Source: Amycolatopsis roodepoortensis
Lineage (GTDB): Bacteria; Actinomycetota; Actinomycetes; Mycobacteriales; Pseudonocardiaceae
Assembly: GCF_014873915.1 (NCBI RefSeq)
Contig: NZ_JADBEJ010000001.1
Span: forward strand, 620,001 to 684,000
Length of the DNA: 64,000 nt
Direction: 5' to 3'
Below, piece after piece: positions 1-64,000 of this stretch. A program made the position numbers and the translations under genes. Below the pieces are notes generated by a model that was given only the letters and a program-made list of their open reading frames with translations, searched no databases and was not told the origin of the DNA. Each line of letters begins with the position of its first letter. Positions within the stretch are counted from its first letter, which is position 1.

Positions 1-1
1 C

Positions 2-1807
2 ACCGGCGTGGACTACTTCTCCACGTTGTCGTATCTGCCAGGGATCGCCGCGCTGGCGGCGGGCGCGCTGTCGCCGCTGGCGACGTTGCTGATCGTGGCG
101 CTGACGCTGCTGGGCATGCTGCCGATGTACCGGCGGGTGGCGAAGGAGAGCCCGCACGGTCAGGGTTCGGTCGCGATGCTGGAGAATCTGCTGCCGTTCT
201 GGCGCGGCAAGATCTTCGTCCTGGTGCTACTGGGTTTCGTCGCCACGTCGTGGATCATCACGATCACGCTGTCGTCGGCGGACGCCACCGTGCACGCGCT
301 GGAGAATCCGATCGCGCCGTCGTTCCTGCACGGGCACGAGGTGCTGATCACGGTCGTCCTGCTGCTGATCCTCGGCGGGGTGTTCCTGCTCGGGTTCAGC
401 GAGGCGGTCGGGGTCGCGATCCCGCTGGTCGCGATCTTCCTGCTGCTCAACGCGGTGGTCGTGGTCGCCGGGATCGGCGAGGTGATCGCGGATCCCGCCG
501 CGTTCGACCGCTGGCTGGACGCGCTCACCTCCGGTGGAGGCGGGTTCGGCGGCGTCATCGGCCCGGCGATCCTGGCGTTTCCCTTGCTGGTACTGGGTTT
601 GTCGGGTTTCGAGACCGGTGTGAGCATGATGCCGCTGGTGGCGGCCAAGGGCGAGAACGCCGAACGGAAGCTGGCGAACCGCATCCGCAACACCCGCAAA
701 CTGCTCACCGCCGCCGCGGTGATCATGTCGGTGTACCTGATCGCGACCAGCTTCGTCACCACGGTCCTGATCCCGGCCGAGAAGTTCCAGCCGGGCGGCG
801 AGGCCAACGGCCGGGCGCTGGCGTACCTCGCACACGAGCTGCTGGGCGAATGGGTCGGTACGGCGTACGACATCAGCAGCATCCTGATCCTGTGGTTCGC
901 CGGGGCCTCGGCGATGGCCGGGCTGATCAACATCGTGCCGCGCTACCTGCCCGCGTACGGGATGGCGCCGGACTGGGCGCGGGCGGTCCGCCCGGTGGTG
1001 CTGGTCTACACCGCGATCTGCGTCCTGGTCACGATCATCTTCAACGCCGACGTCAACGCCCAGGCCGGGGCGTACGCCACCGGGATCCTCGCGATGATGG
1101 TGTCGGCGTCGGTGGCGGTGGCCATCTCCGCGGCGAAGAAACGGCAGCGCAAGGCGGCGATCGCGTTCGCCGTGCTGACCCTGATCCTGATCTACGCCTT
1201 GGTGGAGAACGTCATCGAGAAACCCGACGGGCTCACCATCTCCGCGTTCTTCATCCTCGGGATCATCGTGGTGTCGCTGGTGTCGCGGGTCACCCGCACC
1301 ACGGAACTGCGCGTGGACCACATCGAGTTCGACGAGCCCGCGCGCCGGTTCGTCACCGAGTCGATCGCGCACGACGGCGCGCTCACCATCATCGCGAACC
1401 GGCGCCAGGCCGGGGACGCCGACGAATACCGGGCGAAGGAAGCCGAACAGCGCGGCCTGAACCCGGTACCGGGCGCCGCCGACGTCCTGTTCCTCGAAAT
1501 CGACGTCATCGATCCGTCCGGTTTCAGCGACGTGCTGAAGGTCCGCGGTGTCGAGATCGAGGGATTCCGTGTCCTGCGGGTGGAAAGCCCGGCCGCGCCG
1601 AACGCCATCGCGGCTGTCCTGCTCGCGCTGCGCGACGCCACCGGCGTGCGGCCCCAATGTCATTTCGAGTGGAGCGAGGGTAATCCACTCGGACACCTGT
1701 TCCGCTACCTGATCCTCGGCCGCGGCGACACCGCGCCAGTCGTCCGGGAGATCATCCGCACCAGCGAACGCGATCCGGCGCTCCGGCCGGGAATCCACGT
1801 CGGCTGA
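2..1807 (+). CDS. APC-superfamily amino acid permease, 5' end cut off
   Basis: Integral membrane transporter of the amino acid-polyamine-organocation type, probably moving amino acids with protons. The frame is open to the window edge: codons for T-G precede the GTG at 8, and the visible protein begins in a segment ([12 protein letters not shown]) that is internal in this family, so the true start lies upstream. About ten hydrophobic helices fill the first 430 visible residues. A hydrophilic cytoplasmic tail of about 165 residues follows, starting near [13 protein letters not shown]; such tails occur in actinobacterial relatives. The substrate cannot be told from the sequence. The next gene follows after 128 nt on the same strand. 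Confidence 0.85.
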
Positions 1808-1935
1808 CCGGAGTCCGGTGGCGAGCCGCGCCCCTGCCTGCGGTTTTCCACTCTGGCGCAAAAGTGTCGTCGTCCGGCGGGGAGAGGCGGCAGGCTGTTC
1901 CCGTGCCCAGGGGAGGGCGCAAGGGGAGGGGAACG

Positions 1936-2271
1936 ATGATCCGGAAAGTGATGTTCGTCGGTGGCGCGATGATCTCCGCGCTGGTGCTGGGGACTTCGAC
2001 CGCGGAGGCGGCCGGTTACCTCATCAAACAGGGACACGATTACGCGCAGTACGAGACCACCCGCGATTTCGCCGAGGTCTGCGACGAGGAGCAGGACGGC
2101 AACGGCGTCTACGCCCAGTACAGGCAGAAGATCGGTTTTCTGACTCTTCGCGACAACAACGGTTCGAAGATCGGCTGCGGTCACGCCACGATCCCGGATG
2201 TGACGTCGTTCCGGCTCTGCGAGGACGACGCGGGAGACGACAGCTGCACGCCGTGGCGGATCGTGCGCTGA
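1936..2271 (+). CDS. Small secreted Cys-containing protein, unknown function
   Basis: Predicted 111-residue exported protein. The ATG at 1936 is chosen because GGGAGGGGAACG precedes it at good spacing; an in-frame start at 1864 would bury the signal peptide. Residues 1-25 form a classical signal peptide (MIRKVMFVGGAMISALVLG, then AEA-A as a likely cleavage site). The mature part has four cysteines (VCDEE, IGCGH, RLCED, DSCTP), which could form two disulfides outside the cell. I do not recognise the family. It resembles the other small secreted protein at 3276 in architecture but not in sequence, and both flank the same regulator. Confidence 0.75.
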   Translation: MIRKVMFVGGAMISALVLGTSTAEAAGYLIKQGHDYAQYETTRDFAEVCDEEQDGNGVYAQYRQKIGFLTLRDNNGSKIGCGHATIPDVTSFRLCEDDAGDDSCTPWRIVR

Positions 2272-2275
2272 CGGC

Positions 2276-3226
2276 TCAGCCCAGCAGCGCGGCGCCTACT
2301 GGCGTGAGATTGTGCAGGACCACGGCTCCGTGGCGTCGGCTGGTGATGAGCCCGGCGTCGCGGAGCACCGTGGTGTGCCGCGAAACCGCGGCCGCCGAAA
2401 TGCCGAGCCGGTCGGCGAGTTCGCCGCTGGTGGGGCAGCTCGCGACCGCGTACAGGACGGCGGCGCGGGTCCGGCCGAGCAGGGTGGCGAGGTGTTTCGG
2501 CAGAGGAGCGGGTTCGTGCTCGTGGGACACCGGGAAGACGAGGACCGGTGGGAGGTCGTCGTCGGCGAGGGCGACCGGGGTGTCCCAGCAGAAGTAGGAC
2601 GGGACGAGCCGGATGCCGCGTCCACGAAGGTGGAGATCGCGGTCGACGGGGTAGCGCACGGTCAGGACCGGTGCCTCCCAGCGGAAGGCCGGGCGGAGCG
2701 ACTCGAGCAGGCCGAGGGCGCCGTTCTCGCCGGCGAGGCGTGACCGTACGGCCCGGTCGGTGTCGACCTGGGTGCGCACGGTAGTCCACTGTGGAGCGAC
2801 CAGGGTGTCGTGGGCGATCCGCAACGCTTCGGTGACCTGATCGAGCGCCGTGCCCGCCGCGAGTCCGTGTGTCCAACTGGGCAGGCGGCGGTGCTGTGCC
2901 ATCAGCCCGACTTCGCGCCCGAGCCGGTCCGCCGGGGTTCCGCGTAGTGCCGCCAGCCCGGCCTTCAGCCCGCCCTCGGACTCGGCGGGGGTGAGGAAGT
3001 CCGGGAAGTACCGGGCCGGTGGCGCGATCGTCTGCAGGAAACGCACCGCCGTCCGGGCGTCGCGTTCCCGCAGTCCTTCCCGCACCCGGCGCCGCCAGCG
3101 CGCGAAGGCGGGAATGCCGTCGAGCGTGAGTTTTTGCATGGCAAGAACCGTTTCCCACAGCGGATCCGGTGCGGCCGCGACCCGGACACGGGCCAGGTCA
3201 CGGTCGGTGAAGTGAACACGAAGCAT
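2276..3226 (-). CDS. Winged-helix (ArsR-like) transcriptional regulator
   Basis: 316-residue protein with an actinobacterial two-part layout. The N-terminal 240 residues are an uncharacterised mixed domain (LRVHFTDRDLARVRVA near the start). The C-terminal 75 residues form an ArsR-type winged helix, with recognition-helix region TSGELADRLGISAAAVSRHT and wing residues LRDAGLITSRRHG. No metal-binding CxC motif is visible, so the sensing ligand is unknown. The gene lies between two small secreted-protein genes and is divergent from the one at 3276, so it may control one of them; that is inference from position. Confidence 0.8.
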   Translation of the reverse strand: MLRVHFTDRDLARVRVAAAPDPLWETVLAMQKLTLDGIPAFARWRRRVREGLRERDARTAVRFLQTIAPPARYFPDFLTPAESEGGLKAGLAALRGTPADRLGREVGLMAQHRRLPSWTHGLAAGTALDQVTEALRIAHDTLVAPQWTTVRTQVDTDRAVRSRLAGENGALGLLESLRPAFRWEAPVLTVRYPVDRDLHLRGRGIRLVPSYFCWDTPVALADDDLPPVLVFPVSHEHEPAPLPKHLATLLGRTRAAVLYAVASCPTSGELADRLGISAAAVSRHTTVLRDAGLITSRRHGAVVLHNLTPVGAALLG

Positions 3227-3275
3227 GACGCCTCCCCCCTGGAGTCGTCATTCATTTATCACATCGGAGGGGACC

Positions 3276-3710
3276 ATGAAGCGTTTTCTGAGCAGGAACC
3301 TGCGGCGGGTGGCGACGGCGGCCGTGGTGGCGTCGGCGGCGACGCTGGCGTTCACGGGCACCGCGTCGGCGGCGACGGGCGCGGCCACCGGATCCGGGAA
3401 CGAGGTCTACGGATCGGCCAACTGGACCTGGACGCTCAGCGGGATGAAGAGCATCAACATGGCCGTGCGGGACACGAAATGCGACGGCAACCCGGTCTAC
3501 GTGCACTTCGAGGCCGACCTGGGCATGGGGACCATCGGTCAGACGCCGTACCGCTGGAACCAGAGCGGATGTGGCACCACGACCACCTGGAGCAACCTTT
3601 GGTACAGCTCGGGAACGAAGCTCAGCCGGGTCCGCGTCGTGGTCTGCGTGGACGACGCGGGTTGGGACACCTGTTATCGGAGCGGCTGGCAGTACAACCC
3701 CGAAGCGTAG
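3276..3710 (+). CDS. Small secreted protein, unknown function
   Basis: Predicted 144-residue exported protein. The ATG at 3276 follows a strong GGAGGGG ribosome site; a longer in-frame start at 3225 has none. Residues 1-32 form a signal peptide with a basic N-region (MKRFLSRNLRR), a hydrophobic stretch and a TASA-A cleavage site. The mature domain is rich in W, Y, S and T and holds four cysteines (TKCDG, SGCGT, VVCVD, DTCYR), suggesting two disulfides and a small beta-rich fold. No family is recognised. It is divergent from the winged-helix regulator, with their starts about 50 nt apart. Confidence 0.75.
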   Translation: MKRFLSRNLRRVATAAVVASAATLAFTGTASAATGAATGSGNEVYGSANWTWTLSGMKSINMAVRDTKCDGNPVYVHFEADLGMGTIGQTPYRWNQSGCGTTTTWSNLWYSSGTKLSRVRVVVCVDDAGWDTCYRSGWQYNPEA

Positions 3711-3744
3711 ACTCGTCCCGCTACCGCGCGACCGAAGGACGACG

Positions 3745-4161
3745 ATGAGCCTGCCCTCAGCCGACCGGTTCGTGGATTCACTCGAAGCCGCGTACCGACG
3801 GCTGATCGAAAGCGGGGCGGTCTCGCTCAGCGTCGAACACGATGACGATGAGACGGTCGTCCGGGTCGAGCCGGCCGTCCCCGGTCATGCGCCGCGCCTC
3901 CTGCTGCGCATGACCGGAAGCACCGGGGACCTGTTCCTCGACGATCTGGACGCGTTCGAAGTGGATTCGCCGGAAGACGGCGAAGAGTTCGCGGCGTTCA
4001 CGCGGGCGCTGGTCGAGGGGGAGGTCGAGGTGGTCTTCAGGAGGACCTTGCTCGGCTGGCGGCCGGCGGGGGTCGAATGGCCTGGTGGTGAGTGGTCGTT
4101 TCCGGGCCTCTTTGGCTGGGCTTTTCGGTCGCGTCGGGAGAAGGTGCGGGGATATTGCTGA
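3745..4161 (+). CDS. Hypothetical acidic cytosolic protein
   Basis: 138-residue protein without signal peptide or membrane segment. The ATG at 3745 is 34 nt after the preceding stop and is preceded by GAAGGACGACG. The first 90 residues are strongly acidic with alternating beta-type segments (VSLSVEHDDDETVVRVEP, then LLLRMTGSTGDLFLDDLDAFE). The C-terminus is aromatic and basic (GWAFRSRREKVRGYC). I recognise no motif or family. It sits immediately before a hairpin repeat and converges on the ABC transporter operon. Confidence 0.6.
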   Translation: MSLPSADRFVDSLEAAYRRLIESGAVSLSVEHDDDETVVRVEPAVPGHAPRLLLRMTGSTGDLFLDDLDAFEVDSPEDGEEFAAFTRALVEGEVEVVFRRTLLGWRPAGVEWPGGEWSFPGLFGWAFRSRREKVRGYC

Positions 4162-4264
4162 GTCCGCCTTGGTGTCCACTGAGGACGGTTCTCGTGGCTT
4201 GAGGTCGAGGTGACGTGTTGGCGGACGGCTGGGTGGGTCCGGTTGTGGTGTGCCGGTTCGGGTG

Positions 4265-4321
4265 GTGTCGCGAAAGCCACTTTCGCGACGTCTGGTGTCC
4301 CGAAAGTGGCTTTCGCGACAC
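4265..4321. repeat. Nested-hairpin repeat (GTCGCGAAAG family), copy 1
   Basis: A 57-bp inverted repeat with 25-bp arms (4265-4289 and 4297-4321, one mismatch) around a 7-bp loop GTCTGGT. Each arm is itself a small palindrome: half-sites GTCGCGAAAG and CTTTCGCGAC around CCA on the left, and the same with one mismatch around TGG on the right. It lies between convergent genes, where it could end transcription from both sides. Related copies are at 27512, 44444, 52844 and 52948. Confidence 0.9.
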
Positions 4322-4399
4322 GCGCGCCGGGGCCGCGCCCCTAGGTCGGCCGCACGTAAAACCAAACGAGCCCCGAGACTGTCCCCTGTGGACAGTAGG

Positions 4400-5770
4400 T
4401 CACTCGGGCATCGTGATCGCGAACGGAGCCGAGACGTCCTCATGGCTGATCAGGAGCAGCGCCGTCCCGTGCCGCGTAGCCTCGGCGGCGAGGAAATCCA
4501 GCAGCCGCACGCGGTTCGCCGCGTCGAGCGCCGACGTCACTTCGTCGCAGATCAGCACCGTGGGGCGGGCGAGGAGCGCGCGGGCCACGGCACAGCGCTG
4601 GAGCTGGCCGCCGGAGAGCTGGCCGGGGCGCCGGTCGGCCGCGTCGATTCCGAGGCAGCGCAGGGTTTCCGCCGCTTCGAGCCGGGCGTCCGCGCGGCTG
4701 AGCCCGCGAAGGAGGCGGGCGGTATCGGCCACCTGGTCGAGCACGTCGCGGAATTCGTCGAAGGACGCGCGGCTGTCCTGATGGACGTATTGGATCGCAC
4801 GCAGTTGCGCGCGGGTGCGACGACGGGCGAGGCGGGGGAGTGGGACGCCGTCGATTTCGATAGTGCCCGCGCTCGGTGGGGTCAAACCGGCGAGGGCGCG
4901 GGCGAGTGTCGTCTTGCCCGCGCCCGAGACACCGGTGAGCGTGGTCCGGCTGCCGGCCGCCAGCTCCAGGTCGAAGTCCTCGACGAGCGTCGTCCGCCCG
5001 GCGCGCACGGTGAGTCCGCGAACGACGAGCACCGGCGAGGACGGTGAAGGGGGCGGTGGTCTGTCGGAGCGTACGGGGTCAGTGAGCGTCGGGGACGGCA
5101 CCAAGCGGTGGTCGCGGAGTTCGGCGACGTCGCCGTCCAGGGCGCGGGCCAGCGTGAGGTCGTGGGTCAGGACCAGCAATGCCGTCCCGGCCCGGGAAAG
5201 CTCCGCGAGCCGTGCGGTGAGCAGCGCCCTGTTCGCCGCGTCGAGACCGCTGGTCGGCTCGTCGAGGATCAGCATCCGGGGCCGGTTCACGAGAGTGGTG
5301 GCCAGCGCCATGCGCTGCTGCTGCCCGCCGGACAACTGATGCGGGAACCGTCGCCACAAAGCCTGTTCCAGCCCCGATTCCGCCAGTGCGGTGCGGGCCG
5401 CCGCCAGCCGCGCGGCACGGCCGTGGTGGCGGAGGGCGGCGAGTTCGGCCAGCACCGGCCCGCAGCGGCGGACCGGGTCCAGTACCGCCGACGGCTGCTG
5501 CGGCAGGTGGCCGATGACGCCGGCCCGCGCCCGTCGCAGTTCCGGAGCGGTCCGGACCAGCAACGGGGATCCCTCGAGCATCACCGACCCGGACAGCGCG
5601 ATCCCCGGGCGGGCCTGCCCGGTCGCGGCGAGGCCCAAGGTGGTCTTTCCCGTGCCGGACGCGCCGAGAACGACGAGTACCCGGCCCGGTTCGAGGGACA
5701 GTGAGACGTCGTCGAGCAGAACGGTTTCCCCGGCGCGGGCGGACAGTCCGCTGATCTCCAGGACGGTCAC
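4400..5770 (-). CDS. ABC transporter ATPase with two fused nucleotide-binding domains (Opp/Nik type)
   Basis: 456-residue cytoplasmic energy subunit with two complete ABC cassettes in one chain (DppD-DppF type fusion). Cassette 1 has Walker A GASGTGKTT, signature LSGGQQQR and Walker B LILDEPTSGLD. Cassette 2 has GVSGAGKTT, LSGGQLQR and LICDEVTSALD. The GTG start at 5770 overlaps the stop of the upstream permease (GTGA). It is the last gene of a four-gene operon: lipoprotein, two permeases, ATPase. The cobalamin riboswitch upstream of the operon suggests that the substrate is linked to B12 supply, such as cobalt or a cobalt or nickel chelate, rather than ordinary peptides; this is inference. 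Confidence 0.9.
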   Translation of the reverse strand: MTVLEISGLSARAGETVLLDDVSLSLEPGRVLVVLGASGTGKTTLGLAATGQARPGIALSGSVMLEGSPLLVRTAPELRRARAGVIGHLPQQPSAVLDPVRRCGPVLAELAALRHHGRAARLAAARTALAESGLEQALWRRFPHQLSGGQQQRMALATTLVNRPRMLILDEPTSGLDAANRALLTARLAELSRAGTALLVLTHDLTLARALDGDVAELRDHRLVPSPTLTDPVRSDRPPPPSPSSPVLVVRGLTVRAGRTTLVEDFDLELAAGSRTTLTGVSGAGKTTLARALAGLTPPSAGTIEIDGVPLPRLARRRTRAQLRAIQYVHQDSRASFDEFRDVLDQVADTARLLRGLSRADARLEAAETLRCLGIDAADRRPGQLSGGQLQRCAVARALLARPTVLICDEVTSALDAANRVRLLDFLAAEATRHGTALLLISHEDVSAPFAITMPE

Positions 5771-6549
5771 GGGATCACCCGCCTGGCGGCGAGCAGCCGG
5801 TCGGCGACGAGGTTCGTGCCGACGCACAACGCCATCAGCAGGGCGGCGGGCACGAGGACCACCGCGGGCGAGGTGTAGAGCGCTTCGCTGTTGCGTTCGA
5901 TGACCACGGCCCAGTCCGGTGAGTCGGCGGGCAGGCCGAGGCCGAGGAAGTTCGCCGACGCCAGCAGGTAGAGCACCACGCCGAGACGCGTGCCGGCGTC
6001 GGTCGCGACGGGACCGGCGAGGTGCCGGGCGACGTACCCGAGCTGGATCCGCCACCACGGTTGTCCTTGCAGGGTAAGGGCTTCCACCGCGGTCCGGCAG
6101 CTGGGCGCCAGAGCCGCGGCCCGCACCACGCGGGTGATCGCGGGCAGCTGGAGCACGGCGACGACGGGAATGAGCACGACCGGCCCCCGGTGCCCGGTCG
6201 CGGCGAGCACCATGAGCACCAGTAGCGACGGGAAGGCCAGCACGAGATCGAGGGACCGCATCACGGTTTCGTCGGCCAGCCGTCCGCGCCCGGCCGCGAC
6301 CAGACCGAGCGGTACCCCGATCAGGTAAGCGAGCCCGAGCGCGGCGGCCGTCATGCCGATCACGGGAAAGCCGCCCGCGAGGATCACCGTGAGCGCGTCA
6401 CGGCCGAGGACGTCGGTGCCGAGTGGATGGGCGCCGTCCGGTGCCTGCCACGGCGCCCCGACCGATTCCACCGGGCCCGCGACCACCGGCCCGGCCATCG
6501 CGAGCGCCAGCGGTACCGCGAGGAGGGACCAGCCCAACATCCGTTTCAC
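5767..6549 (-). CDS. ABC transporter permease (DppC/NikC type)
   Basis: 260-residue inner-membrane permease with five or six helices. It has the binding-protein-dependent transport signature region around ALTLQGQPWWRIQLGYVARH and the family motif HPLGTDVLGRDALT near residue 50. The GTG at 6549 overlaps the stop of the preceding permease gene. An adjacent GTG at 6552 is also possible, and a longer reading frame to 6918 would run into the partner gene and is not believed. It forms the channel with the protein encoded at 6546-7487. Confidence 0.88.
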   Translation of the reverse strand: MKRMLGWSLLAVPLALAMAGPVVAGPVESVGAPWQAPDGAHPLGTDVLGRDALTVILAGGFPVIGMTAAALGLAYLIGVPLGLVAAGRGRLADETVMRSLDLVLAFPSLLVLMVLAATGHRGPVVLIPVVAVLQLPAITRVVRAAALAPSCRTAVEALTLQGQPWWRIQLGYVARHLAGPVATDAGTRLGVVLYLLASANFLGLGLPADSPDWAVVIERNSEALYTSPAVVLVPAALLMALCVGTNLVADRLLAARRVIP

Positions 6550-7487
6550 CACGTGGCACGCTCCCGCTGCGGCGTGAGCCGATGCGCCACGAGGTCCGCG
6601 ACGAGGTTCCCGAGCACGACCACCCCGGCGAACAGCAGCACGTAACCCTGCACCTGCGGGATGTCCCGGTTCTGCACGGCTTCGACGAAACCCGTGCCGA
6701 GCCCGGTGATCGCGAACAGGGACTCGACGATCACCGTGCCGGTCAGCAGGCCTTCGACGGCGCGGGCGAGTTGCTGCACGGCGGGCGCCGCGGCGGCGGG
6801 CAGGAGATGGCGCAGCACCACGGTGCGTTCGGGCAGGCCCAGCAGACGCAGGTGCCCGGCCACCTGGCCCCGGGTCTGCTCGGCGATCCCGATCCGGAGT
6901 TGCCGGGCGACGTCGCACAGCTGCCGGGCGACCAGCACGATCACCGGCAGGACGAGGACTTCGGGGCGCGCGGTCAGGTCCGTTCCGGCCGCGGTCGCCG
7001 GGAGCAGTCCGGTGTAGACGGCGAATCCGGCGACCAGCAGCAGACCGAGGACGAACTCGGGAATGGCGTGCAGGAACAGCGTGACCGCGGTGAGCACCCG
7101 GTCGATCCGCGACCCTTCGCGCAGGCCGCAGGTCACCCCGATGCCCAGCGCGAGCGGTACGAGCACGAGCAGGGTCACCCCGGCGAGCACGGCGGTGGCG
7201 GCGAAGCGCCGGGTGATCTCGTCGGTCACCGGGGCGCCGGTCACGAGCGACCGGCCGAGATCGCCGCTCACCAGCCCCGAAAGCCAGTGCCCGAACCGGT
7301 CGAGGACCGGCTGGTCGAGGCCGAGCCGGTGGCGCACGGTCGCCACCTGCTCGTCGGTGGCCTGCTCCCCGAGCACGACCGACGCCGCGTCGCCGGGGAG
7401 CAACGCGGTCACGGCGAACGTCGCGACCAGCACGAACATCGCCTGCAGTATCGCGAAACCCAGCCGCCGGGCGGTGAAACCCGGCAC
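6546..7487 (-). CDS. ABC transporter permease (DppB/NikB type)
   Basis: 313-residue membrane permease. It opens with an N-terminal helix (RRLGFAILQAMFVLVATF) and the family signature LLPGDAASVVLGEQATDEQ, followed by LGLDQPVLDRFGHWLSGLVSGDLGRS in two parts, as in DppB and NikB proteins. The remaining five helices carry the EAA-like loop near HLRLLGLPERTVVLRHLLP. The GTG start at 7487 lies 1 nt from the stop of the binding-protein gene, so the two are probably translationally coupled. It pairs with the next permease in the operon. Confidence 0.88.
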   Translation of the reverse strand: MPGFTARRLGFAILQAMFVLVATFAVTALLPGDAASVVLGEQATDEQVATVRHRLGLDQPVLDRFGHWLSGLVSGDLGRSLVTGAPVTDEITRRFAATAVLAGVTLLVLVPLALGIGVTCGLREGSRIDRVLTAVTLFLHAIPEFVLGLLLVAGFAVYTGLLPATAAGTDLTARPEVLVLPVIVLVARQLCDVARQLRIGIAEQTRGQVAGHLRLLGLPERTVVLRHLLPAAAAPAVQQLARAVEGLLTGTVIVESLFAITGLGTGFVEAVQNRDIPQVQGYVLLFAGVVVLGNLVADLVAHRLTPQRERATW

Positions 7488-7488
7488 G

Positions 7489-8997
7489 TCAGGACAGCCG
7501 GGCGCGGTCGAACCTCGCCCAGTCGAAGGTGTTCGGCGGCGCGGTCACCAGTCCGGACACCCGCTTCGACGCGCCGATCGTCCAGGTACTGAAGCCCCAG
7601 GCGAGCAGACCTCCGGACGCGTGCACGATCCGCTGCGCGTCACCGAACAGTGCCAGCCGGGCGCCTTCGTCCGCGGTGGCCGCGGCCCGGTCCATCAGGG
7701 CGTCGAACTCCGGCGAGGCGAAGCCGTTGACGTTGTTCGAACCACCGGTCCGGAAGCGCTGGTTGAGGAACGTCGGCACCGGCAGGGTGGCCGTGCGCGT
7801 GAGCGCGGCGACACCCTTGGTCTTGATCTCGCTGAAATAGGTGCTCGACGCGCGCGTGTTCGGCGTGACCTTCAGCCCGATTTCCCCGAGCTGCCGGGAG
7901 ATCAGCGTGGCCGCGGTGGCGAAACCCGGATCGACGTCACTGGTTTCGACGGCGAAGGCCAGCCCCTCCGCGCCCGCCTCCCGGACGAGCGAGCGGGCCA
8001 GCTCCACCTCGCGCCCGCGCTGGGGGATACCGGTGGCGTACCCGCGGAGTCCCTTGCCGAACAGGTCGTTGCCGATCTCGCCTCGGCCGGCCAGCGCGAC
8101 GCGGTTCAGCGCCTCTCTGTCCACTCCGGACAGTACGGCGCGGACCAGCCTCGGGTCGGCGAACGGCGGCTGCGTGACGCGCAGGATCATGCCCTGCATC
8201 GTCGTTCCCTTGGCTTCGAGCAGCGAGACGCGCGCGTCACCGGCCAACCGGGCCGCGGTTCCGGCCGCGAGATCGTGGGCGTAGTCGACCTGCCCGGACA
8301 GCAGGGCGTTGACGCGCGCGGCTTCCTCGTTGACCGGAACGAATTCCAGTTCGTCGATACTCGGCGCACCGTCCCAATGGGACTCGTTCTTGCGGAACAC
8401 GGCCGGGCCGCCGGGGGTGAACGAGACGAACCGGAACGGGCCGGAGCCGACCGGCGCCGTGAAGTCCGTCGTCCCGGCGGGCACGATCTCGGCGCCGGGA
8501 GCGCCCCAGCCCGACGGGAACTCGAAGTCGGGAGCGGTCAGGATCAGCTCGATTTCGGTGGGGGACACCGCTTTGCTGCGGCCGAAATCCACCTTCGCGA
8601 AGTACTGCCGTGACGAGGAGGCCAGCGCGGGATCGGCGATCCGCCGGAAGGTGTAGAGCACGTCGTCCGCCGTGACCGGACGGCCGTCGTGGAAGGCCGC
8701 GCGCCGCAGCCGGATTCGCCAGCGCGTGCCCGAATCGTCGCTCTCCCAGGACTCGGCGAGCCGCGGCCGCAACGAGGTGTCGGCGTTGTAGGCGACCAGC
8801 GTGTCGAAGAGCGCCTTGGCCCGCGCCTGGTCGACGAAAAGGGAGACCTGCGACGGGTCCAGGGTCTCCTTCGAGCCGCCCGCGGCGAACGCGACCCTCA
8901 ACCGGCCCGTGTCCGACGGCGCGGTCCCGCACGCGGCCAACGGCGTGAGAGCGGCCAGGGCGAGGAGCCGCCGGCGGGTGAGCGGATGACGCGTCAT
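7489..8997 (-). CDS. Solute-binding lipoprotein of an Opp/Nik-type ABC importer
   Basis: 502-residue family 5 extracellular solute-binding protein. The ATG at 8997 is chosen because GGAGGTTCCT precedes it. The N-terminus has three arginines (LTRRRLLALAALTPLAAC) and a lipobox L-A-A-C with Cys23, so it is probably a Tat- or Sec-exported lipoprotein anchored outside the membrane. Family features follow: ETLDPSQVSLFVDQARAK, then the conserved W-x-F/I-x-LR segment (RWRIRLRRAAFHDGRPV). First gene of the importer operon, directly downstream of a cobalamin riboswitch. Its ligand is therefore likely tied to cobalamin or cobalt economy; a peptide or nickel ligand cannot be excluded. Confidence 0.88.
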   Translation of the reverse strand: MTRHPLTRRRLLALAALTPLAACGTAPSDTGRLRVAFAAGGSKETLDPSQVSLFVDQARAKALFDTLVAYNADTSLRPRLAESWESDDSGTRWRIRLRRAAFHDGRPVTADDVLYTFRRIADPALASSSRQYFAKVDFGRSKAVSPTEIELILTAPDFEFPSGWGAPGAEIVPAGTTDFTAPVGSGPFRFVSFTPGGPAVFRKNESHWDGAPSIDELEFVPVNEEAARVNALLSGQVDYAHDLAAGTAARLAGDARVSLLEAKGTTMQGMILRVTQPPFADPRLVRAVLSGVDREALNRVALAGRGEIGNDLFGKGLRGYATGIPQRGREVELARSLVREAGAEGLAFAVETSDVDPGFATAATLISRQLGEIGLKVTPNTRASSTYFSEIKTKGVAALTRTATLPVPTFLNQRFRTGGSNNVNGFASPEFDALMDRAAATADEGARLALFGDAQRIVHASGGLLAWGFSTWTIGASKRVSGLVTAPPNTFDWARFDRARLS

Positions 8998-9006
8998 AGG
9001 AACCTC

Positions 9007-9028
9007 CGGGACATCGAGCACTGTCCCG
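9007..9028 (-). promoter_or_regulatory. Putative ribosome-site-sequestering hairpin of the riboswitch
   Basis: Read on the minus strand, CGGGACA and TGTCCCG form a 7-bp stem around an 8-nt loop. The stem's last base overlaps the GGAGG ribosome site (9003-9007) of the binding-protein gene. A competing upstream GTCCCG (near 9044-9049) can pair with the same CGGGAC strand. This suggests an expression platform acting on translation start; it is inferred from pairing only. Confidence 0.5.
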
Positions 9029-9069
9029 GGCGCGCGGCCGCACGTGAACGGGACCCCGCTCCGTACTCC

Positions 9070-9215
9070 ACGACAGTTGGGGCTGGCGGTACCCGGCGGG
9101 CAGTCCGGCTCTCGGCACCGGGAGTCCTCCCGGTCCGATCACGGTTGCGGGTCAGCGCCGGATTCACACCGGCTTCCCCCGACGGGCACTTTCTTGCGTT
9201 GTGGCGCCCACGGTA
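9070..9215 (-). ncRNA. Cobalamin riboswitch upstream of ABC importer
   Basis: Minus-strand leader with the hallmark core of cobalamin aptamers: GGGGAAGCCGGTGTGAAT, then CCGGCGCTGACCCGCAAC and CGTGA (about 9190 down to 9140). A variable GC hairpin follows (ACCGGGAGGACTCCCGGT), then the B12 box AGCCGGACTGCCCGCC (9093-9108). The 5' boundary (about 9215) and 3' boundary are approximate. By family knowledge, cobalamin binding lowers expression of the downstream genes, here the importer at 4400-8997. The methyltransferase start at 9267 on the other strand is close but not downstream of it. Confidence 0.88.
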
Positions 9216-9266
9216 ACCCATGCCCCTGGTGTGCTACACAGGATCAAGATCACGAAGGGGAGGCCG

Positions 9267-10010
9267 GTGGACGGGAAACTGGCGGCGGACTGGGTGCGCC
9301 GGTGGGACATCCAGCAGGAACGCTACATCGCCGACCGCGAAGAACGCTTCGCCGTGCTGATCGACGTCGTCGAGCACGTATGCCGTGACGTCGCCGAGCC
9401 GCTGGTGCTGGACCTCGGCTGCGGCCCGGGGTCGCTGGCCACGAGGCTCGCCGGGCGGCTGCCGCGCGCACGGATCGTCGGGTTCGACAACGACCCCTTC
9501 CTGCTCGCCCTCGCCAGGGCCACCCGGCCACGGGAGGCGAACATCGACTACGTCCAGACGGACCTCGCCGAGAGCGGCTGGCTGAAATGGGGGCCGGTCG
9601 ACGCCGCGGTCTCGACGACCGCGTTGCACTGGCTGCGTCCCGAGCGGCTCGCCGAGGTCTACCGTGACCTCGCCGGAGCGCTCAGGGGAGGCGGTGCGCT
9701 CGTCAACGGTGATCACTTCTACGACGAACAGCCTGCCATCCGCGAACTCGCCGAGGTGGTCAAGAACCGGCGGGCGGAGCGTGCCGGCGTCGGCGCCAAC
9801 GAGGAATGGAAGGCCTGGTGGGCCGCGGCCGCCGCCGATCCCGCGCTGCGGGAGCGGTTCACGGCCGGCGAGTTGCGCGGCATCTCGACCGGCTACGGCA
9901 ACCGGTTGAGCCCGCAGGAACAAACCAGGCTGCTCCGGGAAGCGGGCTTCGCCGAAGTGGCGCCGGTGTGGCAGTTCGGCGACGACTACGTCCTGGCGGC
10001 CCTGCGCTGA
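9267..10010 (+). CDS. Class I SAM-dependent methyltransferase
   Basis: 247-residue cytosolic methyltransferase. The GTG at 9267 follows AAGGGGAGG; a longer frame to 9201 lacks a ribosome site and overlaps the riboswitch promoter region. Motif I is LVLDLGCGPGSLA (about residues 47-59), the acidic end of strand 2 is IVGFDND, and motif II/III is DAAVSTTALHWL, typical of trans-aconitate or small-molecule methyltransferases. The C-terminal part (LLREAGFAEVAPVWQFGDDY) matches the usual final strands. The substrate is unknown. It stands alone between divergent and convergent neighbours. Confidence 0.85.
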   Translation: MDGKLAADWVRRWDIQQERYIADREERFAVLIDVVEHVCRDVAEPLVLDLGCGPGSLATRLAGRLPRARIVGFDNDPFLLALARATRPREANIDYVQTDLAESGWLKWGPVDAAVSTTALHWLRPERLAEVYRDLAGALRGGGALVNGDHFYDEQPAIRELAEVVKNRRAERAGVGANEEWKAWWAAAAADPALRERFTAGELRGISTGYGNRLSPQEQTRLLREAGFAEVAPVWQFGDDYVLAALR

Positions 10011-10025
10011 CCCCGGTCCGGCCGC

Positions 10026-10658
10026 TCAGGTGGCGGACGGCCGGTGGTCCTGCACGCGGCGGGCGACGGCGAGCACGACAGGCGCCGCGAGCCAGCACAG
10101 GTAGGCGGCGGTGTCATCCGTCAGGAACGAGACGGGCACGGAGATCCCGAACACCGCGGCGAGGCAGACGCTGCGCGTCAGGCTCTGGGCGAACACCTTC
10201 GGCGGCCCGCCGGTCCCGTACAGGTGTCCGCGCCGGATCTCCCGGATGATCAGCGCGAACGACGCCGAGGCCAGGACCTGCACCATGGCGTACACGCTGA
10301 ACCGGGGCGGGAAGGCCCCCTCGGCGGTGATGACCCGCGTCGCGAACGGCATCAGGACCTGCATGAACAGCCAGGCCAGGGTGAGGCTGATCAGGCGCCC
10401 GTTCAGCGAACGGACGTAGGGGAAGATCTCGTGGTGGGCGCGCCAGTGCGCGGAGATCACCACGAAGCTGAGCGCGAAGGCGAGGTATTCCTTGCCGTGG
10501 GCCGAGATCGAGCTCAGCATGGCGCCGGTGGTGTCGCCATGGGGGATCGGGAGATCCAGCGCCAGCAAGGTGAGCGCGATCGCGATCACCGCGTCGGCGA
10601 AGATGCCGAGCCGCTCGGCGGCGGCCTTTCCGATCGCGTCGCCGGTCTGTGTCGTCAT
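10026..10658 (-). CDS. TMEM175-family (DUF1211) potassium channel-like membrane protein
   Basis: 210-residue membrane protein with about six helices. Helix 1 holds the family signature RLGIFADAVIAIALT followed by LLALDLPIP, the R-x3-F-x-DAV-x-AI-x3-T pattern of bacterial TMEM175-like channels; here Phe-Ala-Asp replaces the usual Phe-Ser-Asp. HWRAHHEIF matches the second conserved block. The ATG at 10658 is chosen over a GTG nine nt upstream because GAGGTG lies 6 nt before it. It follows a four-helix membrane protein gene by 10 nt, so the two are co-transcribed, probably under the divergent MarR regulator. Confidence 0.82.
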   Translation of the reverse strand: MTTQTGDAIGKAAAERLGIFADAVIAIALTLLALDLPIPHGDTTGAMLSSISAHGKEYLAFALSFVVISAHWRAHHEIFPYVRSLNGRLISLTLAWLFMQVLMPFATRVITAEGAFPPRFSVYAMVQVLASASFALIIREIRRGHLYGTGGPPKVFAQSLTRSVCLAAVFGISVPVSFLTDDTAAYLCWLAAPVVLAVARRVQDHRPSAT

Positions 10659-10668
10659 GGTGGGCACC

Positions 10669-11166
10669 TCAGGCGGCGATCTTCGCGGCGAGGCGCCGCG
10701 ATCGCAGGGCCAGGACGATCATGACCGCCGGGAGCAGGATGTCGGTGACGAGCACTCCGCCGGTGTTGCCGGGCGCGTGGTCACCGTTGGCGAACCATTG
10801 GTAGACGTGGCCGATCGCGGCTCCCCAGAGGAACATCCCGCCGGCGATGCCGATGGTGAGGCGTTCGCGCGCGGAGGCCGAGGCGGCCCGGAAGCCCAGG
10901 ACGGCCAGCGCGAGGTTGGCGAAGGCGATCTCGAACATGAACGGCGTCCGCTCGAAGCCGATCGCCGTGGCCATGACGTCCGGGAAGGCGAGGAAGGCGA
11001 CCGTCATCCACAGGCTGCCGCAGCCGAAAGCGCCGATGGCCCACCAGCGCTGCCAGATTTCGAGCCGCTCCTGAGACGACGTCGCGTGGCGGGCGCGGAG
11101 GAAGGCTCCGGCGGCGGGCACGACGACCCAGACCAGGGGGAAGGCGGATTGGGTGAAGTAGTTCAT
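10669..11166 (-). CDS. Four-helix membrane protein (DUF6790-like)
   Basis: 165-residue integral membrane protein with four or five predicted helices: FPLVWVVVPAAGAFL, AIGAFGCGSLWMTVAFLAF, AFANLALAVLGF, IGIAGGMFLWGAAIGHVYQW and LLPAVMIVLAL. The segment GFERTPFMFEIAFANLALA resembles the conserved part of DUF6790 proteins as I remember them; no biochemical role is known. It is the first gene of a two-gene unit with the TMEM175-like channel and diverges from the MarR gene across a 57-nt region that contains a perfect palindrome. Confidence 0.65.
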   Translation of the reverse strand: MNYFTQSAFPLVWVVVPAAGAFLRARHATSSQERLEIWQRWWAIGAFGCGSLWMTVAFLAFPDVMATAIGFERTPFMFEIAFANLALAVLGFRAASASARERLTIGIAGGMFLWGAAIGHVYQWFANGDHAPGNTGGVLVTDILLPAVMIVLALRSRRLAAKIAA

Positions 11167-11183
11167 GGCTTCAGTCTTACCTA

Positions 11184-11195
11184 GTTAATATTAAC
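11184..11195. promoter_or_regulatory. Perfect palindrome, likely MarR operator
   Basis: GTTAATATTAAC is a perfect 12-bp palindrome, AT-rich in very GC-rich DNA. It sits in the short divergent promoter region between the membrane-protein gene (start 11166) and the MarR gene (start 11224). Position and symmetry suggest an operator for the adjacent regulator controlling both directions. Confidence 0.65.
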
Positions 11196-11223
11196 GCGTC
11201 AACACTCATGATAGGGTGACGCC

Positions 11224-11643
11224 GTGGACGACGGACTCGCGGACCTGCTGCACCGGGTGGTCATGCTGATGGGCGAAGCCGCCCGTCGGCGCGCCGATGA
11301 CCCCGGCGGTTTGACCTACAGCCAGATACGGCTTCTGGGCACGCTCGAGGAGATCGAGCCGGCGACGCAGCACCGGCTCGCCCAGGCGCTGTCGGTGTCC
11401 GACCCGGCGATCAGCCGGGCCCTGCGGCCACTCGAAGCGGACGGTCTGGTGCGGATCACCGTCGACCCCGAGCACGCGCGTCGCCGGCTGGTCCGGCTCA
11501 CCGACCCCGGCCGGAAAGCCTTCCACGCCGCGGGAAAGCCGCTTTACGACGAGTTGCGCGAAGGGCTCGTCGCGGCGGGCTTTCCGTACGAGCGTTATCT
11601 CCAGGACACCGTCCGGCTGGCCGAAATCCTCGCGGCCGACTGA
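11224..11643 (+). CDS. MarR-family transcriptional regulator
   Basis: 139-residue winged-helix dimeric regulator. The DNA-binding core reads LTYSQIRLLGTLEEI, HRLAQALSVSDPAISRALRP and LEADGLVRITVDPEHARRR, as in MarR proteins, and the terminal helices (YDELREGLVAAGFPYERYLQD) would make the dimer. The GTG start at 11224 has only a weak upstream site; the transcript may be nearly leaderless. It is divergent from the membrane-protein pair and probably represses it and itself through GTTAATATTAAC. No redox cysteine is present, so the inducer is more likely a small hydrophobic molecule. Confidence 0.85.
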   Translation: MDDGLADLLHRVVMLMGEAARRRADDPGGLTYSQIRLLGTLEEIEPATQHRLAQALSVSDPAISRALRPLEADGLVRITVDPEHARRRLVRLTDPGRKAFHAAGKPLYDELREGLVAAGFPYERYLQDTVRLAEILAAD

Positions 11644-11646
11644 GCG

Positions 11647-12903
11647 CTATCGCGTTTTTTCCAGCACCAGCGGGGTTTCCGCGGCCGGCAGGACGCGTGC
11701 CTTCGCCTTCACTCGCGACAGCGCGACCGCGCACACGATCGCGAAGAGGAGCGGCACCGTGGCCGCCACGACGATGTCCCGCGTCGCCAGCGCCTGCCCG
11801 ATGAGGACGCCCGCGATCCCCGGCCCGACGATGGAACCGAGCCGTCCCAGCGCGGCCGCCCAGCCCACGCCGGTGGTCCGGGGGCCGGGCGGATAGGTCG
11901 CCACCGCGAGGGCCAGCTGGCCGAGCTGCCCCGAAACCACGCCGACCCCCGCACCGGCGAGGCACAGGAGCAACGCGGTGTCGCCGAGGGACGCCTTCGC
12001 CGCGATGATCATGAACACGCCGCCGATGGCGGGCATCAGGATCATCGCGCGGGCGATCCCCAGCCGCCCGGCGAGCGGCAGCAACGCCAGGCCACCGATG
12101 ATGCCGCCGAGGGTGAGGAACGCGAGCCCGAGCGGAGCCTTGGACGGGCTGAAGCCGTATCCGGTGAGCAAGGTGGGGATCCACGAGATCAGGACGTAGG
12201 AGGTGATGAAGACGAGGAAGGAGAAGGCCCAGATCAGCGTGGTGGGCAGGCGCAGGCCCGGGTCGAAGAGCCTGCCGATCTTCGCGTCGCTCTTGTCGCC
12301 GACGGTCGCCGTGACCGCGGTCCCCTCGGCGGGCAGCAGCCACGCCAGCACGGCGGCGAAGAGCAGCGGGACGATCCCCGCGACGTAGAAGACGCCGTCG
12401 CTGCCCACGAGGTTCAGCAGGCGCCCGCCGAGAAGCCCGCCGAGCCCGGCGCCGGCCGCGAGACCGAGGGCCACCGCGATGGAGACCTGCTCCCGGCGGT
12501 TCTCGGCGCTGTGTTTCGTGGCCAGGCCGACGGCGGCGGGCACCACCACGCCGAGCCCGACCCCGGTGACCAGGCGGGTCGCCGAAAGCAGCGCGATCGA
12601 CTCCAGGGGCAGGGTGGCCGCCGTCGCGATGGTGGCCACCCCGAAGAGCACGACGGCACCGATGAGCAGCCGCCGTCCCGGTATCCGCGCGCCGAGGTAA
12701 CCCGCCGACAGGTAGCCGAACACCACGCCGATGTTGGTCAGCACGACGGCGAGGGTGAACGCGGCCGGCGTGACCGCCCATTCGGCGGCCATCGTCGGGA
12801 TCGCGAGCGAGAGCGCGGCCGTGTCGAAGCCGTCCAGGAGAATCGCCAGGAAACAGAGGACGACGACCGTCCAGTGCACGGAGCCTGCCCGGGTGGCGCT
12901 CAT
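11647..12903 (-). CDS. MFS transporter, aromatic acid:H+ symporter (AAHS) type
   Basis: 418-residue twelve-helix transporter. The first helix carries LLDGFDTAALSLAIPTM, the D-G-(F/Y)-D signature of the AAHS family (PcaK/BenK-like importers of aromatic acids). The MFS loop motif between helices 2 and 3 is GYLGARIPGRR, and a second signature appears at LLPLAGRLGIARAM. The ATG at 12903 follows AGGAGAACCTC. An aromatic substrate is a family-based expectation; the catechol operon is 11 kb away, so any functional link is inference. It converges on the MarR gene with a 3-nt gap and diverges from the GlxA-type gene. Confidence 0.85.
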   Translation of the reverse strand: MSATRAGSVHWTVVVLCFLAILLDGFDTAALSLAIPTMAAEWAVTPAAFTLAVVLTNIGVVFGYLSAGYLGARIPGRRLLIGAVVLFGVATIATAATLPLESIALLSATRLVTGVGLGVVVPAAVGLATKHSAENRREQVSIAVALGLAAGAGLGGLLGGRLLNLVGSDGVFYVAGIVPLLFAAVLAWLLPAEGTAVTATVGDKSDAKIGRLFDPGLRLPTTLIWAFSFLVFITSYVLISWIPTLLTGYGFSPSKAPLGLAFLTLGGIIGGLALLPLAGRLGIARAMILMPAIGGVFMIIAAKASLGDTALLLCLAGAGVGVVSGQLGQLALAVATYPPGPRTTGVGWAAALGRLGSIVGPGIAGVLIGQALATRDIVVAATVPLLFAIVCAVALSRVKAKARVLPAAETPLVLEKTR

Positions 12904-12927
12904 GAGGTTCTCCTGTTCTGGACGTGG

Positions 12928-12946
12928 CGAGTGGCTTTCGCGACAC
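12928..12946. repeat. Solitary remnant of the GTCGCGAAAG repeat family
   Basis: GTGGCTTTCGCGACAC (12931-12946) equals the right half-arm of the nested-hairpin repeat. The left arm is missing, and two bases of the AAAG run are lost just before it. It lies in the leader of the MFS gene. It is probably a decayed copy; no hairpin can form here. Confidence 0.6.
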
Positions 12947-13131
12947 CCCTCGCTGGAACTCGTGCCCGGCCGGGACGAAAGCATTCGCGGCGAGTGTCCA
13001 CTGTGGTCATCGCGCGGTGACCTGTCGTCCAGCATAGGGAAATTCAGCACAGGACTGGGGAATCGCCGGCGGAGAAGGCAGTTCAGGAGAACGCCCCGCC
13101 GGATCGCGCGTCCGGCGAGTAGGTTCGCCTT

Positions 13132-14124
13132 GTGGGGTCTGGAACGGAATCGGTGCGCCGCGTGGTGATCGTCGCCTTCGACGGCGCGCAGATACTCGAT
13201 GTCGCCTGTCCCAGCGGGGCGTTGGAGATCGCGAACTCGCACGGTGCCGCGCCGTCGTATGCCGTCGAACTGGCCACGGTGCACGGGCGGACGACGCGGA
13301 GTTCGTCGGGGATCCTGCTCGCCGGTGTCCGGCGGCTGGCCGAGGTGTCGGGGAGGATGGACACGATGCTCGTGGTCGGGGGCGCGGGAACGGAGGCGGC
13401 CGCCAGGGACGAGCGGCTGCTGACGCAGGTGCGGCGGCTGGCCGAACGGAGCAGGCGGGTCGCTTCGGTGTGCACGGGGACGTTCGTGCTGGCGGCCGCC
13501 GGGCTGCTCGACCACCGGCGGGTCACCACGCACTGGGGATACAGCGAGCAGCTCGCCGCGACTTTTCCCGCCGTGACAGTGGATCCCGCCCCGCTCTACA
13601 TCCGCGACGGGAACGTCATCACCTCGGCCGGGGTCATCAGCGCGCTGGATCTCACGCTCGCGCTGGTCGAGGACGACCACGGTCCGACGCTGGCCCGCGA
13701 AGTCGCCCGTGAACTGGTGACCTATCTGCACCGCCCGGCCGACCAGGCGCAGATCAGCACGTTCCTGGCCGCTCCGCCGCCGGGTAACCGGGTCGTGCTG
13801 GATCTGCTGGGATACATCTCCGCGCATCTCACCGAGGACCTGAGCCCGCCGGCGCTGGCGGCGCGGGCCGGGGTCACCACCCGGCACCTCGCCCGCCTGT
13901 TCACCGCCGAGCTGGGCAGCACCCCGGCCCGGACCGTGCGCACGGCGCGGACCGAAGCGGCGGCCCAGCTGGCGCGGTCCACCGCGTTGCCGCTCGCCGC
14001 GGTCGCGCGGCAATGCGGGTTCGCCTCGGCGGAAACCCTGCGCACGGCGTTCCGCCACCACTACGGGCTGTCCGGGGACAAGCTTCGCAGGATGCCGGAC
14101 ATGCCCCGCCCGATCGTCCCCTGA
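13132..14124 (+). CDS. GlxA-family regulator (DJ-1/PfpI domain plus AraC-type HTH)
   Basis: 330-residue two-domain transcription factor. Residues 8-175 form a DJ-1/PfpI sensor domain with the elbow VASVCTGTFVLAAAGLLD, where Cys114 is the conserved nucleophile-position residue, and the following T-T-H-W motif. Residues 220-320 form an AraC-type double HTH (ALAARAGVTTRHLARLFTAE and AAVARQCGFASAETLRTAFR). Regulators of this type often respond to quaternary amines or cyanate-like compounds, but the ligand here is unknown. The GTG at 13132 is uncertain; a GTG at 13153 is an alternative. It lies 19 nt before a Tat-exported protein with a DJ-1/PfpI domain, its probable partner. Confidence 0.85.
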   Translation: MGSGTESVRRVVIVAFDGAQILDVACPSGALEIANSHGAAPSYAVELATVHGRTTRSSSGILLAGVRRLAEVSGRMDTMLVVGGAGTEAAARDERLLTQVRRLAERSRRVASVCTGTFVLAAAGLLDHRRVTTHWGYSEQLAATFPAVTVDPAPLYIRDGNVITSAGVISALDLTLALVEDDHGPTLAREVARELVTYLHRPADQAQISTFLAAPPPGNRVVLDLLGYISAHLTEDLSPPALAARAGVTTRHLARLFTAELGSTPARTVRTARTEAAAQLARSTALPLAAVARQCGFASAETLRTAFRHHYGLSGDKLRRMPDMPRPIVP

Positions 14125-14143
14125 CCGCTCCAGGATTCGCGGC

Positions 14144-14887
14144 ATGAACGATGCGAAGACCACGCGCAGGACAGTGCTGGCCGGGGCCGCGGCGGCCGCG
14201 GCGTTCGGCCTCGGCACCGGCACGGCGCAGGCGGAGTCCACGGGCTTGAAGATCGGCATCCTGCTCTACGACGGCTTCAGCCTGCTGGATCCGACCGGCC
14301 CCGCCGAGGTGTTGTCCCGGCTTCCCGGCGCGACGGTGACGATGATCGCCGAGCACCGCGGCCCGGTGCGCACCGACACCCGGGACGTCGCGGTGATGGC
14401 GGAACGTTCGGTGGCCGAGGTGAGCCGCCTGGACGTGCTGCTGGTCCCGGGCGCGGGCAACCGCGGCACGGTCGCCGCCATGGAGAACCAGGTCCTGCTC
14501 GACTGGATCCGGCGCGTCCACCGGCACACGACCTGGACCACGTCGGTGTGCACGGGATCCTTGATCCTCGGCGCGGCGGGACTGCTCCGCGACCGGGCCA
14601 CCACGTACTGGGCGTCGGCGGACTACCTGGAGAAGACCTTCGGAGTGCGCTACGTGGCCGAGCGGTACGTCCAGGTCGGCAAGGTCGTCACCGCGGCGGG
14701 GGTGTCCGCCGGGATCGACCTCGCGTTCCATCTCGCGTCCTTGCTGGCCGGAGAGCGGATCGCGCGCGGTATCCAGCTCGCCGTCGAATACGACCCGCGG
14801 CCGCCGTTCGACTCGGGCGACGCCGCGAAGGCGAGCCCGGAACTCAAGGCACTCGCGCTGAAACTGCTCGCCGAGTCGCAGGAGTAG
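14144..14887 (+). CDS. Tat-exported DJ-1/PfpI-family protein
   Basis: 247-residue protein with a twin-arginine signal peptide (TTRRTVLAGAAAAAAFGL, cleavage probably after AQA) and a full DJ-1/PfpI domain. The elbow TSVCTGSLILGAAGLL puts Cys136 at the conserved nucleophile position, and GVSAGIDLAFHLASLLAG matches the C-terminal helix of isonitrile-hydratase and GlxA-like sensors. It is closer to the sensor half of the preceding GlxA regulator than to proteases. Export of this fold is uncommon. It could be a periplasmic-side hydratase or hydrolase acting on the regulator's ligand; that is inference from adjacency and homology. Confidence 0.8.
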   Translation: MNDAKTTRRTVLAGAAAAAAFGLGTGTAQAESTGLKIGILLYDGFSLLDPTGPAEVLSRLPGATVTMIAEHRGPVRTDTRDVAVMAERSVAEVSRLDVLLVPGAGNRGTVAAMENQVLLDWIRRVHRHTTWTTSVCTGSLILGAAGLLRDRATTYWASADYLEKTFGVRYVAERYVQVGKVVTAAGVSAGIDLAFHLASLLAGERIARGIQLAVEYDPRPPFDSGDAAKASPELKALALKLLAESQE

Positions 14888-14980
14888 CACGCGGGCGAAT
14901 CCGATTGTGCTGAAACGCCGTCGACAGATCGGTCCGGGCAGGCGAAGAATGGGAACGTCGACAGAGTACGTGTCGTAGCC

Positions 14981-15212
14981 TTGTTCGCGTTGTTCCAATG
15001 CCCGTACACCAATTGCGACCAGGGGTGGGTCGACGACGGACTACCGTTTCCCGCCGACGACGTGGCGGCGATCTGCCGGTTCCCGGGATGGAAGAGCCCC
15101 CCGGGGGAACAACTGGGTGCTTCTGCTCAGCCATCAGAACAATCACGTGGGTTTCGCGGATATCGGTGACGTCGTCGCACAGAACGGGACGTTCACTCCG
15201 CCCGCGTGCTGA
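14981..15212 (+). pseudogene. Frameshifted small Cys-rich (SH3-like) protein gene
   Basis: Two adjacent frames make one plausible protein. Frame A (open from 14888; TTG possible at 14981) reads FQCPYTNCDQGWVDDGL, PFPADDVAAICRFPGW and KSPPG. The +/-1 frame then continues GNNWVLLLSHQNNHVGFAD, IGDVVAQNGTFTPPAC and stops at 15212. The switch falls in the run CCCCCCGGGGG at about 15091-15101; removing one C restores one frame. The joined product, with conserved-looking cysteines and a GNNWV-QNNHVGF core, resembles small secreted actinobacterial SH3-like proteins, but no signal peptide or good start is visible. It could be a pseudogene, a phase-variable run or a sequencing error. Confidence 0.5.
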
Positions 15213-16407
15213 GGTCCGCCCCGGGAAGTGTCCGCCGGACGGCGAGGACGACGGTGTCGTCGGCGTGCAGGACGACGTCGTGCATCCGGACGGCCAGTTC
15301 CCGGGGAAGCTCGCCGATGGGAAGGGCGGCGTGCGCGGGGGCGAGCTCCAGGAGCCGGTCCTGTCCTTCGAGATAGTCCTTGCGGCTTTCGACGAGGCCG
15401 TCGGTGTAGAGGAGCAGGGTGTCGCCGGGGTCGAGGGTGTGGTGACGGAGTTCGGGGCTGCCGGGGTCGGGGAAACCGATCCCCCGGCCGACGACCGGGG
15501 CGCGCAGCAACCGCGCTTGACCGTCCACAGTGGCCAGTACGGGAGCGGGGTGGCTGCCGTTGGCGAGGGTCAGTTCGCCGGTCGCGGGGTCGATCCTGGC
15601 GAGGATCACGGTCGCCATGAGGTCGGGTTCGATGGTGGCGAGGGTGCGCGCGGTATGGGCGATGAGGTCGCGGAAGGGGTGGCCCTCCAGTGCGAGGGTG
15701 CGGATCGCGTGGGTGACGGTGAGGGCGTGGCGGGTCGAGGTGACGCCGTGCCCGACGGCGTCGACGAGGGTGATGTGCAGGTGGCCGCCGGGAAGGACGA
15801 ACCAGTCGTAGAGGTCGCCGCCGGTGGGGGAGTCCTGGTCGGTCGGCGAGTAGTGGACGGCCAGTTCGAGCCCCGCCACGGCGGGCGGGCCGGGCCGTAG
15901 CGCGTCTTCGAGTTCGCGGAAGATGACGGCGTGCGCGCGGCGGAGTTGTTCGTCGCGTTGTTCGAGTTCGATGTACATGGCCAGCACGCCGCTGTTGGTT
16001 TCGGCGAGTTCGTGTTTGAGCTCCCGTTGTTCCTGGGCGAGCGCGTCGGCGCGGGCGATGAGCGCGAGGGTCTCCTCGTCCGTGGCCCGGTCGTCGGCGG
16101 CCGGGACGGGACGCCGGGCGGTTCCCGTGGGGAGGTGCCAGGTGAGGCTCGTGTCGTCTTCGGCGTCGGGCAGCAGCGGGAGCGTGTTGCGCCGTGGCCG
16201 TCCGACCGGGCGGGGGAGCCGGACGGTGACGGCCAGCAGGCCGTCGGTGGTGCTGCTGTCGACCGTCACTTCCGTGCCGGTGTCGAAGGCCGGTTCGGCG
16301 AGCAGGGTCGCGGCCATGACGAGCCGGGCGCGGTCTTCGAGGGGGACGCCTGCTTCGGCGCAGACGGTACGGAGGCGGCGGCGGAGCCGGGCGAGGAGTG
16401 GGTGCAT
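15193..16407 (-). CDS. SpoIIE/RsbU-type PP2C phosphatase
   Basis: 404-residue cytosolic phosphatase that would dephosphorylate an anti-anti-sigma (STAS) protein. Residues 1-100 look like a degenerate ATPase or sensory region. Residues 115-175 form a coiled coil (ELAETNSGVLAMYIELEQRD), the kind of linker that binds RsbT-type switches. The rest is a PP2C/SpoIIE domain with metal-ligand motifs TGGDLYDWF, LVDAVGHGV and LLYTDGLVE and a final DDTVVLAVR. The ATG at 16407 overlaps the stop of the preceding gene (TGATG). It ends the rsbRST operon, as expected for the output phosphatase that RsbT activates. Confidence 0.87.
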   Translation of the reverse strand: MHPLLARLRRRLRTVCAEAGVPLEDRARLVMAATLLAEPAFDTGTEVTVDSSTTDGLLAVTVRLPRPVGRPRRNTLPLLPDAEDDTSLTWHLPTGTARRPVPAADDRATDEETLALIARADALAQEQRELKHELAETNSGVLAMYIELEQRDEQLRRAHAVIFRELEDALRPGPPAVAGLELAVHYSPTDQDSPTGGDLYDWFVLPGGHLHITLVDAVGHGVTSTRHALTVTHAIRTLALEGHPFRDLIAHTARTLATIEPDLMATVILARIDPATGELTLANGSHPAPVLATVDGQARLLRAPVVGRGIGFPDPGSPELRHHTLDPGDTLLLYTDGLVESRKDYLEGQDRLLELAPAHAALPIGELPRELAVRMHDVVLHADDTVVLAVRRTLPGADLSTRAE

Positions 16408-17417
16408 CAGGTGAGCTGGTCCGGGTGCAGGGCGATCATGGCGGCGTCGTCGCGGGGGTTGCGATGACTGTGGGCGAGAAGGGCGGCCAGCAGCAGCGCG
16501 TTCGCCGGCTGCGTGGCGCTCGCCGGTGCGCGCCAGGTGTGGTCGACGCCGTCGGTGTGCAACACGACGAGGTCGCCCGCGGCGAGCGCGGCGTGCCGCA
16601 CCTGGGCGGCGGGCAGGGCGTAGCCGACGACACCGGGGATGCTGAGCAGCAAGCGCGATCGGCCGTCCCCGCTGAGCGTCGTGCCGCTGATGTTGCCGAC
16701 GCCGCAGAATTCGAGCCCGCCGGAGGTGATCCGGGCGAGCGCGACGGCGGCGCCGCGGGTGGTGCGCAGGGCGCGGTGCATGGTCGCCAACTGATGGGGG
16801 AACGGGCGATCGGGGTTCTGGCGGAACACGCGGATCGCCGTGTCGGCGGCTTCGGCGGCCTCGGGCCCGTGGCCGAGGCCGTCGACGACGACCGCGGCCC
16901 AGCCCCCGGACAGTTCGGCGAGGGCGACGGCGTCGCCGCAGTGGTCTTCCCCGTCGCGGGGGAGGCAGAAATGGCCGACCGCGGCGGCGGGCCCGGCCGG
17001 TGTCCCGGGGAGGAGGACCCTGGCCGCGGCCAGCGTGCCGGACCGGGGCGCCGAACGGATCCGGAAGACGGTGGCCATCCTGCCGACCGCGCCGAGGCCG
17101 GTGCCGAGCGTGCCGGTGGTGGTGTTGCCGTCGACGAGCCAATGTCCGACGTCGGCCATCCCCGGGCCGTCGTCGGCGGACAGGACGTCGATGCCGAGCC
17201 CGATCGCGGGCCGCTGCACGACGATCGAACCGTTGATCGCGTGCCGGTCGAGGTTCCCCGCCAGCTCCGAGGTCACGACGGCGGCGCGTTCGGTGAGCAC
17301 CGAGGGCAGCCCGACCGCCCGTCCGGTTTCGCGAGCGGTCCGTGCGGCGGCGTAGACGGCGCTGGCGTGGTCGACGCGCAGGTGGCGCGAGGGCGGGGGA
17401 ACCACGATGCCGGTCAT
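16407..17417 (-). CDS. Fusion of RsbT-type ATPase domain and RsbX-type phosphatase
   Basis: 336-residue protein. The N-terminal 130 residues form a GHKL ATPase domain (VVTSELAGNLDRHA as N box; SADDGPGMADVG and GTGLGAVGRMATVF as G boxes). From about residue 145 it becomes a PP2C phosphatase of RsbX type (DGEDHCGDAVALAEL, VVVDGLGHGPEAAEAA and VVLHTDGVDH). In stressosomes, RsbT phosphorylates RsbR and RsbS and RsbX dephosphorylates them; here both activities would share one chain. ATG overlaps the stop of rsbT (ATGA). Whether the ATPase half is an active kinase is unknown. Confidence 0.85.
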   Translation of the reverse strand: MTGIVVPPPSRHLRVDHASAVYAAARTARETGRAVGLPSVLTERAAVVTSELAGNLDRHAINGSIVVQRPAIGLGIDVLSADDGPGMADVGHWLVDGNTTTGTLGTGLGAVGRMATVFRIRSAPRSGTLAAARVLLPGTPAGPAAAVGHFCLPRDGEDHCGDAVALAELSGGWAAVVVDGLGHGPEAAEAADTAIRVFRQNPDRPFPHQLATMHRALRTTRGAAVALARITSGGLEFCGVGNISGTTLSGDGRSRLLLSIPGVVGYALPAAQVRHAALAAGDLVVLHTDGVDHTWRAPASATQPANALLLAALLAHSHRNPRDDAAMIALHPDQLT

Positions 17418-17851
17418 GGTTTCCAGCGCGTGATCGTGATGGTCGTGCCCCTGCCGGGAGCGGTGTCGATGGTGAATTCGTCGACGAGGCGGCGGGTGCC
17501 GCCGAGGCCGTGGCCGAGTCCGGCGCCAGTGCTGAAACCGTCGGTCATCGCCTGGCCGACGTCGGCGATGCCGGGCCCGTCGTCCCGGACCCGCAGCCGC
17601 AGCCCGAGCCGGCCGCGGTCGTCGCGGAGCATGGTGATCGTCATGGTCCCGCCGCCACCGTGGATGTAGGCGTTGCGGACCAGTTCGCTGGCCGCGGTGA
17701 CGATCTTGGTCTGGTCGACGATCGAGAACCCCGCGGCGACCGCGCTGGACCGCACGGCGTGCCGGGCGGTGAGCAGATCCTCTTCGGCGCGGACGGCGTG
17801 TTCGAGGGGCGGGACGTCGCGTCCAGGGTCGGTGAGTTCGTCAGGGAGCAT
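17414..17851 (-). CDS. rsbT: Stressosome switch kinase RsbT
   Basis: 145-residue serine/threonine kinase of the GHKL class. Motifs in order: VTAASELVRNAYIHGGGG (N box), RVRDDGPGIADV (G1) and STGAGLGHGLGGTRRLVDEF (G2 and ATP lid). Length and order match RsbT, which phosphorylates RsbS and RsbR under stress, leaves the complex and activates an RsbU-type phosphatase. It overlaps the end of rsbS by 11 nt and the next gene by 4 nt. Its likely downstream target is the phosphatase encoded at 15193-16407. Confidence 0.9.
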   Translation of the reverse strand: MLPDELTDPGRDVPPLEHAVRAEEDLLTARHAVRSSAVAAGFSIVDQTKIVTAASELVRNAYIHGGGGTMTITMLRDDRGRLGLRLRVRDDGPGIADVGQAMTDGFSTGAGLGHGLGGTRRLVDEFTIDTAPGRGTTITITRWKP

Positions 17852-18227
17852 GGGGCGCCTCGGCGGGACGGCGCCAGCCCAGCAGTTCCATCGCCTGTTC
17901 CGCGTTGAGCGCGGTCCGGACGCCGGTGAGCTGGAGTCCGAGTTCGGACAGCGTGATCGCGACCGCGGGGCGCATCCCGGCGACGATCATCCTGGCGCCG
18001 AGCAGGCGCCCGGTATCGGCGAGCTGCATCAGGACCCGTGCGACGAACGAGTCGATGATCTCCAGCCGTGAGATGTCGATGATGACGCCGCGGATGTCTT
18101 CGTCGGCGATACGGGCGGTGAGCTCTTCGGTGAACCGCAGGGCGGTCTTGTCGTCCAGGTCGCTGAGGAGACCGGTGAGCAGGATGTCGCCGAGCCGGAG
18201 GATCGGCAATCCCGCCTGGGCGCTCAC
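17841..18227 (-). CDS. rsbS: Stressosome scaffold RsbS (single STAS domain)
   Basis: 128-residue single STAS domain. The core is GLPILRLGDILLTGL, then RGVIIDISRLEIIDSFVARV. Ser60 in IIDSF matches the RsbT-phosphorylated serine of RsbS (Ser59 in Bacillus subtilis). The GTG at 18227 overlaps the rsbR stop (GTGA). With RsbR it would form the stressosome core that holds RsbT inactive. The C-terminus overlaps the rsbT start, implying translational coupling and fixed stoichiometry. Confidence 0.9.
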   Translation of the reverse strand: MSAQAGLPILRLGDILLTGLLSDLDDKTALRFTEELTARIADEDIRGVIIDISRLEIIDSFVARVLMQLADTGRLLGARMIVAGMRPAVAITLSELGLQLTGVRTALNAEQAMELLGWRRPAEAPHAP

Positions 18228-19093
18228 ACCGTCACCGTGCTCGCGTGCGTGCTGTCGCCGATGAGCCGCATCGCGGTGGCGAGCGCGTCGGCGAGGGAAC
18301 CGCGGGTGACGATATGCGACAGGTCGATACCCAGCTGGGTGATGGTCTGCGCGATCGACGGGCGGATGCCGCTGACGACGCATTCCGCGCCCATCAGCCG
18401 GACCGCGCTGACGGTCTGCAGCAGGTGCTGGGCGACCGCGGTGTCGACGGTCGTCACGCCGGTGATGTCGATGATCGCGACCCTGGCTTCGTTGGTCTGG
18501 ATAGCCTCGAGGAGGTTGTTCATCACGACCTGCGTGCGGGCGCTATCGAGGGTGCCGATCAGGGGCACCGCCAGCACGTGCCGCCACAACCGCACGACCG
18601 GGGTGGACAGTTCGAGCATCTGGTCGTGCTGCTGGCGGATGATCTGTTCCCGCCCGGTGACGTAGACCGCGAAGGTCAGCACACCCGCACTGTCGAGCAG
18701 TTCGCTGACCAGCAGTGCCGCCCGGTAGCGCAGGTCTGCGTCCTCCGTGTGCCGCTCGACGGCGGCCAGCATCATGCGTTTGAGCGACAAGATCGCCAGG
18801 GCGGTGGCCGACGGCTCGGCGCCCGCGCGGGCCCGGCGCTGCGAAAGGGAGATCAGCGCGTCACGGACCGCGCCGTCCCGCGCCACGATCCGGTCCGCGG
18901 GCAGTGCCGTGCCCAGCGCGGCACGCAGGGCTTCGAGCAGTTCGGCCGCCTCGCGGCGGAGATCCTGCTCGGGGTGCGCCGCGGCGGGCGGTTCGAGCTG
19001 ACGGCGGACCCAGTCGTCCACCAGCGTGGTGTGGTCGTCGTCGAGGGTCTGCGTCAGCAGCTCCCGAACGGGGGCATCATCCGTCCCCAGCAC
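18224..19093 (-). CDS. rsbR: Stressosome sensor RsbR (helical sensor plus STAS)
   Basis: 289-residue sensor. Residues 1-155 are an all-helical RsbR-type N-terminal domain (VRELLTQTLDDDHTTLVDDW to YVTGREQIIRQQHDQML) with no heme or flavin motif visible. Residues 160-275 are a STAS domain starting at ELSTPVVRLWRHVLAVPLIG and containing VAIIDITGVTTVDTAVAQHL, the RsbR signature. The GTG start at 19093 is set by AGGAGGAAACG; an upstream extension to 19192 is not supported. First gene of the five-gene stressosome operon; a palindrome lies 44-69 nt upstream. Confidence 0.88.
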   Translation of the reverse strand: MLGTDDAPVRELLTQTLDDDHTTLVDDWVRRQLEPPAAAHPEQDLRREAAELLEALRAALGTALPADRIVARDGAVRDALISLSQRRARAGAEPSATALAILSLKRMMLAAVERHTEDADLRYRAALLVSELLDSAGVLTFAVYVTGREQIIRQQHDQMLELSTPVVRLWRHVLAVPLIGTLDSARTQVVMNNLLEAIQTNEARVAIIDITGVTTVDTAVAQHLLQTVSAVRLMGAECVVSGIRPSIAQTITQLGIDLSHIVTRGSLADALATAMRLIGDSTHASTVTV

Positions 19094-19136
19094 CGTTTCC
19101 TCCTGCGGTTTGGGGCGCGCTCTGCTGTACGCCGAT

Positions 19137-19162
19137 GAACTGTTGTCATATAACAACAGTTC
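19137..19162. promoter_or_regulatory. Palindrome in the stressosome operon promoter
   Basis: GAACTGTTGT and ACAACAGTTC are 10-bp perfect inverted repeats around CATATA, forming a 26-bp AT-rich symmetric site between the rsbR start (19093) and the stop of the MarR gene (19189). MarR proteins commonly bind TTGT-ACAA-type inverted repeats, so the neighbouring MarR is the first candidate; a stress regulator encoded elsewhere is also possible. Confidence 0.65.
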
Positions 19163-19188
19163 GAGAGTACTCCCGCAACAGTGGGGCC

Positions 19189-19665
19189 TCACGGCGCCCC
19201 GCTGCCGACCTCGTCCCCGGCGCCGGCGGCGTGGTATTCCCGCAGTCCGGCGGCCAGCGCGGCCCTTCCGGCGGGCGACATCTTCTCCAGTACCGCCTCC
19301 ACGTTCTCCCGCCGCCGGGCGCGGATCTCCCGCAGGTAGGCGCGGCCGCGTTCGCTCAACCGCAGCGTGAGTTCGCGGCGGCTGCGGGTGCTCGGCAGGC
19401 GTTCGAGGAAGCCGACCGCTTCGAGGCGGTCGCAGAGCCTGCTCACCAGCGGCGGGGTCGAGCCGAGCAACTCGGCCAGGGTGCGCAGGTTCAGCCCGTC
19501 GTGGTGGTCCAGGGCGATCACCGCGCGCAGCTGGGCGGTGGACAGCGGCCGCGGGGAGACGTCCTGCACCCGCTCGACCACGAATTGGAAGAGGTCGGGC
19601 AGGTCGAACACCGCAGCCGTCCCGTTCGGGGTTGGCTGCTCGCGAGACCGATCCACGGTGTCCAC
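19189..19665 (-). CDS. MarR-family transcriptional regulator
   Basis: 158-residue winged-helix regulator. Core motifs: LSTAQLRAVIALDHHDGLN, RTLAELLGSTPPLVSRLCDR, then the wing LPSTRSRRELTLRLSERGRA. The GTG at 19665 follows AAGGATGCCAGA; the frame stays open far upstream but only as a shadow of the phosphatase gene opposite. It is co-directional with and directly upstream of the stressosome operon, with 95 nt between its stop and rsbR. It could therefore control the operon through the 26-bp palindrome, or be co-transcribed with it. Confidence 0.85.
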   Translation of the reverse strand: MDTVDRSREQPTPNGTAAVFDLPDLFQFVVERVQDVSPRPLSTAQLRAVIALDHHDGLNLRTLAELLGSTPPLVSRLCDRLEAVGFLERLPSTRSRRELTLRLSERGRAYLREIRARRRENVEAVLEKMSPAGRAALAAGLREYHAAGAGDEVGSGAP

Positions 19666-19800
19666 TCTGGCATCCTTATGCTCGTCCCTGCAGCACAGCT
19701 CACGCGAATCGCCGTAGACCGGCACGCCGGAGCGGCGCAGACTCAACAGATTCGACGTGTGCCGCCCGGTGCGCGATCCGGGTGAGCGGGAGGCGGGGCG

Positions 19801-21006
19801 TTGGACAGATCCCTGGCGGTGGAGCGGCTTTTGCGGGACGTCCCTCCTCATGACCTGCCCGCCGCCCTGCGGTCGGCCCTCTCCGAGCACTTCGGGGCAC
19901 GGGCGGTCGAGCTGCTGATGGCCGATTACGCCCTCACCGAGTTGTGCCAGGTGAGCACGCTGCCCTACACGTCGGACCCGATCCCGGTCGAGGGCACGGT
20001 GCCGGGGGCGGCGTTCGTCGCGCAGGCCGCCACGTTCGGCCACGACGGCGCGAGCGTGACCGGGTACCTGCCGGTCAGCGTCCGCGGTGACCGGCTCGGA
20101 ATCCTCGCGGTGACCCTGCCCGAGGAGCCGGAGCCGCCGGTGTGGGCCGAACTCGAACGGTTCGCCGAAGCGCTGGCGCACGAACTGTTCGTCGCCGACC
20201 GAGACACCGATCTCTACATCCAGGCCAGGCGTTCTTCGCGGCTGACGCTGGCCGCTGAGATGCAATGGCAGCTCCTGCCCGGCCGGGCCTGCACCCGCGC
20301 GGAATTCGCTCTGGGCGGCCAGCTCGAACCCGCGTACGCCATCTACGGCGACTGCTTCGACTGGTCGGCCTCCGCCCACAAACTCGCCGTCACGCTCATC
20401 AACGGCATGGGAGAGGGCAGCGAAGCCGCGCTGCTGACCAACCTCGCCGTCAACGCCCTGCGCAACGCCCGCCGCGCCGGAGTCGCCCTCGACGCCCAGG
20501 CCGAACTCGCCGACCAGGCGCTCTACGCGCACTATCGCGGCGCGCAGCACGTCTCGGCGTTGCTGCTGGAGTTCGACCTCTCCACCGGAATGGCGGACGT
20601 CGTCGACGCGGGGTCGCCGCGCCTGTGGCGGCTGCGGGACGGGAAGGCCGAGCAGGTCCACTTCGACGAACAACTGCCGCTCGGCACGTTCGAGGACACC
20701 CTCTACACCGCCCAGCGATTCCAGGCCCTCGACGGCGACCGGTTCGTGTTCGTCAGCGACGGCGTCTATGACGCGGCCGGGCCGCACGGTGACCGCTACG
20801 GGGAACACGAACTCGCCGAGGCGGTCGTCGCGACCGCCGACCTGCCCGCCGCCCATGTCCCGGGCTCCGTGCTGCGGGAGCTGTCCACCCGCCGCCACGG
20901 CGAGCAGGCCGAGGACGACGCGATGGTGGTGTGCCTCGACTGGTTCGGGCCGACGCCGCGTTCGGGCCCGGGACCCACCCCCGCCGTCGCACTGGGTTCG
21001 CGCTAG
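19801..21006 (+). CDS. SpoIIE-type PP2C phosphatase with N-terminal sensor region
   Basis: 401-residue protein. Residues 1-140 look like a GAF-type sensor (ADYALTELCQVSTLPYTSDP, then AAFVAQAATFGHD). Residues 155-385 are a SpoIIE phosphatase domain: AAEMQWQLLPGRACTR, YGDCFDWSAS, TLINGMGEGSEAALLT and FVFVSDGVYDAAG. In NGMGEG an Asn and a Glu stand where classical PP2C proteins show Asp and His, a variation common in actinobacterial paralogues; its effect on activity is unknown. It starts at TTG with GGGAGG nine nt upstream. It converges on an RsbW-like kinase gene and belongs to the same partner-switching island. Confidence 0.82.
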   Translation: MDRSLAVERLLRDVPPHDLPAALRSALSEHFGARAVELLMADYALTELCQVSTLPYTSDPIPVEGTVPGAAFVAQAATFGHDGASVTGYLPVSVRGDRLGILAVTLPEEPEPPVWAELERFAEALAHELFVADRDTDLYIQARRSSRLTLAAEMQWQLLPGRACTRAEFALGGQLEPAYAIYGDCFDWSASAHKLAVTLINGMGEGSEAALLTNLAVNALRNARRAGVALDAQAELADQALYAHYRGAQHVSALLLEFDLSTGMADVVDAGSPRLWRLRDGKAEQVHFDEQLPLGTFEDTLYTAQRFQALDGDRFVFVSDGVYDAAGPHGDRYGEHELAEAVVATADLPAAHVPGSVLRELSTRRHGEQAEDDAMVVCLDWFGPTPRSGPGPTPAVALGSR

Positions 21007-21009
21007 GGA

Positions 21010-21525
21010 TCAGGACGCCGTGTCCCGCCGGAGCGCGGCGGGCCGCCACACCATGTCCACCCGCGTACCGTGCGCACCGGTGTCGATGGTCATCTGGTCG
21101 GTGAGCTCGTCGATCAGGTTCAGGCCACGACCACCGGAAGCGGGTTTGTCCGTCCGTGTCCGGGATGCGGGGATGCCGTCCCCCGTGTCGGTCACCGTTA
21201 CCGTGATCGCGTCGCCCGCCCAGTCGGCGTAAAGCCGGACCCAGCCTCGCCCGCCGGGGTAGGCGTGCACCGCCGTGTTGGCCAGCGCCTCGTACGTGGC
21301 GATGGTGATGTCGTACTTGCTGTTCGCGTCGATGGGCAACGGGTCCAGCCAGTCCCTCAGCTTCCGGCGGAGCAGGGCCACCTCGCCGGCCAGTGCCGGG
21401 ACGAGTTCCTCGAAGGCCGACTTCACGGCCGGGTCGATCGGTGCGCCGATGACGGCATCGGCCTTCGGATCGGCCGCGTCGGCGTCACTCGTCTCCGTGC
21501 TCGGATCCGGAGTATGTCGATACAC
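21010..21525 (-). CDS. RsbW-like anti-sigma factor / serine kinase
   Basis: 171-residue GHKL-type ATPase. An acidic, low-complexity leader of about 35 residues (TETSDADAADPKADA) precedes the domain. N box: DITIATYEALANTAVHAYPG. G boxes: VTDTGDGIP and ASGGRGLNLIDELTDQM. This is the pattern of anti-sigma kinases and of SpoIIE-associated ATPases. The GTG at 21525 is backed by GGAGTAGATC. It faces the phosphatase gene with a 3-nt gap. No sigma factor or STAS antagonist is adjacent, so its partners must be encoded elsewhere. Confidence 0.82.
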   Translation of the reverse strand: MYRHTPDPSTETSDADAADPKADAVIGAPIDPAVKSAFEELVPALAGEVALLRRKLRDWLDPLPIDANSKYDITIATYEALANTAVHAYPGGRGWVRLYADWAGDAITVTVTDTGDGIPASRTRTDKPASGGRGLNLIDELTDQMTIDTGAHGTRVDMVWRPAALRRDTAS

Positions 21526-21636
21526 GATCTACTCCTTCCTGTTCGCCCGCGTCCCCCATGGCCGCCGGCGTCATGGCACTGGATACCCACGATGTCCCAT
21601 TCCTACCCGTGACGGTTTCGCCCCCTGTCCGAACTC

Positions 21637-21803
21637 GCGTGATCAGCGGCGTAACTCACGTGATCGGAGGCGCAACTCGCGTGATTGGAGGCGTAACTCG
21701 CCCATCTCGAGTCATCCGGCCCAGACACGCGAGATACGCGCGGAAACACGCGAGATACGCCTCCAATCACGCGAGATACCCCTCCAATCACGCGAGTTAC
21801 GAC
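21637..21803. repeat. Array of 21-nt repeat units forming a long inverted repeat
   Basis: Left arm: three consecutive 21-nt units (from 21637, 21658 and 21679) with core CGCGTGATCAG or CGCGTGATTGG ending in AACT. Right arm: three inverted units from 21732, 21753 and 21774 (AGATACGCCTCCAATCACGCG type, 21 nt each) plus a partial fourth ending AGTTAC. A 32-nt centre separates the arms. It fills most of the 335-nt gap between the RsbW-like and PadR genes; I see no gene inside. A related array is at 44266. There are no unique spacers, so it is not CRISPR. Confidence 0.85.
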
Positions 21804-21829
21804 TTCGGGCACAGGGCTAGCGTGTAGCG

Positions 21830-21841
21830 CTACCTAGGTAG
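21830..21841. promoter_or_regulatory. Palindrome, likely PadR operator
   Basis: CTACCTAGGTAG is a perfect 12-bp palindrome 20 nt before the GTG of the PadR gene. Such sites in the promoter core are typical of PadR autorepression. Because TACATT (21849-21854) could serve as a -10 element and the GTG at 21861 has no ribosome site, the transcript may be leaderless. Confidence 0.65.
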
Positions 21842-21860
21842 GACTGCTACATTGCCCGGC

Positions 21861-22193
21861 GTGGATCAGGACCGGCGCGGCCAGTGGTTGAAGGGTGTGC
21901 TGGCGCCGTGCGTGCTGGCGCTGGTCGCCGAGCGCGAGTCCTACGGCTACGAGCTGGCCCAGTCGCTCGACGCCGCCGGGCTGGGCCCCATCCAGGGCGG
22001 CACGCTGTATCCGGTGCTGCTGCGGTTGCAGCGGTTCGGCCTGGTCACCGCGAGCTGGCGGGACGGGTCGGCCGGGCCCGCGCGCAAGTACTACCGGATC
22101 ACCGCGGAAGGCCGGGAAACACTGCGGCACGCCACTTCTGACTGGCAGGAGTTCTCCGCCGGGGTGGCCTCGATCTTGCGGGAGGGAAGATGA
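21861..22193 (+). CDS. PadR-family transcriptional regulator
   Basis: 110-residue winged helix of the short PadR type. Motifs: LAPCVLALVAERESYGYELA, GLGPIQGGTLYPVLLRLQ, LVTASWRDGSAGPARKYYRI, then a short dimerisation helix. GTG at 21861 is preferred over TTG at 21852; neither has a ribosome site, suggesting leaderless translation. The stop overlaps the ATG of the ABC ATPase gene. PadR regulators of this layout control the neighbouring exporter and are released by drugs or cell-envelope signals; the inducer here is unknown. Confidence 0.87.
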   Translation: MDQDRRGQWLKGVLAPCVLALVAERESYGYELAQSLDAAGLGPIQGGTLYPVLLRLQRFGLVTASWRDGSAGPARKYYRITAEGRETLRHATSDWQEFSAGVASILREGR

Positions 22194-23002
22194 ACCACGA
22201 CGGATGGCTTTCCACGCTGACGCACGAACTGCGCCGCCGGGGCGTCGGCGGGGACGCGGCGCGGCAGGTGGTCGCGGAGGCGGCCGTGCATCTGCGGGAG
22301 AGCGGCGGAGATCCGGTGCGGGTCTTCGGGCCGCCCGCCGCGTACGCCTCGGCCGTGGCCGAAAGCGTGGGACGTCCCCGGCGTCGTCCTGGCGAGGTGC
22401 TGTTGGAAGCCAGGGGTATCACGAAGAAATACGGCAGGCGGACCGTGCTGGACGGCGTCGACCTCGTGGTGCGCTCGGGTGAGATCGTCGCGGTGATCGG
22501 GGCGAACGGCTGCGGCAAGAGCACGTTCCTGAGCATCTGCGCTGGGATCACCGGCCCGGACAAGGGTGAGGTCCGCGTACGCGGCTCGCTCGGCTACTGC
22601 CCGCAGGATGGCGGCACCGCGGACTTCCTCGACGCGGGAGAGCACTTCGTCCTCATCGGCGCCGGGCGCGGGATGGCCCGTGAGGAGTCGGCGCGGATCG
22701 GCGCCGCCCGTGCCGCGGCGCTGGACTGGACACCCGGACGGGGCACTCAGGCACGTCACCTTTCCGGTGGGACCAGGCAGAAACTGAACCTCGTGCTGGC
22801 CGGGCTCGGTGAACCGGACGTGCTCCTGCTCGACGAGCCCTACCAGGGTTTCGACAAGGGCACGTACCTCGACTTCTGGCACCAGGTCTGGCAATGGCGC
22901 GAGGCGGGCAAGGCGATCGTGGTGGTGACCCACCTGCTCGACCGGCTGGACCGCGTCGACACGGTGCTCGAACTCTCCCCGGCCAGGAAGGCTGTCGCGT
23001 GA
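22190..23002 (+). CDS. ABC exporter ATPase with N-terminal HAAS-like domain
   Basis: 270-residue protein. The first 60 residues (WLSTLTHELRRRGVGGDAA, then AAVHLRESGGDPVRVFG) resemble HAAS-type helical domains that usually sit in separate membrane proteins beside PadR genes; here the segment is fused to an ABC ATPase. The ATPase has Walker A GANGCGKST, signature LSGGTRQK and Walker B VLLLDEPYQGFD with the H-loop VVTHLLDR. ATGA overlap with padR, GTGA overlap with the permease gene. It would energise export by the product of the next gene. Confidence 0.85.
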   Translation: MNHDGWLSTLTHELRRRGVGGDAARQVVAEAAVHLRESGGDPVRVFGPPAAYASAVAESVGRPRRRPGEVLLEARGITKKYGRRTVLDGVDLVVRSGEIVAVIGANGCGKSTFLSICAGITGPDKGEVRVRGSLGYCPQDGGTADFLDAGEHFVLIGAGRGMAREESARIGAARAAALDWTPGRGTQARHLSGGTRQKLNLVLAGLGEPDVLLLDEPYQGFDKGTYLDFWHQVWQWREAGKAIVVVTHLLDRLDRVDTVLELSPARKAVA

Positions 23003-23682
23003 AGAAGATCCTGACGGTCGCCGAGATGTCGCTGCGCGAACTGCTGCGGCGCCGGTCGGTCCTGCTGATCCTCCTGCTGCTGCCGCTGGTGTTCTACCTG
23101 AGCAGGCGCGGTGACCACCTCGGACAGTCGATCCGGTTCGTCTGCCTCGGCCTCGGCTGGGCACTGAGCACCGCCGCGCTGTTCGCCGGCAGCGCGAGCC
23201 GCGCCATGGAGCCCCGGCTGCGGCTTTCCGGCTACCGCTCCCGCGACCTGTACCTCGGCCGCTTGAGTGCACTGTGGACGGTCGGATTCCTGTTGTCCGC
23301 CCCGTACTTCGTGCTGATCCTCGTCGACCAGCACGACGTCCGGTACGGCTCGGTCGCCGTGGTCATGGTGCTGACGGTCGCCGTGTCGGCGCCGTTCGGG
23401 CTCCTGCTCAGCGCGGTCCTGCCCAGGGAACTCGAAGGCACGCTCGTCCTGCTGGCGGTCGTCGGCCTCCAGATGATGGCCGATCCGTCGAGCCTGATCG
23501 CGCGGCTGCTGCCGTTCTGGTCCAGCCGTGAGATCGGCACCTACGCCATCGACCACACGGACATCGGCTACCTGACCAGGGGTGTCGCGCACGGCATGGC
23601 GGCGTTCGTGCTCCTGCTCGGCGCGGTCGCCGTCGTGTCCGGCTTCCGCCTGCGGCGCCGTTCACACCTCACGTTCGTCTAG
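22999..23682 (+). CDS. ABC-2 type exporter permease subunit
   Basis: 227-residue membrane protein with six predicted helices, including ILLLLPLVFYLSRRG, WALSTAALFAGSAS, AVVMVLTVAVSAPFGLLLSA and MAAFVLLLGAVAVVSGF. The GTG at 22999 overlaps the ATPase stop (GTGA), so the longer frame from 22894 is rejected. It forms the channel of a small PadR-regulated exporter. The substrate is unknown; antimicrobial or lipid export is common for this class. Its stop codon touches the first base of a 161-bp palindromic element. Confidence 0.8.
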   Translation: MKKILTVAEMSLRELLRRRSVLLILLLLPLVFYLSRRGDHLGQSIRFVCLGLGWALSTAALFAGSASRAMEPRLRLSGYRSRDLYLGRLSALWTVGFLLSAPYFVLILVDQHDVRYGSVAVVMVLTVAVSAPFGLLLSAVLPRELEGTLVLLAVVGLQMMADPSSLIARLLPFWSSREIGTYAIDHTDIGYLTRGVAHGMAAFVLLLGAVAVVSGFRLRRRSHLTFV

Positions 23683-23842
23683 GCCGTGTCCGGCAAGTCT
23701 GTTCGCGGTCTTCGCGCCCAGGCGGCCCCTGACGGCACGGGCGGATGCGGCCGAGTACGACCCGGTACGAGGCCGATCCGCCCGCACCGCCAGGGACCGC
23801 CTGGATCACGAAGCCCATCGAACAGACTTGCCGGACACGGCC
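23682..23842. mobile_element. MITE-like 161-bp imperfect palindrome
   Basis: The ends GGCCGTGTCCGGCAAGTCTG (23682 on) and its inverted copy (to 23842) are perfect 24-bp terminal inverted repeats ending in TTCG. Complementarity continues inward, imperfectly, over almost the whole length, so the element is essentially one long hairpin without coding capacity. No clear target duplication is visible. It resembles a miniature element mobilised by a transposase encoded elsewhere; a transcription-terminating role after the permease gene is also possible. Confidence 0.65.
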
Positions 23843-23866
23843 TGGACGGCTGATATGTTGCGGCCC

Positions 23867-24172
23867 ATGTCAGAGCCCAACTCCACTGAGGACAGCCAAG
23901 GCGCCGCTCCACCGGGCCGGACGGGCAAGCGCATCGCCGGCGGTATCTTCCTGATCCTCGCGTCGATCGCCTTGTTCTACACGGCGATCGACGCGCTCGC
24001 CGATCCGAGCGGCGTGGTCTCCCGTTCGTCGAAATCGGCGCGCAGCCCGGACACCGACGCCGAGGCGCAGTTCGGCGGCTTCATCCTCCTCATGTTCGGG
24101 ATCACGGTGCTGGGCTTCGGCATCGGGATGATCGTTTCCAAGGGGCCTCTCTTCGCGAAGAGAAAGGACTGA
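23867..24172 (+). CDS. Small two-helix membrane protein, unknown function
   Basis: 101-residue protein. A hydrophilic N-terminus (SEPNSTEDSQGAAPPGRTGK) is followed by helix 1 (IAGGIFLILASIALFYTAI), a polar loop rich in S, D and E, and helix 2 (GGFILLMFGITVLGFGIGMI), ending in FAKRKD inside the cell. The ATG at 23867 is the best start after the palindromic element; an ATG-less upstream frame is not used. No family is recognised. It converges on catC with a 3-nt gap. Confidence 0.6.
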   Translation: MSEPNSTEDSQGAAPPGRTGKRIAGGIFLILASIALFYTAIDALADPSGVVSRSSKSARSPDTDAEAQFGGFILLMFGITVLGFGIGMIVSKGPLFAKRKD

Positions 24173-24175
24173 GCC

Positions 24176-24463
24176 TCAGCCGCCGTCCCCGACCTTGGAC
24201 GGATGCGCCGCCAGCGGCGTGACCGCGATGTCCATGTACGGGAACAACGGCAGCCCGGACAGCAGCGTGTGCAGCTCGTCGTGGTCGGCGACGTCGAGGA
24301 TCGAGAAGTTCGCGTACTCGCCCGCGATCCGCCACAGCTGCGGCCACTTGCCCTCGCGCTGAAGCTGTTGGCTGTACGCCTTTTCGCGGGTGATGAGGTC
24401 GGCCCGTTCCGCCGCGTCGAGATCGGGCGGCAGGCGGACGTCCATGCGCACGTGGTAAAGCAT
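24176..24463 (-). CDS. catC: Muconolactone delta-isomerase
   Basis: 95-residue enzyme converting (+)-muconolactone to 3-oxoadipate enol-lactone in catechol ortho-cleavage. The whole sequence fits CatC: MLYHVRMDVRLPPDLD at the start, EKAYSQQLQREGKWPQLWRI in the middle, and LLSGLPLFPYMDIAVTPLAAHP at the end, with the usual family length of 92-97. The ATG has GGAG upstream. It is the last gene of catR-catB-catA-catC, 24 nt after catA. Enol-lactone hydrolase and later beta-ketoadipate genes are not in this window. Confidence 0.93.
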   Translation of the reverse strand: MLYHVRMDVRLPPDLDAAERADLITREKAYSQQLQREGKWPQLWRIAGEYANFSILDVADHDELHTLLSGLPLFPYMDIAVTPLAAHPSKVGDGG

Positions 24464-24487
24464 CGATCACTCCGAAGTGGATGGCGG

Positions 24488-25339
24488 TCAGGGACGTTCG
24501 GGGTCGAGGACGAAGCCGTACTCGACGGTCTCGCCGTCACCCGACGGATGCGGGTCGAGCACGAGTTCCGGTTTGACCGCCGAAGCGATGTCGTCGTCGT
24601 TGTGCTCGTCGCCGGGGAAGTACAGCTGGGCCGTGAGCAGCTCGTGCCCGGGGGCCGAGACCTTGACGTGCAGATGCGCCGGGCGCCACGCGTGCCAGCC
24701 CGTCGCGGCGATGAGCTTGCCGCAGGAACCGTCGGTCGGGATCTGGTACGGCGCCGGGCGCACGGTGTGGATCTCGAAGCGGCCATCGGCGTCGGCGGTG
24801 AAGCTCGCGCGCAGGTTCCACTCCGGGATGCCCGGCGCGAACTGGGAGTAGAAGCCGTCCGCGTCGGCGTGCCACAGCTCGACCTTCGCGCCGCTCAACG
24901 CCGTGCCGTCGGTGGAGGTGACCCGGCCGGTCCAGACGAGCGGTGTGCCGGGCTCGTCCTCCCGCATCGGGACCGGACCGCGGGCGCCCTGCTCGGGCGC
25001 GCCGGGCACGTAGTACGGCCCCTCGATGGTGCCCTTGTTGCCCTCGCGGTGCTCGGTGGCTACCTCCTCGACGACGTGCTCCACCCAGACGTCGAGGAAC
25101 AGCGGCCACTCCCCGTCCTCGCCGACGCCGATCAGCCACGACTTGAGCGCGTTGTACTCGTCGTAGGTGACCTTGTGCTTGCGGATCGTGCCGTGCACGG
25201 CTTCGAGTACCTCCCTGGCCAGCAGGCTGACGCGCTCCTTGGGTGTTCCGGCGACGCCGGCGAACTTGTCGCTCTTGAACCGTTCCGTCGCATTGGCGCC
25301 GGACGCGGCCGCGGTGGCCGACTCGTGGATGGCGGTCAT
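24488..25339 (-). CDS. catA: Catechol 1,2-dioxygenase (intradiol)
   Basis: 283-residue non-heme Fe(III) enzyme opening catechol to cis,cis-muconate. An N-terminal helical dimerisation domain (KERVSLLAREVLEAVHGTI) is followed by the catalytic domain with iron ligands visible as Tyr in GPYYVPGAP, Tyr in PAPYQIPTDG and the two His in RPAHLHVKV; FPGDEHNDDD is the usual exit segment. The ATG at 25339 is fixed by AAGGAGGATTC. It lies 26 nt after catB. Length is normal for actinobacterial CatA. Confidence 0.95.
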   Translation of the reverse strand: MTAIHESATAAASGANATERFKSDKFAGVAGTPKERVSLLAREVLEAVHGTIRKHKVTYDEYNALKSWLIGVGEDGEWPLFLDVWVEHVVEEVATEHREGNKGTIEGPYYVPGAPEQGARGPVPMREDEPGTPLVWTGRVTSTDGTALSGAKVELWHADADGFYSQFAPGIPEWNLRASFTADADGRFEIHTVRPAPYQIPTDGSCGKLIAATGWHAWRPAHLHVKVSAPGHELLTAQLYFPGDEHNDDDIASAVKPELVLDPHPSGDGETVEYGFVLDPERP

Positions 25340-25365
25340 GAATCCTCCTTGATTCGTGGTGGGCG

Positions 25366-26469
25366 TCAGTGGTCCTGGCGGTAGTGCCGGAGCTTCTCCG
25401 GATCGATTTCGGCACCGAGACCGGCACCGGGACGGACGGTGAGCTCGCCGTCGACGACCCGCAACGGCTCGGTGAGCAGGTCGTCGCTCATGTCGAGGAA
25501 GTTCGAGAGTTCGCCGGGGCGGCGGGACGTCAGCTCGTAGGCCGAGCCGAACGCGACCGTGCACAGCGAGCCGAGCTGGCCGTCGATCTGGTTGCCCATC
25601 ACGACTTCCAGGCCGAGCCCTTCGGCGAGGTGGTGGGTGCGCTGCGAACGGGTGAAACCGGTGCGGGCGGTCTTGATGCTGATCGCGGTGGCGGAGCCGC
25701 CGAGGATCTCGCGGGTGACGTCGGCCGGGGTCACCGCGGATTCGTCGGCGATGAACGGCACGTCGAGCTGCCGCACGAGCCAGCGCCTGCCGAGGACGTC
25801 GTCGGCGGGGCACAGCTCCTCGGCGAAGAGCAGCCCGAGGTCGGCCATCTCGCGCATCGCGCGGGCCGATTCGGCGGCGGTCCAGCCGCGGTTCCCGTCG
25901 ACGTAGAGGTCGACGGCCTCGCCGAAATGCTCCCGCAGCGCGCGCACGACGGCGGTGTCGAGCGACGCCGGACGACGGCCGACCTTGACCTTGAAGGTGG
26001 TGATGCCGTGCGTCTCCCGCATCCGCTCGGCCTCGGCGACCATCGCCGACGGCTCGTCGAAGCCGAGCATGTGGGACACGCGCATGCGGTCGGTGTAGCC
26101 GCCGAGCAGCTCGGTGACCGACACGTCGAGGCTGCGCCCGAGCGCGTCCCAGACGGCCATGTCGATCGCGGATTTCGCGGTCGGGTTGCCGACCGTGCGG
26201 GCGAGCCTGGTGTGCACCGTTTCGCGGTCGAGCAGGCTGAGGCCGACCACCTGCGGGGCGAACAGGGAGTCGATCACCGCGATGATCCCCGCCTGCGTCT
26301 CGCCGTAGGTGAACGGGCGTGGGGGCGCCTCGGCCACGCCGACGACGCCGTTGTCGGCGTGCACCCGCACGAGGACGTGCTCGGCGACGTGCACTTCGCC
26401 CGAGGCGAACTTCAGCGGTTTCCGGTACGGGATGGCGAACGGGATCGCCTCGACTCGCGTGATCTTCAT
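25366..26469 (-). CDS. catB: Muconate cycloisomerase
   Basis: 367-residue enolase-superfamily enzyme converting cis,cis-muconate to muconolactone. Catalytic landmarks: the K-x-K base motif in TTFKVKVGRRP, metal ligands at DGNRGW, FAEELCP and IADESAVTP, and the second lysine in ISIKTARTG. The N-terminal capping domain starts MKITRVEAIPFAIPY. The ATG overlaps the catR stop by one base (TGATG). It acts between CatA and CatC, and the operon order B-A-C is common in actinomycetes. Confidence 0.93.
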   Translation of the reverse strand: MKITRVEAIPFAIPYRKPLKFASGEVHVAEHVLVRVHADNGVVGVAEAPPRPFTYGETQAGIIAVIDSLFAPQVVGLSLLDRETVHTRLARTVGNPTAKSAIDMAVWDALGRSLDVSVTELLGGYTDRMRVSHMLGFDEPSAMVAEAERMRETHGITTFKVKVGRRPASLDTAVVRALREHFGEAVDLYVDGNRGWTAAESARAMREMADLGLLFAEELCPADDVLGRRWLVRQLDVPFIADESAVTPADVTREILGGSATAISIKTARTGFTRSQRTHHLAEGLGLEVVMGNQIDGQLGSLCTVAFGSAYELTSRRPGELSNFLDMSDDLLTEPLRVVDGELTVRPGAGLGAEIDPEKLRHYRQDH

Positions 26470-27362
26470 CAGGTGCCCTCTGGGGTGGGGAAGACGTCCT
26501 CGAGCGCGTCGAGGACCGTCGTGACGAGCGGGGACGGGGTTTCGCGGTGCCACGCCAGCGCCAGCTCCACGGTCGCCGCTCCGGCGAGGTCGCGGAACAC
26601 GACACCGGCCAGGGGCAGCGCCCTGGCCGAGGCGGGCACCACGCCGACCCCGAGGCCGCCGGCGACCAGCGCCAGCAGGACCGCGGTCCCGGAGGCTTCA
26701 TGCAGCTGATGGGGCGTGAGCCCCGCCTCCCGGCAGCTGCGGGCGACGGCGTCGTACACGACGGAGTTGCGCCGGTCGTAGGTCACGAGTGGTTCGGTCC
26801 GCAGGTCCGCCATCGCGACGACGGGTTCGGCGGCCAGCCGGTGGTCGGCGGGGACGGCGAGGATCAGCGGCTCGCTCTCGATCACCCGGAAGCCGATGTC
26901 GTCCCCGGTGACCGGCGGGCGGAGCACCCCGATGCCCAGCGTCCCGGTGCGGAGGCGCTCGCACTGCTCGGCGGTCAGGAGATCGGCGCGGATCTCCAGC
27001 TCCACGTCCGGCACCCGCTGGGCGAGCGCCCTGGCCAGCCGCGGCAGATGGGAGAACGCGGCGGTGCCGGTGAAGCCGACCCGGAGCAGGCCCCGCTTGC
27101 CCTCACCGATCCGGCGGACCCCGCGGACTCCCACGTCCAGCCCCGCGAGCACGCGCCGGGCTTCGGCCAGGAAGAACTCGCCCGCCGGCGTCACGCGGAC
27201 CTGCCGGGTCGTCCTGGCCAGCAGGACGACGCCGAGTTCCTCCTCCAGCTGGCGGATGGTGTGCGAGAGCGCGGGCTGCGCGACGTGCAGCCGCTCGGCC
27301 GCCCGGCCGAAGTGACAGGTCTCGGCGACGGTGACGAAGTAGCGCAGGTGACGAAGTTCCAT
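26469..27362 (-). CDS. catR: LysR-type regulator of the catechol operon
   Basis: 297-residue LysR-type regulator. The HTH occupies residues 1-60 (MELRHLRYFVTVAETCHFGR, AAERLHVAQPALSHTIRQLE), followed by a periplasmic-binding-like effector domain (LRVGFTGTAAFSHLPRLARA; VVPASARALPLAGVVFRDL). Its effector is expected to be cis,cis-muconate. The ATG at 27362 has GGAGGGAGG upstream. Unlike the classical divergent arrangement, this gene heads the operon and overlaps catB, so it controls its own promoter together with the pathway genes. The putative operator is at 27448-27470. Confidence 0.88.
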   Translation of the reverse strand: MELRHLRYFVTVAETCHFGRAAERLHVAQPALSHTIRQLEEELGVVLLARTTRQVRVTPAGEFFLAEARRVLAGLDVGVRGVRRIGEGKRGLLRVGFTGTAAFSHLPRLARALAQRVPDVELEIRADLLTAEQCERLRTGTLGIGVLRPPVTGDDIGFRVIESEPLILAVPADHRLAAEPVVAMADLRTEPLVTYDRRNSVVYDAVARSCREAGLTPHQLHEASGTAVLLALVAGGLGVGVVPASARALPLAGVVFRDLAGAATVELALAWHRETPSPLVTTVLDALEDVFPTPEGT

Positions 27363-27447
27363 GAGACGCCTCCCTCCGTTGCCTCTGCCGCCGATCCGTC
27401 CACGGTACGAAGCGGACTCATCGAAGACAAAGACTTGGTTCCGGCCT

Positions 27448-27470
27448 ATTGATAAACAGCGATTATCAAT
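27448..27470. promoter_or_regulatory. LysR-type operator upstream of catRBAC
   Basis: ATTGATAA and TTATCAAT form a perfect 8-bp inverted repeat separated by ACAGCGA. It contains a T-N11-A core as expected for LysR-type sites and lies 86-108 nt upstream of catR. The AT-rich segment stands out from its surroundings. Confidence 0.7.
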
Positions 27471-27511
27471 CGTCAGCGTAGTGCGGGAAGGTGCCGTGAT
27501 GCCGGGGACAC

Positions 27512-27564
27512 GTCGCGAAAGCCACTTTCGCGACGTCTGATGTCCCGAAAGTGGCTTTCGCGAC
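27512..27564. repeat. Nested-hairpin repeat (GTCGCGAAAG family), copy 2
   Basis: A 53-bp copy with 23-bp arms (27512-27534 and 27542-27564) and loop GTCTGAT. The left arm is a perfect internal palindrome; the right arm reads GTCCCGAAAG-TGG-CTTTCGCGAC with the same single mismatch as copy 1. It lies in a divergent intergenic region, so simple termination between convergent genes does not explain it. Confidence 0.88.
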
Positions 27565-27647
27565 CGCTGCTGGGCTGTCGTGAGTGTTCGGGTACGACAC
27601 GGACTGGCTGCCCCACGTGCCGCAGGAGCCCCAGCGGCTGCTGTCCC

Positions 27648-27706
27648 AAGTACGTGAAGGCCCCCTTCATTGCGCCAGGCGCAATGAAGGGGGCCTTCAC
27701 GTACTT
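27648..27706. repeat. 59-bp perfect palindrome with 29-bp arms
   Basis: Arms 27648-27676 and 27678-27706 are perfectly complementary around a single A. The outer part contains GTGAAGGCCCCCTTCATT, related to the hairpin at 39028. It could form a very stable hairpin or cruciform. There is no T-run on either side, and the flanking genes point away from it. Confidence 0.9.
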
Positions 27707-27946
27707 CAGCGGCGACCCCGCGGAGCGGTAACCCCCGTCCTTCCGGTGACGGACGGGATCGTGTCCGGGAACTCCTTGTCTCCCTTGCTGTCGTGTGCAC
27801 GACCGGGATGCGCGGCTCCGACTCCAGTTCGTCAGCACGGATGAACTTTCCCGTCGCTCTCGTCGTTCCGCACGAATCGGTGGCGCCGGTCCCCGGCATA
27901 GCATCCCGGGAACTGCGGCCGACGCTTCCCGGACACGAGGTGGAAC
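27707..27946. other. Intergenic stretch before the hydrolase operon
   Basis: No convincing gene. Open frames here are shadows of the palindrome. It must contain the promoter for the operon starting at 27947, but I cannot place -35 and -10 elements with confidence. The nearest ribosome site to the ATG at 27947 is GAGGTGGAAC. Confidence 0.5.
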
Positions 27947-29338
27947 ATGGCGAAACTTTCCGAAATCGACGCCTGGTTGGGCCAGAACCTTTCCGCCCTG
28001 CTGGCCGAACACCGGGTTCCCGGTGCGGCCGTCGCGGTCCTCGCCGGCGGCGAGGTGATCGAGCACGCGGCGGGCGTGCTGAACAAGGACACCGCTGTCG
28101 AGTCCACAGTGGACTCCTTGTTCCAGATCGGCTCGATCACGAAGGTGTGGACGACGACGCTGGCGATGCAGCTCGTCGACGAAGGTCTCCTCGATCTCGA
28201 CAAGCCGGTCCGCAGCTACCTTCCGGAGTTCGTCCTCGCGGACGACGACGCGGCGTCGCGGATCACCGTCCGGCAGCTGACCTGCCACACGTCCGGTTTC
28301 GAAGGCGACATCTTCACCGACACCGGTGTGGGCGACGACTGCGTGGAGAAACTGGTCGCGACGCTGGCGGACGTGCCCCAGCTGTTCCCGCCGGGGGAGA
28401 TGTTCTCCTACAACAACGCCGCCTACTGCGTGCTCGGCCGCGTCGTCGAAGTGCTGCGGGGCAAGTCCTACGACGACTGCCTGCGTGACCATCTGTTCGC
28501 CCCGCTGGGACTGACGCACGCGGCGGCCGGGCCGTACGACGCGATCCGGTACCGCGCCGCGATCGGGCACCTCGCGCCGGAACCGGGCGGCGACCCGCGG
28601 CCGGCCGGGATCTGGGCGCTGACCCGGTCGAACGCCCCCGCCGGATCGATGCTCTCGATGCGCCCGCGCGATCTGCTCACCTTCGCGCGGATGCACCTGT
28701 CCGAGGGCCGGGCGGACGACGGCACCCAGGTGCTCCGGCCGGAAACCGTGCGATCGATGTGGGAACGCCAGGTCGAGCTGCCCGACCTCGGCCTGATGGG
28801 CGGGGCGTGGGGCCTGGGCTGGATGCTTTTCGACTGGCCGGGCGGCCCGGTGATCGGCCACGACGGCGGCACCATCGGCCAGTCGGCCTTCCTGCGGGTG
28901 GTGCCGGGCCGCAACGTCGCGGTCGCCCTGCTCACCAACGGAGGCGAGACGCTCCACCTGTACGCGGACATCTTCCGGAAGGTGCTCGGCGACCTCGCCG
29001 ACGTCGAGGTCCCCGCCCTGCCGGAGCCGAACGCGGCGGCGGCCCCGGCCGACCCGTCCCGGTACGTCGGCGAGTACTCGTCGCGCGTCGCCGACACCGT
29101 GGTCACCCAGGACGACGACGGCAAGCTGTGGATCGAGCGGGTGCCGAAAGGGGTCATGGCCGCCACGGGAGGCGAAACCGAGAAGGCGGAGTTGCTGGCC
29201 TACAAGGACAACACACTCGTCGCGGCCTACAAGACGCACCCCGGCCTGCACATGCCGCACGCGTTCGTCGGCGATGACGGGAACGGCCGGGCGCTGTACC
29301 TCCACACCGGGCGCGCCGACCGGCGGGTGGGCCGGTGA
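27947..29338 (+). CDS. Class C beta-lactamase-fold serine hydrolase
   Basis: 463-residue penicillin-binding-protein-like hydrolase without signal peptide. Active-site motifs: S63-I-T-K66 in FQIGSITKVW, Tyr155-Asn-Asn in FSYNNAAYCVLG, and VIGHDGGTIGQSAF in place of the third (KTG-type) motif. A C-terminal lipocalin-like or beta extension (residues 360-463, PADPSRYVGEYSSRVADTV) follows. Such enzymes act as esterases, D-aminopeptidases or peptidases. It begins a seven-gene unit with overlapping ends and is about as long as, and clearly paralogous to, the C-terminal half of the fusion protein at 35705. A cytoplasmic location suggests it acts on an imported substrate. Confidence 0.85.
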   Translation: MAKLSEIDAWLGQNLSALLAEHRVPGAAVAVLAGGEVIEHAAGVLNKDTAVESTVDSLFQIGSITKVWTTTLAMQLVDEGLLDLDKPVRSYLPEFVLADDDAASRITVRQLTCHTSGFEGDIFTDTGVGDDCVEKLVATLADVPQLFPPGEMFSYNNAAYCVLGRVVEVLRGKSYDDCLRDHLFAPLGLTHAAAGPYDAIRYRAAIGHLAPEPGGDPRPAGIWALTRSNAPAGSMLSMRPRDLLTFARMHLSEGRADDGTQVLRPETVRSMWERQVELPDLGLMGGAWGLGWMLFDWPGGPVIGHDGGTIGQSAFLRVVPGRNVAVALLTNGGETLHLYADIFRKVLGDLADVEVPALPEPNAAAAPADPSRYVGEYSSRVADTVVTQDDDGKLWIERVPKGVMAATGGETEKAELLAYKDNTLVAAYKTHPGLHMPHAFVGDDGNGRALYLHTGRADRRVGR

Positions 29339-30237
29339 GCCGGATCGCCGACGAGATCGATGCGGTCTTCGCGGCCGCCGGGGCTCGCGGATTCCTGCAC
29401 GCGCGGGAGGTCGGTGTCTCCGGCGGGCCCGAAGTCGCGGTGGGCGCGGACGATCCGGTCGTGCTCGCGTCGGTCTTCAAGATCCCGGTCGCCGTCGCCT
29501 ACGCCAGGGAAGTGGTGGCCGGGCGGCTGGACGAGACCGAGCGGACCCGGGTCACCGCCCGGTACCGGATCGGGGGGATCGGCACCGCGGGCTGTGCGGA
29601 CGACGTCGAGATGAGCTGGCGCGACCTGGCGCATTTCATGCTGACGATGAGCGACAACGCCGCGACCGACCTCGTCTACCGCCGGGTCGGCCAGGAGGCC
29701 GTCGACCGGGTGCTCGCCGATCTCGGGCTCGCCAGGACGCGGTTGATCGGCTGCTGCGAAGACCTTTTCTCCTCGGTGATCGCCGATCTCGGCGCGAAAC
29801 CGGACGACGACCTGGAAGCCGTCTTCGCGGCCGCCACGCCCGAACAGCTGTGGAAGCTCTCGGTGCTCGACCCGGAACGCACGACGGCGTCGACGCCGCG
29901 GGAGATCACCGCGCTGCTGGACGCGATCTGGACCGACCGCGCGGGCGACCCGGCCGCCTGCGAAAGCGTGCGGAAGATCATGGCACGGCAGATCTGGCCG
30001 CACCGGATGTCGTCCGGTTTCCCCGCCGGGGTGGCGATCGCGGCCAAGACCGGGACGCTTCCCGCCGTCCGCAACGAAGCGGGTGTCGTGTCCGATGTGG
30101 ACGGTCGCCGGTACGCCGTCGCGGTGTTCACCCGTGCCGGATCCCTTGCCGATCGCCTGCCCGCGGTCGACGCCTCGATCGGCACGGCGGCGCGCCTCGC
30201 CGTGGACCACCTTCGCGCACTTTCCGTCGAACCGTAG
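29335..30237 (+). CDS. Class A beta-lactamase-like serine hydrolase
   Basis: 300-residue protein with the class A order of motifs: S46-V-F-K49 in LASVFKIPVAVAY, S106-D-N in LTMSDNAATDLVY, and K238-T-G in IAAKTGTLPAVRNEAG. No E-x-x-L-N motif of the omega loop is visible; the segment between SDN and KTG reads LGAKPDDDLEAVFAAATPEQ. The general-base glutamate of true class A enzymes therefore seems to be missing. No signal peptide. It overlaps the previous gene (GTGA). Hydrolysis of a peptide or amide is more likely than penicillin resistance. Confidence 0.82.
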   Translation: MSRIADEIDAVFAAAGARGFLHAREVGVSGGPEVAVGADDPVVLASVFKIPVAVAYAREVVAGRLDETERTRVTARYRIGGIGTAGCADDVEMSWRDLAHFMLTMSDNAATDLVYRRVGQEAVDRVLADLGLARTRLIGCCEDLFSSVIADLGAKPDDDLEAVFAAATPEQLWKLSVLDPERTTASTPREITALLDAIWTDRAGDPAACESVRKIMARQIWPHRMSSGFPAGVAIAAKTGTLPAVRNEAGVVSDVDGRRYAVAVFTRAGSLADRLPAVDASIGTAARLAVDHLRALSVEP

Positions 30238-30246
30238 GAGAACCGC

Positions 30247-31845
30247 ATGAAGACAGCCCGGCTCACCGCCGCCATGGCGGGCGTGGTGGCCTTGACCGTG
30301 AGCGCGTGCGGGGGGACGTCGCAATCCGGACAGGACCGGACCGCGAACCAGAAATTGACCGACGGCAAGACCTTCACGATGGGCCTGTCGACCGATCCGG
30401 GGACGCTCGACCCGGCCGTCACCGTGCTGTCGATCGCCAGGCAGATCGGGCGGTTCCTCTACGACGGCCTGATCAACCTCGACTCGGCGGGAAAACCGGT
30501 CGCGGGGTTGGCGGAGAAATGGGACGCCACGACGACCACGGCGAACTTCACCCTGCGCGACGGGATCAAATGCGCGGACGGTTCGCCGCTGACCGCGCGG
30601 GACGTGGCAGCCAACATCAACCACGTCGGTGATCCGGCGACCAAGTCCCCGCTGACCGGCGTCAGTGTCAAGGCGGGGACGAAGGCGGTGGCCGACGACG
30701 CGGCCCGGACCGTCACGGTCACCAGCGGGTCACCGGATTCGTTCCTGCTGCGCAACGTGGCCGGGGTGCCGATCGTCTGCGCCAAGGGGCTGGCGGACCG
30801 GGCGTCCGTCGCGAAAGGACAGCACGGCACCGGCATGTTCACCATGACCGAGATCGTGCCGAACGACCACTACACCCTGACCCGGCGCAAGGACTACGCC
30901 TGGGGCCCCGGCGACTGGAAGAACGAACAGCCGGGACTTCCCGAGAAAGTGGTCTTCCGGGTCGTGCCGAACATGACGACGACGGCGAACCTGCTGTTGT
31001 CCGGGGAACTCAGCGCGGCGCAGGTGACCGGGCAGGACCAGCAGCGGTTGCGGTCACAGAAGTTGTTCCACGCCGACATCGTCATGCCGATGGGCGAGGT
31101 GTTCTTCAACCAGGCGCCCGGCAGGCCCGGCCAGGACCTGGCGGTGCGGCGGGCACTGACCCAGGCGCTCGATTTCGCCCAGATCGGCAAGGTGCTCACC
31201 ACCGGCACCGGCCAGCCCGCCAAGGGGCTCGTCACCGGGGAACCGTTGGCGTGTCCCGGTGATTCGGTCAACGGCAAGCTGCCCGCCTTCGACGTTGCCG
31301 CCGCGAAATCCGGGCTCGACGCCGCGGGGTGGATGCCCGGCCCGGACGGAGTGCGGGCCAAGAACGGCAAACGGCTCGCCCTCACCGTCGTCTACGGCAC
31401 CCAGGTCGGGCCGACGATGGTCTCGGCCGCGGAGCTGATCCTGCAGTCGTGGAAGAACATCGGGGTCGAGGCCACGATCAAGGCCGTCGACGGTCCCGGT
31501 GTCAGCCAGGTGCTGTTCGGCACCGGCGAGTGGGAGGTTTCGCTGGCACCACTGGGATTCGTCCTGCCCAGCCAGGCCATTCCGTTCGTCTCCGGCGCGA
31601 AACCGCCGCAGGGTACGAATTTCGCGTATATCGAGAATCCCCGGTACACCGAGCTCGTGGGCAAGGCGTCGGCGCGGACGGCCGAAGCCGGTTGCGGTGA
31701 CTGGCTGGCCGCCGAATCCGCGCTGTTCGAACGGCTCGACGTGGTGCCGTTCGTGAATTCGACCATCCCGACCTTCGCGAACGGCGCGCGGTTCGAGATG
31801 AACCAGGGCCAGATCCTGCCGTCGTCGATCCGGATGTACTCCTGA
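30247..31845 (+). CDS. Peptide-type ABC importer solute-binding lipoprotein
   Basis: 532-residue family 5 binding protein. The signal peptide MKTARLTAAMAGVVALTV ends in the lipobox S-A-C (Cys21), so it is membrane-anchored outside. Family segments: FTMGLSTDPGTLDPAVTVLS, ANFTLRDGIKCADGSPLTAR and a C-terminal VVPFVNSTIPTFANGARFEM. The ATG lies 9 nt after the preceding stop with AGGAG upstream. It would capture the substrate that the flanking hydrolases process. The ligand class (peptide, D-amino-acid peptide or beta-lactam-like amide) is inferred from neighbours. Confidence 0.88.
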   Translation: MKTARLTAAMAGVVALTVSACGGTSQSGQDRTANQKLTDGKTFTMGLSTDPGTLDPAVTVLSIARQIGRFLYDGLINLDSAGKPVAGLAEKWDATTTTANFTLRDGIKCADGSPLTARDVAANINHVGDPATKSPLTGVSVKAGTKAVADDAARTVTVTSGSPDSFLLRNVAGVPIVCAKGLADRASVAKGQHGTGMFTMTEIVPNDHYTLTRRKDYAWGPGDWKNEQPGLPEKVVFRVVPNMTTTANLLLSGELSAAQVTGQDQQRLRSQKLFHADIVMPMGEVFFNQAPGRPGQDLAVRRALTQALDFAQIGKVLTTGTGQPAKGLVTGEPLACPGDSVNGKLPAFDVAAAKSGLDAAGWMPGPDGVRAKNGKRLALTVVYGTQVGPTMVSAAELILQSWKNIGVEATIKAVDGPGVSQVLFGTGEWEVSLAPLGFVLPSQAIPFVSGAKPPQGTNFAYIENPRYTELVGKASARTAEAGCGDWLAAESALFERLDVVPFVNSTIPTFANGARFEMNQGQILPSSIRMYS

Positions 31846-32825
31846 TGACGAGCGCCGTCGCGACGGCCGGCCCGCGCAGCAGCCCTTGGCTGTCGTTCGG
31901 GATCCGCCGGCTCGGCCGGTTCGCGGTCTCGTTGTGGGTCCTGGTCACCACGGCGTTCCTGATGATCCAGCTGATCCCCGGCGACCCCGTCCGCGCGGCG
32001 CTCGGGCTGACCGCGCCCGCCGAGCTGGTGAACGCCCGGCGGGCCGCGCTCGGCCTCGACGACCCGCTCTGGAAGCAGTACGCCGACTACCTCGCCGGTC
32101 TCTTCTCGGGCGACTGGGGAACGTCGATGACCACCGGGGTACCGGTCGCGGACGTCATCGGCGACCGGCTCCCCGCGACCCTGCAACTGGCGCTGCCCGC
32201 CTTCACGGTGGTCATCGCGGTCGCGATCCCGCTTGGCCTGCTGTTCGCAGTCCTGACCAGGGGCGGCCGCCGTCGTGGCGGGGAACTGGCGTTCACCTCG
32301 ACGACGGTCCTCCTGGCCGCGATCCCGGAGTTCCTGGTCGCGGTGGCGCTGGTGGCGTTCTTCGCGGTCCGCCTCGGCTGGTTCCCGGTGGCGGGCAGCG
32401 AAGCACCGGGCGCGCTCGTGCTCCCGGTGATCGCGCTGGCGCTCGGCCCGGCGTCGGTCCTCTCCCGTATCGTCCGCGTGGAGACGCTTTCCGTGCTGGG
32501 CAACGATTTCATCCGCACCGCGCGGGCGAAGCGGCTGCCCGCGCGGCTGGTCTACCTGCGGCACGCGATGCCGAACGCGCTGACCGCGACCCTGACCATG
32601 GGCGGGCTGATGCTGACCGGGATGGTCGCCGGGACGGTGCTGGTGGAGAACGTGTTCGCCTGGCCGGGCCTCGGTTCCACCATCACGCAGTCGATCCTGC
32701 AGAAGGATTATCCGCAGGTCCAGGGAATCGTGCTCGTCTACGGCATCGGTGTCCTGCTGGTGAACCTGGCGGTGGACGTGCTGCTGGCCGTCCTCGATCC
32801 GCGTTCGACGATCCGGGAGGACTGA
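31845..32825 (+). CDS. Peptide-type ABC importer permease (DppB type)
   Basis: 326-residue permease with six helices. Motifs: VTTAFLMIQLIPGDPVRAAL and LGLDDPLWKQYADYLAGLF near the N-terminus, RTARAKRLPARLVYLRHAMP as the EAA loop and ENVFAWPGLGSTITQSILQK near the end, all typical of DppB. The ATG overlaps the stop of the binding-protein gene by one base (TGATG). It partners with the permease half of the next protein. Confidence 0.9.
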   Translation: MTSAVATAGPRSSPWLSFGIRRLGRFAVSLWVLVTTAFLMIQLIPGDPVRAALGLTAPAELVNARRAALGLDDPLWKQYADYLAGLFSGDWGTSMTTGVPVADVIGDRLPATLQLALPAFTVVIAVAIPLGLLFAVLTRGGRRRGGELAFTSTTVLLAAIPEFLVAVALVAFFAVRLGWFPVAGSEAPGALVLPVIALALGPASVLSRIVRVETLSVLGNDFIRTARAKRLPARLVYLRHAMPNALTATLTMGGLMLTGMVAGTVLVENVFAWPGLGSTITQSILQKDYPQVQGIVLVYGIGVLLVNLAVDVLLAVLDPRSTIRED

Positions 32826-32826
32826 G

Positions 32827-34728
32827 ATGGCGAATCCGCGCCGAGCGAAATGGCTCGCGGCCCTGCGCACCCCGCTAGGCGCGTGCTCGGCCGGGCTGCT
32901 GGCGCTGGTGATCGTGCTCGCGGTGCTGGCCCCGATCCTGTGGCAGGACAAGGCTTTCGAGATCGACACGAACGCGATCGGGCAAGGACCGTCGGCGGCG
33001 CACTGGCTGGGCACTGACGACCTCGGCCGCGACATCCTCTATCGCGTGCTGGTGGCGACCAGGCTGTCGATCGTGCTGGCGCTGCTCGCCACCGCGCTCG
33101 GCGTGATGACCGGGCTCGTGCTCGGGGCGCTGCCCTCGGTGCTGCCGCGTCCGCTCGCCCGGCTGGTGATCGCGGCGGTCAACATCGCGGTCGCCTTTCC
33201 CGGTCTGCTGCTGGTGTTGTTCTTCTCGGTCATCTTCGGCGTCGGGACGCACGGCGCCGTGCTGGCGGTCGGTTTCGCGCTGGCCCCGGCGTTCGCGCGG
33301 CTGGCACAGACGATGGCGGCTTCGGTGGCGGGACGGGATTTCGTCGCGGCGGCCAGGATCTCCGGCGTCGGCCGGATCCGGTTGCTGTTCCGGCACATCC
33401 TGCCCAATATCGGCGAACCGCTGGTGGTCAACGCGACCATCGGCGCCGGCGGGGCATTGCTCGCCTTCGCCGGGTTGTCCTTCCTCGGCATCGGTGTCCA
33501 GGCCCCGGAATACGACTGGGGGCGGATCCTCGGCGAAGGACCCAACGGCATCTACGTCAATCCGGCGGCGGCGCTGGCGCCCGGGGTCGCGGTCGTCCTC
33601 GCCGGGCTCGCCTTCAACCTGGTGGGGGAGACCGTCGCCGGGGTGATCGGCGTGCGCACGGGGCTGCGGAGGTTCGCGCCGCGGCCGGTCGCCCCGGCCA
33701 GGGAAGACGCCGCCGAGTCCCGCGACGACGCCGTGCTGGTCGTGGAGAACCTCCAGGTCGCGTTCCCGAACCCGGCGGGCTGGACCGTTCCGGTGCGCGG
33801 GGTGGGTTTCACCGTCCACGCCGGTGAGGCCGTCGGTGTCGTCGGCGAGTCGGGCTCGGGGAAGAGCCTGACCGGGCTGGCGGTGTCCCGGCTGGTCGAA
33901 GCACCCGCCGTGGTCACCGCGGACAAGCTCGAATTCGCCGGGAAACCGTTGCTGACGACACCGGAACGGGAGTTACGTGGCCTGCTCGGCACCTCTCTGG
34001 CGATGGTCTTCCAGGATCCGATGACGTCGTTCAACCCGACCAGGCGGATCGGCCGCCAGCTGGCCGAAGTCGCCGAACAGCATCAGGGACTCCCGCGTGC
34101 CAAGGCCTTCGAGCGCGCGGTGGACCGGCTTCGCGCGGTGCGGATCCCCGCCGCCGAACGGCGGGCACGGCAGTATCCGCACGAGTTCTCCGGCGGCATG
34201 CGGCAGCGCGCGATGATCGGCATGGGCCTGATGGGCGACCCGAAGCTCATCATCGCCGACGAACCGACCACGGCGCTGGACGTCACCGTGCAGCGGCAGT
34301 TGTTGCGCCTGCTGGCGCGGACCAGGGCCGAGCGGGACACGGCGATCATCCTGATCAGCCACGACATCGCGGTCGTTTCACAGACGTGCGAACGGATGCT
34401 GGTCATGTACGCGGGCCGGGTGGTGGAGGATCTGCCGACCGCCGGGACGCCGCGGCATCCGTACACGCGGGCGTTGCTGGCCGCGACGCTCGACCTTGAT
34501 ACCGATCGTGACGCGCCGCTCGCGGTGATCCCCGGCCGCCCGCCGGAACCGGACCGGGTGCCCGCCGGCTGCGCTTTCGCCGACCGGTGCCCGGCGGTGA
34601 CCGATCGATGCCGCCTCGAAGACCCGGCGCTGGAGCGCGTGGAACCCGGGCATCGCGTGGCCTGCTGGTATCCGGCGCCGCTTTCCCCGCCTGTCAAGGA
34701 AATCGTGACCGCCGGAGGTGCGGAGTGA
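32827..34728 (+). CDS. Fused ABC importer permease (DppC) and ATPase (DppD)
   Basis: 633-residue fusion. Residues 1-280 are a DppC-type permease (HWLGTDDLGRDILYRVL, AARISGVGRIRLLFRHILP, FLGIGVQAPEYDWGRIL). After a linker near residue 300 (PVAPAREDAAESRDDA), residues 305-633 are a DppD ATPase: Walker A GESGSGKSL, signature FSGGMRQR, Walker B LIIADEPTTALD, H-loop LISHDIAVV and the C-terminal oligopeptide-transporter segment CAFADRCPAVTDRC. No stop or frameshift separates the halves. The ATG is one nt after the previous stop. Fusions of this kind occur in actinobacteria. Confidence 0.9.
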   Translation: MANPRRAKWLAALRTPLGACSAGLLALVIVLAVLAPILWQDKAFEIDTNAIGQGPSAAHWLGTDDLGRDILYRVLVATRLSIVLALLATALGVMTGLVLGALPSVLPRPLARLVIAAVNIAVAFPGLLLVLFFSVIFGVGTHGAVLAVGFALAPAFARLAQTMAASVAGRDFVAAARISGVGRIRLLFRHILPNIGEPLVVNATIGAGGALLAFAGLSFLGIGVQAPEYDWGRILGEGPNGIYVNPAAALAPGVAVVLAGLAFNLVGETVAGVIGVRTGLRRFAPRPVAPAREDAAESRDDAVLVVENLQVAFPNPAGWTVPVRGVGFTVHAGEAVGVVGESGSGKSLTGLAVSRLVEAPAVVTADKLEFAGKPLLTTPERELRGLLGTSLAMVFQDPMTSFNPTRRIGRQLAEVAEQHQGLPRAKAFERAVDRLRAVRIPAAERRARQYPHEFSGGMRQRAMIGMGLMGDPKLIIADEPTTALDVTVQRQLLRLLARTRAERDTAIILISHDIAVVSQTCERMLVMYAGRVVEDLPTAGTPRHPYTRALLAATLDLDTDRDAPLAVIPGRPPEPDRVPAGCAFADRCPAVTDRCRLEDPALERVEPGHRVACWYPAPLSPPVKEIVTAGGAE

Positions 34729-35708
34729 GCGATCTCGTCTTCGACGCGGTGAGCGTGCGCTACGGCGGCCGCCGCGGGCTCACGGCCGTCGACGGAGTAA
34801 AGCTGACCGTCCCTTCCGGACAGGTCGTCGGGCTGGTCGGTGAATCGGGATCGGGGAAGTCGACGCTGGCCCGCGCCGCCGTCGGGCTGTCACCGGTCAG
34901 CGCCGGACGGGTTCTGCTGGGCGGCGTGGACGTCCGCGAGCTGCCCCGCCGTCCGCCGCTGCAGATGGTGTTCCAGGACCCGTATTCCTCTTTGGACCCC
35001 CGGATGAGCATCGGGGAATCGATCACCGAGGCGATCCCACGTGGCGTCCTCCCCGGACGCGCGGCCCGCCGGGACGAGGTCGCCCGGCTGCTAGAACTGG
35101 TCAACCTCGATCCCGAACGCGCAGACCACTTGCCGGGACGGCTTTCCGGCGGCCAGCGGCAACGGGTGGCGCTCGCCCGCGCGCTGGCCGGACGGCCCGA
35201 AGTGCTGATCGCGGACGAGATCACCTCCGCGCTCGACGTCTCGGTGCAGGGCGCGGTGCTCAACCTCGTCCGGTCCGTGCAACGGCGGCTCGGCCTGTCG
35301 ATGCTGTTCATCTCGCACAACCTGGCGGTGATCCGGTACCTCAGCGACATCGTCGCCGTGATGTACCTCGGCCGGATCGTCGAGGTCGGCCCGGCCGAAC
35401 AGGTGCTCACCGACCCGCGGCATCCGTACACGCGTGACCTGCTCGCCGCCGCGCCTTCGGCGACCACGTCACTGCTCGGCACGGGCTCGGACGACGTGAT
35501 CGCCGACGCCGAACCCGCCGACCCGCATCATCCGCCCGGCGGATGCCGCTACCACCCACGCTGCCCGGTCGGCCCGCTCGTGCGCGCCGATCGCGACCTC
35601 TGCCTCCGGGTGGATCCCGCCGAGGGCGCGGCGCAGCGGCGTCACTCGGCGGCCTGTCACTTCAGCGACAACGAGCTCACGACTTCCAGAGGAGCAAGCG
35701 CATCATGA
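34725..35708 (+). CDS. Peptide-type ABC importer ATPase (DppF type)
   Basis: 327-residue ATPase. Walker A GESGSGKST, Q-loop MVFQDPYSSLDPRM, signature LSGGQRQR, Walker B LIADEITSALD, H-loop FISHNLAVI, and the C-terminal Cys cluster typical of oligopeptide ATPases (GGCRYHPRCPVG, then DRDLCLRVD). Glu follows Asp in Walker B as needed for catalysis. The GTG at 34725 overlaps the previous stop; the longer frame from 34587 is rejected. It completes the importer with the DppD half of the fused protein. Confidence 0.9.
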   Translation: MSDLVFDAVSVRYGGRRGLTAVDGVKLTVPSGQVVGLVGESGSGKSTLARAAVGLSPVSAGRVLLGGVDVRELPRRPPLQMVFQDPYSSLDPRMSIGESITEAIPRGVLPGRAARRDEVARLLELVNLDPERADHLPGRLSGGQRQRVALARALAGRPEVLIADEITSALDVSVQGAVLNLVRSVQRRLGLSMLFISHNLAVIRYLSDIVAVMYLGRIVEVGPAEQVLTDPRHPYTRDLLAAAPSATTSLLGTGSDDVIADAEPADPHHPPGGCRYHPRCPVGPLVRADRDLCLRVDPAEGAAQRRHSAACHFSDNELTTSRGASAS

Positions 35709-38700
35709 CCCGACGTCTCGGTCTCGACGACCTATACGACATCGCCGTCCCCAGCCAGCCTTCGCTGTCCCCGGGCGGCGACCGGATCGTCTACGTCCTG
35801 CGCACCGCGGACCGTGACGAGGACCGGAACGTGCACACGCTCTGGGAGGTCGACGCGACCACCGGCGAAGCCCGGCGGCTCACCCGCGGAACCGCCGACC
35901 TGGCCCCGAAATGGGCGCCGGACGGCACGCGGATCGCGTTCCTGCGCGCCCAGGACGGGCCGCCGCAGGTGTGGTTCCTGCCGTCGTCGGGCGGGGAGGC
36001 CGAGCAGGTCACCGAACTCCCGCTCGGGGCGGGCGCGCCGGTCTGGAGTCCGGACGGCGGCAAGATCGCCTTCTCCGCCGCGGTCGATCTGGCCGGTGGG
36101 GAAGCGGCGCCGAACGCCCCGGTGGTGGCCGATCGTCTCGACTTCAAGGCCGACGGCGCCGGGCTGATCAAGACCGTCCGCAAGCATCTGCACGTCCTCG
36201 ACGTCGCCACGCGCGAAGTCCGGCAGGTCACCTTCGGCGATTGGCACGCCGGTGATCCGGCCTGGTCGCCCGACGGCACGCACCTCGCCTTCTCGTCCGG
36301 TCAGGACGGCGACGCCGATCTGACCTTCCGTTCCGGCGCCTACGTCCTCGACGTGACCGCGAAGACCGCCGAGCCACGGCTGGTCGGCTCCGGCGAGGGC
36401 ATGGCGGGCACGGTCGGCTGGACCGCCGACGGCGCCGCGTTGCTGGTGGTCGGCCGGGCCGACACCCGGGTCGGGCATCTCGGGTTGTGGCGTGTTCCGC
36501 TCGACGGCGGGGATCCGGTCGAGCTGACGGCCTCCCTGGATCGCAACGTGATGGCCGGAGGCCCCGGCTATCCGGGAGCCCTACCGCAGACGACGGAGGA
36601 TGGCGCCGTGTTGTTCGGTGTCCGGGACCGTGGCTGCACCCATCTGTACGAAGTGGACGGTGACGGCCCGCGTCCGGTGCTGGCGGGCGCGGATCGCGTG
36701 GTGTCCGGAGTGGACGTCGCGGCCGGGCGGGTCGTGGTCGTCCTGGCCACCGGCGATTCGTTCGGCGAAGTCGCCGTCGTCGACCGGGCAACCGGCGCCG
36801 TCGACGTGCGCACCAAGCACGGCGCCTCCGTGGCCGAGGTCGAGCTTTTCCGCCACGAGGAACGGGAATTCACCATCGGCGACGGCACCGTCGTCCACGG
36901 CTGGCTGCTGCGGGACCCGGCGCGGTCCGGTGCCGCGCCGCTGCTGCTCGACATCCACGGCGGGCCGCACAACGCCTGGAACGGCGCGGCCGACTCGATC
37001 CATCTCTATCACCAGGCGCTCGTCGCGCGGGGCTGGGCGGTGCTGCTGATCAACCCGCGGGGCAGCGACGGCTACGGCGAGGACTTCTACACCGCCGCCG
37101 TCGGCGGATGGGGCGTCGCGGACGCGGCCGACTTCCTCGAACCGCTGGATCACCTTGTCGCCGAAGGGATCGCCGACGCGGACCGGCTCGCGGTGGCGGG
37201 CTACAGCTACGGCGGGTTCATGACCTGCTACCTGACCAGCCGCGACAGCCGGTTCGCCGCCGCCGTCGCCGGTGGCGTGGTCAGCGACCTGACCAGCATG
37301 GGCGGCACGTCCGACGCCGGGCACTACCTGGCCGTCGGCGAACTCGGCGGTCCGGCGTGGGACAAGGCCAACGAGCGGTTCTCGCCGTTCGCCCAGGTGG
37401 AGCGGGTGCGGACGCCGACGCTCGTCATCCAGGGCGCGAACGACGACCGGTGCCCGGTCGGCCAGGCCGAGCAGTGGTTCGGCGCCCTGCGCGCACGGGG
37501 TATCCCGTCCCGGCTGGTGCTGTACCCGGACGCTTCGCACCTGTTCATCCTCGACGGGCCGCCGTCGCACCGGCTCGACTTCAACCGGCGTGTCCTCGGC
37601 TGGGTCGAGCAGTACACGGCGCCGGCCGATGGCCCGTCACGGGTGCCGATCGAGGCCGCGCACTGGCGCCGACGGCTGGCCGAACTGGCCCGCAAGCACC
37701 GCGTTCCCGGCGCGGCGCTCGGCATCACCCGGATCGGTGATGACACCGAGGTGCTGGCGTCCTACGGCGTGCTGAACACGAAGACCGGGGTCGAGGTCAC
37801 CGAAGACTCGGTGTTCCAGATCGGCTCGATCTCCAAGGTGTGGACCGCGACCGTGGTCATGCGGCTGGTCGACGAAGGGCTCCTCGAACTGGACGCGCCG
37901 ATCGCGGACGTCCTGCCGGAACTGCGGCTGGCCGATCCGGGCGTGGCCGGGAAAGTCACCATGCGGCACCTGCTGACGCACACCAGCGGTATCGACGGCG
38001 ACGTCTTCACCGACACCGGCCGCGGCGACGACTGTCTCGAACGCTACGTCGAAGTCCTCGACCAGGCCGCGCAGAACCATCCGCTCGGCGAGACCTTCTC
38101 CTACTGCAACTCGGGTTTCGTGATCATGGGCCGGGTGATCGAGAAGCTCACCGGGCTGACGTGGGACGCGGCGATGCGCGAGAAACTGTTCGCTCCGCTC
38201 GGTCTCACCCACACCGTGACCCTGCCCGAGGAGGCCTTGCTCTTTCGGGCGGCCGTCGGTCACGTGACCGACGGGGACGAGGACCCGGCGCCCGCGCCCG
38301 TCTGGGGACTGCCCCGGAGCATGGGGCCCGCCGGGCTGATCACCGCCACGGCGAAGGACGTGCTCGGCTTCGCGCGGCTGCACCTCGCCGACGGGCTGAC
38401 CCCGGCGGGGGAACGGATCCTGACGACGGACTCGGTCACCGCGATGGCCGCGAAACAGGCCGACATCCCCGACAAGCACTCGCTCGGCGACTCCTGGGGG
38501 CTCGGCTGGATCCGCGACACCTGGGGCGGGCAGCGCGTCATCGGCCACGACGGCAACACGATCGGCCAGTCGGCGTTCCTCCGGCTCCTGCCCGATCAGG
38601 GGCTCGCCATCACGTTGCTCACCAACGGGGGCAACACCCGGGACCTGTACGTCGAGCTGTACCGGGAGATCGTCGCCGAACTCGCCGACGTGGCGATGCC

Positions 38701-39016
38701 CCGGCCGCTCGAACCGCCGTCGACCCCGGTCACCGTCGACGGGTCGAGGCATGTGGGCGTCTACGAACGGGCGGGCGCGCGGATGGACGTGCTGGCCGCC
38801 GGGGAAGGATTGCGGCTGCGGCAGACCGCCACCGGACCGCTCGCCGAACTCCTGCCGGAGAAGACGCAGGAGTTCGAGCTGGTCCCGGTGACCGATTCAC
38901 TGTTCGTCTGTCGTGAGCCGGGGACGCGGACGTGGATGCCGGTCACGTTCTACACGTTGCCGACGGGTGAGCAGTACATGCACTACGGCGTCCGTGCGAC
39001 ACCGAAGACGTCCTAA
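35705..39016 (+). CDS. Fusion of S9 prolyl-oligopeptidase-type peptidase and class C beta-lactamase-fold hydrolase
   Basis: 1103-residue fusion without signal peptide. Residues 1-390 are a beta-propeller (repeated WSPDG and WAPDG blades). Residues 395-640 are an alpha/beta-hydrolase of family S9 with Ser501 in AGYSYGGF, Asp580 in GANDDRCP and His612 in DASHLF. After a short linker (TAPADGPSRVP), residues 650-1000 are a class C beta-lactamase-type domain with S708-I-S-K711 in QIGSISKVW, a Tyr motif FSYCNSGF and VIGHDGNTIGQ, then a beta-rich tail as in the hydrolase encoded at 27947. The ATG overlaps the previous stop (ATGA). Two serine-hydrolase centres in one chain suggest successive cleavage of an imported peptide or amide; that is inference. 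Confidence 0.9.
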   Translation: MTRRLGLDDLYDIAVPSQPSLSPGGDRIVYVLRTADRDEDRNVHTLWEVDATTGEARRLTRGTADLAPKWAPDGTRIAFLRAQDGPPQVWFLPSSGGEAEQVTELPLGAGAPVWSPDGGKIAFSAAVDLAGGEAAPNAPVVADRLDFKADGAGLIKTVRKHLHVLDVATREVRQVTFGDWHAGDPAWSPDGTHLAFSSGQDGDADLTFRSGAYVLDVTAKTAEPRLVGSGEGMAGTVGWTADGAALLVVGRADTRVGHLGLWRVPLDGGDPVELTASLDRNVMAGGPGYPGALPQTTEDGAVLFGVRDRGCTHLYEVDGDGPRPVLAGADRVVSGVDVAAGRVVVVLATGDSFGEVAVVDRATGAVDVRTKHGASVAEVELFRHEEREFTIGDGTVVHGWLLRDPARSGAAPLLLDIHGGPHNAWNGAADSIHLYHQALVARGWAVLLINPRGSDGYGEDFYTAAVGGWGVADAADFLEPLDHLVAEGIADADRLAVAGYSYGGFMTCYLTSRDSRFAAAVAGGVVSDLTSMGGTSDAGHYLAVGELGGPAWDKANERFSPFAQVERVRTPTLVIQGANDDRCPVGQAEQWFGALRARGIPSRLVLYPDASHLFILDGPPSHRLDFNRRVLGWVEQYTAPADGPSRVPIEAAHWRRRLAELARKHRVPGAALGITRIGDDTEVLASYGVLNTKTGVEVTEDSVFQIGSISKVWTATVVMRLVDEGLLELDAPIADVLPELRLADPGVAGKVTMRHLLTHTSGIDGDVFTDTGRGDDCLERYVEVLDQAAQNHPLGETFSYCNSGFVIMGRVIEKLTGLTWDAAMREKLFAPLGLTHTVTLPEEALLFRAAVGHVTDGDEDPAPAPVWGLPRSMGPAGLITATAKDVLGFARLHLADGLTPAGERILTTDSVTAMAAKQADIPDKHSLGDSWGLGWIRDTWGGQRVIGHDGNTIGQSAFLRLLPDQGLAITLLTNGGNTRDLYVELYREIVAELADVAMPRPLEPPSTPVTVDGSRHVGVYERAGARMDVLAAGEGLRLRQTATGPLAELLPEKTQEFELVPVTDSLFVCREPGTRTWMPVTFYTLPTGEQYMHYGVRATPKTS

Positions 39017-39027
39017 CCGGTCGTGAT

Positions 39028-39082
39028 GTCCGTGAAGGCCTCCTTCCCTACCCTGAAGGTAGTGAAGGAGGCCTTCACGGAC
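39028..39082. terminator. Hairpin between convergent genes, likely bidirectional terminator
   Basis: Outer stem GTCCGTGAAGGCCTCCTTC (39028-39046) pairs perfectly with 39064-39082; an inner stem CTACC/GGTAG closes a CTGAA loop, with one C-T mismatch between. It begins 12 nt after the fusion-gene stop and ends 3 nt before the stop of the gene on the other strand. No T-run is present, as usual for actinomycete hairpins. It shares the GTGAAGG-CCTTC theme with 27648-27706. Confidence 0.7.
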
Positions 39083-39085
39083 GGG

Positions 39086-39673
39086 TCAGCTTTCGGCCTT
39101 GACGTACAGGCGCACGGTTCCGCCGCGATGGGTGCGGAAATAGTTCTGGAGCTGCGCGCTGCTCGCGACGCATCCGGCGCTGGTGAATTCGTTCTCACCC
39201 GTTCTGGGCAGGACGACGGAACACTGCGCGAGATAGCTGAACTTGTCCGGCCACAGCACGAAGAACGTCGCGGTTCCGGAACCCGTGTCGCCGTTGTTGC
39301 GGAAGACCGCGCTCATCGAGCAGGCCTTGTCGTCGCACGGACCGTTCCACTGTGAGGAGCGGACCTGGAAATCGGGCCGGGCAGGCGGCGTCGTCCCGGC
39401 GGCCCGGGTGGTGGGTTCCTTCGTGGCCCGCGCCGGCTCGCGGGCCGGCCGTGACTCGGTGGTCCGTGTCGTCCGAGGCACGCTCGCGGCGAGCGGCCGT
39501 GAAGCCGAGGTTTGGCTGGTGGGGGAGGGAGCGAGGCCCTTCAACGGATTGAACCCGGTCAGCGTGTTGATGGCCGCCAGAATGGCGAAGACCCCGCTGA
39601 TCGTGCCGACGATGACGCCCCACTTCTTGTAGTCCGGCTCGTCGTCGGTCTTCTTTGGCTCGTCCCCCGCCAT
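39086..39673 (-). CDS. Membrane-anchored hypothetical protein with extracellular domain
   Basis: 195-residue protein. An acidic cytoplasmic N-terminus (MAGDEPKKTDDEPDYKKW) precedes one helix (GVIVGTISGVFAILAAINTL). Next comes a Ser/Thr/Pro/Arg-rich stalk of about 50 residues, then a C-terminal beta-type domain with three clear cysteines (NGPCDDKACSMS, AQCSVV) plus one in SAGCVASS. The order inside-helix-stalk-domain suggests type II topology with the domain outside. No family recognised; the terminal domain has an Ig-like flavour (AVFRNNGDTGSGTATFFVLW). Monocistronic. Confidence 0.65.
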   Translation of the reverse strand: MAGDEPKKTDDEPDYKKWGVIVGTISGVFAILAAINTLTGFNPLKGLAPSPTSQTSASRPLAASVPRTTRTTESRPAREPARATKEPTTRAAGTTPPARPDFQVRSSQWNGPCDDKACSMSAVFRNNGDTGSGTATFFVLWPDKFSYLAQCSVVLPRTGENEFTSAGCVASSAQLQNYFRTHRGGTVRLYVKAES

Positions 39674-39805
39674 CGTCCCATTCTATGGGCGCACCCCCAT
39701 GGGACGGGAAGAAGAATTCGCCGTCGACGCCAGGACGTCATGATTCACCGTCCTTGTCCCGGGTACCCGAAGATCGAAAACGGAACCGACGAGACAGGAG
39801 ATACC

Positions 39806-40909
39806 GTGCACACTTCAACGCTTCGGCAGGTCACCGTGCGCGAAGGACCGTTCGCGTCGGTCTACTTCGACAACTCGCACAACACCGAGGACGCCGCCGC
39901 GCGGCTGGACCTGCGCTGGCGGTCGCTCCGCAAGCGGCTGGCCGACGAGGGCGCCGAGGAGCGGACGCTCACCGCGCTCGACGAGGCGGTGGCCGCCGCG
40001 CCGCCTTCGGAAGGCACGGCCGGGCGCGCCCTGGTCGCGGAGGGTGGCGAGGTCGTGCTCGACGAGGAGCTCGTGGAGCCGCCTCTCCGTGAGGTAGCCC
40101 GGGTCGCACCGCAGCCGTACCTGCTCCCGCTGCTGCGGCTCACCCCGGCTGTCGTGCCGCATGTCGTGGTGGTCGTGGACAAAACGGGCGCCGATCTGTA
40201 CGCGGTCGGCGAGGACGGCGCCGAAGAGCGGACCGTCGAGGGCGAGGATCACCCGGTGCACAAGGTGCGTGGCGGTGGCTCGGCCTACTGGAACATCCAG
40301 CGTCGCGTGGAGGCCGTCGCAGAACGCAACGCCGCGGAGGTCGCGCGGGAGGCGGTCAAGCTCATGGACTCCGTCGGCGCCGCGGTGCTGGTGCTCGCGG
40401 GCGAGGTGCAGGCGCGGGCACTGGTGCGCGACGAACTCCCGCCGCGGGGGACCGAGAAGGTCGTCGAGCTCGAAGAAGGCGGCCGGGCGGAAGGGAGCGC
40501 GCCGGAGGCGCTCGAAGCCGAGGTGCGGCGAGTGCTGGCGGAGCACGCGGAACGCCGTCGCCAGGACGTGATCGACCGCTTCCGCGCCGGACAGGGGCGC
40601 GACGGCGGGCTGGCGGTGGACGGGCTCGCCAGGACGACGGAGGCCCTGCGGTCGGCCGCCGTCGAGACGCTGCTGATCGACGGTGAGTCGCTGGCCGACC
40701 GGCTCGTCTGGGTCGCGGGCCACCCCACGCAGGTCGCGACCACGAAGGAGGACCTCGACGTTTCGGGTGCCGCCGCGGAGGCTCTCAGGCGGTGTCGCGC
40801 GGACGAAGCGCTTCCGGCGGCCGTGCTGGCCGAAGGCGCGGATCTCGTCCCCGTCAGCGGTGAGGGCCTGGCCGAGGGCGTCGGCGCGATCCTGAGGTTC
40901 GCGATCTGA
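39806..40909 (+). CDS. Baeuf (bacterial eRF1-like, Rv2629-type) protein
   Basis: 367-residue cytosolic protein. It opens with REGPFASVYFDNSHNTEDAA, has PHVVVVVDKTGADLYAVG in the middle and then HKVRGGGSAYWNIQRRVEAV, and ends with a pelota/L7Ae-like domain (ETLLIDGESLADRLVWVAGH, then GEGLAEGVGAILRFAI). This matches the bacterial archaeo-eukaryotic release-factor family 2, whose mycobacterial member Rv2629 is hypoxia-induced. A ribosome-related role is expected from the fold, but the exact function is unknown. The GTG at 39806 follows ACAGGAGATACC; the frame is open further upstream without a better start. Confidence 0.82.
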   Translation: MHTSTLRQVTVREGPFASVYFDNSHNTEDAAARLDLRWRSLRKRLADEGAEERTLTALDEAVAAAPPSEGTAGRALVAEGGEVVLDEELVEPPLREVARVAPQPYLLPLLRLTPAVVPHVVVVVDKTGADLYAVGEDGAEERTVEGEDHPVHKVRGGGSAYWNIQRRVEAVAERNAAEVAREAVKLMDSVGAAVLVLAGEVQARALVRDELPPRGTEKVVELEEGGRAEGSAPEALEAEVRRVLAEHAERRRQDVIDRFRAGQGRDGGLAVDGLARTTEALRSAAVETLLIDGESLADRLVWVAGHPTQVATTKEDLDVSGAAAEALRRCRADEALPAAVLAEGADLVPVSGEGLAEGVGAILRFAI

Positions 40910-40910
40910 C

Positions 40911-41099
40911 TCAGTGCACGGCCGTGCCGTCGCGGGTGACCTGGTCCGCTCGGTGAGGTCGGCAGAACGTGCACACGAGGGTCTGCCCGACCTCACCACC
41001 GTTGTCGGCGACGAGCCGGGCGACGTGCACCGTGGGGCGGCCACACCGCTCGCATTCGAGGGTCGTGCCGTCGCGGTCGATGACCATGCGGGTGATCAT
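40911..41099 (-). CDS. Small zinc-ribbon protein
   Basis: 62-residue protein with two CxxC knuckles: LECERCGRPT and LVCTFCRPHRAD, separated by a beta-type segment. Four cysteines in this spacing make a zinc ribbon. The ATG at 41099 is preceded by GGAGGAGTCCC. It has no membrane segment and no enzyme motif. It may be a nucleic-acid- or protein-binding adaptor. It is co-directional with another Cys-rich mini-protein 93 nt upstream, and its stop nearly touches the end of the Baeuf gene. Confidence 0.72.
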   Translation of the reverse strand: MITRMVIDRDGTTLECERCGRPTVHVARLVADNGGEVGQTLVCTFCRPHRADQVTRDGTAVH

Positions 41100-41192
41100 G
41101 GGACTCCTCCAAGGGGCAGTGGCCTACCGGGTACCCCCACCCCGTTTCGCCCTACCCCGGAGGAGCCCCATGTCACTCGAATGGCGCAGTGC

Positions 41193-41447
41193 TCAAGACG
41201 TGGCGACGGCGTCCCGTGCCTTCTCCCCGCCGGCCACCGCGCTTTCCCGCGCGCAGTGGGCGCAGCAGAAGAACCGGTCCTCCACCTGGACGCCGTGCCC
41301 GACCACGCGGCAGCCGCAGTGGTCGCAGATCGGCGCCAGCTGGTGGATGGCGCATTCGAACGAGTCGAAGGTATGCGCCCCTCCATCGACGGTGTGGATC
41401 TCGAATGTCTTCTCGTAGTCGTTTCCACAGACTTCGCAGGCGGCCAT
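41193..41447 (-). CDS. Cys/His-rich small metal-binding protein
   Basis: 84-residue protein with seven cysteines in three clusters: MAACEVCGNDYEKTF, PICDHCGCRVVGHG and FFCCAHCARESA, plus HTFDSFECAIHQLAP between. The ATG at 41447 follows AGGAGGGTGCCCG. The pattern suits two zinc sites (treble-clef or prokaryotic-metallothionein-like); I cannot decide between metal storage and a structural role. Longer frames upstream have no start signal. A plus-strand frame opposite with its own AGGAG is considered spurious. Confidence 0.75.
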   Translation of the reverse strand: MAACEVCGNDYEKTFEIHTVDGGAHTFDSFECAIHQLAPICDHCGCRVVGHGVQVEDRFFCCAHCARESAVAGGEKARDAVATS

Positions 41448-41565
41448 CGGGCACCCTCCTCGCTCTCGCTCCGGTGCCGATGGGCTACCCGGCCCGGTTC
41501 CCCGGCAACCACGGACGCGTACATGAATCCAGGCGAAAACGGGTAATCCACGAGAGGTGATTCGC

Positions 41566-41928
41566 ATGGAGCGACCGGGCCCGATCCGCTGGGTGCAGTA
41601 CGTCTACGGACGTCGGCTGCCCGAGCGATACCGGGACTGGGTCCTGCACGACGCGACGGCGCGGACGTGGCTGCTGCGTTTCGCCGCCCGGATCTGTTTC
41701 GAGGCGCTGCCGTGGCTCGTGGCCGCGTTCGTACTCCTGGTGACCCTGACGCCGCTACCGGTGGCGCCGGTGCTGGGCGCGCTCGTGCTGAGCCTGTTCC
41801 TCGCCCTGTTCTTCACGATGACCAGCGCGGACGAACTCGCCGAGGTCCGGCTCGGCAAACACGGTTTCCCGCGCGGTACCGGAAAAGCGGTCCGGTCCGC
41901 CCGTGGCGGCTCGGGCAGCTGGCCCTGA
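41566..41928 (+). CDS. DUF5313-like membrane protein
   Basis: 120-residue protein: cytoplasmic N-terminus beginning MERPGPIRWVQYVYGRRLPE and RYRDWVLHDATARTWLLR, two helices (EALPWLVAAFVLLVTLTP and APVLGALVLSLFLALFFT), and a basic tail with HGFPRGTGKAVRSARGGSG. The start pattern and two-helix layout agree with DUF5313 proteins of actinobacteria, function unknown. ATG at 41566 is preferred to GTG at 41557 because GAGAGGTG precedes it. It converges on the response-regulator gene. Confidence 0.7.
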   Translation: MERPGPIRWVQYVYGRRLPERYRDWVLHDATARTWLLRFAARICFEALPWLVAAFVLLVTLTPLPVAPVLGALVLSLFLALFFTMTSADELAEVRLGKHGFPRGTGKAVRSARGGSGSWP

Positions 41929-41934
41929 TCGGGC

Positions 41935-42600
41935 CTAGCCCGCGTCGCCCGGGACGACCAGGCCCGATTCGTAGGCGAGCACGACGAGTTGCGCGCGGTC
42001 ACGGGCGTGGAGTTTGGTCATGGCGCGATTGACGTGCGTCTTCGCGGTCAGCGGGCTGATCACCATGCGGCCGGCGATCTCGTCGTTGGACAGGCCCCGG
42101 GCGACCAGGGCGACGGCTTCGCGTTCGCGGTTGGTCAGTTCCTTCAGCCCGCCGCCCGCCCCGGCGCCGGGCGGCAGGGTGACGTACCGGTCGATCAGCT
42201 TGCGGGTGATCGACGGCGCGAGCAGGGCGTCACCCCGGGCGGCGACGCGGACGGCGTGCAGGAAGTCTTCGGGTTCGATGTCCTTGACCAGGAAACCCGC
42301 CGCGCCCGCGCGCAGCGCGTCGAAGACGTACTCGTCCAAGCCGTAGTTGGTCAGGATGACGACGTGCACGCCGGACAAGGCCGGATCGGCGGCGATGCGC
42401 CGGGTCGCCTCGATCCCGTCGACCACGGGCATCTGGATGTCGATGAGCGCGATGTCGGGCAGGTGCTTCCTGGCGAGCGCCACGCCGTCGCTCCCGTCGG
42501 AGGCTTCGGCGACGACCTCGATGTCGTCCTCGACGTCGAGCAGCGCGCGGAAGCCGCTGCGGAGTAGCGGCTGATCGTCGACGAGCAGGACACGGATCAC
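41935..42600 (-). CDS. NarL/LuxR-type response regulator
   Basis: 221-residue response regulator. The receiver domain has the acidic pair in VLLVDDQPLLRSGF, the phosphoacceptor Asp54 in LIDIQMPVVDG, Thr in VVILTNYG and Lys in FLVKDIEPEDF. The C-terminal LuxR HTH reads ELTNREREAVALVARGLSN and DEIAGRMVISPLTAKTHVNR. Its ATG overlaps the stop of the upstream kinase gene (ATGA), so it is the partner of that kinase. Targets are unknown; the divergent small membrane protein gene at 43897 is a nearby candidate. Confidence 0.92.
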   Translation of the reverse strand: MIRVLLVDDQPLLRSGFRALLDVEDDIEVVAEASDGSDGVALARKHLPDIALIDIQMPVVDGIEATRRIAADPALSGVHVVILTNYGLDEYVFDALRAGAAGFLVKDIEPEDFLHAVRVAARGDALLAPSITRKLIDRYVTLPPGAGAGGGLKELTNREREAVALVARGLSNDEIAGRMVISPLTAKTHVNRAMTKLHARDRAQLVVLAYESGLVVPGDAG

Positions 42601-43703
42601 GACGTTCGCTCCACGGGGAGTTCGGCCTGGACGGAGAAGCCGCCGGTGCTCCGTGGTCCGGCGTGGAGACTGCCGCCGAGGGCGGTGACCCGTTCGCGCA
42701 TACCCAGCAGCCCGACACCGGGCACCGGCGTGGTGTCCGAGGTGGCTTCGCCGTCGTCGTCGACCCGGATGGCGAGAGCACCGGGGCGGTGGTCGATCCG
42801 CACCGACGCGGTCTTGGCCGCGGCGTGCCGGGCGATGTTGGTCAGCGATTCCTGAACGATGCGGTACGCGGTGCGGTCCACCGCCGCGGGCAGGTCGTGC
42901 CGCTGCCCGCCGACGATCAGCGTCGCGTCCAGACCGGTCGACTTCGCCCGTTCCACCAGATCGGGGATCCCGTCGAGCCCGTGCGGCGGATGCGTTCCGT
43001 CGTCACGCAAGGCCTCCAGGGTCGCCCGCAGTTCCCGGGTCGCCTCGCGACCGGCTTCCCGGATCGCCAGCAAGGATTCCGGCACCGGTTCCCCCCGTTT
43101 CGTCGCCAGGTGGACGGCGACTTCGGCCTGCACCTTGATGACGGAGATCTGGTGGGTGAGCGAATCGTGCAGCTCCCGCGCGATGTGCAGGCGCTCCTCG
43201 TCGGCCCGCCGCCGCGCGGTCTCCTCGCGCGTGCGTTCGGCCTCGTCGGCCCGGCGTTCGGCCTGTCGCAGCGCTTCGCCCGCCGCACCGGCGGCGATCA
43301 GCCAGGCCAGCTGAAGCGCGTCCCGGCTCTGCGCGAGCGCCTCGCTCACGGTGACGGCGTTGGCGGAGGCCAGGAGCACCAGCGGGAGCGCGGCGATCAT
43401 GAACAGCGAGCCCGCGACGGCGACGATCCGGTGACCGGCCCGGACGGCGGCGTAGACCGCGACCAGATAGGCGACGACGGGAACGTCGAAACCGAGGGCC
43501 TGGTACCCCAAGGCACAACCCCCGGTCACGGCCAGCACCGTGATCGGCGCCCGCCGGTGCGCGGCGAGCGCCAGGCCACCGGCGACCAGCAGCACGTGGC
43601 CCAGCGGGTCGAGGCTCGTCGTGGAGTCCACACCGGACAGTCCCGTGACGAGCAGGACCGCCGTCACCCCGGCGGCGATCACCCAGTCCCAGACCCTGCT
43701 CAT
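42597..43703 (-). CDS. NarL-partner sensor histidine kinase (HisKA_3 type)
   Basis: 368-residue membrane kinase. Residues 1-150 contain five or six helices without a large extracellular loop (AAGVTAVLLVTGLSG, GHVLLVAGGLALAA, VAYLVAVYAAVRA, LFMIAALPLVLLASA, LAWLIAAGAAGEAL), suggesting intramembrane sensing. The dimerisation segment has the phospho-His in IARELHDSLTHQISVIKVQ. The ATPase domain has AYRIVQESLTNIARHA (N box) and VGLLGMRERVTALGGSL (G box). Starts ATG; first gene of the two-gene operon. Confidence 0.9.
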   Translation of the reverse strand: MSRVWDWVIAAGVTAVLLVTGLSGVDSTTSLDPLGHVLLVAGGLALAAHRRAPITVLAVTGGCALGYQALGFDVPVVAYLVAVYAAVRAGHRIVAVAGSLFMIAALPLVLLASANAVTVSEALAQSRDALQLAWLIAAGAAGEALRQAERRADEAERTREETARRRADEERLHIARELHDSLTHQISVIKVQAEVAVHLATKRGEPVPESLLAIREAGREATRELRATLEALRDDGTHPPHGLDGIPDLVERAKSTGLDATLIVGGQRHDLPAAVDRTAYRIVQESLTNIARHAAAKTASVRIDHRPGALAIRVDDDGEATSDTTPVPGVGLLGMRERVTALGGSLHAGPRSTGGFSVQAELPVERTS

Positions 43704-43896
43704 GCGTGCACCCTAGCCAGCCGCCCGCCGGAGGGACTCCTCCGCGCGGACCATCCGCGGACTACCGCGGACGTGGTAGTCCGCGCTTTCCTGCGGCATC
43801 GGCGGTAGCCCGGATTGTCTGCGTTCACCGGACGACCGACGCGATCCCGGCGGACACGATCCAGGGAGACCCAGTCATCGAACGAAGGAGCACCCC

Positions 43897-44232
43897 ATGT
43901 CGGTCCATCTGCTGGCAGAGCCGATCGCCGCCGCCTCCCTGACCTCAGGCCGTTTCTGGTCCTTGGTGGCCGCGCTGGCCGGCGTGATCGGGTTGATCGC
44001 CGGAGGCTTGGCCCTCGCTCGCATGCGCTCCGGCAACGCCCGGCGCGGGGCCTTCGTGGCGCTCACGGCGGGGCTTCTCGGGATGGCGGGAGGTGGTTAC
44101 GTCGTGGCCGCCGCCGAGGGTGGTCCCGGCACCGGTTACGGAATCGTCGGCGGGTTCATCGCGCTGGTGCTCGGGCTGCTCGCCGCGATCGTCGGATGGC
44201 TCGCCCTGTCACGCGCCCGCCGGGTGGCCTGA
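43897..44232 (+). CDS. Small three-helix membrane protein (DUF6223-like)
   Basis: 111-residue hydrophobic protein with three helices: GRFWSLVAALAGVIGLIAGG, GAFVALTAGLLGMAGGGYVV and GGFIALVLGLLAAIVGWLAL, separated by short basic or glycine loops and ending in RARRVA. The ATG is preceded by GAAGGAGCACCCC. The layout resembles DUF6223 proteins as I recall them; no function is known. It diverges from the two-component system (193 nt apart) and may be one of its targets; that is inference. Confidence 0.65.
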   Translation: MSVHLLAEPIAAASLTSGRFWSLVAALAGVIGLIAGGLALARMRSGNARRGAFVALTAGLLGMAGGGYVVAAAEGGPGTGYGIVGGFIALVLGLLAAIVGWLALSRARRVA

Positions 44233-44265
44233 AAGACCTACCGCGGTTGCGCGGAATGGCGCTTT

Positions 44266-44387
44266 CGCGTGATCAGACGGACGACACGCGTGATCAGTCG
44301 GACGACACGCGTGTTCCTACGGACGGCACGTGGCGGAATCCGGCCGCGGTCGTGTCGTCCGTCCAATCACGCGTGTCGTCCATGCGG
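44266..44387. repeat. Second array of 21-nt repeat units
   Basis: Three consecutive 21-nt units start at 44266, 44287 and 44308, with cores CGCGTGATCAG, CGCGTGATCAG and CGCGTGTTCCT and endings CGGACGACA or CGGACGGCA. After a 23-nt centre, inverted partners follow (GTGTCGTCCGTCCAATCACG from 44352, then TGTCGTCCATGCGG). Same unit length, same core and same two-arm plan as 21637-21803, with different outer halves. It lies between convergent genes; no coding gene is seen in 44233-44537. Confidence 0.8.
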
Positions 44388-44443
44388 GGCTCGCTCTGCC
44401 GGTGTTCCTTGCTCGCCGGGTCTTGCTGGGCGCTTGCCCGGGG

Positions 44444-44496
44444 GTCGCGAAAGCCACTTTCGGGACATCAGACGTCCCGAAAGTGGCTTTCGCGAC
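44444..44496. repeat. Nested-hairpin repeat (GTCGCGAAAG family), copy 3, inverted
   Basis: Perfect 23-bp arms (44444-44466 and 44474-44496) around loop ATCAGAC. That loop is the reverse complement of the GTCTGAT loop in the copies at 27512 and 52844, so the element has a defined orientation and is inverted here. Here the two arms match exactly. It lies between convergent genes. Confidence 0.9.
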
Positions 44497-44537
44497 ACCG
44501 CCTCCAGAGCGGAAGCAGTGGCTCCCGGGCAGGAACC

Positions 44538-44762
44538 TCAGTGATGCGCCGGATAGCGGGCGCGAAGTTCGTCCGCGGTCTTGCCTTCGGTCAGTTGGAG
44601 GAGGTACGCGTCCACCGGAGCGTCGGAGCTGAGCTCCGTGAAGTTCCGGTGGACGATCGCTTCGACCTCCTCGCGACCGGCGGGAAAGCGCTCGGTCAGC
44701 GCGTCGATCAGTTTCTCGAGGTTTTCGTCGCTGGGCGGCAGGTGCGGCGGGTCAGCGGTCAT
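44538..44762 (-). CDS. Small helical protein (three-helix-bundle dimerisation type)
   Basis: 74-residue protein: DENLEKLIDALTERFPAGRE, EEVEAIVHRNFTELSSDAPV and DAYLLQLTEGKTADELRARY form three amphipathic helices. The E-x-I-V-x-x-x-F-x-E-L pattern resembles the DUF3562 three-helix-bundle domain found in actinobacterial small proteins; function unknown. The ATG at 44762 is preceded by GGAGTTGTC. It diverges from the ArsR-ArsC fusion gene, sharing a 99-nt promoter region. Confidence 0.65.
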   Translation of the reverse strand: MTADPPHLPPSDENLEKLIDALTERFPAGREEVEAIVHRNFTELSSDAPVDAYLLQLTEGKTADELRARYPAHH

Positions 44763-44826
44763 GACAACTCCACGATCTCGGGAGACGGCACCTCACGACG
44801 ATAACCGCCCCGCACGCTGAGGTCTA

Positions 44827-44852
44827 GATATATCAACCTGTATTGATGTATC
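44827..44852. promoter_or_regulatory. ArsR-type operator
   Basis: GATATATCAA and TTGATGTATC are inverted repeats with 9 of 10 pairs matching, separated by CCTGTA. The inner ATCAA-N6-TTGAT is the classical core of ArsR/SmtB-family operators. It ends 9 nt before the GTG of the ArsR-ArsC gene, which has no ribosome site, so the promoter overlaps the operator and the transcript may be leaderless. Confidence 0.75.
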
Positions 44853-44861
44853 TTCGACCGC

Positions 44862-45629
44862 GTGGCGACCGCCGAGATGTCCGATCCGCCGCCGTTCGTG
44901 CGGCTGGCGAGTGATCCGCTGCGCTGGCGGCTGCTGCGCGAGTTGTCGCATGGCGACCGCCGGGTGCGCGAGCTGGTGGAACTGGTCGGCCAGCCACAGA
45001 ACCTGGTGTCCTATCACCTGCGCAAGCTGCGAGCGGCGGAGCTGGTCAGGGCACGGAGAAGCAGTTTCGACGGCCGCGACACCTACTATCACCTGGATCT
45101 GGGGCGGTGTGCGGACGCGCTCGCCGAGGCGGGGGGCTCGCTGCATCCCGCTCTCGTGTCGAACCCGGCGGATGCGAAAGCCACCGGTTCCCGGCTCAAG
45201 GTGCTGTTCGTGTGCACCGGCAACAGTGGACGGTCGCCGATGGCCGAGGCGCTGCTGCGGCACCGGGCCGGTCCGGCGGTCGAGGTGGCCAGTGCGGGCA
45301 GTCATCCGAAACCGCTGCATCCGGACGCGGTGCGCGTCATGGCCGAGCGCGGCGTCGTCCTCGACCATGAACCGTCCCATGTGGACGGTCTCCGGAACAG
45401 GCGATTCCATTGGGTGATCAGCCTTTGCGACCGGGTCCGCGAGGTCTGCCCGGAGTTCCCCGGGCATCCGCGCGTCGTCCATTGGAGCCTGCCGGACCCG
45501 GCGCGGGAAATCGACGACGCGGGCGAGACCTATCCGGCGTTCCGTCGCCTCGCCGCCGAATTGGACCGCCGGATCGGGTTCCTGACCGCCCAGCTGAAGA
45601 ACCGGTACGACGAGGTGAAGAGGACATGA
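44862..45629 (+). CDS. Fusion of ArsR-type regulator and arsenate reductase-like phosphatase
   Basis: 255-residue fusion. Residues 8-90 are an ArsR winged helix (RLASDPLRWRLLRELSHGDR; PQNLVSYHLRKLRAAELV). Residues 112-245 are a low-molecular-weight phosphatase/ArsC domain with P-loop FVCTGNSGRSPMAEALL, nucleophile Cys118, and the acidic segment HWSLPDPARE. By family knowledge it would sense arsenite or antimonite and reduce arsenate, or signal through the phosphatase fold. Only one cysteine (Cys118) is evident near the P-loop besides those in SLCDRVREVCPEF, which may supply resolving thiols. First gene of an operon with a VOC protein and ChrA. Confidence 0.87.
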   Translation: MATAEMSDPPPFVRLASDPLRWRLLRELSHGDRRVRELVELVGQPQNLVSYHLRKLRAAELVRARRSSFDGRDTYYHLDLGRCADALAEAGGSLHPALVSNPADAKATGSRLKVLFVCTGNSGRSPMAEALLRHRAGPAVEVASAGSHPKPLHPDAVRVMAERGVVLDHEPSHVDGLRNRRFHWVISLCDRVREVCPEFPGHPRVVHWSLPDPAREIDDAGETYPAFRRLAAELDRRIGFLTAQLKNRYDEVKRT

Positions 45630-46009
45630 CTTCGGATCTGGTGAGTGTGCGTTATCTGGTCGACGACGTCGCGGCGGCCGTCGAGTTCTACACCGGGCAC
45701 CTGGACTTCAGCGTGCGCTCGAGTGTGCTGCCCGCGTTCGCGGACGTGGTGCGCGGGAATCTCCGGCTGCTGCTCAGCGGTCCGGCGAGTTCGGCGGGCC
45801 GTCCGATGCCGGACGGCACGAAACCGGCGCCGGGCGGCTGGAACCGCATCCATCTCGTCGTCGAGGACATCGACGCCGAGGTCGCCAGGCTGCGTGCGGC
45901 GGGCGTCGGGTTCCGCAGTGACGTCGTGACCGGGCCGGGCGGTCGTCAGATCGTGTTCGACGACCCGGCGGGCAATCCGGTCGAGCTGTTCCAGCCGGCG
46001 GCCCGGTGA
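45626..46009 (+). CDS. VOC-family (glyoxalase/bleomycin resistance-like) protein
   Basis: 127-residue single-module VOC protein: VSVRYLVDDVAAAVEFYTGH at the start, GGWNRIHLVVEDIDAEVARL in the middle, and RQIVFDDPAGNPVELFQPAA with the metal-ligand Glu at the end. The ATG overlaps the previous stop (ATGA), and its own stop overlaps the ChrA start (GTGA). VOC proteins in arsenic operons can act on organoarsenicals (ArsI-type C-As lyase), but I do not see the vicinal cysteine pair expected for that, so the role is open. Confidence 0.8.
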   Translation: MTSDLVSVRYLVDDVAAAVEFYTGHLDFSVRSSVLPAFADVVRGNLRLLLSGPASSAGRPMPDGTKPAPGGWNRIHLVVEDIDAEVARLRAAGVGFRSDVVTGPGGRQIVFDDPAGNPVELFQPAAR

Positions 46010-47208
46010 CATCGCACGGCGAGCAGGAGCCCGCGATGCCGCACAAGTCCACTCAGGACGCCGGCCTGGGAACAGTCCTGCGGGAATGGGGCCGGATCGG
46101 CTGCATCGGTTTCGGTGGCCCGCCGACGCATATCGCCCTGCTGCGCAAATTGTGCGTGCAGCGCCGGGGCTGGCTGTCGGATCAGGAGTTCGAGGACGCG
46201 ATCGCCGCCTGTAACCTCCTGCCCGGCCCGGCGTCGACCCAGCTGGCGATCTTCACCGCGTGGCGGGTGCGCGGCCGCGCGGGAGCGCTGGTCGGCGGCG
46301 CGGCGTTCATCGTGCCCGGTCTCATCGTGATCTTGGCGCTGGCAGCGCTGTTCCTCACCGGTTCGCCGCCGGCGTGGGTCCGCGGCGCCGGTGCGGGAGC
46401 GGGTGCGGCGGTCGCCGCCGTCGCGGTGCACGCGGGCGTCGGCCTGATCCCGGCGGGGTGGCGGCGCGCGGCCACCACGGGGCGCGTGCGCTGGGCGCTG
46501 TACCTCGTCGCGGGTGTCGCGTCGGCCGCCTTCCTCGGTCCGTGGCTGGTGCTCGTCCTGCTGGGCTGCGGCCTGATCGAGCTGACCGTGAACCGCGCAC
46601 GCCGCGGCGAGTCCACCGCCGCCCTGTTCGCCGTCCCCGTCCAATCCTGGGCCGCCGCGGCCGCGGGCGCCGGGGTGTTCGCGTCGGTGGCGTGGGTGGC
46701 GCTCAAGGTCGGGATGCTGTCCTACGGCGGCGGTTTCGTGATCATCCCGCTCATGCAGGACGACGCGGTGAACACCTACGGCTGGATGACCGCGGGGGAG
46801 TTCCTCAACGCGGTCGCGCTCGGCCAGGTCACCCCAGGGCCGGTCGTGCAGACCGTCGCCGTCGTCGGCTACGCGGCGGCCGGGCTCGCCGGTGGCATCC
46901 TCGCCTCGCTGGTCGCCTTCGCCCCGTCGTTTCTCTTCATTCTCTTCGGTGCCAAGCATTTCGACCGGCTCCGCGGCAACCCGAACGTGCGGGCGTTCCT
47001 CGACGGCGCCGGCCCGGCCGCCGTCGGGGCCATCCTCGGCTCGGCGGTCCCGCTCGCGCTCAGCCTGACCCAGGCATGGCAGTACGCCGTACTCGCCGGT
47101 GCCGGGGTCCTGCTGTTCGTGTTACGGCGCGGAGTGGTGACCACGATCCTGGTCGCGGCGGGTGCCGGAACCGTACTCGCGCTGGCGGGAGCGCTCCTGC
47201 CGAGTTAG
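46006..47208 (+). CDS. chrA: Chromate transporter (CHR family)
   Basis: 400-residue membrane protein made of two homologous CHR halves. The first half has REWGRIGCIGFGGPPTHIAL and NLLPGPASTQLAIFTAWRVR. The second half has LKVGMLSYGGGFVIIPLMQD and LGQVTPGPVVQTVAVVGYAA. This duplicated pattern is that of long-chain ChrA chromate efflux pumps. The GTG at 46006 overlaps the VOC gene stop. Joined with an ArsR-ArsC fusion, it suggests an oxyanion-detoxification operon; whether this protein moves chromate, arsenate or another anion is not certain. Confidence 0.88.
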   Translation: MTSHGEQEPAMPHKSTQDAGLGTVLREWGRIGCIGFGGPPTHIALLRKLCVQRRGWLSDQEFEDAIAACNLLPGPASTQLAIFTAWRVRGRAGALVGGAAFIVPGLIVILALAALFLTGSPPAWVRGAGAGAGAAVAAVAVHAGVGLIPAGWRRAATTGRVRWALYLVAGVASAAFLGPWLVLVLLGCGLIELTVNRARRGESTAALFAVPVQSWAAAAAGAGVFASVAWVALKVGMLSYGGGFVIIPLMQDDAVNTYGWMTAGEFLNAVALGQVTPGPVVQTVAVVGYAAAGLAGGILASLVAFAPSFLFILFGAKHFDRLRGNPNVRAFLDGAGPAAVGAILGSAVPLALSLTQAWQYAVLAGAGVLLFVLRRGVVTTILVAAGAGTVLALAGALLPS

Positions 47209-47822
47209 TTCAGCCCGCGGGTGGTGACGACCCGCGCGTTGCCGTCGGCCAGGTGGTACGAGAGCCCGGCGACGGCGGTCTCGCCTGCCTCGATCTTCTC
47301 GGCGAGCAGCCTGGAGCGGTCGACGAGGAGGTCGACGGTGTGGCGGATGTGCTCGTCGATGATGTCGTCGTTCTCGGTGAGCCCGGCGGCCTTGGCGGCG
47401 AGGACACTCGGGGTGACCCGCTCGATGACGTCGCGGACGAAGCTGTTGGTGCCGAGCCCGTCGGTCAGGGCCGCGCGGGTCGCGGCGACGGCGCCACAGG
47501 AGTCGTGGCCGAGGACGACGACCAGGGGAGCCTTGAGGATGCTGACGGCGTACTCGATGCTGCCCAGCACCTCCGAACCGGCGACGTGGCCCGCGGTGCG
47601 GACGACGAACAGGTCGCCGAGCCCGCGGTCGAAGATGATCTCGGCGGCCAGTCGCGAGTCGGAGCAGCCGAAGAGGACGGCGAAAGGGCTCTGTTCGGGA
47701 GCGGTTTCGGCGCGGCGTACCGCGTCCTGGTTCGGGTGTTCCGGGGTTCCGGCGACGAAACGCCGGTTACCGGAGAGCAGAAGGTCGAAGGCCTCGGAAG
47801 GGGTCGGCGGCGCGTCGCTCAT
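47205..47822 (-). CDS. Beta-class carbonic anhydrase
   Basis: 205-residue zinc enzyme interconverting CO2 and bicarbonate. Zinc ligands: Cys in VLFGCSDSRLAAEIIFD and His plus Cys in VVLGHDSCGAVAATRAA; the Asp-Arg dyad of CSDSR is intact. The remaining sequence (VVRTAGHVAGSEVLGSIEYA) is typical of the beta class. The start is uncertain: ATG at 47822 is used, with ATG at 47849 and GTG at 47870 possible. It is convergent with chrA, overlapping by 4 nt. Confidence 0.9.
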   Translation of the reverse strand: MSDAPPTPSEAFDLLLSGNRRFVAGTPEHPNQDAVRRAETAPEQSPFAVLFGCSDSRLAAEIIFDRGLGDLFVVRTAGHVAGSEVLGSIEYAVSILKAPLVVVLGHDSCGAVAATRAALTDGLGTNSFVRDVIERVTPSVLAAKAAGLTENDDIIDEHIRHTVDLLVDRSRLLAEKIEAGETAVAGLSYHLADGNARVVTTRGLN

Positions 47823-47873
47823 GATCGGGACATTACCGGGTGGCGCCATGACGGGCAGCTCACCGGACACACG

Positions 47874-48323
47874 TCACAAATCGAGTCGCGCGGCGACGGC
47901 GCGCATGGCGCGGCCGACGGCCTGGAGGTCTTCCGGCGCGATCACGTCCACGAAGTGGTCGCGAACGGTGCGGAGGTTGTCCGGTGCCGCGCGCAGCAGG
48001 GTCTCGTACCCCTTGTCGGTGAGCCGCGCCCGCACACCACGGCCGTCGTCGGCGGTCGATTCCCGCTGGACCAGGCCCCGGCTTTCCATCCCGCCGACGC
48101 GGTGCGACAGCCGGCTGCGCGAGTAGTACGCCGATTTCGCGAGGTCCGCCATGCGCATCGACCGGCCGGTGGCTTCGGACAGCCGCACCAGGAGTTCGAA
48201 CTCGGCCAGGGAAAGGCCGTGCTCCTCGCGCAGCCGCCGGTCGAGCAGGTCGATGAAGCGCACGGAGCCTTCGATGAACGCCCGCCAGTCGCGCTGCTGT
48301 TCCGTGTCGAGCCAGTCGGTCAC
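47874..48323 (-). CDS. MarR-family transcriptional regulator
   Basis: 149-residue winged-helix regulator. Core: LSLAEFELLVRLSEATGRSM, MADLAKSAYYSRSRLSHRVG and MESRGLVQRESTADDGRGVR. The GTG at 48323 is chosen as the first start giving a normal N-terminus (TDWLDTEQQRDWRAF); the frame extends to a TTG at 48386, but that would overlap the operators. It is divergent from the cupin gene. Two matching palindromes in the shared promoter region suggest that it represses both genes. Confidence 0.85.
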   Translation of the reverse strand: MTDWLDTEQQRDWRAFIEGSVRFIDLLDRRLREEHGLSLAEFELLVRLSEATGRSMRMADLAKSAYYSRSRLSHRVGGMESRGLVQRESTADDGRGVRARLTDKGYETLLRAAPDNLRTVRDHFVDVIAPEDLQAVGRAMRAVAARLDL

Positions 48324-48339
48324 GGCACACACGGTAACA

Positions 48340-48354
48340 GTTGACGCCTTCAAC
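48340..48354. promoter_or_regulatory. MarR operator, site 1
   Basis: GTTGACGCCTTCAAC: inverted repeat GTTGA-N5-TCAAC. It lies 17 nt upstream of the MarR GTG, where binding would block its own promoter. It shares the outer half-sites with site 2 at 48373. Confidence 0.68.
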
Positions 48355-48372
48355 CACTTCGGTCTAGCTTTG

Positions 48373-48387
48373 GTTGAAGACTTCAAC
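48373..48387. promoter_or_regulatory. MarR operator, site 2
   Basis: GTTGAAGACTTCAAC is a perfect 15-bp palindrome (7-bp arms around A), 16 nt before the cupin ATG. It has the same GTTGA-N5-TCAAC form as site 1. Centre-to-centre distance is 33 nt, about three helical turns, so both sites face the same side of the DNA. Confidence 0.72.
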
Positions 48388-48402
48388 TAGATGGGAAACG
48401 AG

Positions 48403-48864
48403 ATGGCGAACGAAGCCTGGGTGATGCAGGAGAAGGACGCGGAGGTCATCGAGAAGCCCGCGTTGCGGTTGCTGGCCGACGGCGAGCACACGGGCGGGTT
48501 TCTCGGCGCTAACCGGTTGTCGCTCCGAGCCGGGGAACCCGGCACGAAACCGCACTACCACGAGAAATCCGCGGAGGCCTTCTACGTTCTGGAAGGAGCG
48601 CTACGCATGCTGGTTGGCGCAGAAACGGTCACGGTCGAGCGAGGGGGATACGTGGTGATCCCGCCGGGGATGCGGCACGCGTTCGCCGCGCCGCCGGACC
48701 GGGCCGCGGACGTCCTCATCACGCTGGCGCCGGGTGTCGACCGGTTCGGGTATTTCCGCGTCCTGCCCGAGATCCTGCGCGGGAACGTCGCGCCGGAGGA
48801 GGTCGAGCGCCTGCACGAGCGGTACGACGTCCACTTCGTCGACGCGCCGGAGTGGGACGCCTAG
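48403..48864 (+). CDS. Cupin-domain protein
   Basis: 153-residue single cupin. Metal-site motif 1 is GTKPHYHEKSAEAFYVLEGA (two His, Glu) and motif 2 is IPPGMRHAFAAPPDRAADVL with His. The fold suggests a small dioxygenase, isomerase or sugar-binding protein; the substrate is unknown. ATG at 48403 is preferred, with GGGAAACGAG before it; an ATG at 48391 has no site and lies just after the operator. It is divergent from the MarR gene that probably controls it, and convergent by 4 nt with the RDD gene. Confidence 0.82.
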   Translation: MANEAWVMQEKDAEVIEKPALRLLADGEHTGGFLGANRLSLRAGEPGTKPHYHEKSAEAFYVLEGALRMLVGAETVTVERGGYVVIPPGMRHAFAAPPDRAADVLITLAPGVDRFGYFRVLPEILRGNVAPEEVERLHERYDVHFVDAPEWDA

Positions 48865-49370
48865 CCCATCCGGAGCCGCCGGGTCGCCTCTTCGTCGATG
48901 CTGACCCTCCTGACGGAGCCGACGCCGCCCGATCCGGTGAGCACCATCGCGGCGAGCAGGAGGGGGAACAGCAGGGTGCGCACGACCATGGCCCAGCATG
49001 CCGCCGCGCCGATCCGCCCGCCGTCCTTGATCCGGACGAGCCGGGTCCCGGTGAACACGGCGCCGAGCACGCGGCCGTTGCCGAAGAACAGGCCGTAGAG
49101 GACCGGGACACCGATCAGCAGGCCGAGCAGCGTCAGCAGCGCCGCGCTGTCGGGGATCACCCTGTTCCGGGTGGCGACCGCGAACACGACGAAACCGATC
49201 GCCGTGCCCAGGAGGTAGACGGCGAAGTCCACCAGCCAGGCCAGGAACTCCGCCCACCCGCCGGCCGACACGTACAGGGTCCCGTCGTCGAACTCGGCGA
49301 GCCGTTTCGCGACCTTCGGGCCGAGGGTGCGTTCGACCTGTTCCCTCGCGGCGGTGAGCTGGTCGGTCAT
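48861..49370 (-). CDS. RDD-family membrane protein
   Basis: 169-residue membrane protein. A 50-residue cytoplasmic N-terminus (TAAREQVERTLGPKVAKRLA) precedes about four helices: FLAWLVDFAVYLLGTAIGFV, SAALLTLLGLLIGVPVLYG and FPLLLAAMVLTGSGG among them. The RDD signature region is degenerate: GGWAEFLAWLVDF replaces the usual Arg-Asp pattern. KRVRI-like GAVFTGTRLVRIKDG matches the conserved loop after helix 2. The ATG at 49370 has GGGGG upstream. Function unknown. Confidence 0.75.
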   Translation of the reverse strand: MTDQLTAAREQVERTLGPKVAKRLAEFDDGTLYVSAGGWAEFLAWLVDFAVYLLGTAIGFVVFAVATRNRVIPDSAALLTLLGLLIGVPVLYGLFFGNGRVLGAVFTGTRLVRIKDGGRIGAAACWAMVVRTLLFPLLLAAMVLTGSGGVGSVRRVSIDEEATRRLRMG

Positions 49371-49500
49371 CGAGTGCCCCCACGTGTCTTCCCGGTCCGG
49401 GGCATTATGCGGCGCGGGCCCGGCTGTGGTGTGAACAGCCCACGTCACCCCGGCAGGGCATGCTTCGATAGGCGATCGACGGTTCGGCGGGTGATGAGGC

Positions 49501-51768
49501 ATGACGAGCGACAGTGACGTCCGGGACGTCCGGCGGCGGCCCCTGACGACTTACGTGAGCCGTGCGGACGACGAGAACGAGGTCCGGCGGCTGCTCGGCG
49601 CGGGACGTCTGGTGACCTTGACCGGTGCCGGCGGGGTGGGCAAGACCCACTTGGCGGCCCAGGTGGCCAGTTCGCTCACCCGGGAGTTCCCCGGCGGTGT
49701 CGCGGTCGCCGGGCTGGGAGAACTGCGGGACGAACGGCTCGTCCCGCGTGCGGTCGCCGACAGCCTCGGCCTGCACGACACGGCGGGGCGCACCGACCTG
49801 GACGCCGTCGTCGCGTATCTGCGTCCCCGGACGTCGTTGCTGCTGCTGGACAACTGCGAACATCTCCGCGAGGGCAGCGTGGAGCTGGTGACGGCGTTGC
49901 TGCGCGAATGCCGGGAGCTCGTGGTGCTCGCCACCAGCCGCTGCTCCCTGGGGCTCGCCGGTGAGCAGGTCGTGACGATCCCGCCCTTGGCCGTGCCCCA
50001 CGACGGGATCGGCACCCCTGAAGCGGCGCTCGCCTTCGGTGCGGTGCGGCTGTTCGCGGAGCGGGCCGCCAACGTCCTGCCCGCGTTCGAGGTCACCGAA
50101 GGCAACGTCGCGGACGTCGTTCGCCTCTGTCGTGCCCTCGACGGACTACCGCTGGCGATCGAACTGGCGGCGGCCCGGATCCGCGTCTTGTCGCCGTCGC
50201 AGATCGCCGACCGGGTCGAACAGAACTCGGCGGTGCTGACGAGCGGCCTCCGGATGCCCGTCGAACGGCATCGGACGCTGCGCGCGACGATCGAGTGGAG
50301 TCACTCCCTCTGCACCGAGACCGAGCGGATCGTCTGGGCACGCTGTTCGGTGTTCGCCGGGCAGTTCGACCTGGCGGGCGTCGAGGCTGTGTGTGCCGAG
50401 GACTCCTTGGCCGTACTGGACGCGGTGGACGGTCTGGTCGACAAATCGGTGCTGAGCCGGATCGACGGCACGGGCAAGGTCCACTACCGGATGCTCCGGC
50501 TCCTCCGCGAATACGGCGGACGACAGCTCGCCGCTTCCGGAGACGAGCTCGCCGTGGCGAGGAAGCACCGCGACCACTACGCCCGGCTCATCGCCCAGGC
50601 CGCCGACACCTGGTTCGGCCCGGAGCAGGACGAGGCCTACGAGCGCCTGACGGCCGCGCACGCCGACATCCGCGAAGCGTTGTCGTGGTCGCTTCGCACC
50701 CCTGGCGAAAGCCCGGTGGCGTTGGAGATGGCCACCGGCACGATCGAGTACTGGGTGGCCCGCGGCGCGGCCTGGGAACTGCGGGACTGGATCGATCGCG
50801 CGATCGACGCGGCGTCGCCGGAAACCCCGGGGCGCGCGAGGGGGCTGGCGATCGCTGCCCTGTGCGCGGCGCTGCACGCGGATCTGCCGCGGGCCCGGCG
50901 GCGGCTGGCCGACGCCGAGGCGATCGAAGACGAAGACGCGGCTCCCTACGTCGCGCACGCGAGTGCCTTCGTGAGGATGCTGTCGATCGAGCCGGACAGC
51001 ATGGCCCGGGCGGCGGAGGCCGTGCGGATCTTCGGTGAGCGAGGCGACGTCCGGCGTCAGATGCACCCGATGTTCATCCAGGGTGTCGCGCTGGCCTACC
51101 GCGGTGATCTTCCGGGAGCGCGGAGGCTGCTGGGCTCGATGCGGCGGCAGTGCGAGGAAGCGGGGGAGTACCGATATCGCTCCATGGCCCTGTTCGGGCT
51201 GGGGGTCGCCGAAGTCTGTTTCGGCGGAGATCTCGACGAGGGAGAACGCTGCATCCGTGCCGCGCTGGAGATCGACCTCCGCGCCTCCGACGTGCTGTCC
51301 GCCGCCTACCGGGTGGACGGCCTGGCCTGGGTGGCCGCGCGCCGCGAGGACTGGGTCCGTGCGGCGGAACTGTTCGGGACCGCCGCCACGCTTTGGGAAC
51401 GCTGCAGTGCCGAGCCCGACGTGGCCGTCACCACGACCCACCGGATGTTCCACCAGGCCACCCGGGACGCCTTGGGAGCGGCGCGGTTCGACGCCGCGTT
51501 CGCCGAGGGACGGCGGCGGAACCCGCACGACGCCCTGAGCGGCCCGCCGTCCGAGCCCGTCGGCGAGCAGGCCGTGCTCGCGCCGCTGACACCCCGCGAG
51601 TCGGAGATCGCGCGCCTGGTCGCGGCCGGGCTGAGCAACCGGGAGATCGCGGCGAGGCTGGTCATCGCCCGGCGCACGGTGGAGACGCATCTGCAGCACA
51701 TCTCGCACAAGCTCGACTTCGTGAACCGGACCCAGCTGGCCGTCTGGGTCGAGCAGCGGCCGCTGTGA
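49501..51768 (+). CDS. NB-ARC/LuxR-type large transcriptional regulator
   Basis: 755-residue signal-transduction ATPase. An N-terminal NTPase module of the STAND/AfsR-like class has Walker A LTGAGGVGKTHL, Walker B TSLLLLDNCEHL and sensor VVLATSRCSLGLAGEQ. Residues 290-650 are a helical repeat region of TPR type (LFGLGVAEVCFGGDLDEGE). The C-terminus is a LuxR HTH (LTPRESEIARLVAAGLSN; REIAARLVIARRTVETHLQ). No membrane segment. It probably binds a ligand or partner through the repeats. Neighbours do not reveal its targets; the convergent hydrolase gene is one option. Confidence 0.88.
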   Translation: MTSDSDVRDVRRRPLTTYVSRADDENEVRRLLGAGRLVTLTGAGGVGKTHLAAQVASSLTREFPGGVAVAGLGELRDERLVPRAVADSLGLHDTAGRTDLDAVVAYLRPRTSLLLLDNCEHLREGSVELVTALLRECRELVVLATSRCSLGLAGEQVVTIPPLAVPHDGIGTPEAALAFGAVRLFAERAANVLPAFEVTEGNVADVVRLCRALDGLPLAIELAAARIRVLSPSQIADRVEQNSAVLTSGLRMPVERHRTLRATIEWSHSLCTETERIVWARCSVFAGQFDLAGVEAVCAEDSLAVLDAVDGLVDKSVLSRIDGTGKVHYRMLRLLREYGGRQLAASGDELAVARKHRDHYARLIAQAADTWFGPEQDEAYERLTAAHADIREALSWSLRTPGESPVALEMATGTIEYWVARGAAWELRDWIDRAIDAASPETPGRARGLAIAALCAALHADLPRARRRLADAEAIEDEDAAPYVAHASAFVRMLSIEPDSMARAAEAVRIFGERGDVRRQMHPMFIQGVALAYRGDLPGARRLLGSMRRQCEEAGEYRYRSMALFGLGVAEVCFGGDLDEGERCIRAALEIDLRASDVLSAAYRVDGLAWVAARREDWVRAAELFGTAATLWERCSAEPDVAVTTTHRMFHQATRDALGAARFDAAFAEGRRRNPHDALSGPPSEPVGEQAVLAPLTPRESEIARLVAAGLSNREIAARLVIARRTVETHLQHISHKLDFVNRTQLAVWVEQRPL

Positions 51769-51803
51769 CCTGCGGGGAGCACAGCGGCCGCGGACGTCCA
51801 GCG

Positions 51804-52664
51804 TCAGTCGATCGGGCAGGTTCCTTGGTACACGGCGATCTTCGGGTCGTTCGCCGGAAGCGGGCACAGGAATTGGTCGTACCTGGTGTCCTGGTCCACA
51901 AAGCGTTTCAGCCACGAAAGGCTGTACTTCGCGATGGTCACGTTCGGGCTCGTGGGCGCCATGTGACCGGCCCCGGCCAGCAGCATGTACGCCTTGTCCA
52001 GCGACGCGGGAAGGCTTTGGTAGAACGGCCGGGAATGAGAGCCGTCCGGGGCGATGAAGTCGTTCTGGGCACTGACGACGAAGGTGGGGACCTTCATGTC
52101 GGAGAACGTCGTGTTCGGATTCCAGCCCGTCAGCGGGATCGCCGCCTTCAGCGTGGGCGCCTTCTGTGACGCGATCAGCGCCCCGCCGCCGCCCATCGAA
52201 TGCCCCATGACGGCCAGCCTGTTCGGGTCGACACGGCTCTTGGCCTGGCTCGAATCGGTGACGTAACGCAGCGCCGCGAGCAACTGGTCGGAGCGCCTGT
52301 CCGGGGTGTCCCAGGCGCTGTTGGTCGAGAACGTGATGACGACGAAACCCTGGGACGCCAGCCGCGGGCCGTACCAGGCGATCGCCGCCTCCGACTCCAG
52401 GAAGCCGGGCGCGATCGCGATCGCGCCGAACGTGCCCTGGCCGGTGGCGGTCGGGTAGTGGATCGTCCCGCCGCCGAAACCTTGTCCGGCGGGGACCTTC
52501 TCGGTGGCGGTCTGGAACGTGCCGCGATCCGCTTCGATACTGGCTTTCGTCGGCGCCGGGCCGCGGGCATACGGACTCTCTTCGGCGGTGGCCGGTACCG
52601 CCGCCACGAGAAGTGCGGTCACCGCACCGATAACCGCGGCGCCCCACGTTGATCCACGCTTCAT
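51804..52664 (-). CDS. Secreted polyester hydrolase of the cutinase / PET-hydrolase family
   Basis: 286-residue secreted alpha/beta-hydrolase. Signal peptide residues 1-27 (ending ATA). The mature start NPYARG-type segment SPYARGPAPTKASIEADRGT and GFGGGTIHYPTATGQGTFGA match actinobacterial PET-degrading cutinases (TfCut2, Cut190, LCC family). Triad: Ser156 in GHSMGGG, Asp202 in SAQNDFIAP, His234 in GAGHMAP. Trp181 in LTGWNPNTTF corresponds to the substrate-stacking Trp. The oxyanion position, usually Tyr, is Phe88 in APGFLESEAAIAW. The C-terminal disulfide pair Cys267/Cys283 is conserved. Likely acts on cutin, esters or polyesters outside the cell. Confidence 0.9.
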   Translation of the reverse strand: MKRGSTWGAAVIGAVTALLVAAVPATAEESPYARGPAPTKASIEADRGTFQTATEKVPAGQGFGGGTIHYPTATGQGTFGAIAIAPGFLESEAAIAWYGPRLASQGFVVITFSTNSAWDTPDRRSDQLLAALRYVTDSSQAKSRVDPNRLAVMGHSMGGGGALIASQKAPTLKAAIPLTGWNPNTTFSDMKVPTFVVSAQNDFIAPDGSHSRPFYQSLPASLDKAYMLLAGAGHMAPTSPNVTIAKYSLSWLKRFVDQDTRYDQFLCPLPANDPKIAVYQGTCPID

Positions 52665-52843
52665 TGCGCATGTCCTCTCGGAAGAACCGTTCCGAGGCCG
52701 GAACGGATTCCCAGATATAGCGGGGTTCCGGGGAGAAGCGCGTCGTGGAAACTACTGAGAAGCGGAAAGTTGTCACGCCGAGGTGGATTCGGCGGTCGTG
52801 AATGGTGAGATCCGTCCTGGTTGTCGGGGGCGGCGGTGGGGGC

Positions 52844-52900
52844 GTGTCGCGAAAGCCACTTTCGCGACGTCTGATGTCCCGAAAGTGGCTTTCGCGACAC
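52844..52900. repeat. Nested-hairpin repeat (GTCGCGAAAG family), copy 4
   Basis: 57-bp copy with 25-bp arms (one mismatch) and loop GTCTGAT, the same orientation as the copy at 27512. Both arms have internal palindromes. It lies in the 369-nt gap between the lcp-like gene and the hydrolase gene, both on the minus strand; no gene is seen in that gap. Confidence 0.9.
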
Positions 52901-52947
52901 GCGTTCGTGGGGCCGCGTGCCTCAGCCGAGCGGTCTGGCGCGGAGGC

Positions 52948-53000
52948 GTTGCGAAAGCCACTTTCGCAACCTTCAACGTTGCGAAAGTGGCTTTCGCATC
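52948..53000. repeat. Nested-hairpin repeat, diverged copy 5 with compensatory changes
   Basis: Left arm half-sites GTTGCGAAAG and CTTTCGCAAC, loop CTTCAAC, right arm GTTGCGAAAG and CTTTCGCATC. Compared with the other copies, C-G pairs became T-A pairs on both sides of each small hairpin, so pairing is kept; only the last arm has one unmatched base. It is 47 nt from copy 4. Confidence 0.85.
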
Positions 53001-53033
53001 ACGTCACCTTTGGGAAGCCCCTCCGATCACCGG

Positions 53034-54224
53034 TCAGGCCCCCGGCCGGTTCCCGGTCGGGATCGTGATGGGGGTGGTCGTCGGCGAGGTGCCCTTGTTG
53101 AGGAACAACATCGCCAGCGCGCGCACCAGCTGGTCGAACATGTAGAAGCCGGCGGGCACGACGGGGATCAGCCCCTCGCGGAAGGCGATGTAGGCGGGCC
53201 ACGCGGTGCGGATGAGGGCCGCGGAGGCGTAGTCACGCCGTAGTCCGAGCCAGTCGCCAATCGCGTCGCTCAGCACGTAGCGCACGAATTCGTTGAGGAA
53301 GCCGCGAGTGACGCCCAGATCGATCTGCGCGGTCAGCCCGAGCAGGTCTTCGGCGAGCTCTTTCCCTTCGTGTGACGGGGAAAGGATCGGGGTGAGCACC
53401 TGCGCCGATTGCGCGTGCGCGGCGGCCCACGTCTTCGGGATGAACTCTTCCCGTACGCCGAGCAGGTGGATGGCGACCTGCCACATGTGGAGGAAGGCCT
53501 CTTCGTCGGCGGCCGACATCGGGACCTTCCACTCGCGCAGCTTCCGGTGCACGTAGGTGCCGAGGCTGTGGAAGGTGACCAGGATGTCGCCGTTGCTGAT
53601 CGGGATCCGCTCGTCCGCGACGGCCTTCCAATGCGCCGACTGCGGCAGCAGATGCCGCACCGCGGCGTGCACGAGCCGGGTCTTGTTGGCGGTGACCACG
53701 AACTGGCCGTCGGGCTCGAAAGCGTTCAGATCGCTCAGGTCGTAGCCGAAGGTGAACGTCTTGGCCGCGCGGTCCTGCATGTCGGCCCCGCCCGCGGACC
53801 AGTAGACCGATTTGGCCTCACGCGGGATGACGGTGCTCATGATCCCGCTGCCGAGCCCGTACAACATGAACAGATAGGTGTCCTTGCGCCGGTTGAAATC
53901 CGCCGCGCGACGCAACTTCGCGGGGTCTGCCCAGGACGGCAGCTTGTGGACGCCTCGGAGGTAGCCGGCGAGATCGGCGGGCAGGCCGCCGGGCAGCGGA
54001 TCGTTGTTGTCCACCCAGGATTTCATCGCGGTGTTGACCGCCGGAACCTCGCCCGCTTCGAGGATCCTCGCCATGATGCGGTCGATTTCGTCGTCCCAGA
54101 CCCACCACGGGTCGGCGGCCGAGCCGGTCTGTGTCGCGCCCCAGGCCGGCGCCACGCTCGCCGCACCGACCAGCCCCAAGGCGACACCTAGGGACAGAAC
54201 ATTCCTCCTGCTGAGATCGCTCAT
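53034..54224 (-). CDS. lcp: Latex-clearing-protein-like b-type cytochrome oxygenase
   Basis: 396-residue secreted protein with a Tat signal peptide (LSRRNVLSLGVALGLVGAAS, cleavage after AWGA). The remaining 365 residues belong to the DUF2236 fold shared by rubber oxygenase Lcp and MpaB-like oxygenases: HKLPSWADPAKLRRAADFNR, FMLYGLGSGIMSTVIPREAK, NKTRLVHAAVRHLLPQSAHW and ILVTFHSLGTYVHRKLREW, the last a candidate for the axial heme His. Tat export and total length match Lcp (about 400) better than MpaB. By family knowledge Lcp cleaves polyisoprene to oligo-isoprenoid aldehydes. Same strand and 43 nt downstream of an acyl-CoA ligase gene. Confidence 0.78.
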   Translation of the reverse strand: MSDLSRRNVLSLGVALGLVGAASVAPAWGATQTGSAADPWWVWDDEIDRIMARILEAGEVPAVNTAMKSWVDNNDPLPGGLPADLAGYLRGVHKLPSWADPAKLRRAADFNRRKDTYLFMLYGLGSGIMSTVIPREAKSVYWSAGGADMQDRAAKTFTFGYDLSDLNAFEPDGQFVVTANKTRLVHAAVRHLLPQSAHWKAVADERIPISNGDILVTFHSLGTYVHRKLREWKVPMSAADEEAFLHMWQVAIHLLGVREEFIPKTWAAAHAQSAQVLTPILSPSHEGKELAEDLLGLTAQIDLGVTRGFLNEFVRYVLSDAIGDWLGLRRDYASAALIRTAWPAYIAFREGLIPVVPAGFYMFDQLVRALAMLFLNKGTSPTTTPITIPTGNRPGA

Positions 54225-54267
54225 TTACTGACCTAACTTCCTTGGTAGGTATCCGATGAGTGATTCG

Positions 54268-55830
54268 CTAGTGACGTGCGCGTTTCTCGTCCAGGTCGCG
54301 GAGCGAACCCTTGACGACCTTCCCGCCCGCGTTGCGCGGGAGTTCGGGGACGACCACGAGATCCTTGGGCAGCTTGAAGGACGCGAGCCTGCCGTCGAGG
54401 AATCCGGCCAGTTCCGCCAAGGACGGCCCGCCGTCCGGCGGGGTGGTGACGAACGCGACCGGCACCTGGCCCCAGCGCTCGTCGGGCCTGCCGATCACGG
54501 CGACCTCCAGTACCGCCGGATGCGCGGAGATCGCGTTCTCCAGTTCGGCGCAGTAGATGTTCTCGCCGCCGCTGATGATCATGTCCTTCTTGCGGTCGAC
54601 CACCCAGACGAAACCGTCTTCGTCCTGGGAGACCAGATCGCCGGAGTGGAACCAGCCACCGGCAAAGGCTTCCGCGGTCTCCTGCGGTTTCTTCCAGTAC
54701 CCCTTGGTCACTGTCGGACCGCGATAGACGATCTCGCCCACCTCGCCCGGTGCGACGTCGTTCATGTCGTCGTCCACGACGCGGTATTGAAGGGCCGGGA
54801 TCGGTTTGCCGACGGAGCCGAGTTTGCGCATCGAGTCCTCGCCGCTGAGGACGCACGTGATCGGGGAGGTCTCGGTCTGGCCGAACACGGCCACGTTGAG
54901 GGCGCCGGGGAATTTCTCGGCCATGGCGAGGAGCGTCGCCCTGGACGCGGGAGCCGCGCCCCAGCTGATGATCCGCAGTTTCAGGTCGCGTTCGGCGATA
55001 TCCGGCTGGGCGCAGATCAGGTCCCATTGCTGAGGGACGTTGAACACCACGGTGGCGCCCTCGCGTTCGTAGGCGTCCAGCACCGCGCGCGGATCGAAGG
55101 CGCCCAGTGGATGGATCACGACCACGCCGCCGACCAGGAAGTTCGCCACGATCGAACCCAGGCCCGCGATGTGGAAGAAGGGCGCGGTCAGGAACGCGAC
55201 GTCGGTGTCGTCGAAGATCTTCATCGCCCGGATGCAGGTGATCGCCTGCATCTGCAGGTTGCGATGGGACAGCAGCACCCCTTTCGGCCTGCCGGTGGTG
55301 CCCGAGGTGTACATGATCAGCGCCGTCGACTCCTCGCTGACGTCGGGCAGTTCCAGCGGTTCGTGCGCGGTCAGGAACTCCTCGTACGCTGTCCGGCCCA
55401 CATCCGGCTCGCCGAGGACGAGCACCGTCTCGATCGACGCGGCGTTCGGCGCGGCGTGGAGCAGGGGCAGCAGCCGCTCGTCGACGACGATGGCGGACGG
55501 CGTGCAGTCGGCCAGGATGTAGTCGAGTTCCGCCGGCGCGAGCCGGAAGCTGAGCGGGACGGCCATGGCGCCCAGGCTGTTCGCCGCGAACACGGTTTCC
55601 ACGAACCACGGGTGGTTCAAGGTCAGCGTGGCCACCCGATGGCCTTCGGCGACCCCTCGCGCGGCGAGTCCGGCGGCCAGCCGCAAGGACCGCTCGGAGA
55701 GCTCCGCCCAGGTGGTCGTCTCCCCGAGGTACCGCAGGGCGGGCTTGTCCGGACGCATCATCGCGTGCGTCGCCGCGTGCGCCATCCAGTGGTGCCGGAA
55801 GGACGAGGCGGGAGCCGAAGCGGTCGACAT
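54268..55830 (-). CDS. AMP-dependent acyl-CoA synthetase
   Basis: 520-residue adenylate-forming ligase activating a carboxylic acid to its CoA ester. Motifs: TALIMYTSGTTGRPKGVLLS (P-loop), FFHIAGLGSIVAN, VAVFGQTETSP (Y/F-G-x-TE), GWFHSGDLVSQDEDGFVWVV, RKKDMIISGGENIY (hinge) and catalytic Lys in NAGGKVVKGSL. The ATG at 55830 is chosen because GAGGATGGCC precedes it; an ATG six nt earlier overlaps that site. It lies upstream of the lcp-like gene on the same strand, so it could activate acids from oxidised polymer fragments; the specificity is not readable from sequence. Confidence 0.9.
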   Translation of the reverse strand: MSTASAPASSFRHHWMAHAATHAMMRPDKPALRYLGETTTWAELSERSLRLAAGLAARGVAEGHRVATLTLNHPWFVETVFAANSLGAMAVPLSFRLAPAELDYILADCTPSAIVVDERLLPLLHAAPNAASIETVLVLGEPDVGRTAYEEFLTAHEPLELPDVSEESTALIMYTSGTTGRPKGVLLSHRNLQMQAITCIRAMKIFDDTDVAFLTAPFFHIAGLGSIVANFLVGGVVVIHPLGAFDPRAVLDAYEREGATVVFNVPQQWDLICAQPDIAERDLKLRIISWGAAPASRATLLAMAEKFPGALNVAVFGQTETSPITCVLSGEDSMRKLGSVGKPIPALQYRVVDDDMNDVAPGEVGEIVYRGPTVTKGYWKKPQETAEAFAGGWFHSGDLVSQDEDGFVWVVDRKKDMIISGGENIYCAELENAISAHPAVLEVAVIGRPDERWGQVPVAFVTTPPDGGPSLAELAGFLDGRLASFKLPKDLVVVPELPRNAGGKVVKGSLRDLDEKRARH

Positions 55831-56026
55831 GGCCATCCTCAGGTGTCGGAACGGGACTGGTCGCGAGGCCAGTATGCATGCCAAGCCGCCGGTTGAGAAG
55901 CCATAAGTTAATCGAGAATCACATCAGGACGCGGTCTTCGCCGGTCAGCTCCCGTGCCGGTGATCCGGTTCGTGGTTGACTTCCCCGCATGGCCCAGTTC
56001 CCGTCCGCAGCCGCTCGGCGCCCGCG

Positions 56027-57190
56027 ATGAGCGCCGACTCGACCGCGGCCGTCCGGCCCCGCAACCGCAAGCAGACGATCGTCGACGCGGCCGGGCGGAT
56101 CTTCAGTGAGCACGGCTACCACGCGGCGTCGATGGAGGAGATCGCCACCGGCGTCGGCATCACCGCGGCGGCCCTGTACCGGCACTTCCCGAACAAGTAC
56201 GCGCTGTTCGCCGCGTGCGCGAACGTCATGGCCGACCGGCTCGTCGCCACCCTCGACGAGGTCGCGCCCGGCGCGCCGCTGGCGGAGGTCCTCGCCGCCG
56301 TCACGCGGGGCACGGTCACCCATCGGGCGTCGAGCGGCCTGTACCGCTGGGAATCCCGGTATCTCGATCGCGAGGACCGGCATTCGCTCGCGCTGAAGTT
56401 CGGTCAGGTCGTGGACCGGGTGGCCGACGCGGTGCAGCGGGAGTACCCGCTCCCCGGCGCGGGCCTGCGGGCCGTGGCGGCGCTCGGCGTGATCGGGTCC
56501 ATCACGATGCACCGCACGTCGATCGCCCAGCGCCGGGTCGAAGAGGTGCTGGTGGAGTCGGCGCTGCGGGTGGCCGCGACCGACCCGGTGACGGGCGGCG
56601 GGAACACGCACGCCGTCGAGCTGCCGTCCAGCCCGGTGTCGCGGACCAGGCGTTCGGAGATCATCGCGGCGGCCATCCCGTTGTTCGAACAGGACGGCTT
56701 CGCCAACGTCACGAACGGCCGGATCGCCGAGGCGGTGGGGTTGGTGCCGTCCGCGCTCTACCGGTATTTCCCCGGTAAGGCCGACATCCTCGCCGCCGCC
56801 TGCCTGCAGGCCGCGGGGATTCTGGCCCAGGCGGTGGAACAGAACCTCCGTGGTGTCGACGACCCGGGCGAAGCCCTGCGCGCCTTGGCGCGGACTTATG
56901 TGGCGTACAGCTTCGAGCACACCGCGCTCACGAGCGTCGCCAACGCGGAACTGGTCGGCCTCCCCGCGGCTCTCCAGCGGCCCTTGGTCAACGCGCAGCG
57001 CGAGCACATCGCAGTCTGGGAAAGGGAATTACGGTCGGCCAGGCCGGAACTCGACCAGCGTCAGGCGAGGGTGCTCGTGCACGCGGGTTTCGGGGTGGTG
57101 GTCGAAGCGGGCCGGAGGCTGCGCTGGGAGGACGTCCCCGCCAACCGTGACGCCGTCAGTGCGTTGCTCGTGGGCGCTTTGGGTGTCTGA
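56027..57190 (+). CDS. Tandem TetR-family regulator (two DNA-binding domains)
   Basis: 387-residue regulator with two TetR_N units. The first is residues 12-60 (RKQTIVDAAGRIFSEHGYHA; GVGITAAALYRHFPNKYAL). The second is residues 205-255 (RRSEIIAAAIPLFEQDGFAN; AVGLVPSALYRYFPGKADI). Each is followed by its own helical ligand domain. The ATG at 56027 gives the shortest normal N-terminus. It is divergent from the acyl-CoA ligase gene (196 nt apart) and is probably its repressor. Double TetR proteins often control fatty-acid or sterol-type catabolism in actinobacteria. Confidence 0.87.
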   Translation: MSADSTAAVRPRNRKQTIVDAAGRIFSEHGYHAASMEEIATGVGITAAALYRHFPNKYALFAACANVMADRLVATLDEVAPGAPLAEVLAAVTRGTVTHRASSGLYRWESRYLDREDRHSLALKFGQVVDRVADAVQREYPLPGAGLRAVAALGVIGSITMHRTSIAQRRVEEVLVESALRVAATDPVTGGGNTHAVELPSSPVSRTRRSEIIAAAIPLFEQDGFANVTNGRIAEAVGLVPSALYRYFPGKADILAAACLQAAGILAQAVEQNLRGVDDPGEALRALARTYVAYSFEHTALTSVANAELVGLPAALQRPLVNAQREHIAVWERELRSARPELDQRQARVLVHAGFGVVVEAGRRLRWEDVPANRDAVSALLVGALGV

Positions 57191-57200
57191 CGGACCGTCG

Positions 57201-57962
57201 CTAGGGTTCGCGGTGGCCGAGCCCGGCGGAGACCTGTCGCGCCGCGCGGCCGACGACGCGGTTCAGGCCGCGCATCCGGGCGGCGGGCATGTACGGCCGG
57301 GTCGCCGAAACGCTGATGGCGCCGGCGATCGCGCCGGTGGCGTCCCGGATCGGCGCCGCGACACAGCGGATCCCCGGTTCGTTGTCCTCCAGGTCCATCG
57401 CCACCCCGGATTCCGCGTACTCGCGCATCCGCGCCAGGAAGGCGTCGACGTCCTCCGGGCGCACCCGGCCGGGTTCCGCCGGTGTCTCGGCCAGGTACAG
57501 CTCCCGCCACTCCGGCGCGGAATCCAGCAGCAGCGCCATGCCGACCCCGGTGCGGGTCAACGGCATCCGGTGCCCGATGCGGGAGCGCATCTCCGCGCCC
57601 CGTGAACCCGGCAGCTTGTCCAGGTACAGCACGGAATCCCCGTCGCGGACGGCCAGGTGCACGGTGTCCCGCAACTGTTCCGCCAGCTCCTCCAGCATCG
57701 GCCGGGCGACCACCGGCAGCGGACTTCCGTGCAGGGCCTGGAAACCCAGCTCGATCAAGGACGGCCCGAGTGTGTAGCCGTCCCGTCCGCTGCGCAGGTA
57801 ACCCTCGCTGACCAGCAGCTGGACCAGCCGGTGCACGGTGCTCCGGCCCAGGCCGGTGTGGTCGACCAGGGCACGGAGATCGGTCGCGCCGTTCGCGACC
57901 GCGCGGATCACCGCGAGGCCTCTGGCGAGGGTCTGGGTGCCGGGCGGTGCCGTGTCGGACAT
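57201..57962 (-). CDS. IclR-family regulator of the galactonate genes
   Basis: 253-residue IclR-type regulator. The N-terminal winged helix reads TLARGLAVIRAVANGATDLR, ALVDHTGLGRSTVHRLVQLL. The C-terminal effector domain has HLAVRDGDSVLYLDKLPGSR, RMPLTRTGVGMALLLDSAP and CVAAPIRDATGAIAGAISVS. It is divergent from dgoK across a 55-nt region containing the imperfect palindrome CCTACATATAGG (57971-57982), a possible operator. Expected inducer: galactonate or its dehydrated form, by position in the cluster. Confidence 0.87.
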   Translation of the reverse strand: MSDTAPPGTQTLARGLAVIRAVANGATDLRALVDHTGLGRSTVHRLVQLLVSEGYLRSGRDGYTLGPSLIELGFQALHGSPLPVVARPMLEELAEQLRDTVHLAVRDGDSVLYLDKLPGSRGAEMRSRIGHRMPLTRTGVGMALLLDSAPEWRELYLAETPAEPGRVRPEDVDAFLARMREYAESGVAMDLEDNEPGIRCVAAPIRDATGAIAGAISVSATRPYMPAARMRGLNRVVGRAARQVSAGLGHREP

Positions 57963-58017
57963 GGCTGAATCCTACATATAGGGACGGCGATCGCATTATC
58001 GGGAACGCGACCGCACG

Positions 58018-58998
58018 ATGTCGCTCGTGACCGACACTGAACCCGCCTTGATCGCGCTCGACTGGGGAACCTCCGGTCAGCGCGCCTGGCTGCTCGGCAG
58101 GGACGGCGGGATCCTCGACGCCCGCGACACCGGGCGCGGACTGCTCACCACGACCGAGGACGTGGACCTCCGGGACCCGCGAGCGAAGGCGGCCGCCTAC
58201 GAGTCGGCCTTCCGGCAGGCCTGCGGCGACTGGCTGACGGCCTGCCCCGGGCTTCCCGCGCTCGCTTCCGGGATGGTGGGCAGCGCGCAGGGCTGGGCCG
58301 ACTCCGGCTATCGCACCGTCCCGGCGCCGCTCGATTTCCCTTCGCTCGTCCCGGTTTTTCATCGCGACGGCGTGCTCCATCTCGTGCCGGGGCTGCGGAT
58401 CCCGTCCGGTGACGACCCGGGCGACGTGATCCGCGGCGAGGAAACGCAACTCGCCGGCGCGCTCGAGACGCTCGCGCACCCCGGCGGATCGCTCACCGTG
58501 GTGCTCCCCGGGACGCACAGCAAATGGGTCCGCGTCGAGGAGGGGGTCGTCACCGGCTTCACCACCGCGATGACCGGCGAACTGTACGGATTGCTGACCG
58601 CGCACGGCATCCTCGCCCGCACGGCCGCCGACCCGGTCGCCGATGACGCCGCCTTCTCGCGGGGATTGGCCGCGGGACGGCGTTCGCGAGGGCTCGCCAC
58701 CGAGGCGTTCGGCGCCCGGCCGCTCGTGCTCGACGGCGTACTGGCACCGGAGTCGTTGCCCGACTACCTCTCCGGTGTCCTGATCGCCGACGAGGTCTCG
58801 CATCTGCTCCACGCGTCGGAAACGCACGTCGTCCTTTGTGGAGCGCGCGAACTCTGCCGTCGTTATGCCGCCGCCCTCGCCGAACGGGGAGTGGAGGCCA
58901 CCGTGCTCTCCGAGGAGATCACCGCCCGGGGGCTGTGGCGTATCGCGACGGCCGCCGGACTGCTCGAAGACCGTCTCGAAAGGACACTGAAGCCGTGA
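58018..58998 (+). CDS. dgoK: 2-dehydro-3-deoxygalactonokinase
   Basis: 326-residue sugar-acid kinase that phosphorylates 2-dehydro-3-deoxy-galactonate. ATP-fold signature ALIALDWGTSGQRAWLLGRD at the N-terminus, LVPGLRIPSGDDPGDVIRGE and LPGTHSKWVRVEEGVVTGF in the middle, and VVLCGARELCRRYAAALAER near the end are typical of DgoK. The start may be ATG 58018 or GTG 58027; neither has a strong site. Its stop overlaps the dgoA GTG, as in DeLey-Doudoroff operons. Confidence 0.9.
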   Translation: MSLVTDTEPALIALDWGTSGQRAWLLGRDGGILDARDTGRGLLTTTEDVDLRDPRAKAAAYESAFRQACGDWLTACPGLPALASGMVGSAQGWADSGYRTVPAPLDFPSLVPVFHRDGVLHLVPGLRIPSGDDPGDVIRGEETQLAGALETLAHPGGSLTVVLPGTHSKWVRVEEGVVTGFTTAMTGELYGLLTAHGILARTAADPVADDAAFSRGLAAGRRSRGLATEAFGARPLVLDGVLAPESLPDYLSGVLIADEVSHLLHASETHVVLCGARELCRRYAAALAERGVEATVLSEEITARGLWRIATAAGLLEDRLERTLKP

Positions 58999-59591
58999 CC
59001 GGTTTGATCGCGATCCTGCGCGGGGTGACCCCGGCCGAGGTCGTCGGCATCGGCCGGGCGCTCGTCGACGCGGGATTCCCCGCCATCGAGGTGCCACTGA
59101 ACTCACCCGAGCCGTTCGAGAGCGTCCGCCTGCTCGCCGACGCGTTCGGCGAATGGTGCGAGATCGGCGCGGGCACCGTGCTCACCACCGAAGACGTCGG
59201 CCGGGCGCGGGCGGCCGGAGCGCGGATGATCGTGGCACCCAACACCGATCCCGCGGTGATCTCCGCCGCCGTGGCCGAGGGGATGACGCCGTATCCCGGC
59301 GTGGCCACGCCCACCGAGGCCTTCGCCGCGGTGGCCGCGGGAGCGCGGAATCTCAAGCTGTTCCCCGCCGGCGCGGTCGGGATCGGGGGCATGAAGGCGT
59401 GGCGTGCCGTACTGCCGCGCGAAATCGGGCTGCTGCCGGTCGGCGGCGTCGACGAAACGAACCTGGCGGACTGGGCCGCCGCCGGGGCGGCCGGGGCGGG
59501 GCTGGGTTCCTGCCTCTACCGGCCGGGTGACGGCGCGGACGCGGTCGGCGTCCGCGCTCGCGAATTCTCTGAGATCTGGCACCAGGACTAA
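58995..59591 (+). CDS. dgoA: 2-dehydro-3-deoxy-6-phosphogalactonate aldolase
   Basis: 198-residue class I aldolase splitting KDPGal into pyruvate and glyceraldehyde 3-phosphate. Conserved Glu in [16 protein letters not shown], the Schiff-base Lys in [19 protein letters not shown] and the phosphate-binding [15 protein letters not shown] are present. The GTG at 58995 overlaps the dgoK stop (GTGA); the longer frame from 58836 is a continuation inside dgoK and is rejected. Single-domain, not fused to the dehydratase as in some bacteria. Confidence 0.92.
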
Positions 59592-59602
59592 GGAAGAAAC
59601 CC

Positions 59603-60751
59603 ATGAAGATCGTGTCAATGACGACATATCAGGTGCCGCCGCGCTGGTCGTTCCTGAAGATCGAAACCGACGAGGGCGTCACCGGCTGGGGTGAACCGGT
59701 CCTGGAGGGCCGGGCCGCGTCGGTGGCCGCCACCGTGGAGGAGCTTTCCGACTACCTGATCGGCAAGGATCCTTCGCAGATCGAGGATCTGTGGACCGTG
59801 CTCTACCGCGGCGGGTTCTATCGCGGCGGCGGTATCCACATGAGCGCGCTGGCCGGGATCGACCAGGCGCTGTGGGACATCAAGGGCAAGGCGCTCGGCG
59901 TCCCGGTGCACGAGCTGCTCGGCGGCCGGGTACGCGACCGTATCAAGGTGTACTCGTGGATCGGCGGTGACCGCCCCGCCGAGACCGCCCGTGCCGCGCG
60001 TGAGGTGGTCGATCGCGGGTTCAGCGCGGTGAAGATGAACGGCACCGAGGAACTGTCCTATCTGGACACCTGGGACAAGGTCGACCGCTGTGTGGCCAAC
60101 GTGGACGCCGTGCGCCAGGCGGTGGGCCCGAACATCGGCATCGGGGTGGACTTCCACGGCCGTGTGCACAAGCCGATGGCCAAGGTCCTGCTGCGTGAAC
60201 TGGAGCCGTACCGGCTGATGTTCGTCGAGGAACCGGTGCTGTCCGAGCACGTCGACGGGTTCGCCGAGATCCTTCGCAACTCGCCGATCCCGATCGCGCT
60301 CGGCGAGCGGCTGTACTCGAGGTGGGATTTCAAGGCGGTGCTGGCCTCGGGCGCCGTCGACATCATCCAGCCGGACCCGTCGCACTGCGGCGGCATCACC
60401 GAAGCGCGCAAGATCGCGCATATGGCGGAGGCCTACGACGTCGGCCTGGCCCTGCACTGCCCGCTCGGCCCGATCGCGCTGGCGGCCTGCCTGCAGATCG
60501 ACGCGGGCTGTTACAACGCGACGATCCAGGAACAGAGCCTCGGCATCCACTACAACACGAGCAACGATCTCCTGGATTACCTGGCGGATCCGTCGGTGTT
60601 CGCCTACGACGAGGGACAGGTCGTCATTCCCCGCGGGCCGGGGCTGGGCATCGAGATCAACGAGGCGTACGTCGCCGAACGCGCGGCCGAGGGACATCGC
60701 TGGCGGAATCCGGTGTGGCGGCACACCGACGGCTCGTTCGCGGAATGGTGA
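59603..60751 (+). CDS. dgoD: D-galactonate dehydratase
   Basis: 382-residue enolase-superfamily dehydratase producing 2-dehydro-3-deoxy-galactonate. The mandelate-racemase-type pattern is complete: [20 protein letters not shown], metal ligands in [24 protein letters not shown] and [13 protein letters not shown], and the catalytic His region [17 protein letters not shown]. The length of 382 equals that of Escherichia coli DgoD. The ATG has GGAAGAAACCC upstream, 11 nt after dgoA. First step of the pathway encoded here. Confidence 0.93.
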
Positions 60752-60756
60752 GCCCG

Positions 60757-62055
60757 ATGACGACTTCCGTCCAAACCACTGTGCGCCCGACCCGGTTCCG
60801 GGTGCTCATCGCGGTGATGTTGTTCGTCACCGTCGTCATCAACTACCTCGACCGCTCGAACCTGTCGATCGCGATGCCCGCGATCGCCGGCGAACTCGAG
60901 CTGACCAAAGCGGAACAGGGCCTGCTGCTGTCGGCCTTCGGCTGGACCTACGCCGCGTTGCAGCTGCCCGGCGGCTGGCTGGTCGACAAGATCCCGCCAC
61001 GGCTGCTCTACCCGGCGTGCCTGATCCTGTGGTCGCTCGCGACGTTCTTCATGGGGATCATCGGCGGATTCGTGGCGCTGATCGCGTTGCGGCTGATGGT
61101 CGGTGTCTTCGAGGCACCCGCCTATCCGATCAACAGCAAGATCGCGACCGTCTGGTTCCCGGAACGCGAACGTGCCACGGCCATCGGTTTCTACACCTCG
61201 GGCCAGTTCATCGGGCTCGCGCTGCTGACGCCGGTGCTGTCCTGGCTGCAGACCGTGCTTTCGTGGCACTGGGTGTTCATCGCCACCGGTCTGGTCGGCA
61301 TCCTCTGGGCGGTGCTCTGGTACGCGAAGTACCGGGAGCCGCGCGACTCGCGGGCCAACGAGGCCGAGGTCGAGCTGATCCGCACCGGCGGCGGCCTGGT
61401 GGACCTGCCGCGTGAACGGCCGGAGCGGGCGCGGATCACCCGCGCGGATCTGGCGACGGTGCTGGGCAGCCGGAAGCTGTGGGGAATCTACTTCGGACAG
61501 TTCTGCCTGACCTCGACGCTCTGGTTCTTCCTCACCTGGTTCCCCACGTATCTCGTCGAATACCGGGAGATGGACTACATCAAGTCCGGCTTCCTGGCGT
61601 CGCTGCCGTTCATCGCGGCGCTGGTCGGTGTGCTGGCTTCCGGTGTCCTGTCGGACTTCCTGGTCCGCCGTGGGGCTTCGCTCGGGGTGGCGAGGAAGGG
61701 ACCGATCATCGCGGGTCTGCTGCTGAGCACCGTGATGGTCGCCGCGGGCTTCACCGATTCGACGACGCTGGTCATCGTCATCCTGTCGATCGCCTTCTTC
61801 GGCAACGGGCTCGCGTCGATCACCTGGTCGCTGGTCTCGGCGCTGGCCCCGCGACGGCTGCTCGGGCTGACCGGCGGGATGTTCAACTTCATCGGGAACC
61901 TGTCGTCGATCGCCACCCCGATCGTCATCGGCCTGATCGTCACCGACGACAGCTTCGCGCCCGGTTTCGCCTACATGACCGTGATCACGGTCGCCGGGAT
62001 CCTGTCCTACGTCCTCCTGGTCGGCAAGGTCGAGCGCGTCGCGGAGCGGCTGTGA
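60757..62055 (+). CDS. MFS transporter, anion:cation symporter type, likely galactonate importer
   Basis: 432-residue twelve-helix transporter. Helix 1 VVINYLDRSNLSIAMPAIAG with the N-Y-x-D-R motif and LLLSAFGWTYAALQLPGGWL mark the ACS family that contains DgoT. The central loop is EVELIRTGGGLVDLPRERPE. ATG at 60757 is used, with GGTGAG 5 nt before; a GTG at 60748 overlapping the dgoD stop is equally possible. Being last in the dgoKAD unit supports galactonate/H+ symport; this is inference from family and position. Confidence 0.87.
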   Translation: MTTSVQTTVRPTRFRVLIAVMLFVTVVINYLDRSNLSIAMPAIAGELELTKAEQGLLLSAFGWTYAALQLPGGWLVDKIPPRLLYPACLILWSLATFFMGIIGGFVALIALRLMVGVFEAPAYPINSKIATVWFPERERATAIGFYTSGQFIGLALLTPVLSWLQTVLSWHWVFIATGLVGILWAVLWYAKYREPRDSRANEAEVELIRTGGGLVDLPRERPERARITRADLATVLGSRKLWGIYFGQFCLTSTLWFFLTWFPTYLVEYREMDYIKSGFLASLPFIAALVGVLASGVLSDFLVRRGASLGVARKGPIIAGLLLSTVMVAAGFTDSTTLVIVILSIAFFGNGLASITWSLVSALAPRRLLGLTGGMFNFIGNLSSIATPIVIGLIVTDDSFAPGFAYMTVITVAGILSYVLLVGKVERVAERL

Positions 62056-62070
62056 CCAGCGCTACATAGA

Positions 62071-62085
62071 TACCCCCTCGGGGTA
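62071..62085. promoter_or_regulatory. CsoR-like operator, site 1 (imperfect)
   Basis: TACCCCCTCGGGGTA, preceded by A and followed by C. It follows the TACCCC-N3-GGGGTA pattern of CsoR/CstR-family operators. It begins 16 nt after the galactonate transporter stop and lies upstream of the DHA2 transporter. Confidence 0.6.
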
Positions 62086-62128
62086 CTTGCGCCGAGTGTG
62101 GGCCTGGCATAACTTCGTCTCCGTCAGG

Positions 62129-62143
62129 TACCCCCTGGGGGTA
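62129..62143. promoter_or_regulatory. CsoR-like operator, site 2 (perfect palindrome)
   Basis: TACCCCCTGGGGGTA is a perfect odd palindrome, 26 nt before the ATG of the DHA2 transporter, where it would overlap the promoter or leader. Together with site 1 it suggests control by a CsoR-family copper(I), nickel or persulfide sensor encoded elsewhere. Confidence 0.7.
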
Positions 62144-62168
62144 TCAAGTTCTCGAAAGGACGGTCGTC

Positions 62169-63605
62169 ATGGCGGAGACATCCCCGGACCCACGACGGTG
62201 GTGGGCGCTGGGACTCATCGCGTTGGCCCAGTTCATGGTCATCATGGACACCTCGATCATCGGCGTCGCGCTCCCCGCGATGCAGCAGGACCTCGGGTTC
62301 TCCCCGGGCGACCTGTCGTGGGTGTTCAACGCCTACGTCATCGCGTTGGCCGGGCTGCTGCTGCTCGGCGGACGCCTCTCGGACCTGTTCGGCGCGCGGA
62401 AGATGTTCACCGCCGGCTGGGTCGTCACCCTCGGCGGTTCCGTGGTCGCCGCGGTCGCGGGCACCGCGTGGGTCGAACTGCTCGGCCGGGTACTGCAAGG
62501 CGCGGGAGCGGCGCTGATCGCTCCGTCCGCGCTGACCCTGTTGATGATGCTGTTCGGCGCGCGTCCCCGTGAGCTGACCAAGGCGCTCGCGCTCTACGGC
62601 GCGGCCGCTCCGGCCGGTGGTACGGCGGGGGTGTTCCTCGGCGGCGTGATCACTGAATGGCTGTCGTGGCCGTGGATCTTCTGGCTCTACGTCCCGATTT
62701 CGCTCATCGCGATCCTGGCGACCGGCAAGCTGATGCCGTCCGCGCCCGCACGGCGTGGTTCGGTCGACATCGCCGGCGCCATCGCGGCGACCGCGGGCCT
62801 CGGGCTGACCGTGTTCGGCGTCGTGCGGGCACCGGAAGCGGGCTGGGACTCGGCGGGCACGTGGGGCGCGCTGGTCGGCGGTGTCGCGTTGTTGGCGGTG
62901 TTCGTGCTGATCCAGCGCCGGCGTGAGGTTCCGTTGGTACGGCTGGGGATCTTCCGGACGCCGAACCTCGGCGGCGCGAACCTCGCGCAGTTCCTGCTGG
63001 GCGCGGCGTGGATCCCGATGTGGTACTTCCTCAACCTGTACCTGCAGCAGGTCCTCGGATACGGGGCCTTCGCCAGCGGTGCCGCGCTGCTGCCGATGAC
63101 CGTGCTGATCGTCGTGCTGATGGTCGCGGTCGCACCGAAGCTGATCGGCCGGTTCGGGCCGAAGAAGATGATCATCGGTGGCCTGTGGGCACTCGCCGCG
63201 GGTCTGGTGTGGCTGTCGTTCGTCAGCCCGACGGGCAATTTCGTCGTCGACGTCCTGCCCGCGTCGCTGGTCGCGGCACTCGGCCAGGCGCTCGCGTTCA
63301 TCCCGTCGCTCGGCACCGCCATCTCCAGCGCGAAACCGGAGGAAGGCGGGCTGGCGTCGGGGATCGTGAACACCTCGTACCAGATCGGTTCGGCACTCGG
63401 TCTCGCCGCGATGACCGCGGTCGGCGTGTCGTTCGGCGCGGGGCGGATCGGGGACCCGGTCGCGCTGACCGGCGGCTACTCGGCCGCGTTCCTCGGGGCC
63501 GCGGGAGTCGCGGTCGCCGGTGGCTTCCTGGCCATGGCCACCCTGCGCGCCCCGAAGCCCGAGCCGAGCGAGATCAGCGGAGGTGAACCGGCGGTGTCGC
63601 GATGA
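62169..63605 (+). CDS. DHA2-type MFS efflux transporter
   Basis: 478-residue drug/H+ antiporter-like protein with about fourteen helices. Typical segments: FMVIMDTSIIGVALPAMQQD in helix 1, GLLLLGGRLSDLFGARKMFT as motif A, and LLGRVLQGAGAALIAPSALT as motif C region. ATG at 62169 follows GAAAGGACGGTCGTC. Two CsoR-like palindromes precede it, so export may be induced by copper or reactive sulfur rather than by antibiotics; the actual substrate is unknown. A strong hairpin terminator follows. Confidence 0.87.
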   Translation: MAETSPDPRRWWALGLIALAQFMVIMDTSIIGVALPAMQQDLGFSPGDLSWVFNAYVIALAGLLLLGGRLSDLFGARKMFTAGWVVTLGGSVVAAVAGTAWVELLGRVLQGAGAALIAPSALTLLMMLFGARPRELTKALALYGAAAPAGGTAGVFLGGVITEWLSWPWIFWLYVPISLIAILATGKLMPSAPARRGSVDIAGAIAATAGLGLTVFGVVRAPEAGWDSAGTWGALVGGVALLAVFVLIQRRREVPLVRLGIFRTPNLGGANLAQFLLGAAWIPMWYFLNLYLQQVLGYGAFASGAALLPMTVLIVVLMVAVAPKLIGRFGPKKMIIGGLWALAAGLVWLSFVSPTGNFVVDVLPASLVAALGQALAFIPSLGTAISSAKPEEGGLASGIVNTSYQIGSALGLAAMTAVGVSFGAGRIGDPVALTGGYSAAFLGAAGVAVAGGFLAMATLRAPKPEPSEISGGEPAVSR

Positions 63606-63617
63606 CCGGCTGTATCC

Positions 63618-63664
63618 CGTGTGGAGGGTGAGACCGTTCCAGGTCCGCCCTCCACACGCGTTTT
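63618..63664 (+). terminator. Intrinsic terminator after the DHA2 gene
   Basis: An 11-bp perfect stem CGTGTGGAGGG / CCCTCCACACG (63618-63628 and 63648-63658) with a 19-nt loop, followed by CGTTTTC. The stem plus T-run 13 nt after the stop codon fits a rho-independent terminator. Confidence 0.8.
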
Positions 63665-63738
63665 CGGGCCCGGCCTCACATTCCGCGCGGCTGCCTCGTC
63701 GGTTGGACAGGAACATCCACCAACGCAAGGAGATCGCG

Positions 63739-64000
63739 ATGAACGCCAGGCTCGACTACTTCGGCAACCAGGTCGGCGGAAAGTTCGTGAAGGCTCTCGT
63801 CTCGGCGAACAAGGGGCTGGTCGACTCGCCGCTGTCGCTCACGATCCAGGAACTGGTACGGATGCGCGCGAGCCAGATCAACGGCTGCGCGGTGTGCCTG
63901 GACATCCACACGAAGGAAGCGGCCGCCGCGGGCGAAACGGACGTGCGGATCAACCTGGTCGCCGTATGGCGGGAGGCGAACTGCTTCACCGAGGCCGAGC
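63739..64000 (+). CDS. AhpD-like carboxymuconolactone-decarboxylase-family protein, 3' end cut off
   Basis: The first 87 residues of an AhpD/CMD-family protein are visible. After ARLDYFGNQVGGKFVKALVS, the motif RMRASQINGCAVCLDIHTKE gives the catalytic C50-x-x-C53-x-x-x-H pattern of small alkylhydroperoxidase-like enzymes. ATG at 63739 is preceded by AAGGAGATCGCG. The gene runs off the window at 64000. Members use the two cysteines for peroxide reduction. It is separated from the DHA2 gene by a terminator, so it has its own promoter. Confidence 0.88.
   Translation, partial: MNARLDYFGNQVGGKFVKALVSANKGLVDSPLSLTIQELVRMRASQINGCAVCLDIHTKEAAAAGETDVRINLVAVWREANCFTEAE

Follow-up and report, generated by a model that had tools for sequence, protein, structure and literature searches.

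The window, i.e. the whole analysed stretch of 64,000 nt, covers positions 620,001-684,000 (forward strand) of NZ_JADBEJ010000001.1 in the assembly GCF_014873915.1 of Amycolatopsis roodepoortensis. It contains a run of seven open frames on the plus strand (g1 to g7, read directly in the sequence), with a leader and two palindromes:

27654..27700, no strand: 47-nt palindrome upstream of the moved unit, dispersed repeat
27828..27946, plus: 5' leader of the run, formerly the intergenic stretch between a second class A-like gene and g1 (comparison with relatives)
27947..29338, plus: g1 (S12a), serine hydrolase of the class C beta-lactamase / D-aminopeptidase fold, 463 aa (PF00144, E 1.8e-72)
29335..30237, plus: g2, class A beta-lactamase-like serine hydrolase, 300 aa (Beta-lactamase2, PF13354, E 1.9e-49)
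30247..31845, plus: g3, family 5 solute-binding lipoprotein (SBP_bac_5), 532 aa (PF00496, E 1.6e-53; lipobox by eye)
31845..32825, plus: g4, permease of the OppB/DppB type, 326 aa (PF00528, BPD_transp_1; PF19300)
32827..34728, plus: g5, OppC-type permease fused to an OppD-type ATPase, 633 aa (PF00528, PF00005, PF08352)
34725..35708, plus: g6, OppF-type ATPase, 327 aa (PF00005, ABC_tran; PF08352, oligo_HPY)
35705..39016, plus: g7, S9 oligopeptidase (beta-propeller and hydrolase) with a second S12/class C-like domain in the same chain, 1103 aa (Peptidase_S9, PF00326; PF00144)
39032..39078, no strand: 47-nt palindrome just after g7, dispersed repeat

GTGA joins g1 to g2 as an overlap (29335-29338) and g5 to g6 (34725-34728, where the GTG start of g6 overlaps the stop of g5), TGATG with a 1-nt overlap at 31845 joins g3 to g4, and ATGA joins g6 to g7 (35705-35708). 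Gaps of 9 nt (30238-30246) and 1 nt (32826) separate g2 from g3 and g4 from g5. This reading agrees with the earlier note, which had described a seven-gene plus-strand run with GTGA, TGATG and ATGA junctions and a largest gap of 9 nt. The domain scan of g6 ran from 34722, one codon early.

All parts of an Opp/Dpp importer were found in g3 to g6, namely a family 5 binding protein, two permease domains and two ATPases with an oligo_HPY tail, so that the proposed complete peptide-type ABC importer is present. Permease and ATPase are fused in the single chain of g5, which comprises PF00528 (residues 92-271), PF00005 (residues 324-482) and PF08352. The nearest curated models of the importer were mixed (nickel, oligopeptide and opine), all of them below cut-off. 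Among the proteins of the run, only g3 showed a lipoprotein-type signal (MKTARLTAAMAGVVALTVSAC, by eye). Its closest solved relatives were 6lu2 (E 1.5e-26) and then the murein peptide-binding MppA (4toz, E 2e-20). Since g3 is the least conserved part, with an identity of 48-75% and a median of 63% across loci, the ligand of the importer may differ between hosts.

Two beta-lactamase-fold hydrolases, one class C-like and one class A-like, had been described for the run. Both are present, but the number of domains with this fold is three (g1, g2 and the C-terminus of g7), since g7 holds a second class C-like domain. The expected peptidase-hydrolase fusion was also found, as g7 combines Peptidase_S9 (PF00326, residues 437-638) and PF00144 (residues 655-979) in one chain. 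This fusion lies in one frame in 70 of the 76 loci having both domains adjacent; in Microtetraspora the S9 and S12 parts are encoded as separate overlapping genes. The motifs SxxK, YxN and HxG were found in all aligned rows of g1 (78/78) and of the S12 domain of g7 (69/69), SxxK, SDN and KTG in all rows of g2 (77/77), and GYSYGG in all rows of the S9 part of g7 (72/72). As a candidate for the deacylation glutamate (E166) of class A enzymes, g2 showed a Glu at matching spacing in 71/77 rows, with an adjacent Asp in 72/77, near a part of the model with a pLDDT below 50 (130-145). Due to its low mean pLDDT of 68, the predicted structure of g2 was used for the fold only. Signal peptides were not evident in g1, g2 and g7 by eye and hydropathy scan, which is in line with the earlier note; in g1, a hydropathy of 1.73 is attained no earlier than residue 24, which already lies inside the domain.

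Based on sequence and fold, BlaB of Streptomyces cacaoi (2wuq) was the nearest solved relative of g2, and PBP-A (2j7v) was also among the closest. The fold alignment with these proteins gave an identity of 19-23%, and g2 differs from them in the longer segment that precedes KTG and in its lack of an evident signal peptide. Curated models gave scores below their cut-offs, amounting to 85.7 and 89.6 bits for the g1 and g7 domains with bla_class_C (cut-off 415), 79.3 bits for g2 with bla_class_A (cut-off 200) and 170 bits for g7 with the S9 dipeptidyl-peptidase Dpp5 (cut-off 900). A lasso peptide isopeptidase was considered for g7 and rejected at 128 bits against a curated cut-off of 400. In PMC3347556, the motif residues of the S12 D-aminopeptidase of Ochrobactrum are given as S62, K65, Y153, N155, H287 and G289. 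While g1 and g7 share SxxK, YxN and HxG with this enzyme, to which the D-residue chemistry belongs, they scored only 50.3 and 49.7 bits with the curated D-aminopeptidase model PRK13128 (cut-off 443 bits) and were therefore not filed under it. g1 is predicted to be a D-aminopeptidase or D-amidase, and g2 to act on a peptide or amide bond.

The order S12a, class A, binding protein, permease, permease/ATPase, ATPase, S9/S12b was observed in 62 of 80 named loci, an uneven sample for which class A-like relatives of g2 served as bait. Since it recurs this often, the gene order exceeds chance, and the absence of a conserved hydrolase-importer linkage in relatives, which the earlier note had named as a refutation, does not hold. 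Elsewhere, the run is accompanied by an M20 peptidase, a GNAT acyltransferase, an N-succinylamino acid racemase (NSAR) and a PucR regulator, and often by an M19 dipeptidase or a D-aminoacylase-like gene. The latter was found in 44/80 loci; it belongs to the PRK09061 subfamily (652 bits, cut-off 340), and its PDB relatives are D-aminoacylase and N-acyl-D-glutamate deacylase. The open reading frame caller used for the neighbour clusters is crude and misses genes, so that cluster counts are lower bounds, and an identity is given for only some clusters. In 29 genomes searched, 20 regions around NSAR matches were obtained, each overlapping its operon locus; GNAT adjoins NSAR in all 20, and M20, PucR and M19 occur in 18, 19 and 7 of them.

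An independent class-wide draw of 394 genomes (own included) provides an even sample and is fairer than the named loci. The full g7 fusion was found in 27 of these genomes, of which 26 contained NSAR at E<=1e-130, in 25 of the 27 within 8 kb of the fusion. Overall, NSAR was present in 97/394 genomes, and since 71/394 contain it without the full g7 fusion, it also serves elsewhere. Among 60 near genomes (own included), 29 showed the full fusion, with NSAR at most 16 kb from g7 in 25 of them. Although the order is reshuffled across many genera, the gene set is kept, and it is present in Microbacterium and Arthrobacter too. Homologs of g2 below about 52% identity lie mostly outside such clusters; of 18 class-level g2-homolog regions, 12 had no such neighbours save stray ATPase or regulator matches, and one was partial.

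In relatives, the genes form one larger contiguous set, and a comparison of the flanks with theirs showed that the half in the window was relocated out of it. The view that the seven genes form a complete system is therefore given up; as judged from these comparisons, the run is the importer-hydrolase half of the larger set. The companion block is complete in the same genome (C1:1813955-1822902), 1.16 Mb from the run. We infer that the two halves cooperate; joint regulation over this distance, a point against the reading, is only putative. In relatives, the sequence that precedes g1 is 82-93% identical to the leader. TAGCAT occurred in 13 of 18 hand-chosen upstream stretches, among which L053, L058 and L065 do not have the leader in common with the others. 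The leader likely carries a putative promoter with a TAGCAT-like box; a promoter scan of the leader region gave no match to the sigma-70 consensus. The palindrome at 39032..39078 is possibly a terminator. Although palindromes flank the moved unit, no repeat-mediated mechanism of relocation is claimed, since this palindrome occurs at 179 places in the genome.

The NSAR of this genome showed 90% identity over 368 residues to the Amycolatopsis N-acylamino acid racemase in PDB 1sja, which we take to be the racemase/OSBS of Amycolatopsis sp. T-1-60, and about 96% identity to the query L037. The NSAR of a relative scored 312 bits with TIGR01928 (cut-off 201), whereas two dipeptide epimerase models gave 70 and 49 bits, below their cut-offs of 500 and 343. 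GNAT and M20 genes lie beside NSAR, as expected for members of its pathway, with succinyl and D specificity only predicted. The fold predicted for a GNAT relative (P0132, not the own-genome copy) was GNAT with a pLDDT of 86, and 48 of the 50 PDB matches listed were named acetyltransferases. The genome also contains a separate gene for o-succinylbenzoate synthase (OSBS; 448 bits, curated cut-off 288) and, on a different contig, menD (374 bits, cut-off 244). Because of this separate OSBS gene, menaquinone synthesis can probably do without NSAR, and NSAR as the OSBS of the genome was rejected as a candidate, a decision that refers to gene presence. Together, linkage and the separate OSBS gene argue for a role of NSAR in D-amino acid salvage. 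PMC4215206 gives OSBS as the biological role of the NSAR-type enzyme, including the racemase of strain T-1-60, a description that counts against the salvage reading.

Judged from gene content and linkage, the run probably imports peptides containing D-amino acids and opens them in the cytoplasm, and it is conserved together with genes for a racemase, an acyltransferase and a peptidase. While gene content, catalytic motifs, linkage and the relocation are observed, we infer the substrates and every reaction of the route as follows. The lipoprotein g3 would catch short peptides, which g4 to g6 would bring into the cell. There, the S9 domain of g7 would cleave ordinary bonds, while the S12 domains of g1 and the C-terminus of g7 would free D-residues as D-aminopeptidases or D-amidases and the class A-like g2 would attack further D-containing bonds. 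In relatives, the M19 dipeptidase would also act on further D-containing bonds, and the D-aminoacylase-like enzyme on N-acyl-D-residues. The GNAT enzyme would then attach a succinyl group to the amino group of the freed D-amino acids, NSAR would racemise the products, and the M20 enzyme would remove the succinyl group to give L-amino acids. The earlier note had suggested the cytoplasmic opening of an imported substrate with D-residues, cyclic amides or beta-lactam-like bonds. D-residue peptides are favoured by the linkage to NSAR, GNAT, M20, M19 and D-aminoacylase-like genes, whereas the other two are unsupported, with evidence neither way.

Peptidoglycan stem peptides also hold D-residues, and the importer could bring in peptides that derive from muropeptides (with L-Ala, D-Glu, DAP and D-Ala), to be trimmed by the hydrolases. 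The weak match of g3 to MppA, behind 6lu2, and the D-Ala-D-Ala carboxypeptidases among the S12 relatives would fit such recycling. However, no LD-carboxypeptidase, muramidase, anhydro-sugar enzyme or L-Ala-D/L-Glu epimerase was found among the recurring neighbour families identified (several smaller clusters excepted), and the racemase is of the NSAR and not of the dipeptide epimerase type. Since D-Ala and D-Glu are each served by their own racemase, the NSAR route would be superfluous for stem peptides, and recycling appears unlikely. It is likewise doubtful that the set clears D-residue nonribosomal peptides of the host or its competitors by detoxification or product recycling instead of feeding on them. 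Many hosts of the set are antibiotic producers, as is generally known, but it also occurs in Microbacterium and Arthrobacter, and its last steps are predicted to salvage L-amino acids. In favour of detoxification, the S12 domains resemble PBP-type cyclases; among the solved relatives of g1, the PBP-type thioesterases SurE (6ksu) and Ulm16 (8fek) rank second and third. SurE acts on D-residue peptides according to PMC11735501; this recognition is a feature of SurE, and in the regions seen, g1 is accompanied by an importer and not by a peptide synthetase.

General oligopeptide uptake without D-specificity, next to a chance collection of neighbours, would agree with importer parts that are ordinary Opp/Dpp relatives; it is improbable, as numerous genera retain the same set despite reshuffled orders, and so do 25 of the 27 genomes of the even draw. 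Breakdown of or resistance to beta-lactams, with imported beta-lactams or their products as substrates of the class A- and class C-like proteins, is most improbable and was rejected as the main reading on curated cut-offs and linkage. Fold and motifs are common to beta-lactamases, but signal peptides are not evident, scores are far under the cut-offs (86/415 bits for class C, 79/200 bits for class A) and the linked genes encode D-amino acid enzymes.

The uptake and opening of D-residue peptides, followed by salvage, has partial counterparts in known systems. In Bacillus subtilis, dpp and ykf comprise a D-aminopeptidase, a dipeptide importer and an L-Ala-D/L-Glu epimerase and are aimed at cell-wall peptides. 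As an analogue, this locus likewise unites an importer, a D-specific peptidase and an enolase-superfamily epimerase, while its peptidase families, racemase subfamily and target differ. The NSAR pathway of Sakai and co-workers (2006) reportedly converts D- to L-amino acids, and we know of no report of an importer-hydrolase front end on it. PMC8762209 cites and paraphrases Sakai et al. 2006 for this pathway. Both combine an NSAR-type racemase with a GNAT acyltransferase and a deacylase of the amidohydrolase type; in the present set, all components of a peptide ABC importer are linked to these, as are hydrolases of the S12, class A-like, S9, M19 and D-aminoacylase-like kinds. A literature search, with subscription journals mostly outside its range, found no description of the gene set, although a prior description is possible.

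Whether actinobacteria possess in this set a complete and hitherto undescribed system for feeding on D-peptides, e.g. nonribosomal ones, is in our estimation evenly balanced. Such a system would import the peptides, open them with the three cytoplasmic beta-lactamase-fold domains and invert the residues to L-amino acids by the Amycolatopsis N-acylamino acid racemase, which would thereby gain its true cellular role. The finding bears on the long dispute over this role, a question that becomes testable by single-gene deletions. If true, it would settle the host role of a heavily studied and industrially used racemase, assign the scattered 'beta-lactamase-related serine hydrolases' to a defined pathway and offer a further source of D-specific enzymes for biocatalysis. 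D-peptides would then be a nutrient class contested by soil actinobacteria.

The run of seven genes extends over 27947-39016 on the plus strand of the window, and on direct reading of the sequence its gene junctions proved to be the same as those described in the earlier note.

Features of the run and of its surroundings in the window
g1, plus strand, S12/class C-like hydrolase (S12a)
g2, 29335-30237, plus strand, class A-like hydrolase
g3, plus strand, family 5 binding lipoprotein
g4, plus strand, permease
g5, plus strand, permease-ATPase fusion
g6, plus strand, ATPase
g7, plus strand, S9 peptidase fused to a second S12 domain
24488-27356, minus strand, LysR regulator, muconate cycloisomerase-like (MR_MLE) and intradiol (catechol) dioxygenase genes, just upstream of the run
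39512-40909, plus strand, archaeo-eukaryotic release factor-like protein (baeRF_family2)
41935-43703, minus strand, LuxR-type response regulator and histidine kinase pair

The genes at 24488-27356 are apparently unrelated to the finding. For comparison, the best 80 of 136 stretches encoding a g2 relative were taken from one scan with g2 relatives as bait. Across these loci and the window, after exclusion of rows that contained stops or had coverage below 70%, SxxK/YxN/HxG was intact in g1 (78 of 78 rows) and in the S12 domain of g7 (69 of 69), while SxxK/SDN/KTG was kept in g2 (77 of 77) and GYSYGG in the S9 domain (72 of 72). Residues 139-144 of g2 read GCCEDL at the expected place of the omega loop, the second Cys being present in 77 of 77 rows. 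The hydrolases had been described as lacking a signal peptide, and no export signal was evident in g1, g2 and g7, as judged by eye and hydropathy only.

The search for the same gene order in other actinomycetes, proposed in the earlier note, showed nine domains on one strand in identical order in 62 of the 80 loci, a count that disregards genes outside the query set. These include Amycolatopsis, Actinosynnema, Solihabitans, Crossiella, Actinocatenispora, Streptomyces, Arthrobacter, Lentzea, Microbacterium and Nocardia sp. NRRL S-836; in Lentzea, Crossiella and the Nocardia strain an M19 gene sits between g6 and g7. The other 18 loci were cut by contig or locus ends, carried an inserted extra S12 gene, were rearranged or held a partial set. 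Microbacterium-type loci (e.g. L078, L083, L086, L090, L093, L098, L099, L107) have an extra S12 gene, 33-39% identical to the g7 domain, either upstream of g1 or inserted between the binding protein and permease genes, and many of them a divergent upstream double-ATPase gene of an ABC transporter. A second, partial copy of the set was seen at about 6839-12500 in L067 (A. orientalis) and L108 (A. regifaucium), consisting of genes for a PucR regulator, S12a, a class A-like protein and a binding protein; the last three are 65-74% identical to the window, and other genes take the place of the permeases after them.

With six further loci examined besides the 80, g7 formed a single frame in 70 of the 76 loci with adjoining S9 and S12 domains. 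In three Microtetraspora loci and in L153 the S9 frame overlaps the beginning of the S12 match by 40 nt and about 19 nt, respectively, in another frame, and these are therefore separate overlapping genes. In L154 the S12 match begins about 60 nt after the S9 stop, and the sixth case, L109 (Microbacterium), comes from an assembly with broken frames. In genome G050 a distance of 12 kb separates the two parts. Genome G035 encodes a second full-length fusion besides the ortholog (C27:344920-348255, 66% identical).

Recurring neighbours were found by ORF clustering around the 80 loci and by family searches. Since no locus reaches further than 10 kb from g2, the counts are lower bounds.

Companion genes in the 80 loci
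D-aminoacylase-kind amidohydrolase, at least 44 (solved relatives: D-aminoacylase, N-acyl-D-glutamate deacylase)
M20 peptidase, at least 30
PucR-type regulator, at least 24
GNAT acyltransferase, at least 23
N-succinylamino acid racemase/o-succinylbenzoate synthase (NSAR/OSBS) subfamily racemase, at least 23 (solved relative: Amycolatopsis N-acylamino acid racemase)
MFS transporter, at least 13
M19 dipeptidase, at least 7 (solved relative: renal-type dipeptidase)
second class A-like gene, recurring

The M19 gene within the operon of L066 (16205-17239) has GliJ and renal dipeptidases as closest solved relatives. The GNAT protein gave no match in Pfam, NCBIfam or PDB sequences at E<=0.001; many of its listed relatives bear the name GNAT, and when one relative was modelled (pLDDT 86), 48 of the 50 structure matches listed were named acetyltransferases, the remaining two being smu.2055 chains.

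In a search of 29 genomes of non-Amycolatopsis loci, out of 30 selected (all but L045), the racemase was found in every one, in 25 of them within or just past the locus as judged from coordinates, the other four being L068, L079, L080 and L105. For twenty of the 25 the racemase region was fetched, and each time it overlapped the operon locus; GNAT adjoins the racemase in all 20, with PucR in 19, M20 in 18 and M19 in 7. Of 60 near genomes (59 relatives plus the window's own; 36 belong to its genus), 29 have the full g7 fusion, with a racemase within 16 kb in 25. In the exceptions G000 (the window's own genome) and G019, racemase and fusion share a contig at a distance of about 1 Mb; in G014 and G007 they are on different contigs, which for G007 may reflect contig ends. 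Eight genomes of the same genus lack the fusion; six of them have no racemase at E<=1e-100 and two have one at 70-71%. In an even class-wide draw of 394 genomes, own included, the fusion occurs in 27 and the racemase in 97; 26 of the 27 fusion genomes have the racemase, 25 within 8 kb, the two misses being G000 and G132. As counter-evidence, class A-like homologs with less than about 52% identity lie mostly outside such clusters: of 18 class-level regions fetched, from 52 genomes with matches, 5 were in a cluster, 1 in part and 12 not.

The complete companion block of G000 occupies C1:1813955-1822902, with the D-aminoacylase-like gene at one end and the second class A-like gene at the other, at a distance of 1.16 Mb from the window run. 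G008, a relative with a contiguous set, served for comparison. The sequence upstream of its set matches that upstream of the companion block in both G000 and G019 (some 10.7 kb in aligned pieces), and the sequence following its g7 matches that following the block (about 1.85 kb). The G000 sequence right after the second class A-like gene likewise resembles that right after g7 in L034. The leader of the window run, about 118 nt, has a homologous counterpart in front of g1 in relatives, being common to most, not all, of 18 aligned. Together, flank matches and leader homology show that run and leader were relocated as one unit. The same split is seen in G019, and the arrangement in G014 is compatible with it. 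This leader likely carries a promoter, which would explain how the moved unit can work apart; a sigma-70 scan gave no match. A 47-nt palindrome of the type GTGAAGGCCCCCTTC...GAAGGGGGCCTTCAC occurs at 179 places in the genome, and two copies (window 27654-27700 and 39032-39078) flank the moved unit.

Peptides with D-residues would be imported and then opened in the cytoplasm, and the freed D-amino acids would undergo N-acylation, racemisation and deacylation. The deacylase of the route of Sakai et al. is said to be of the M20 family. N-acylation, racemisation and deacylation follow that published route (Sakai et al. 2006, as paraphrased in PMC8762209). We infer the first steps, import and cytoplasmic opening, from S12 chemistry (PMC3347556), the M19 and D-aminoacylase-like partners and the lack of evident export signals. 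The component families are all known; in the searchable literature, no description was found of a peptide importer, S12, class A-like and S9 hydrolases and the NSAR route as one conserved set.

The racemase of the window's genome shares 333 of 368 residues (90%) with the enzyme in PDB 1sja, which goes there by the name N-acylamino acid racemase. We take this enzyme to come from Amycolatopsis sp. T-1-60. A separate OSBS gene, scoring far over the curated cut-off, is also present in the genome, as is menD. Altogether, and as later work may already say, the place of the racemase gene in a D-amino acid set, the separate OSBS and menD argue for salvage as the cellular role of the racemase.
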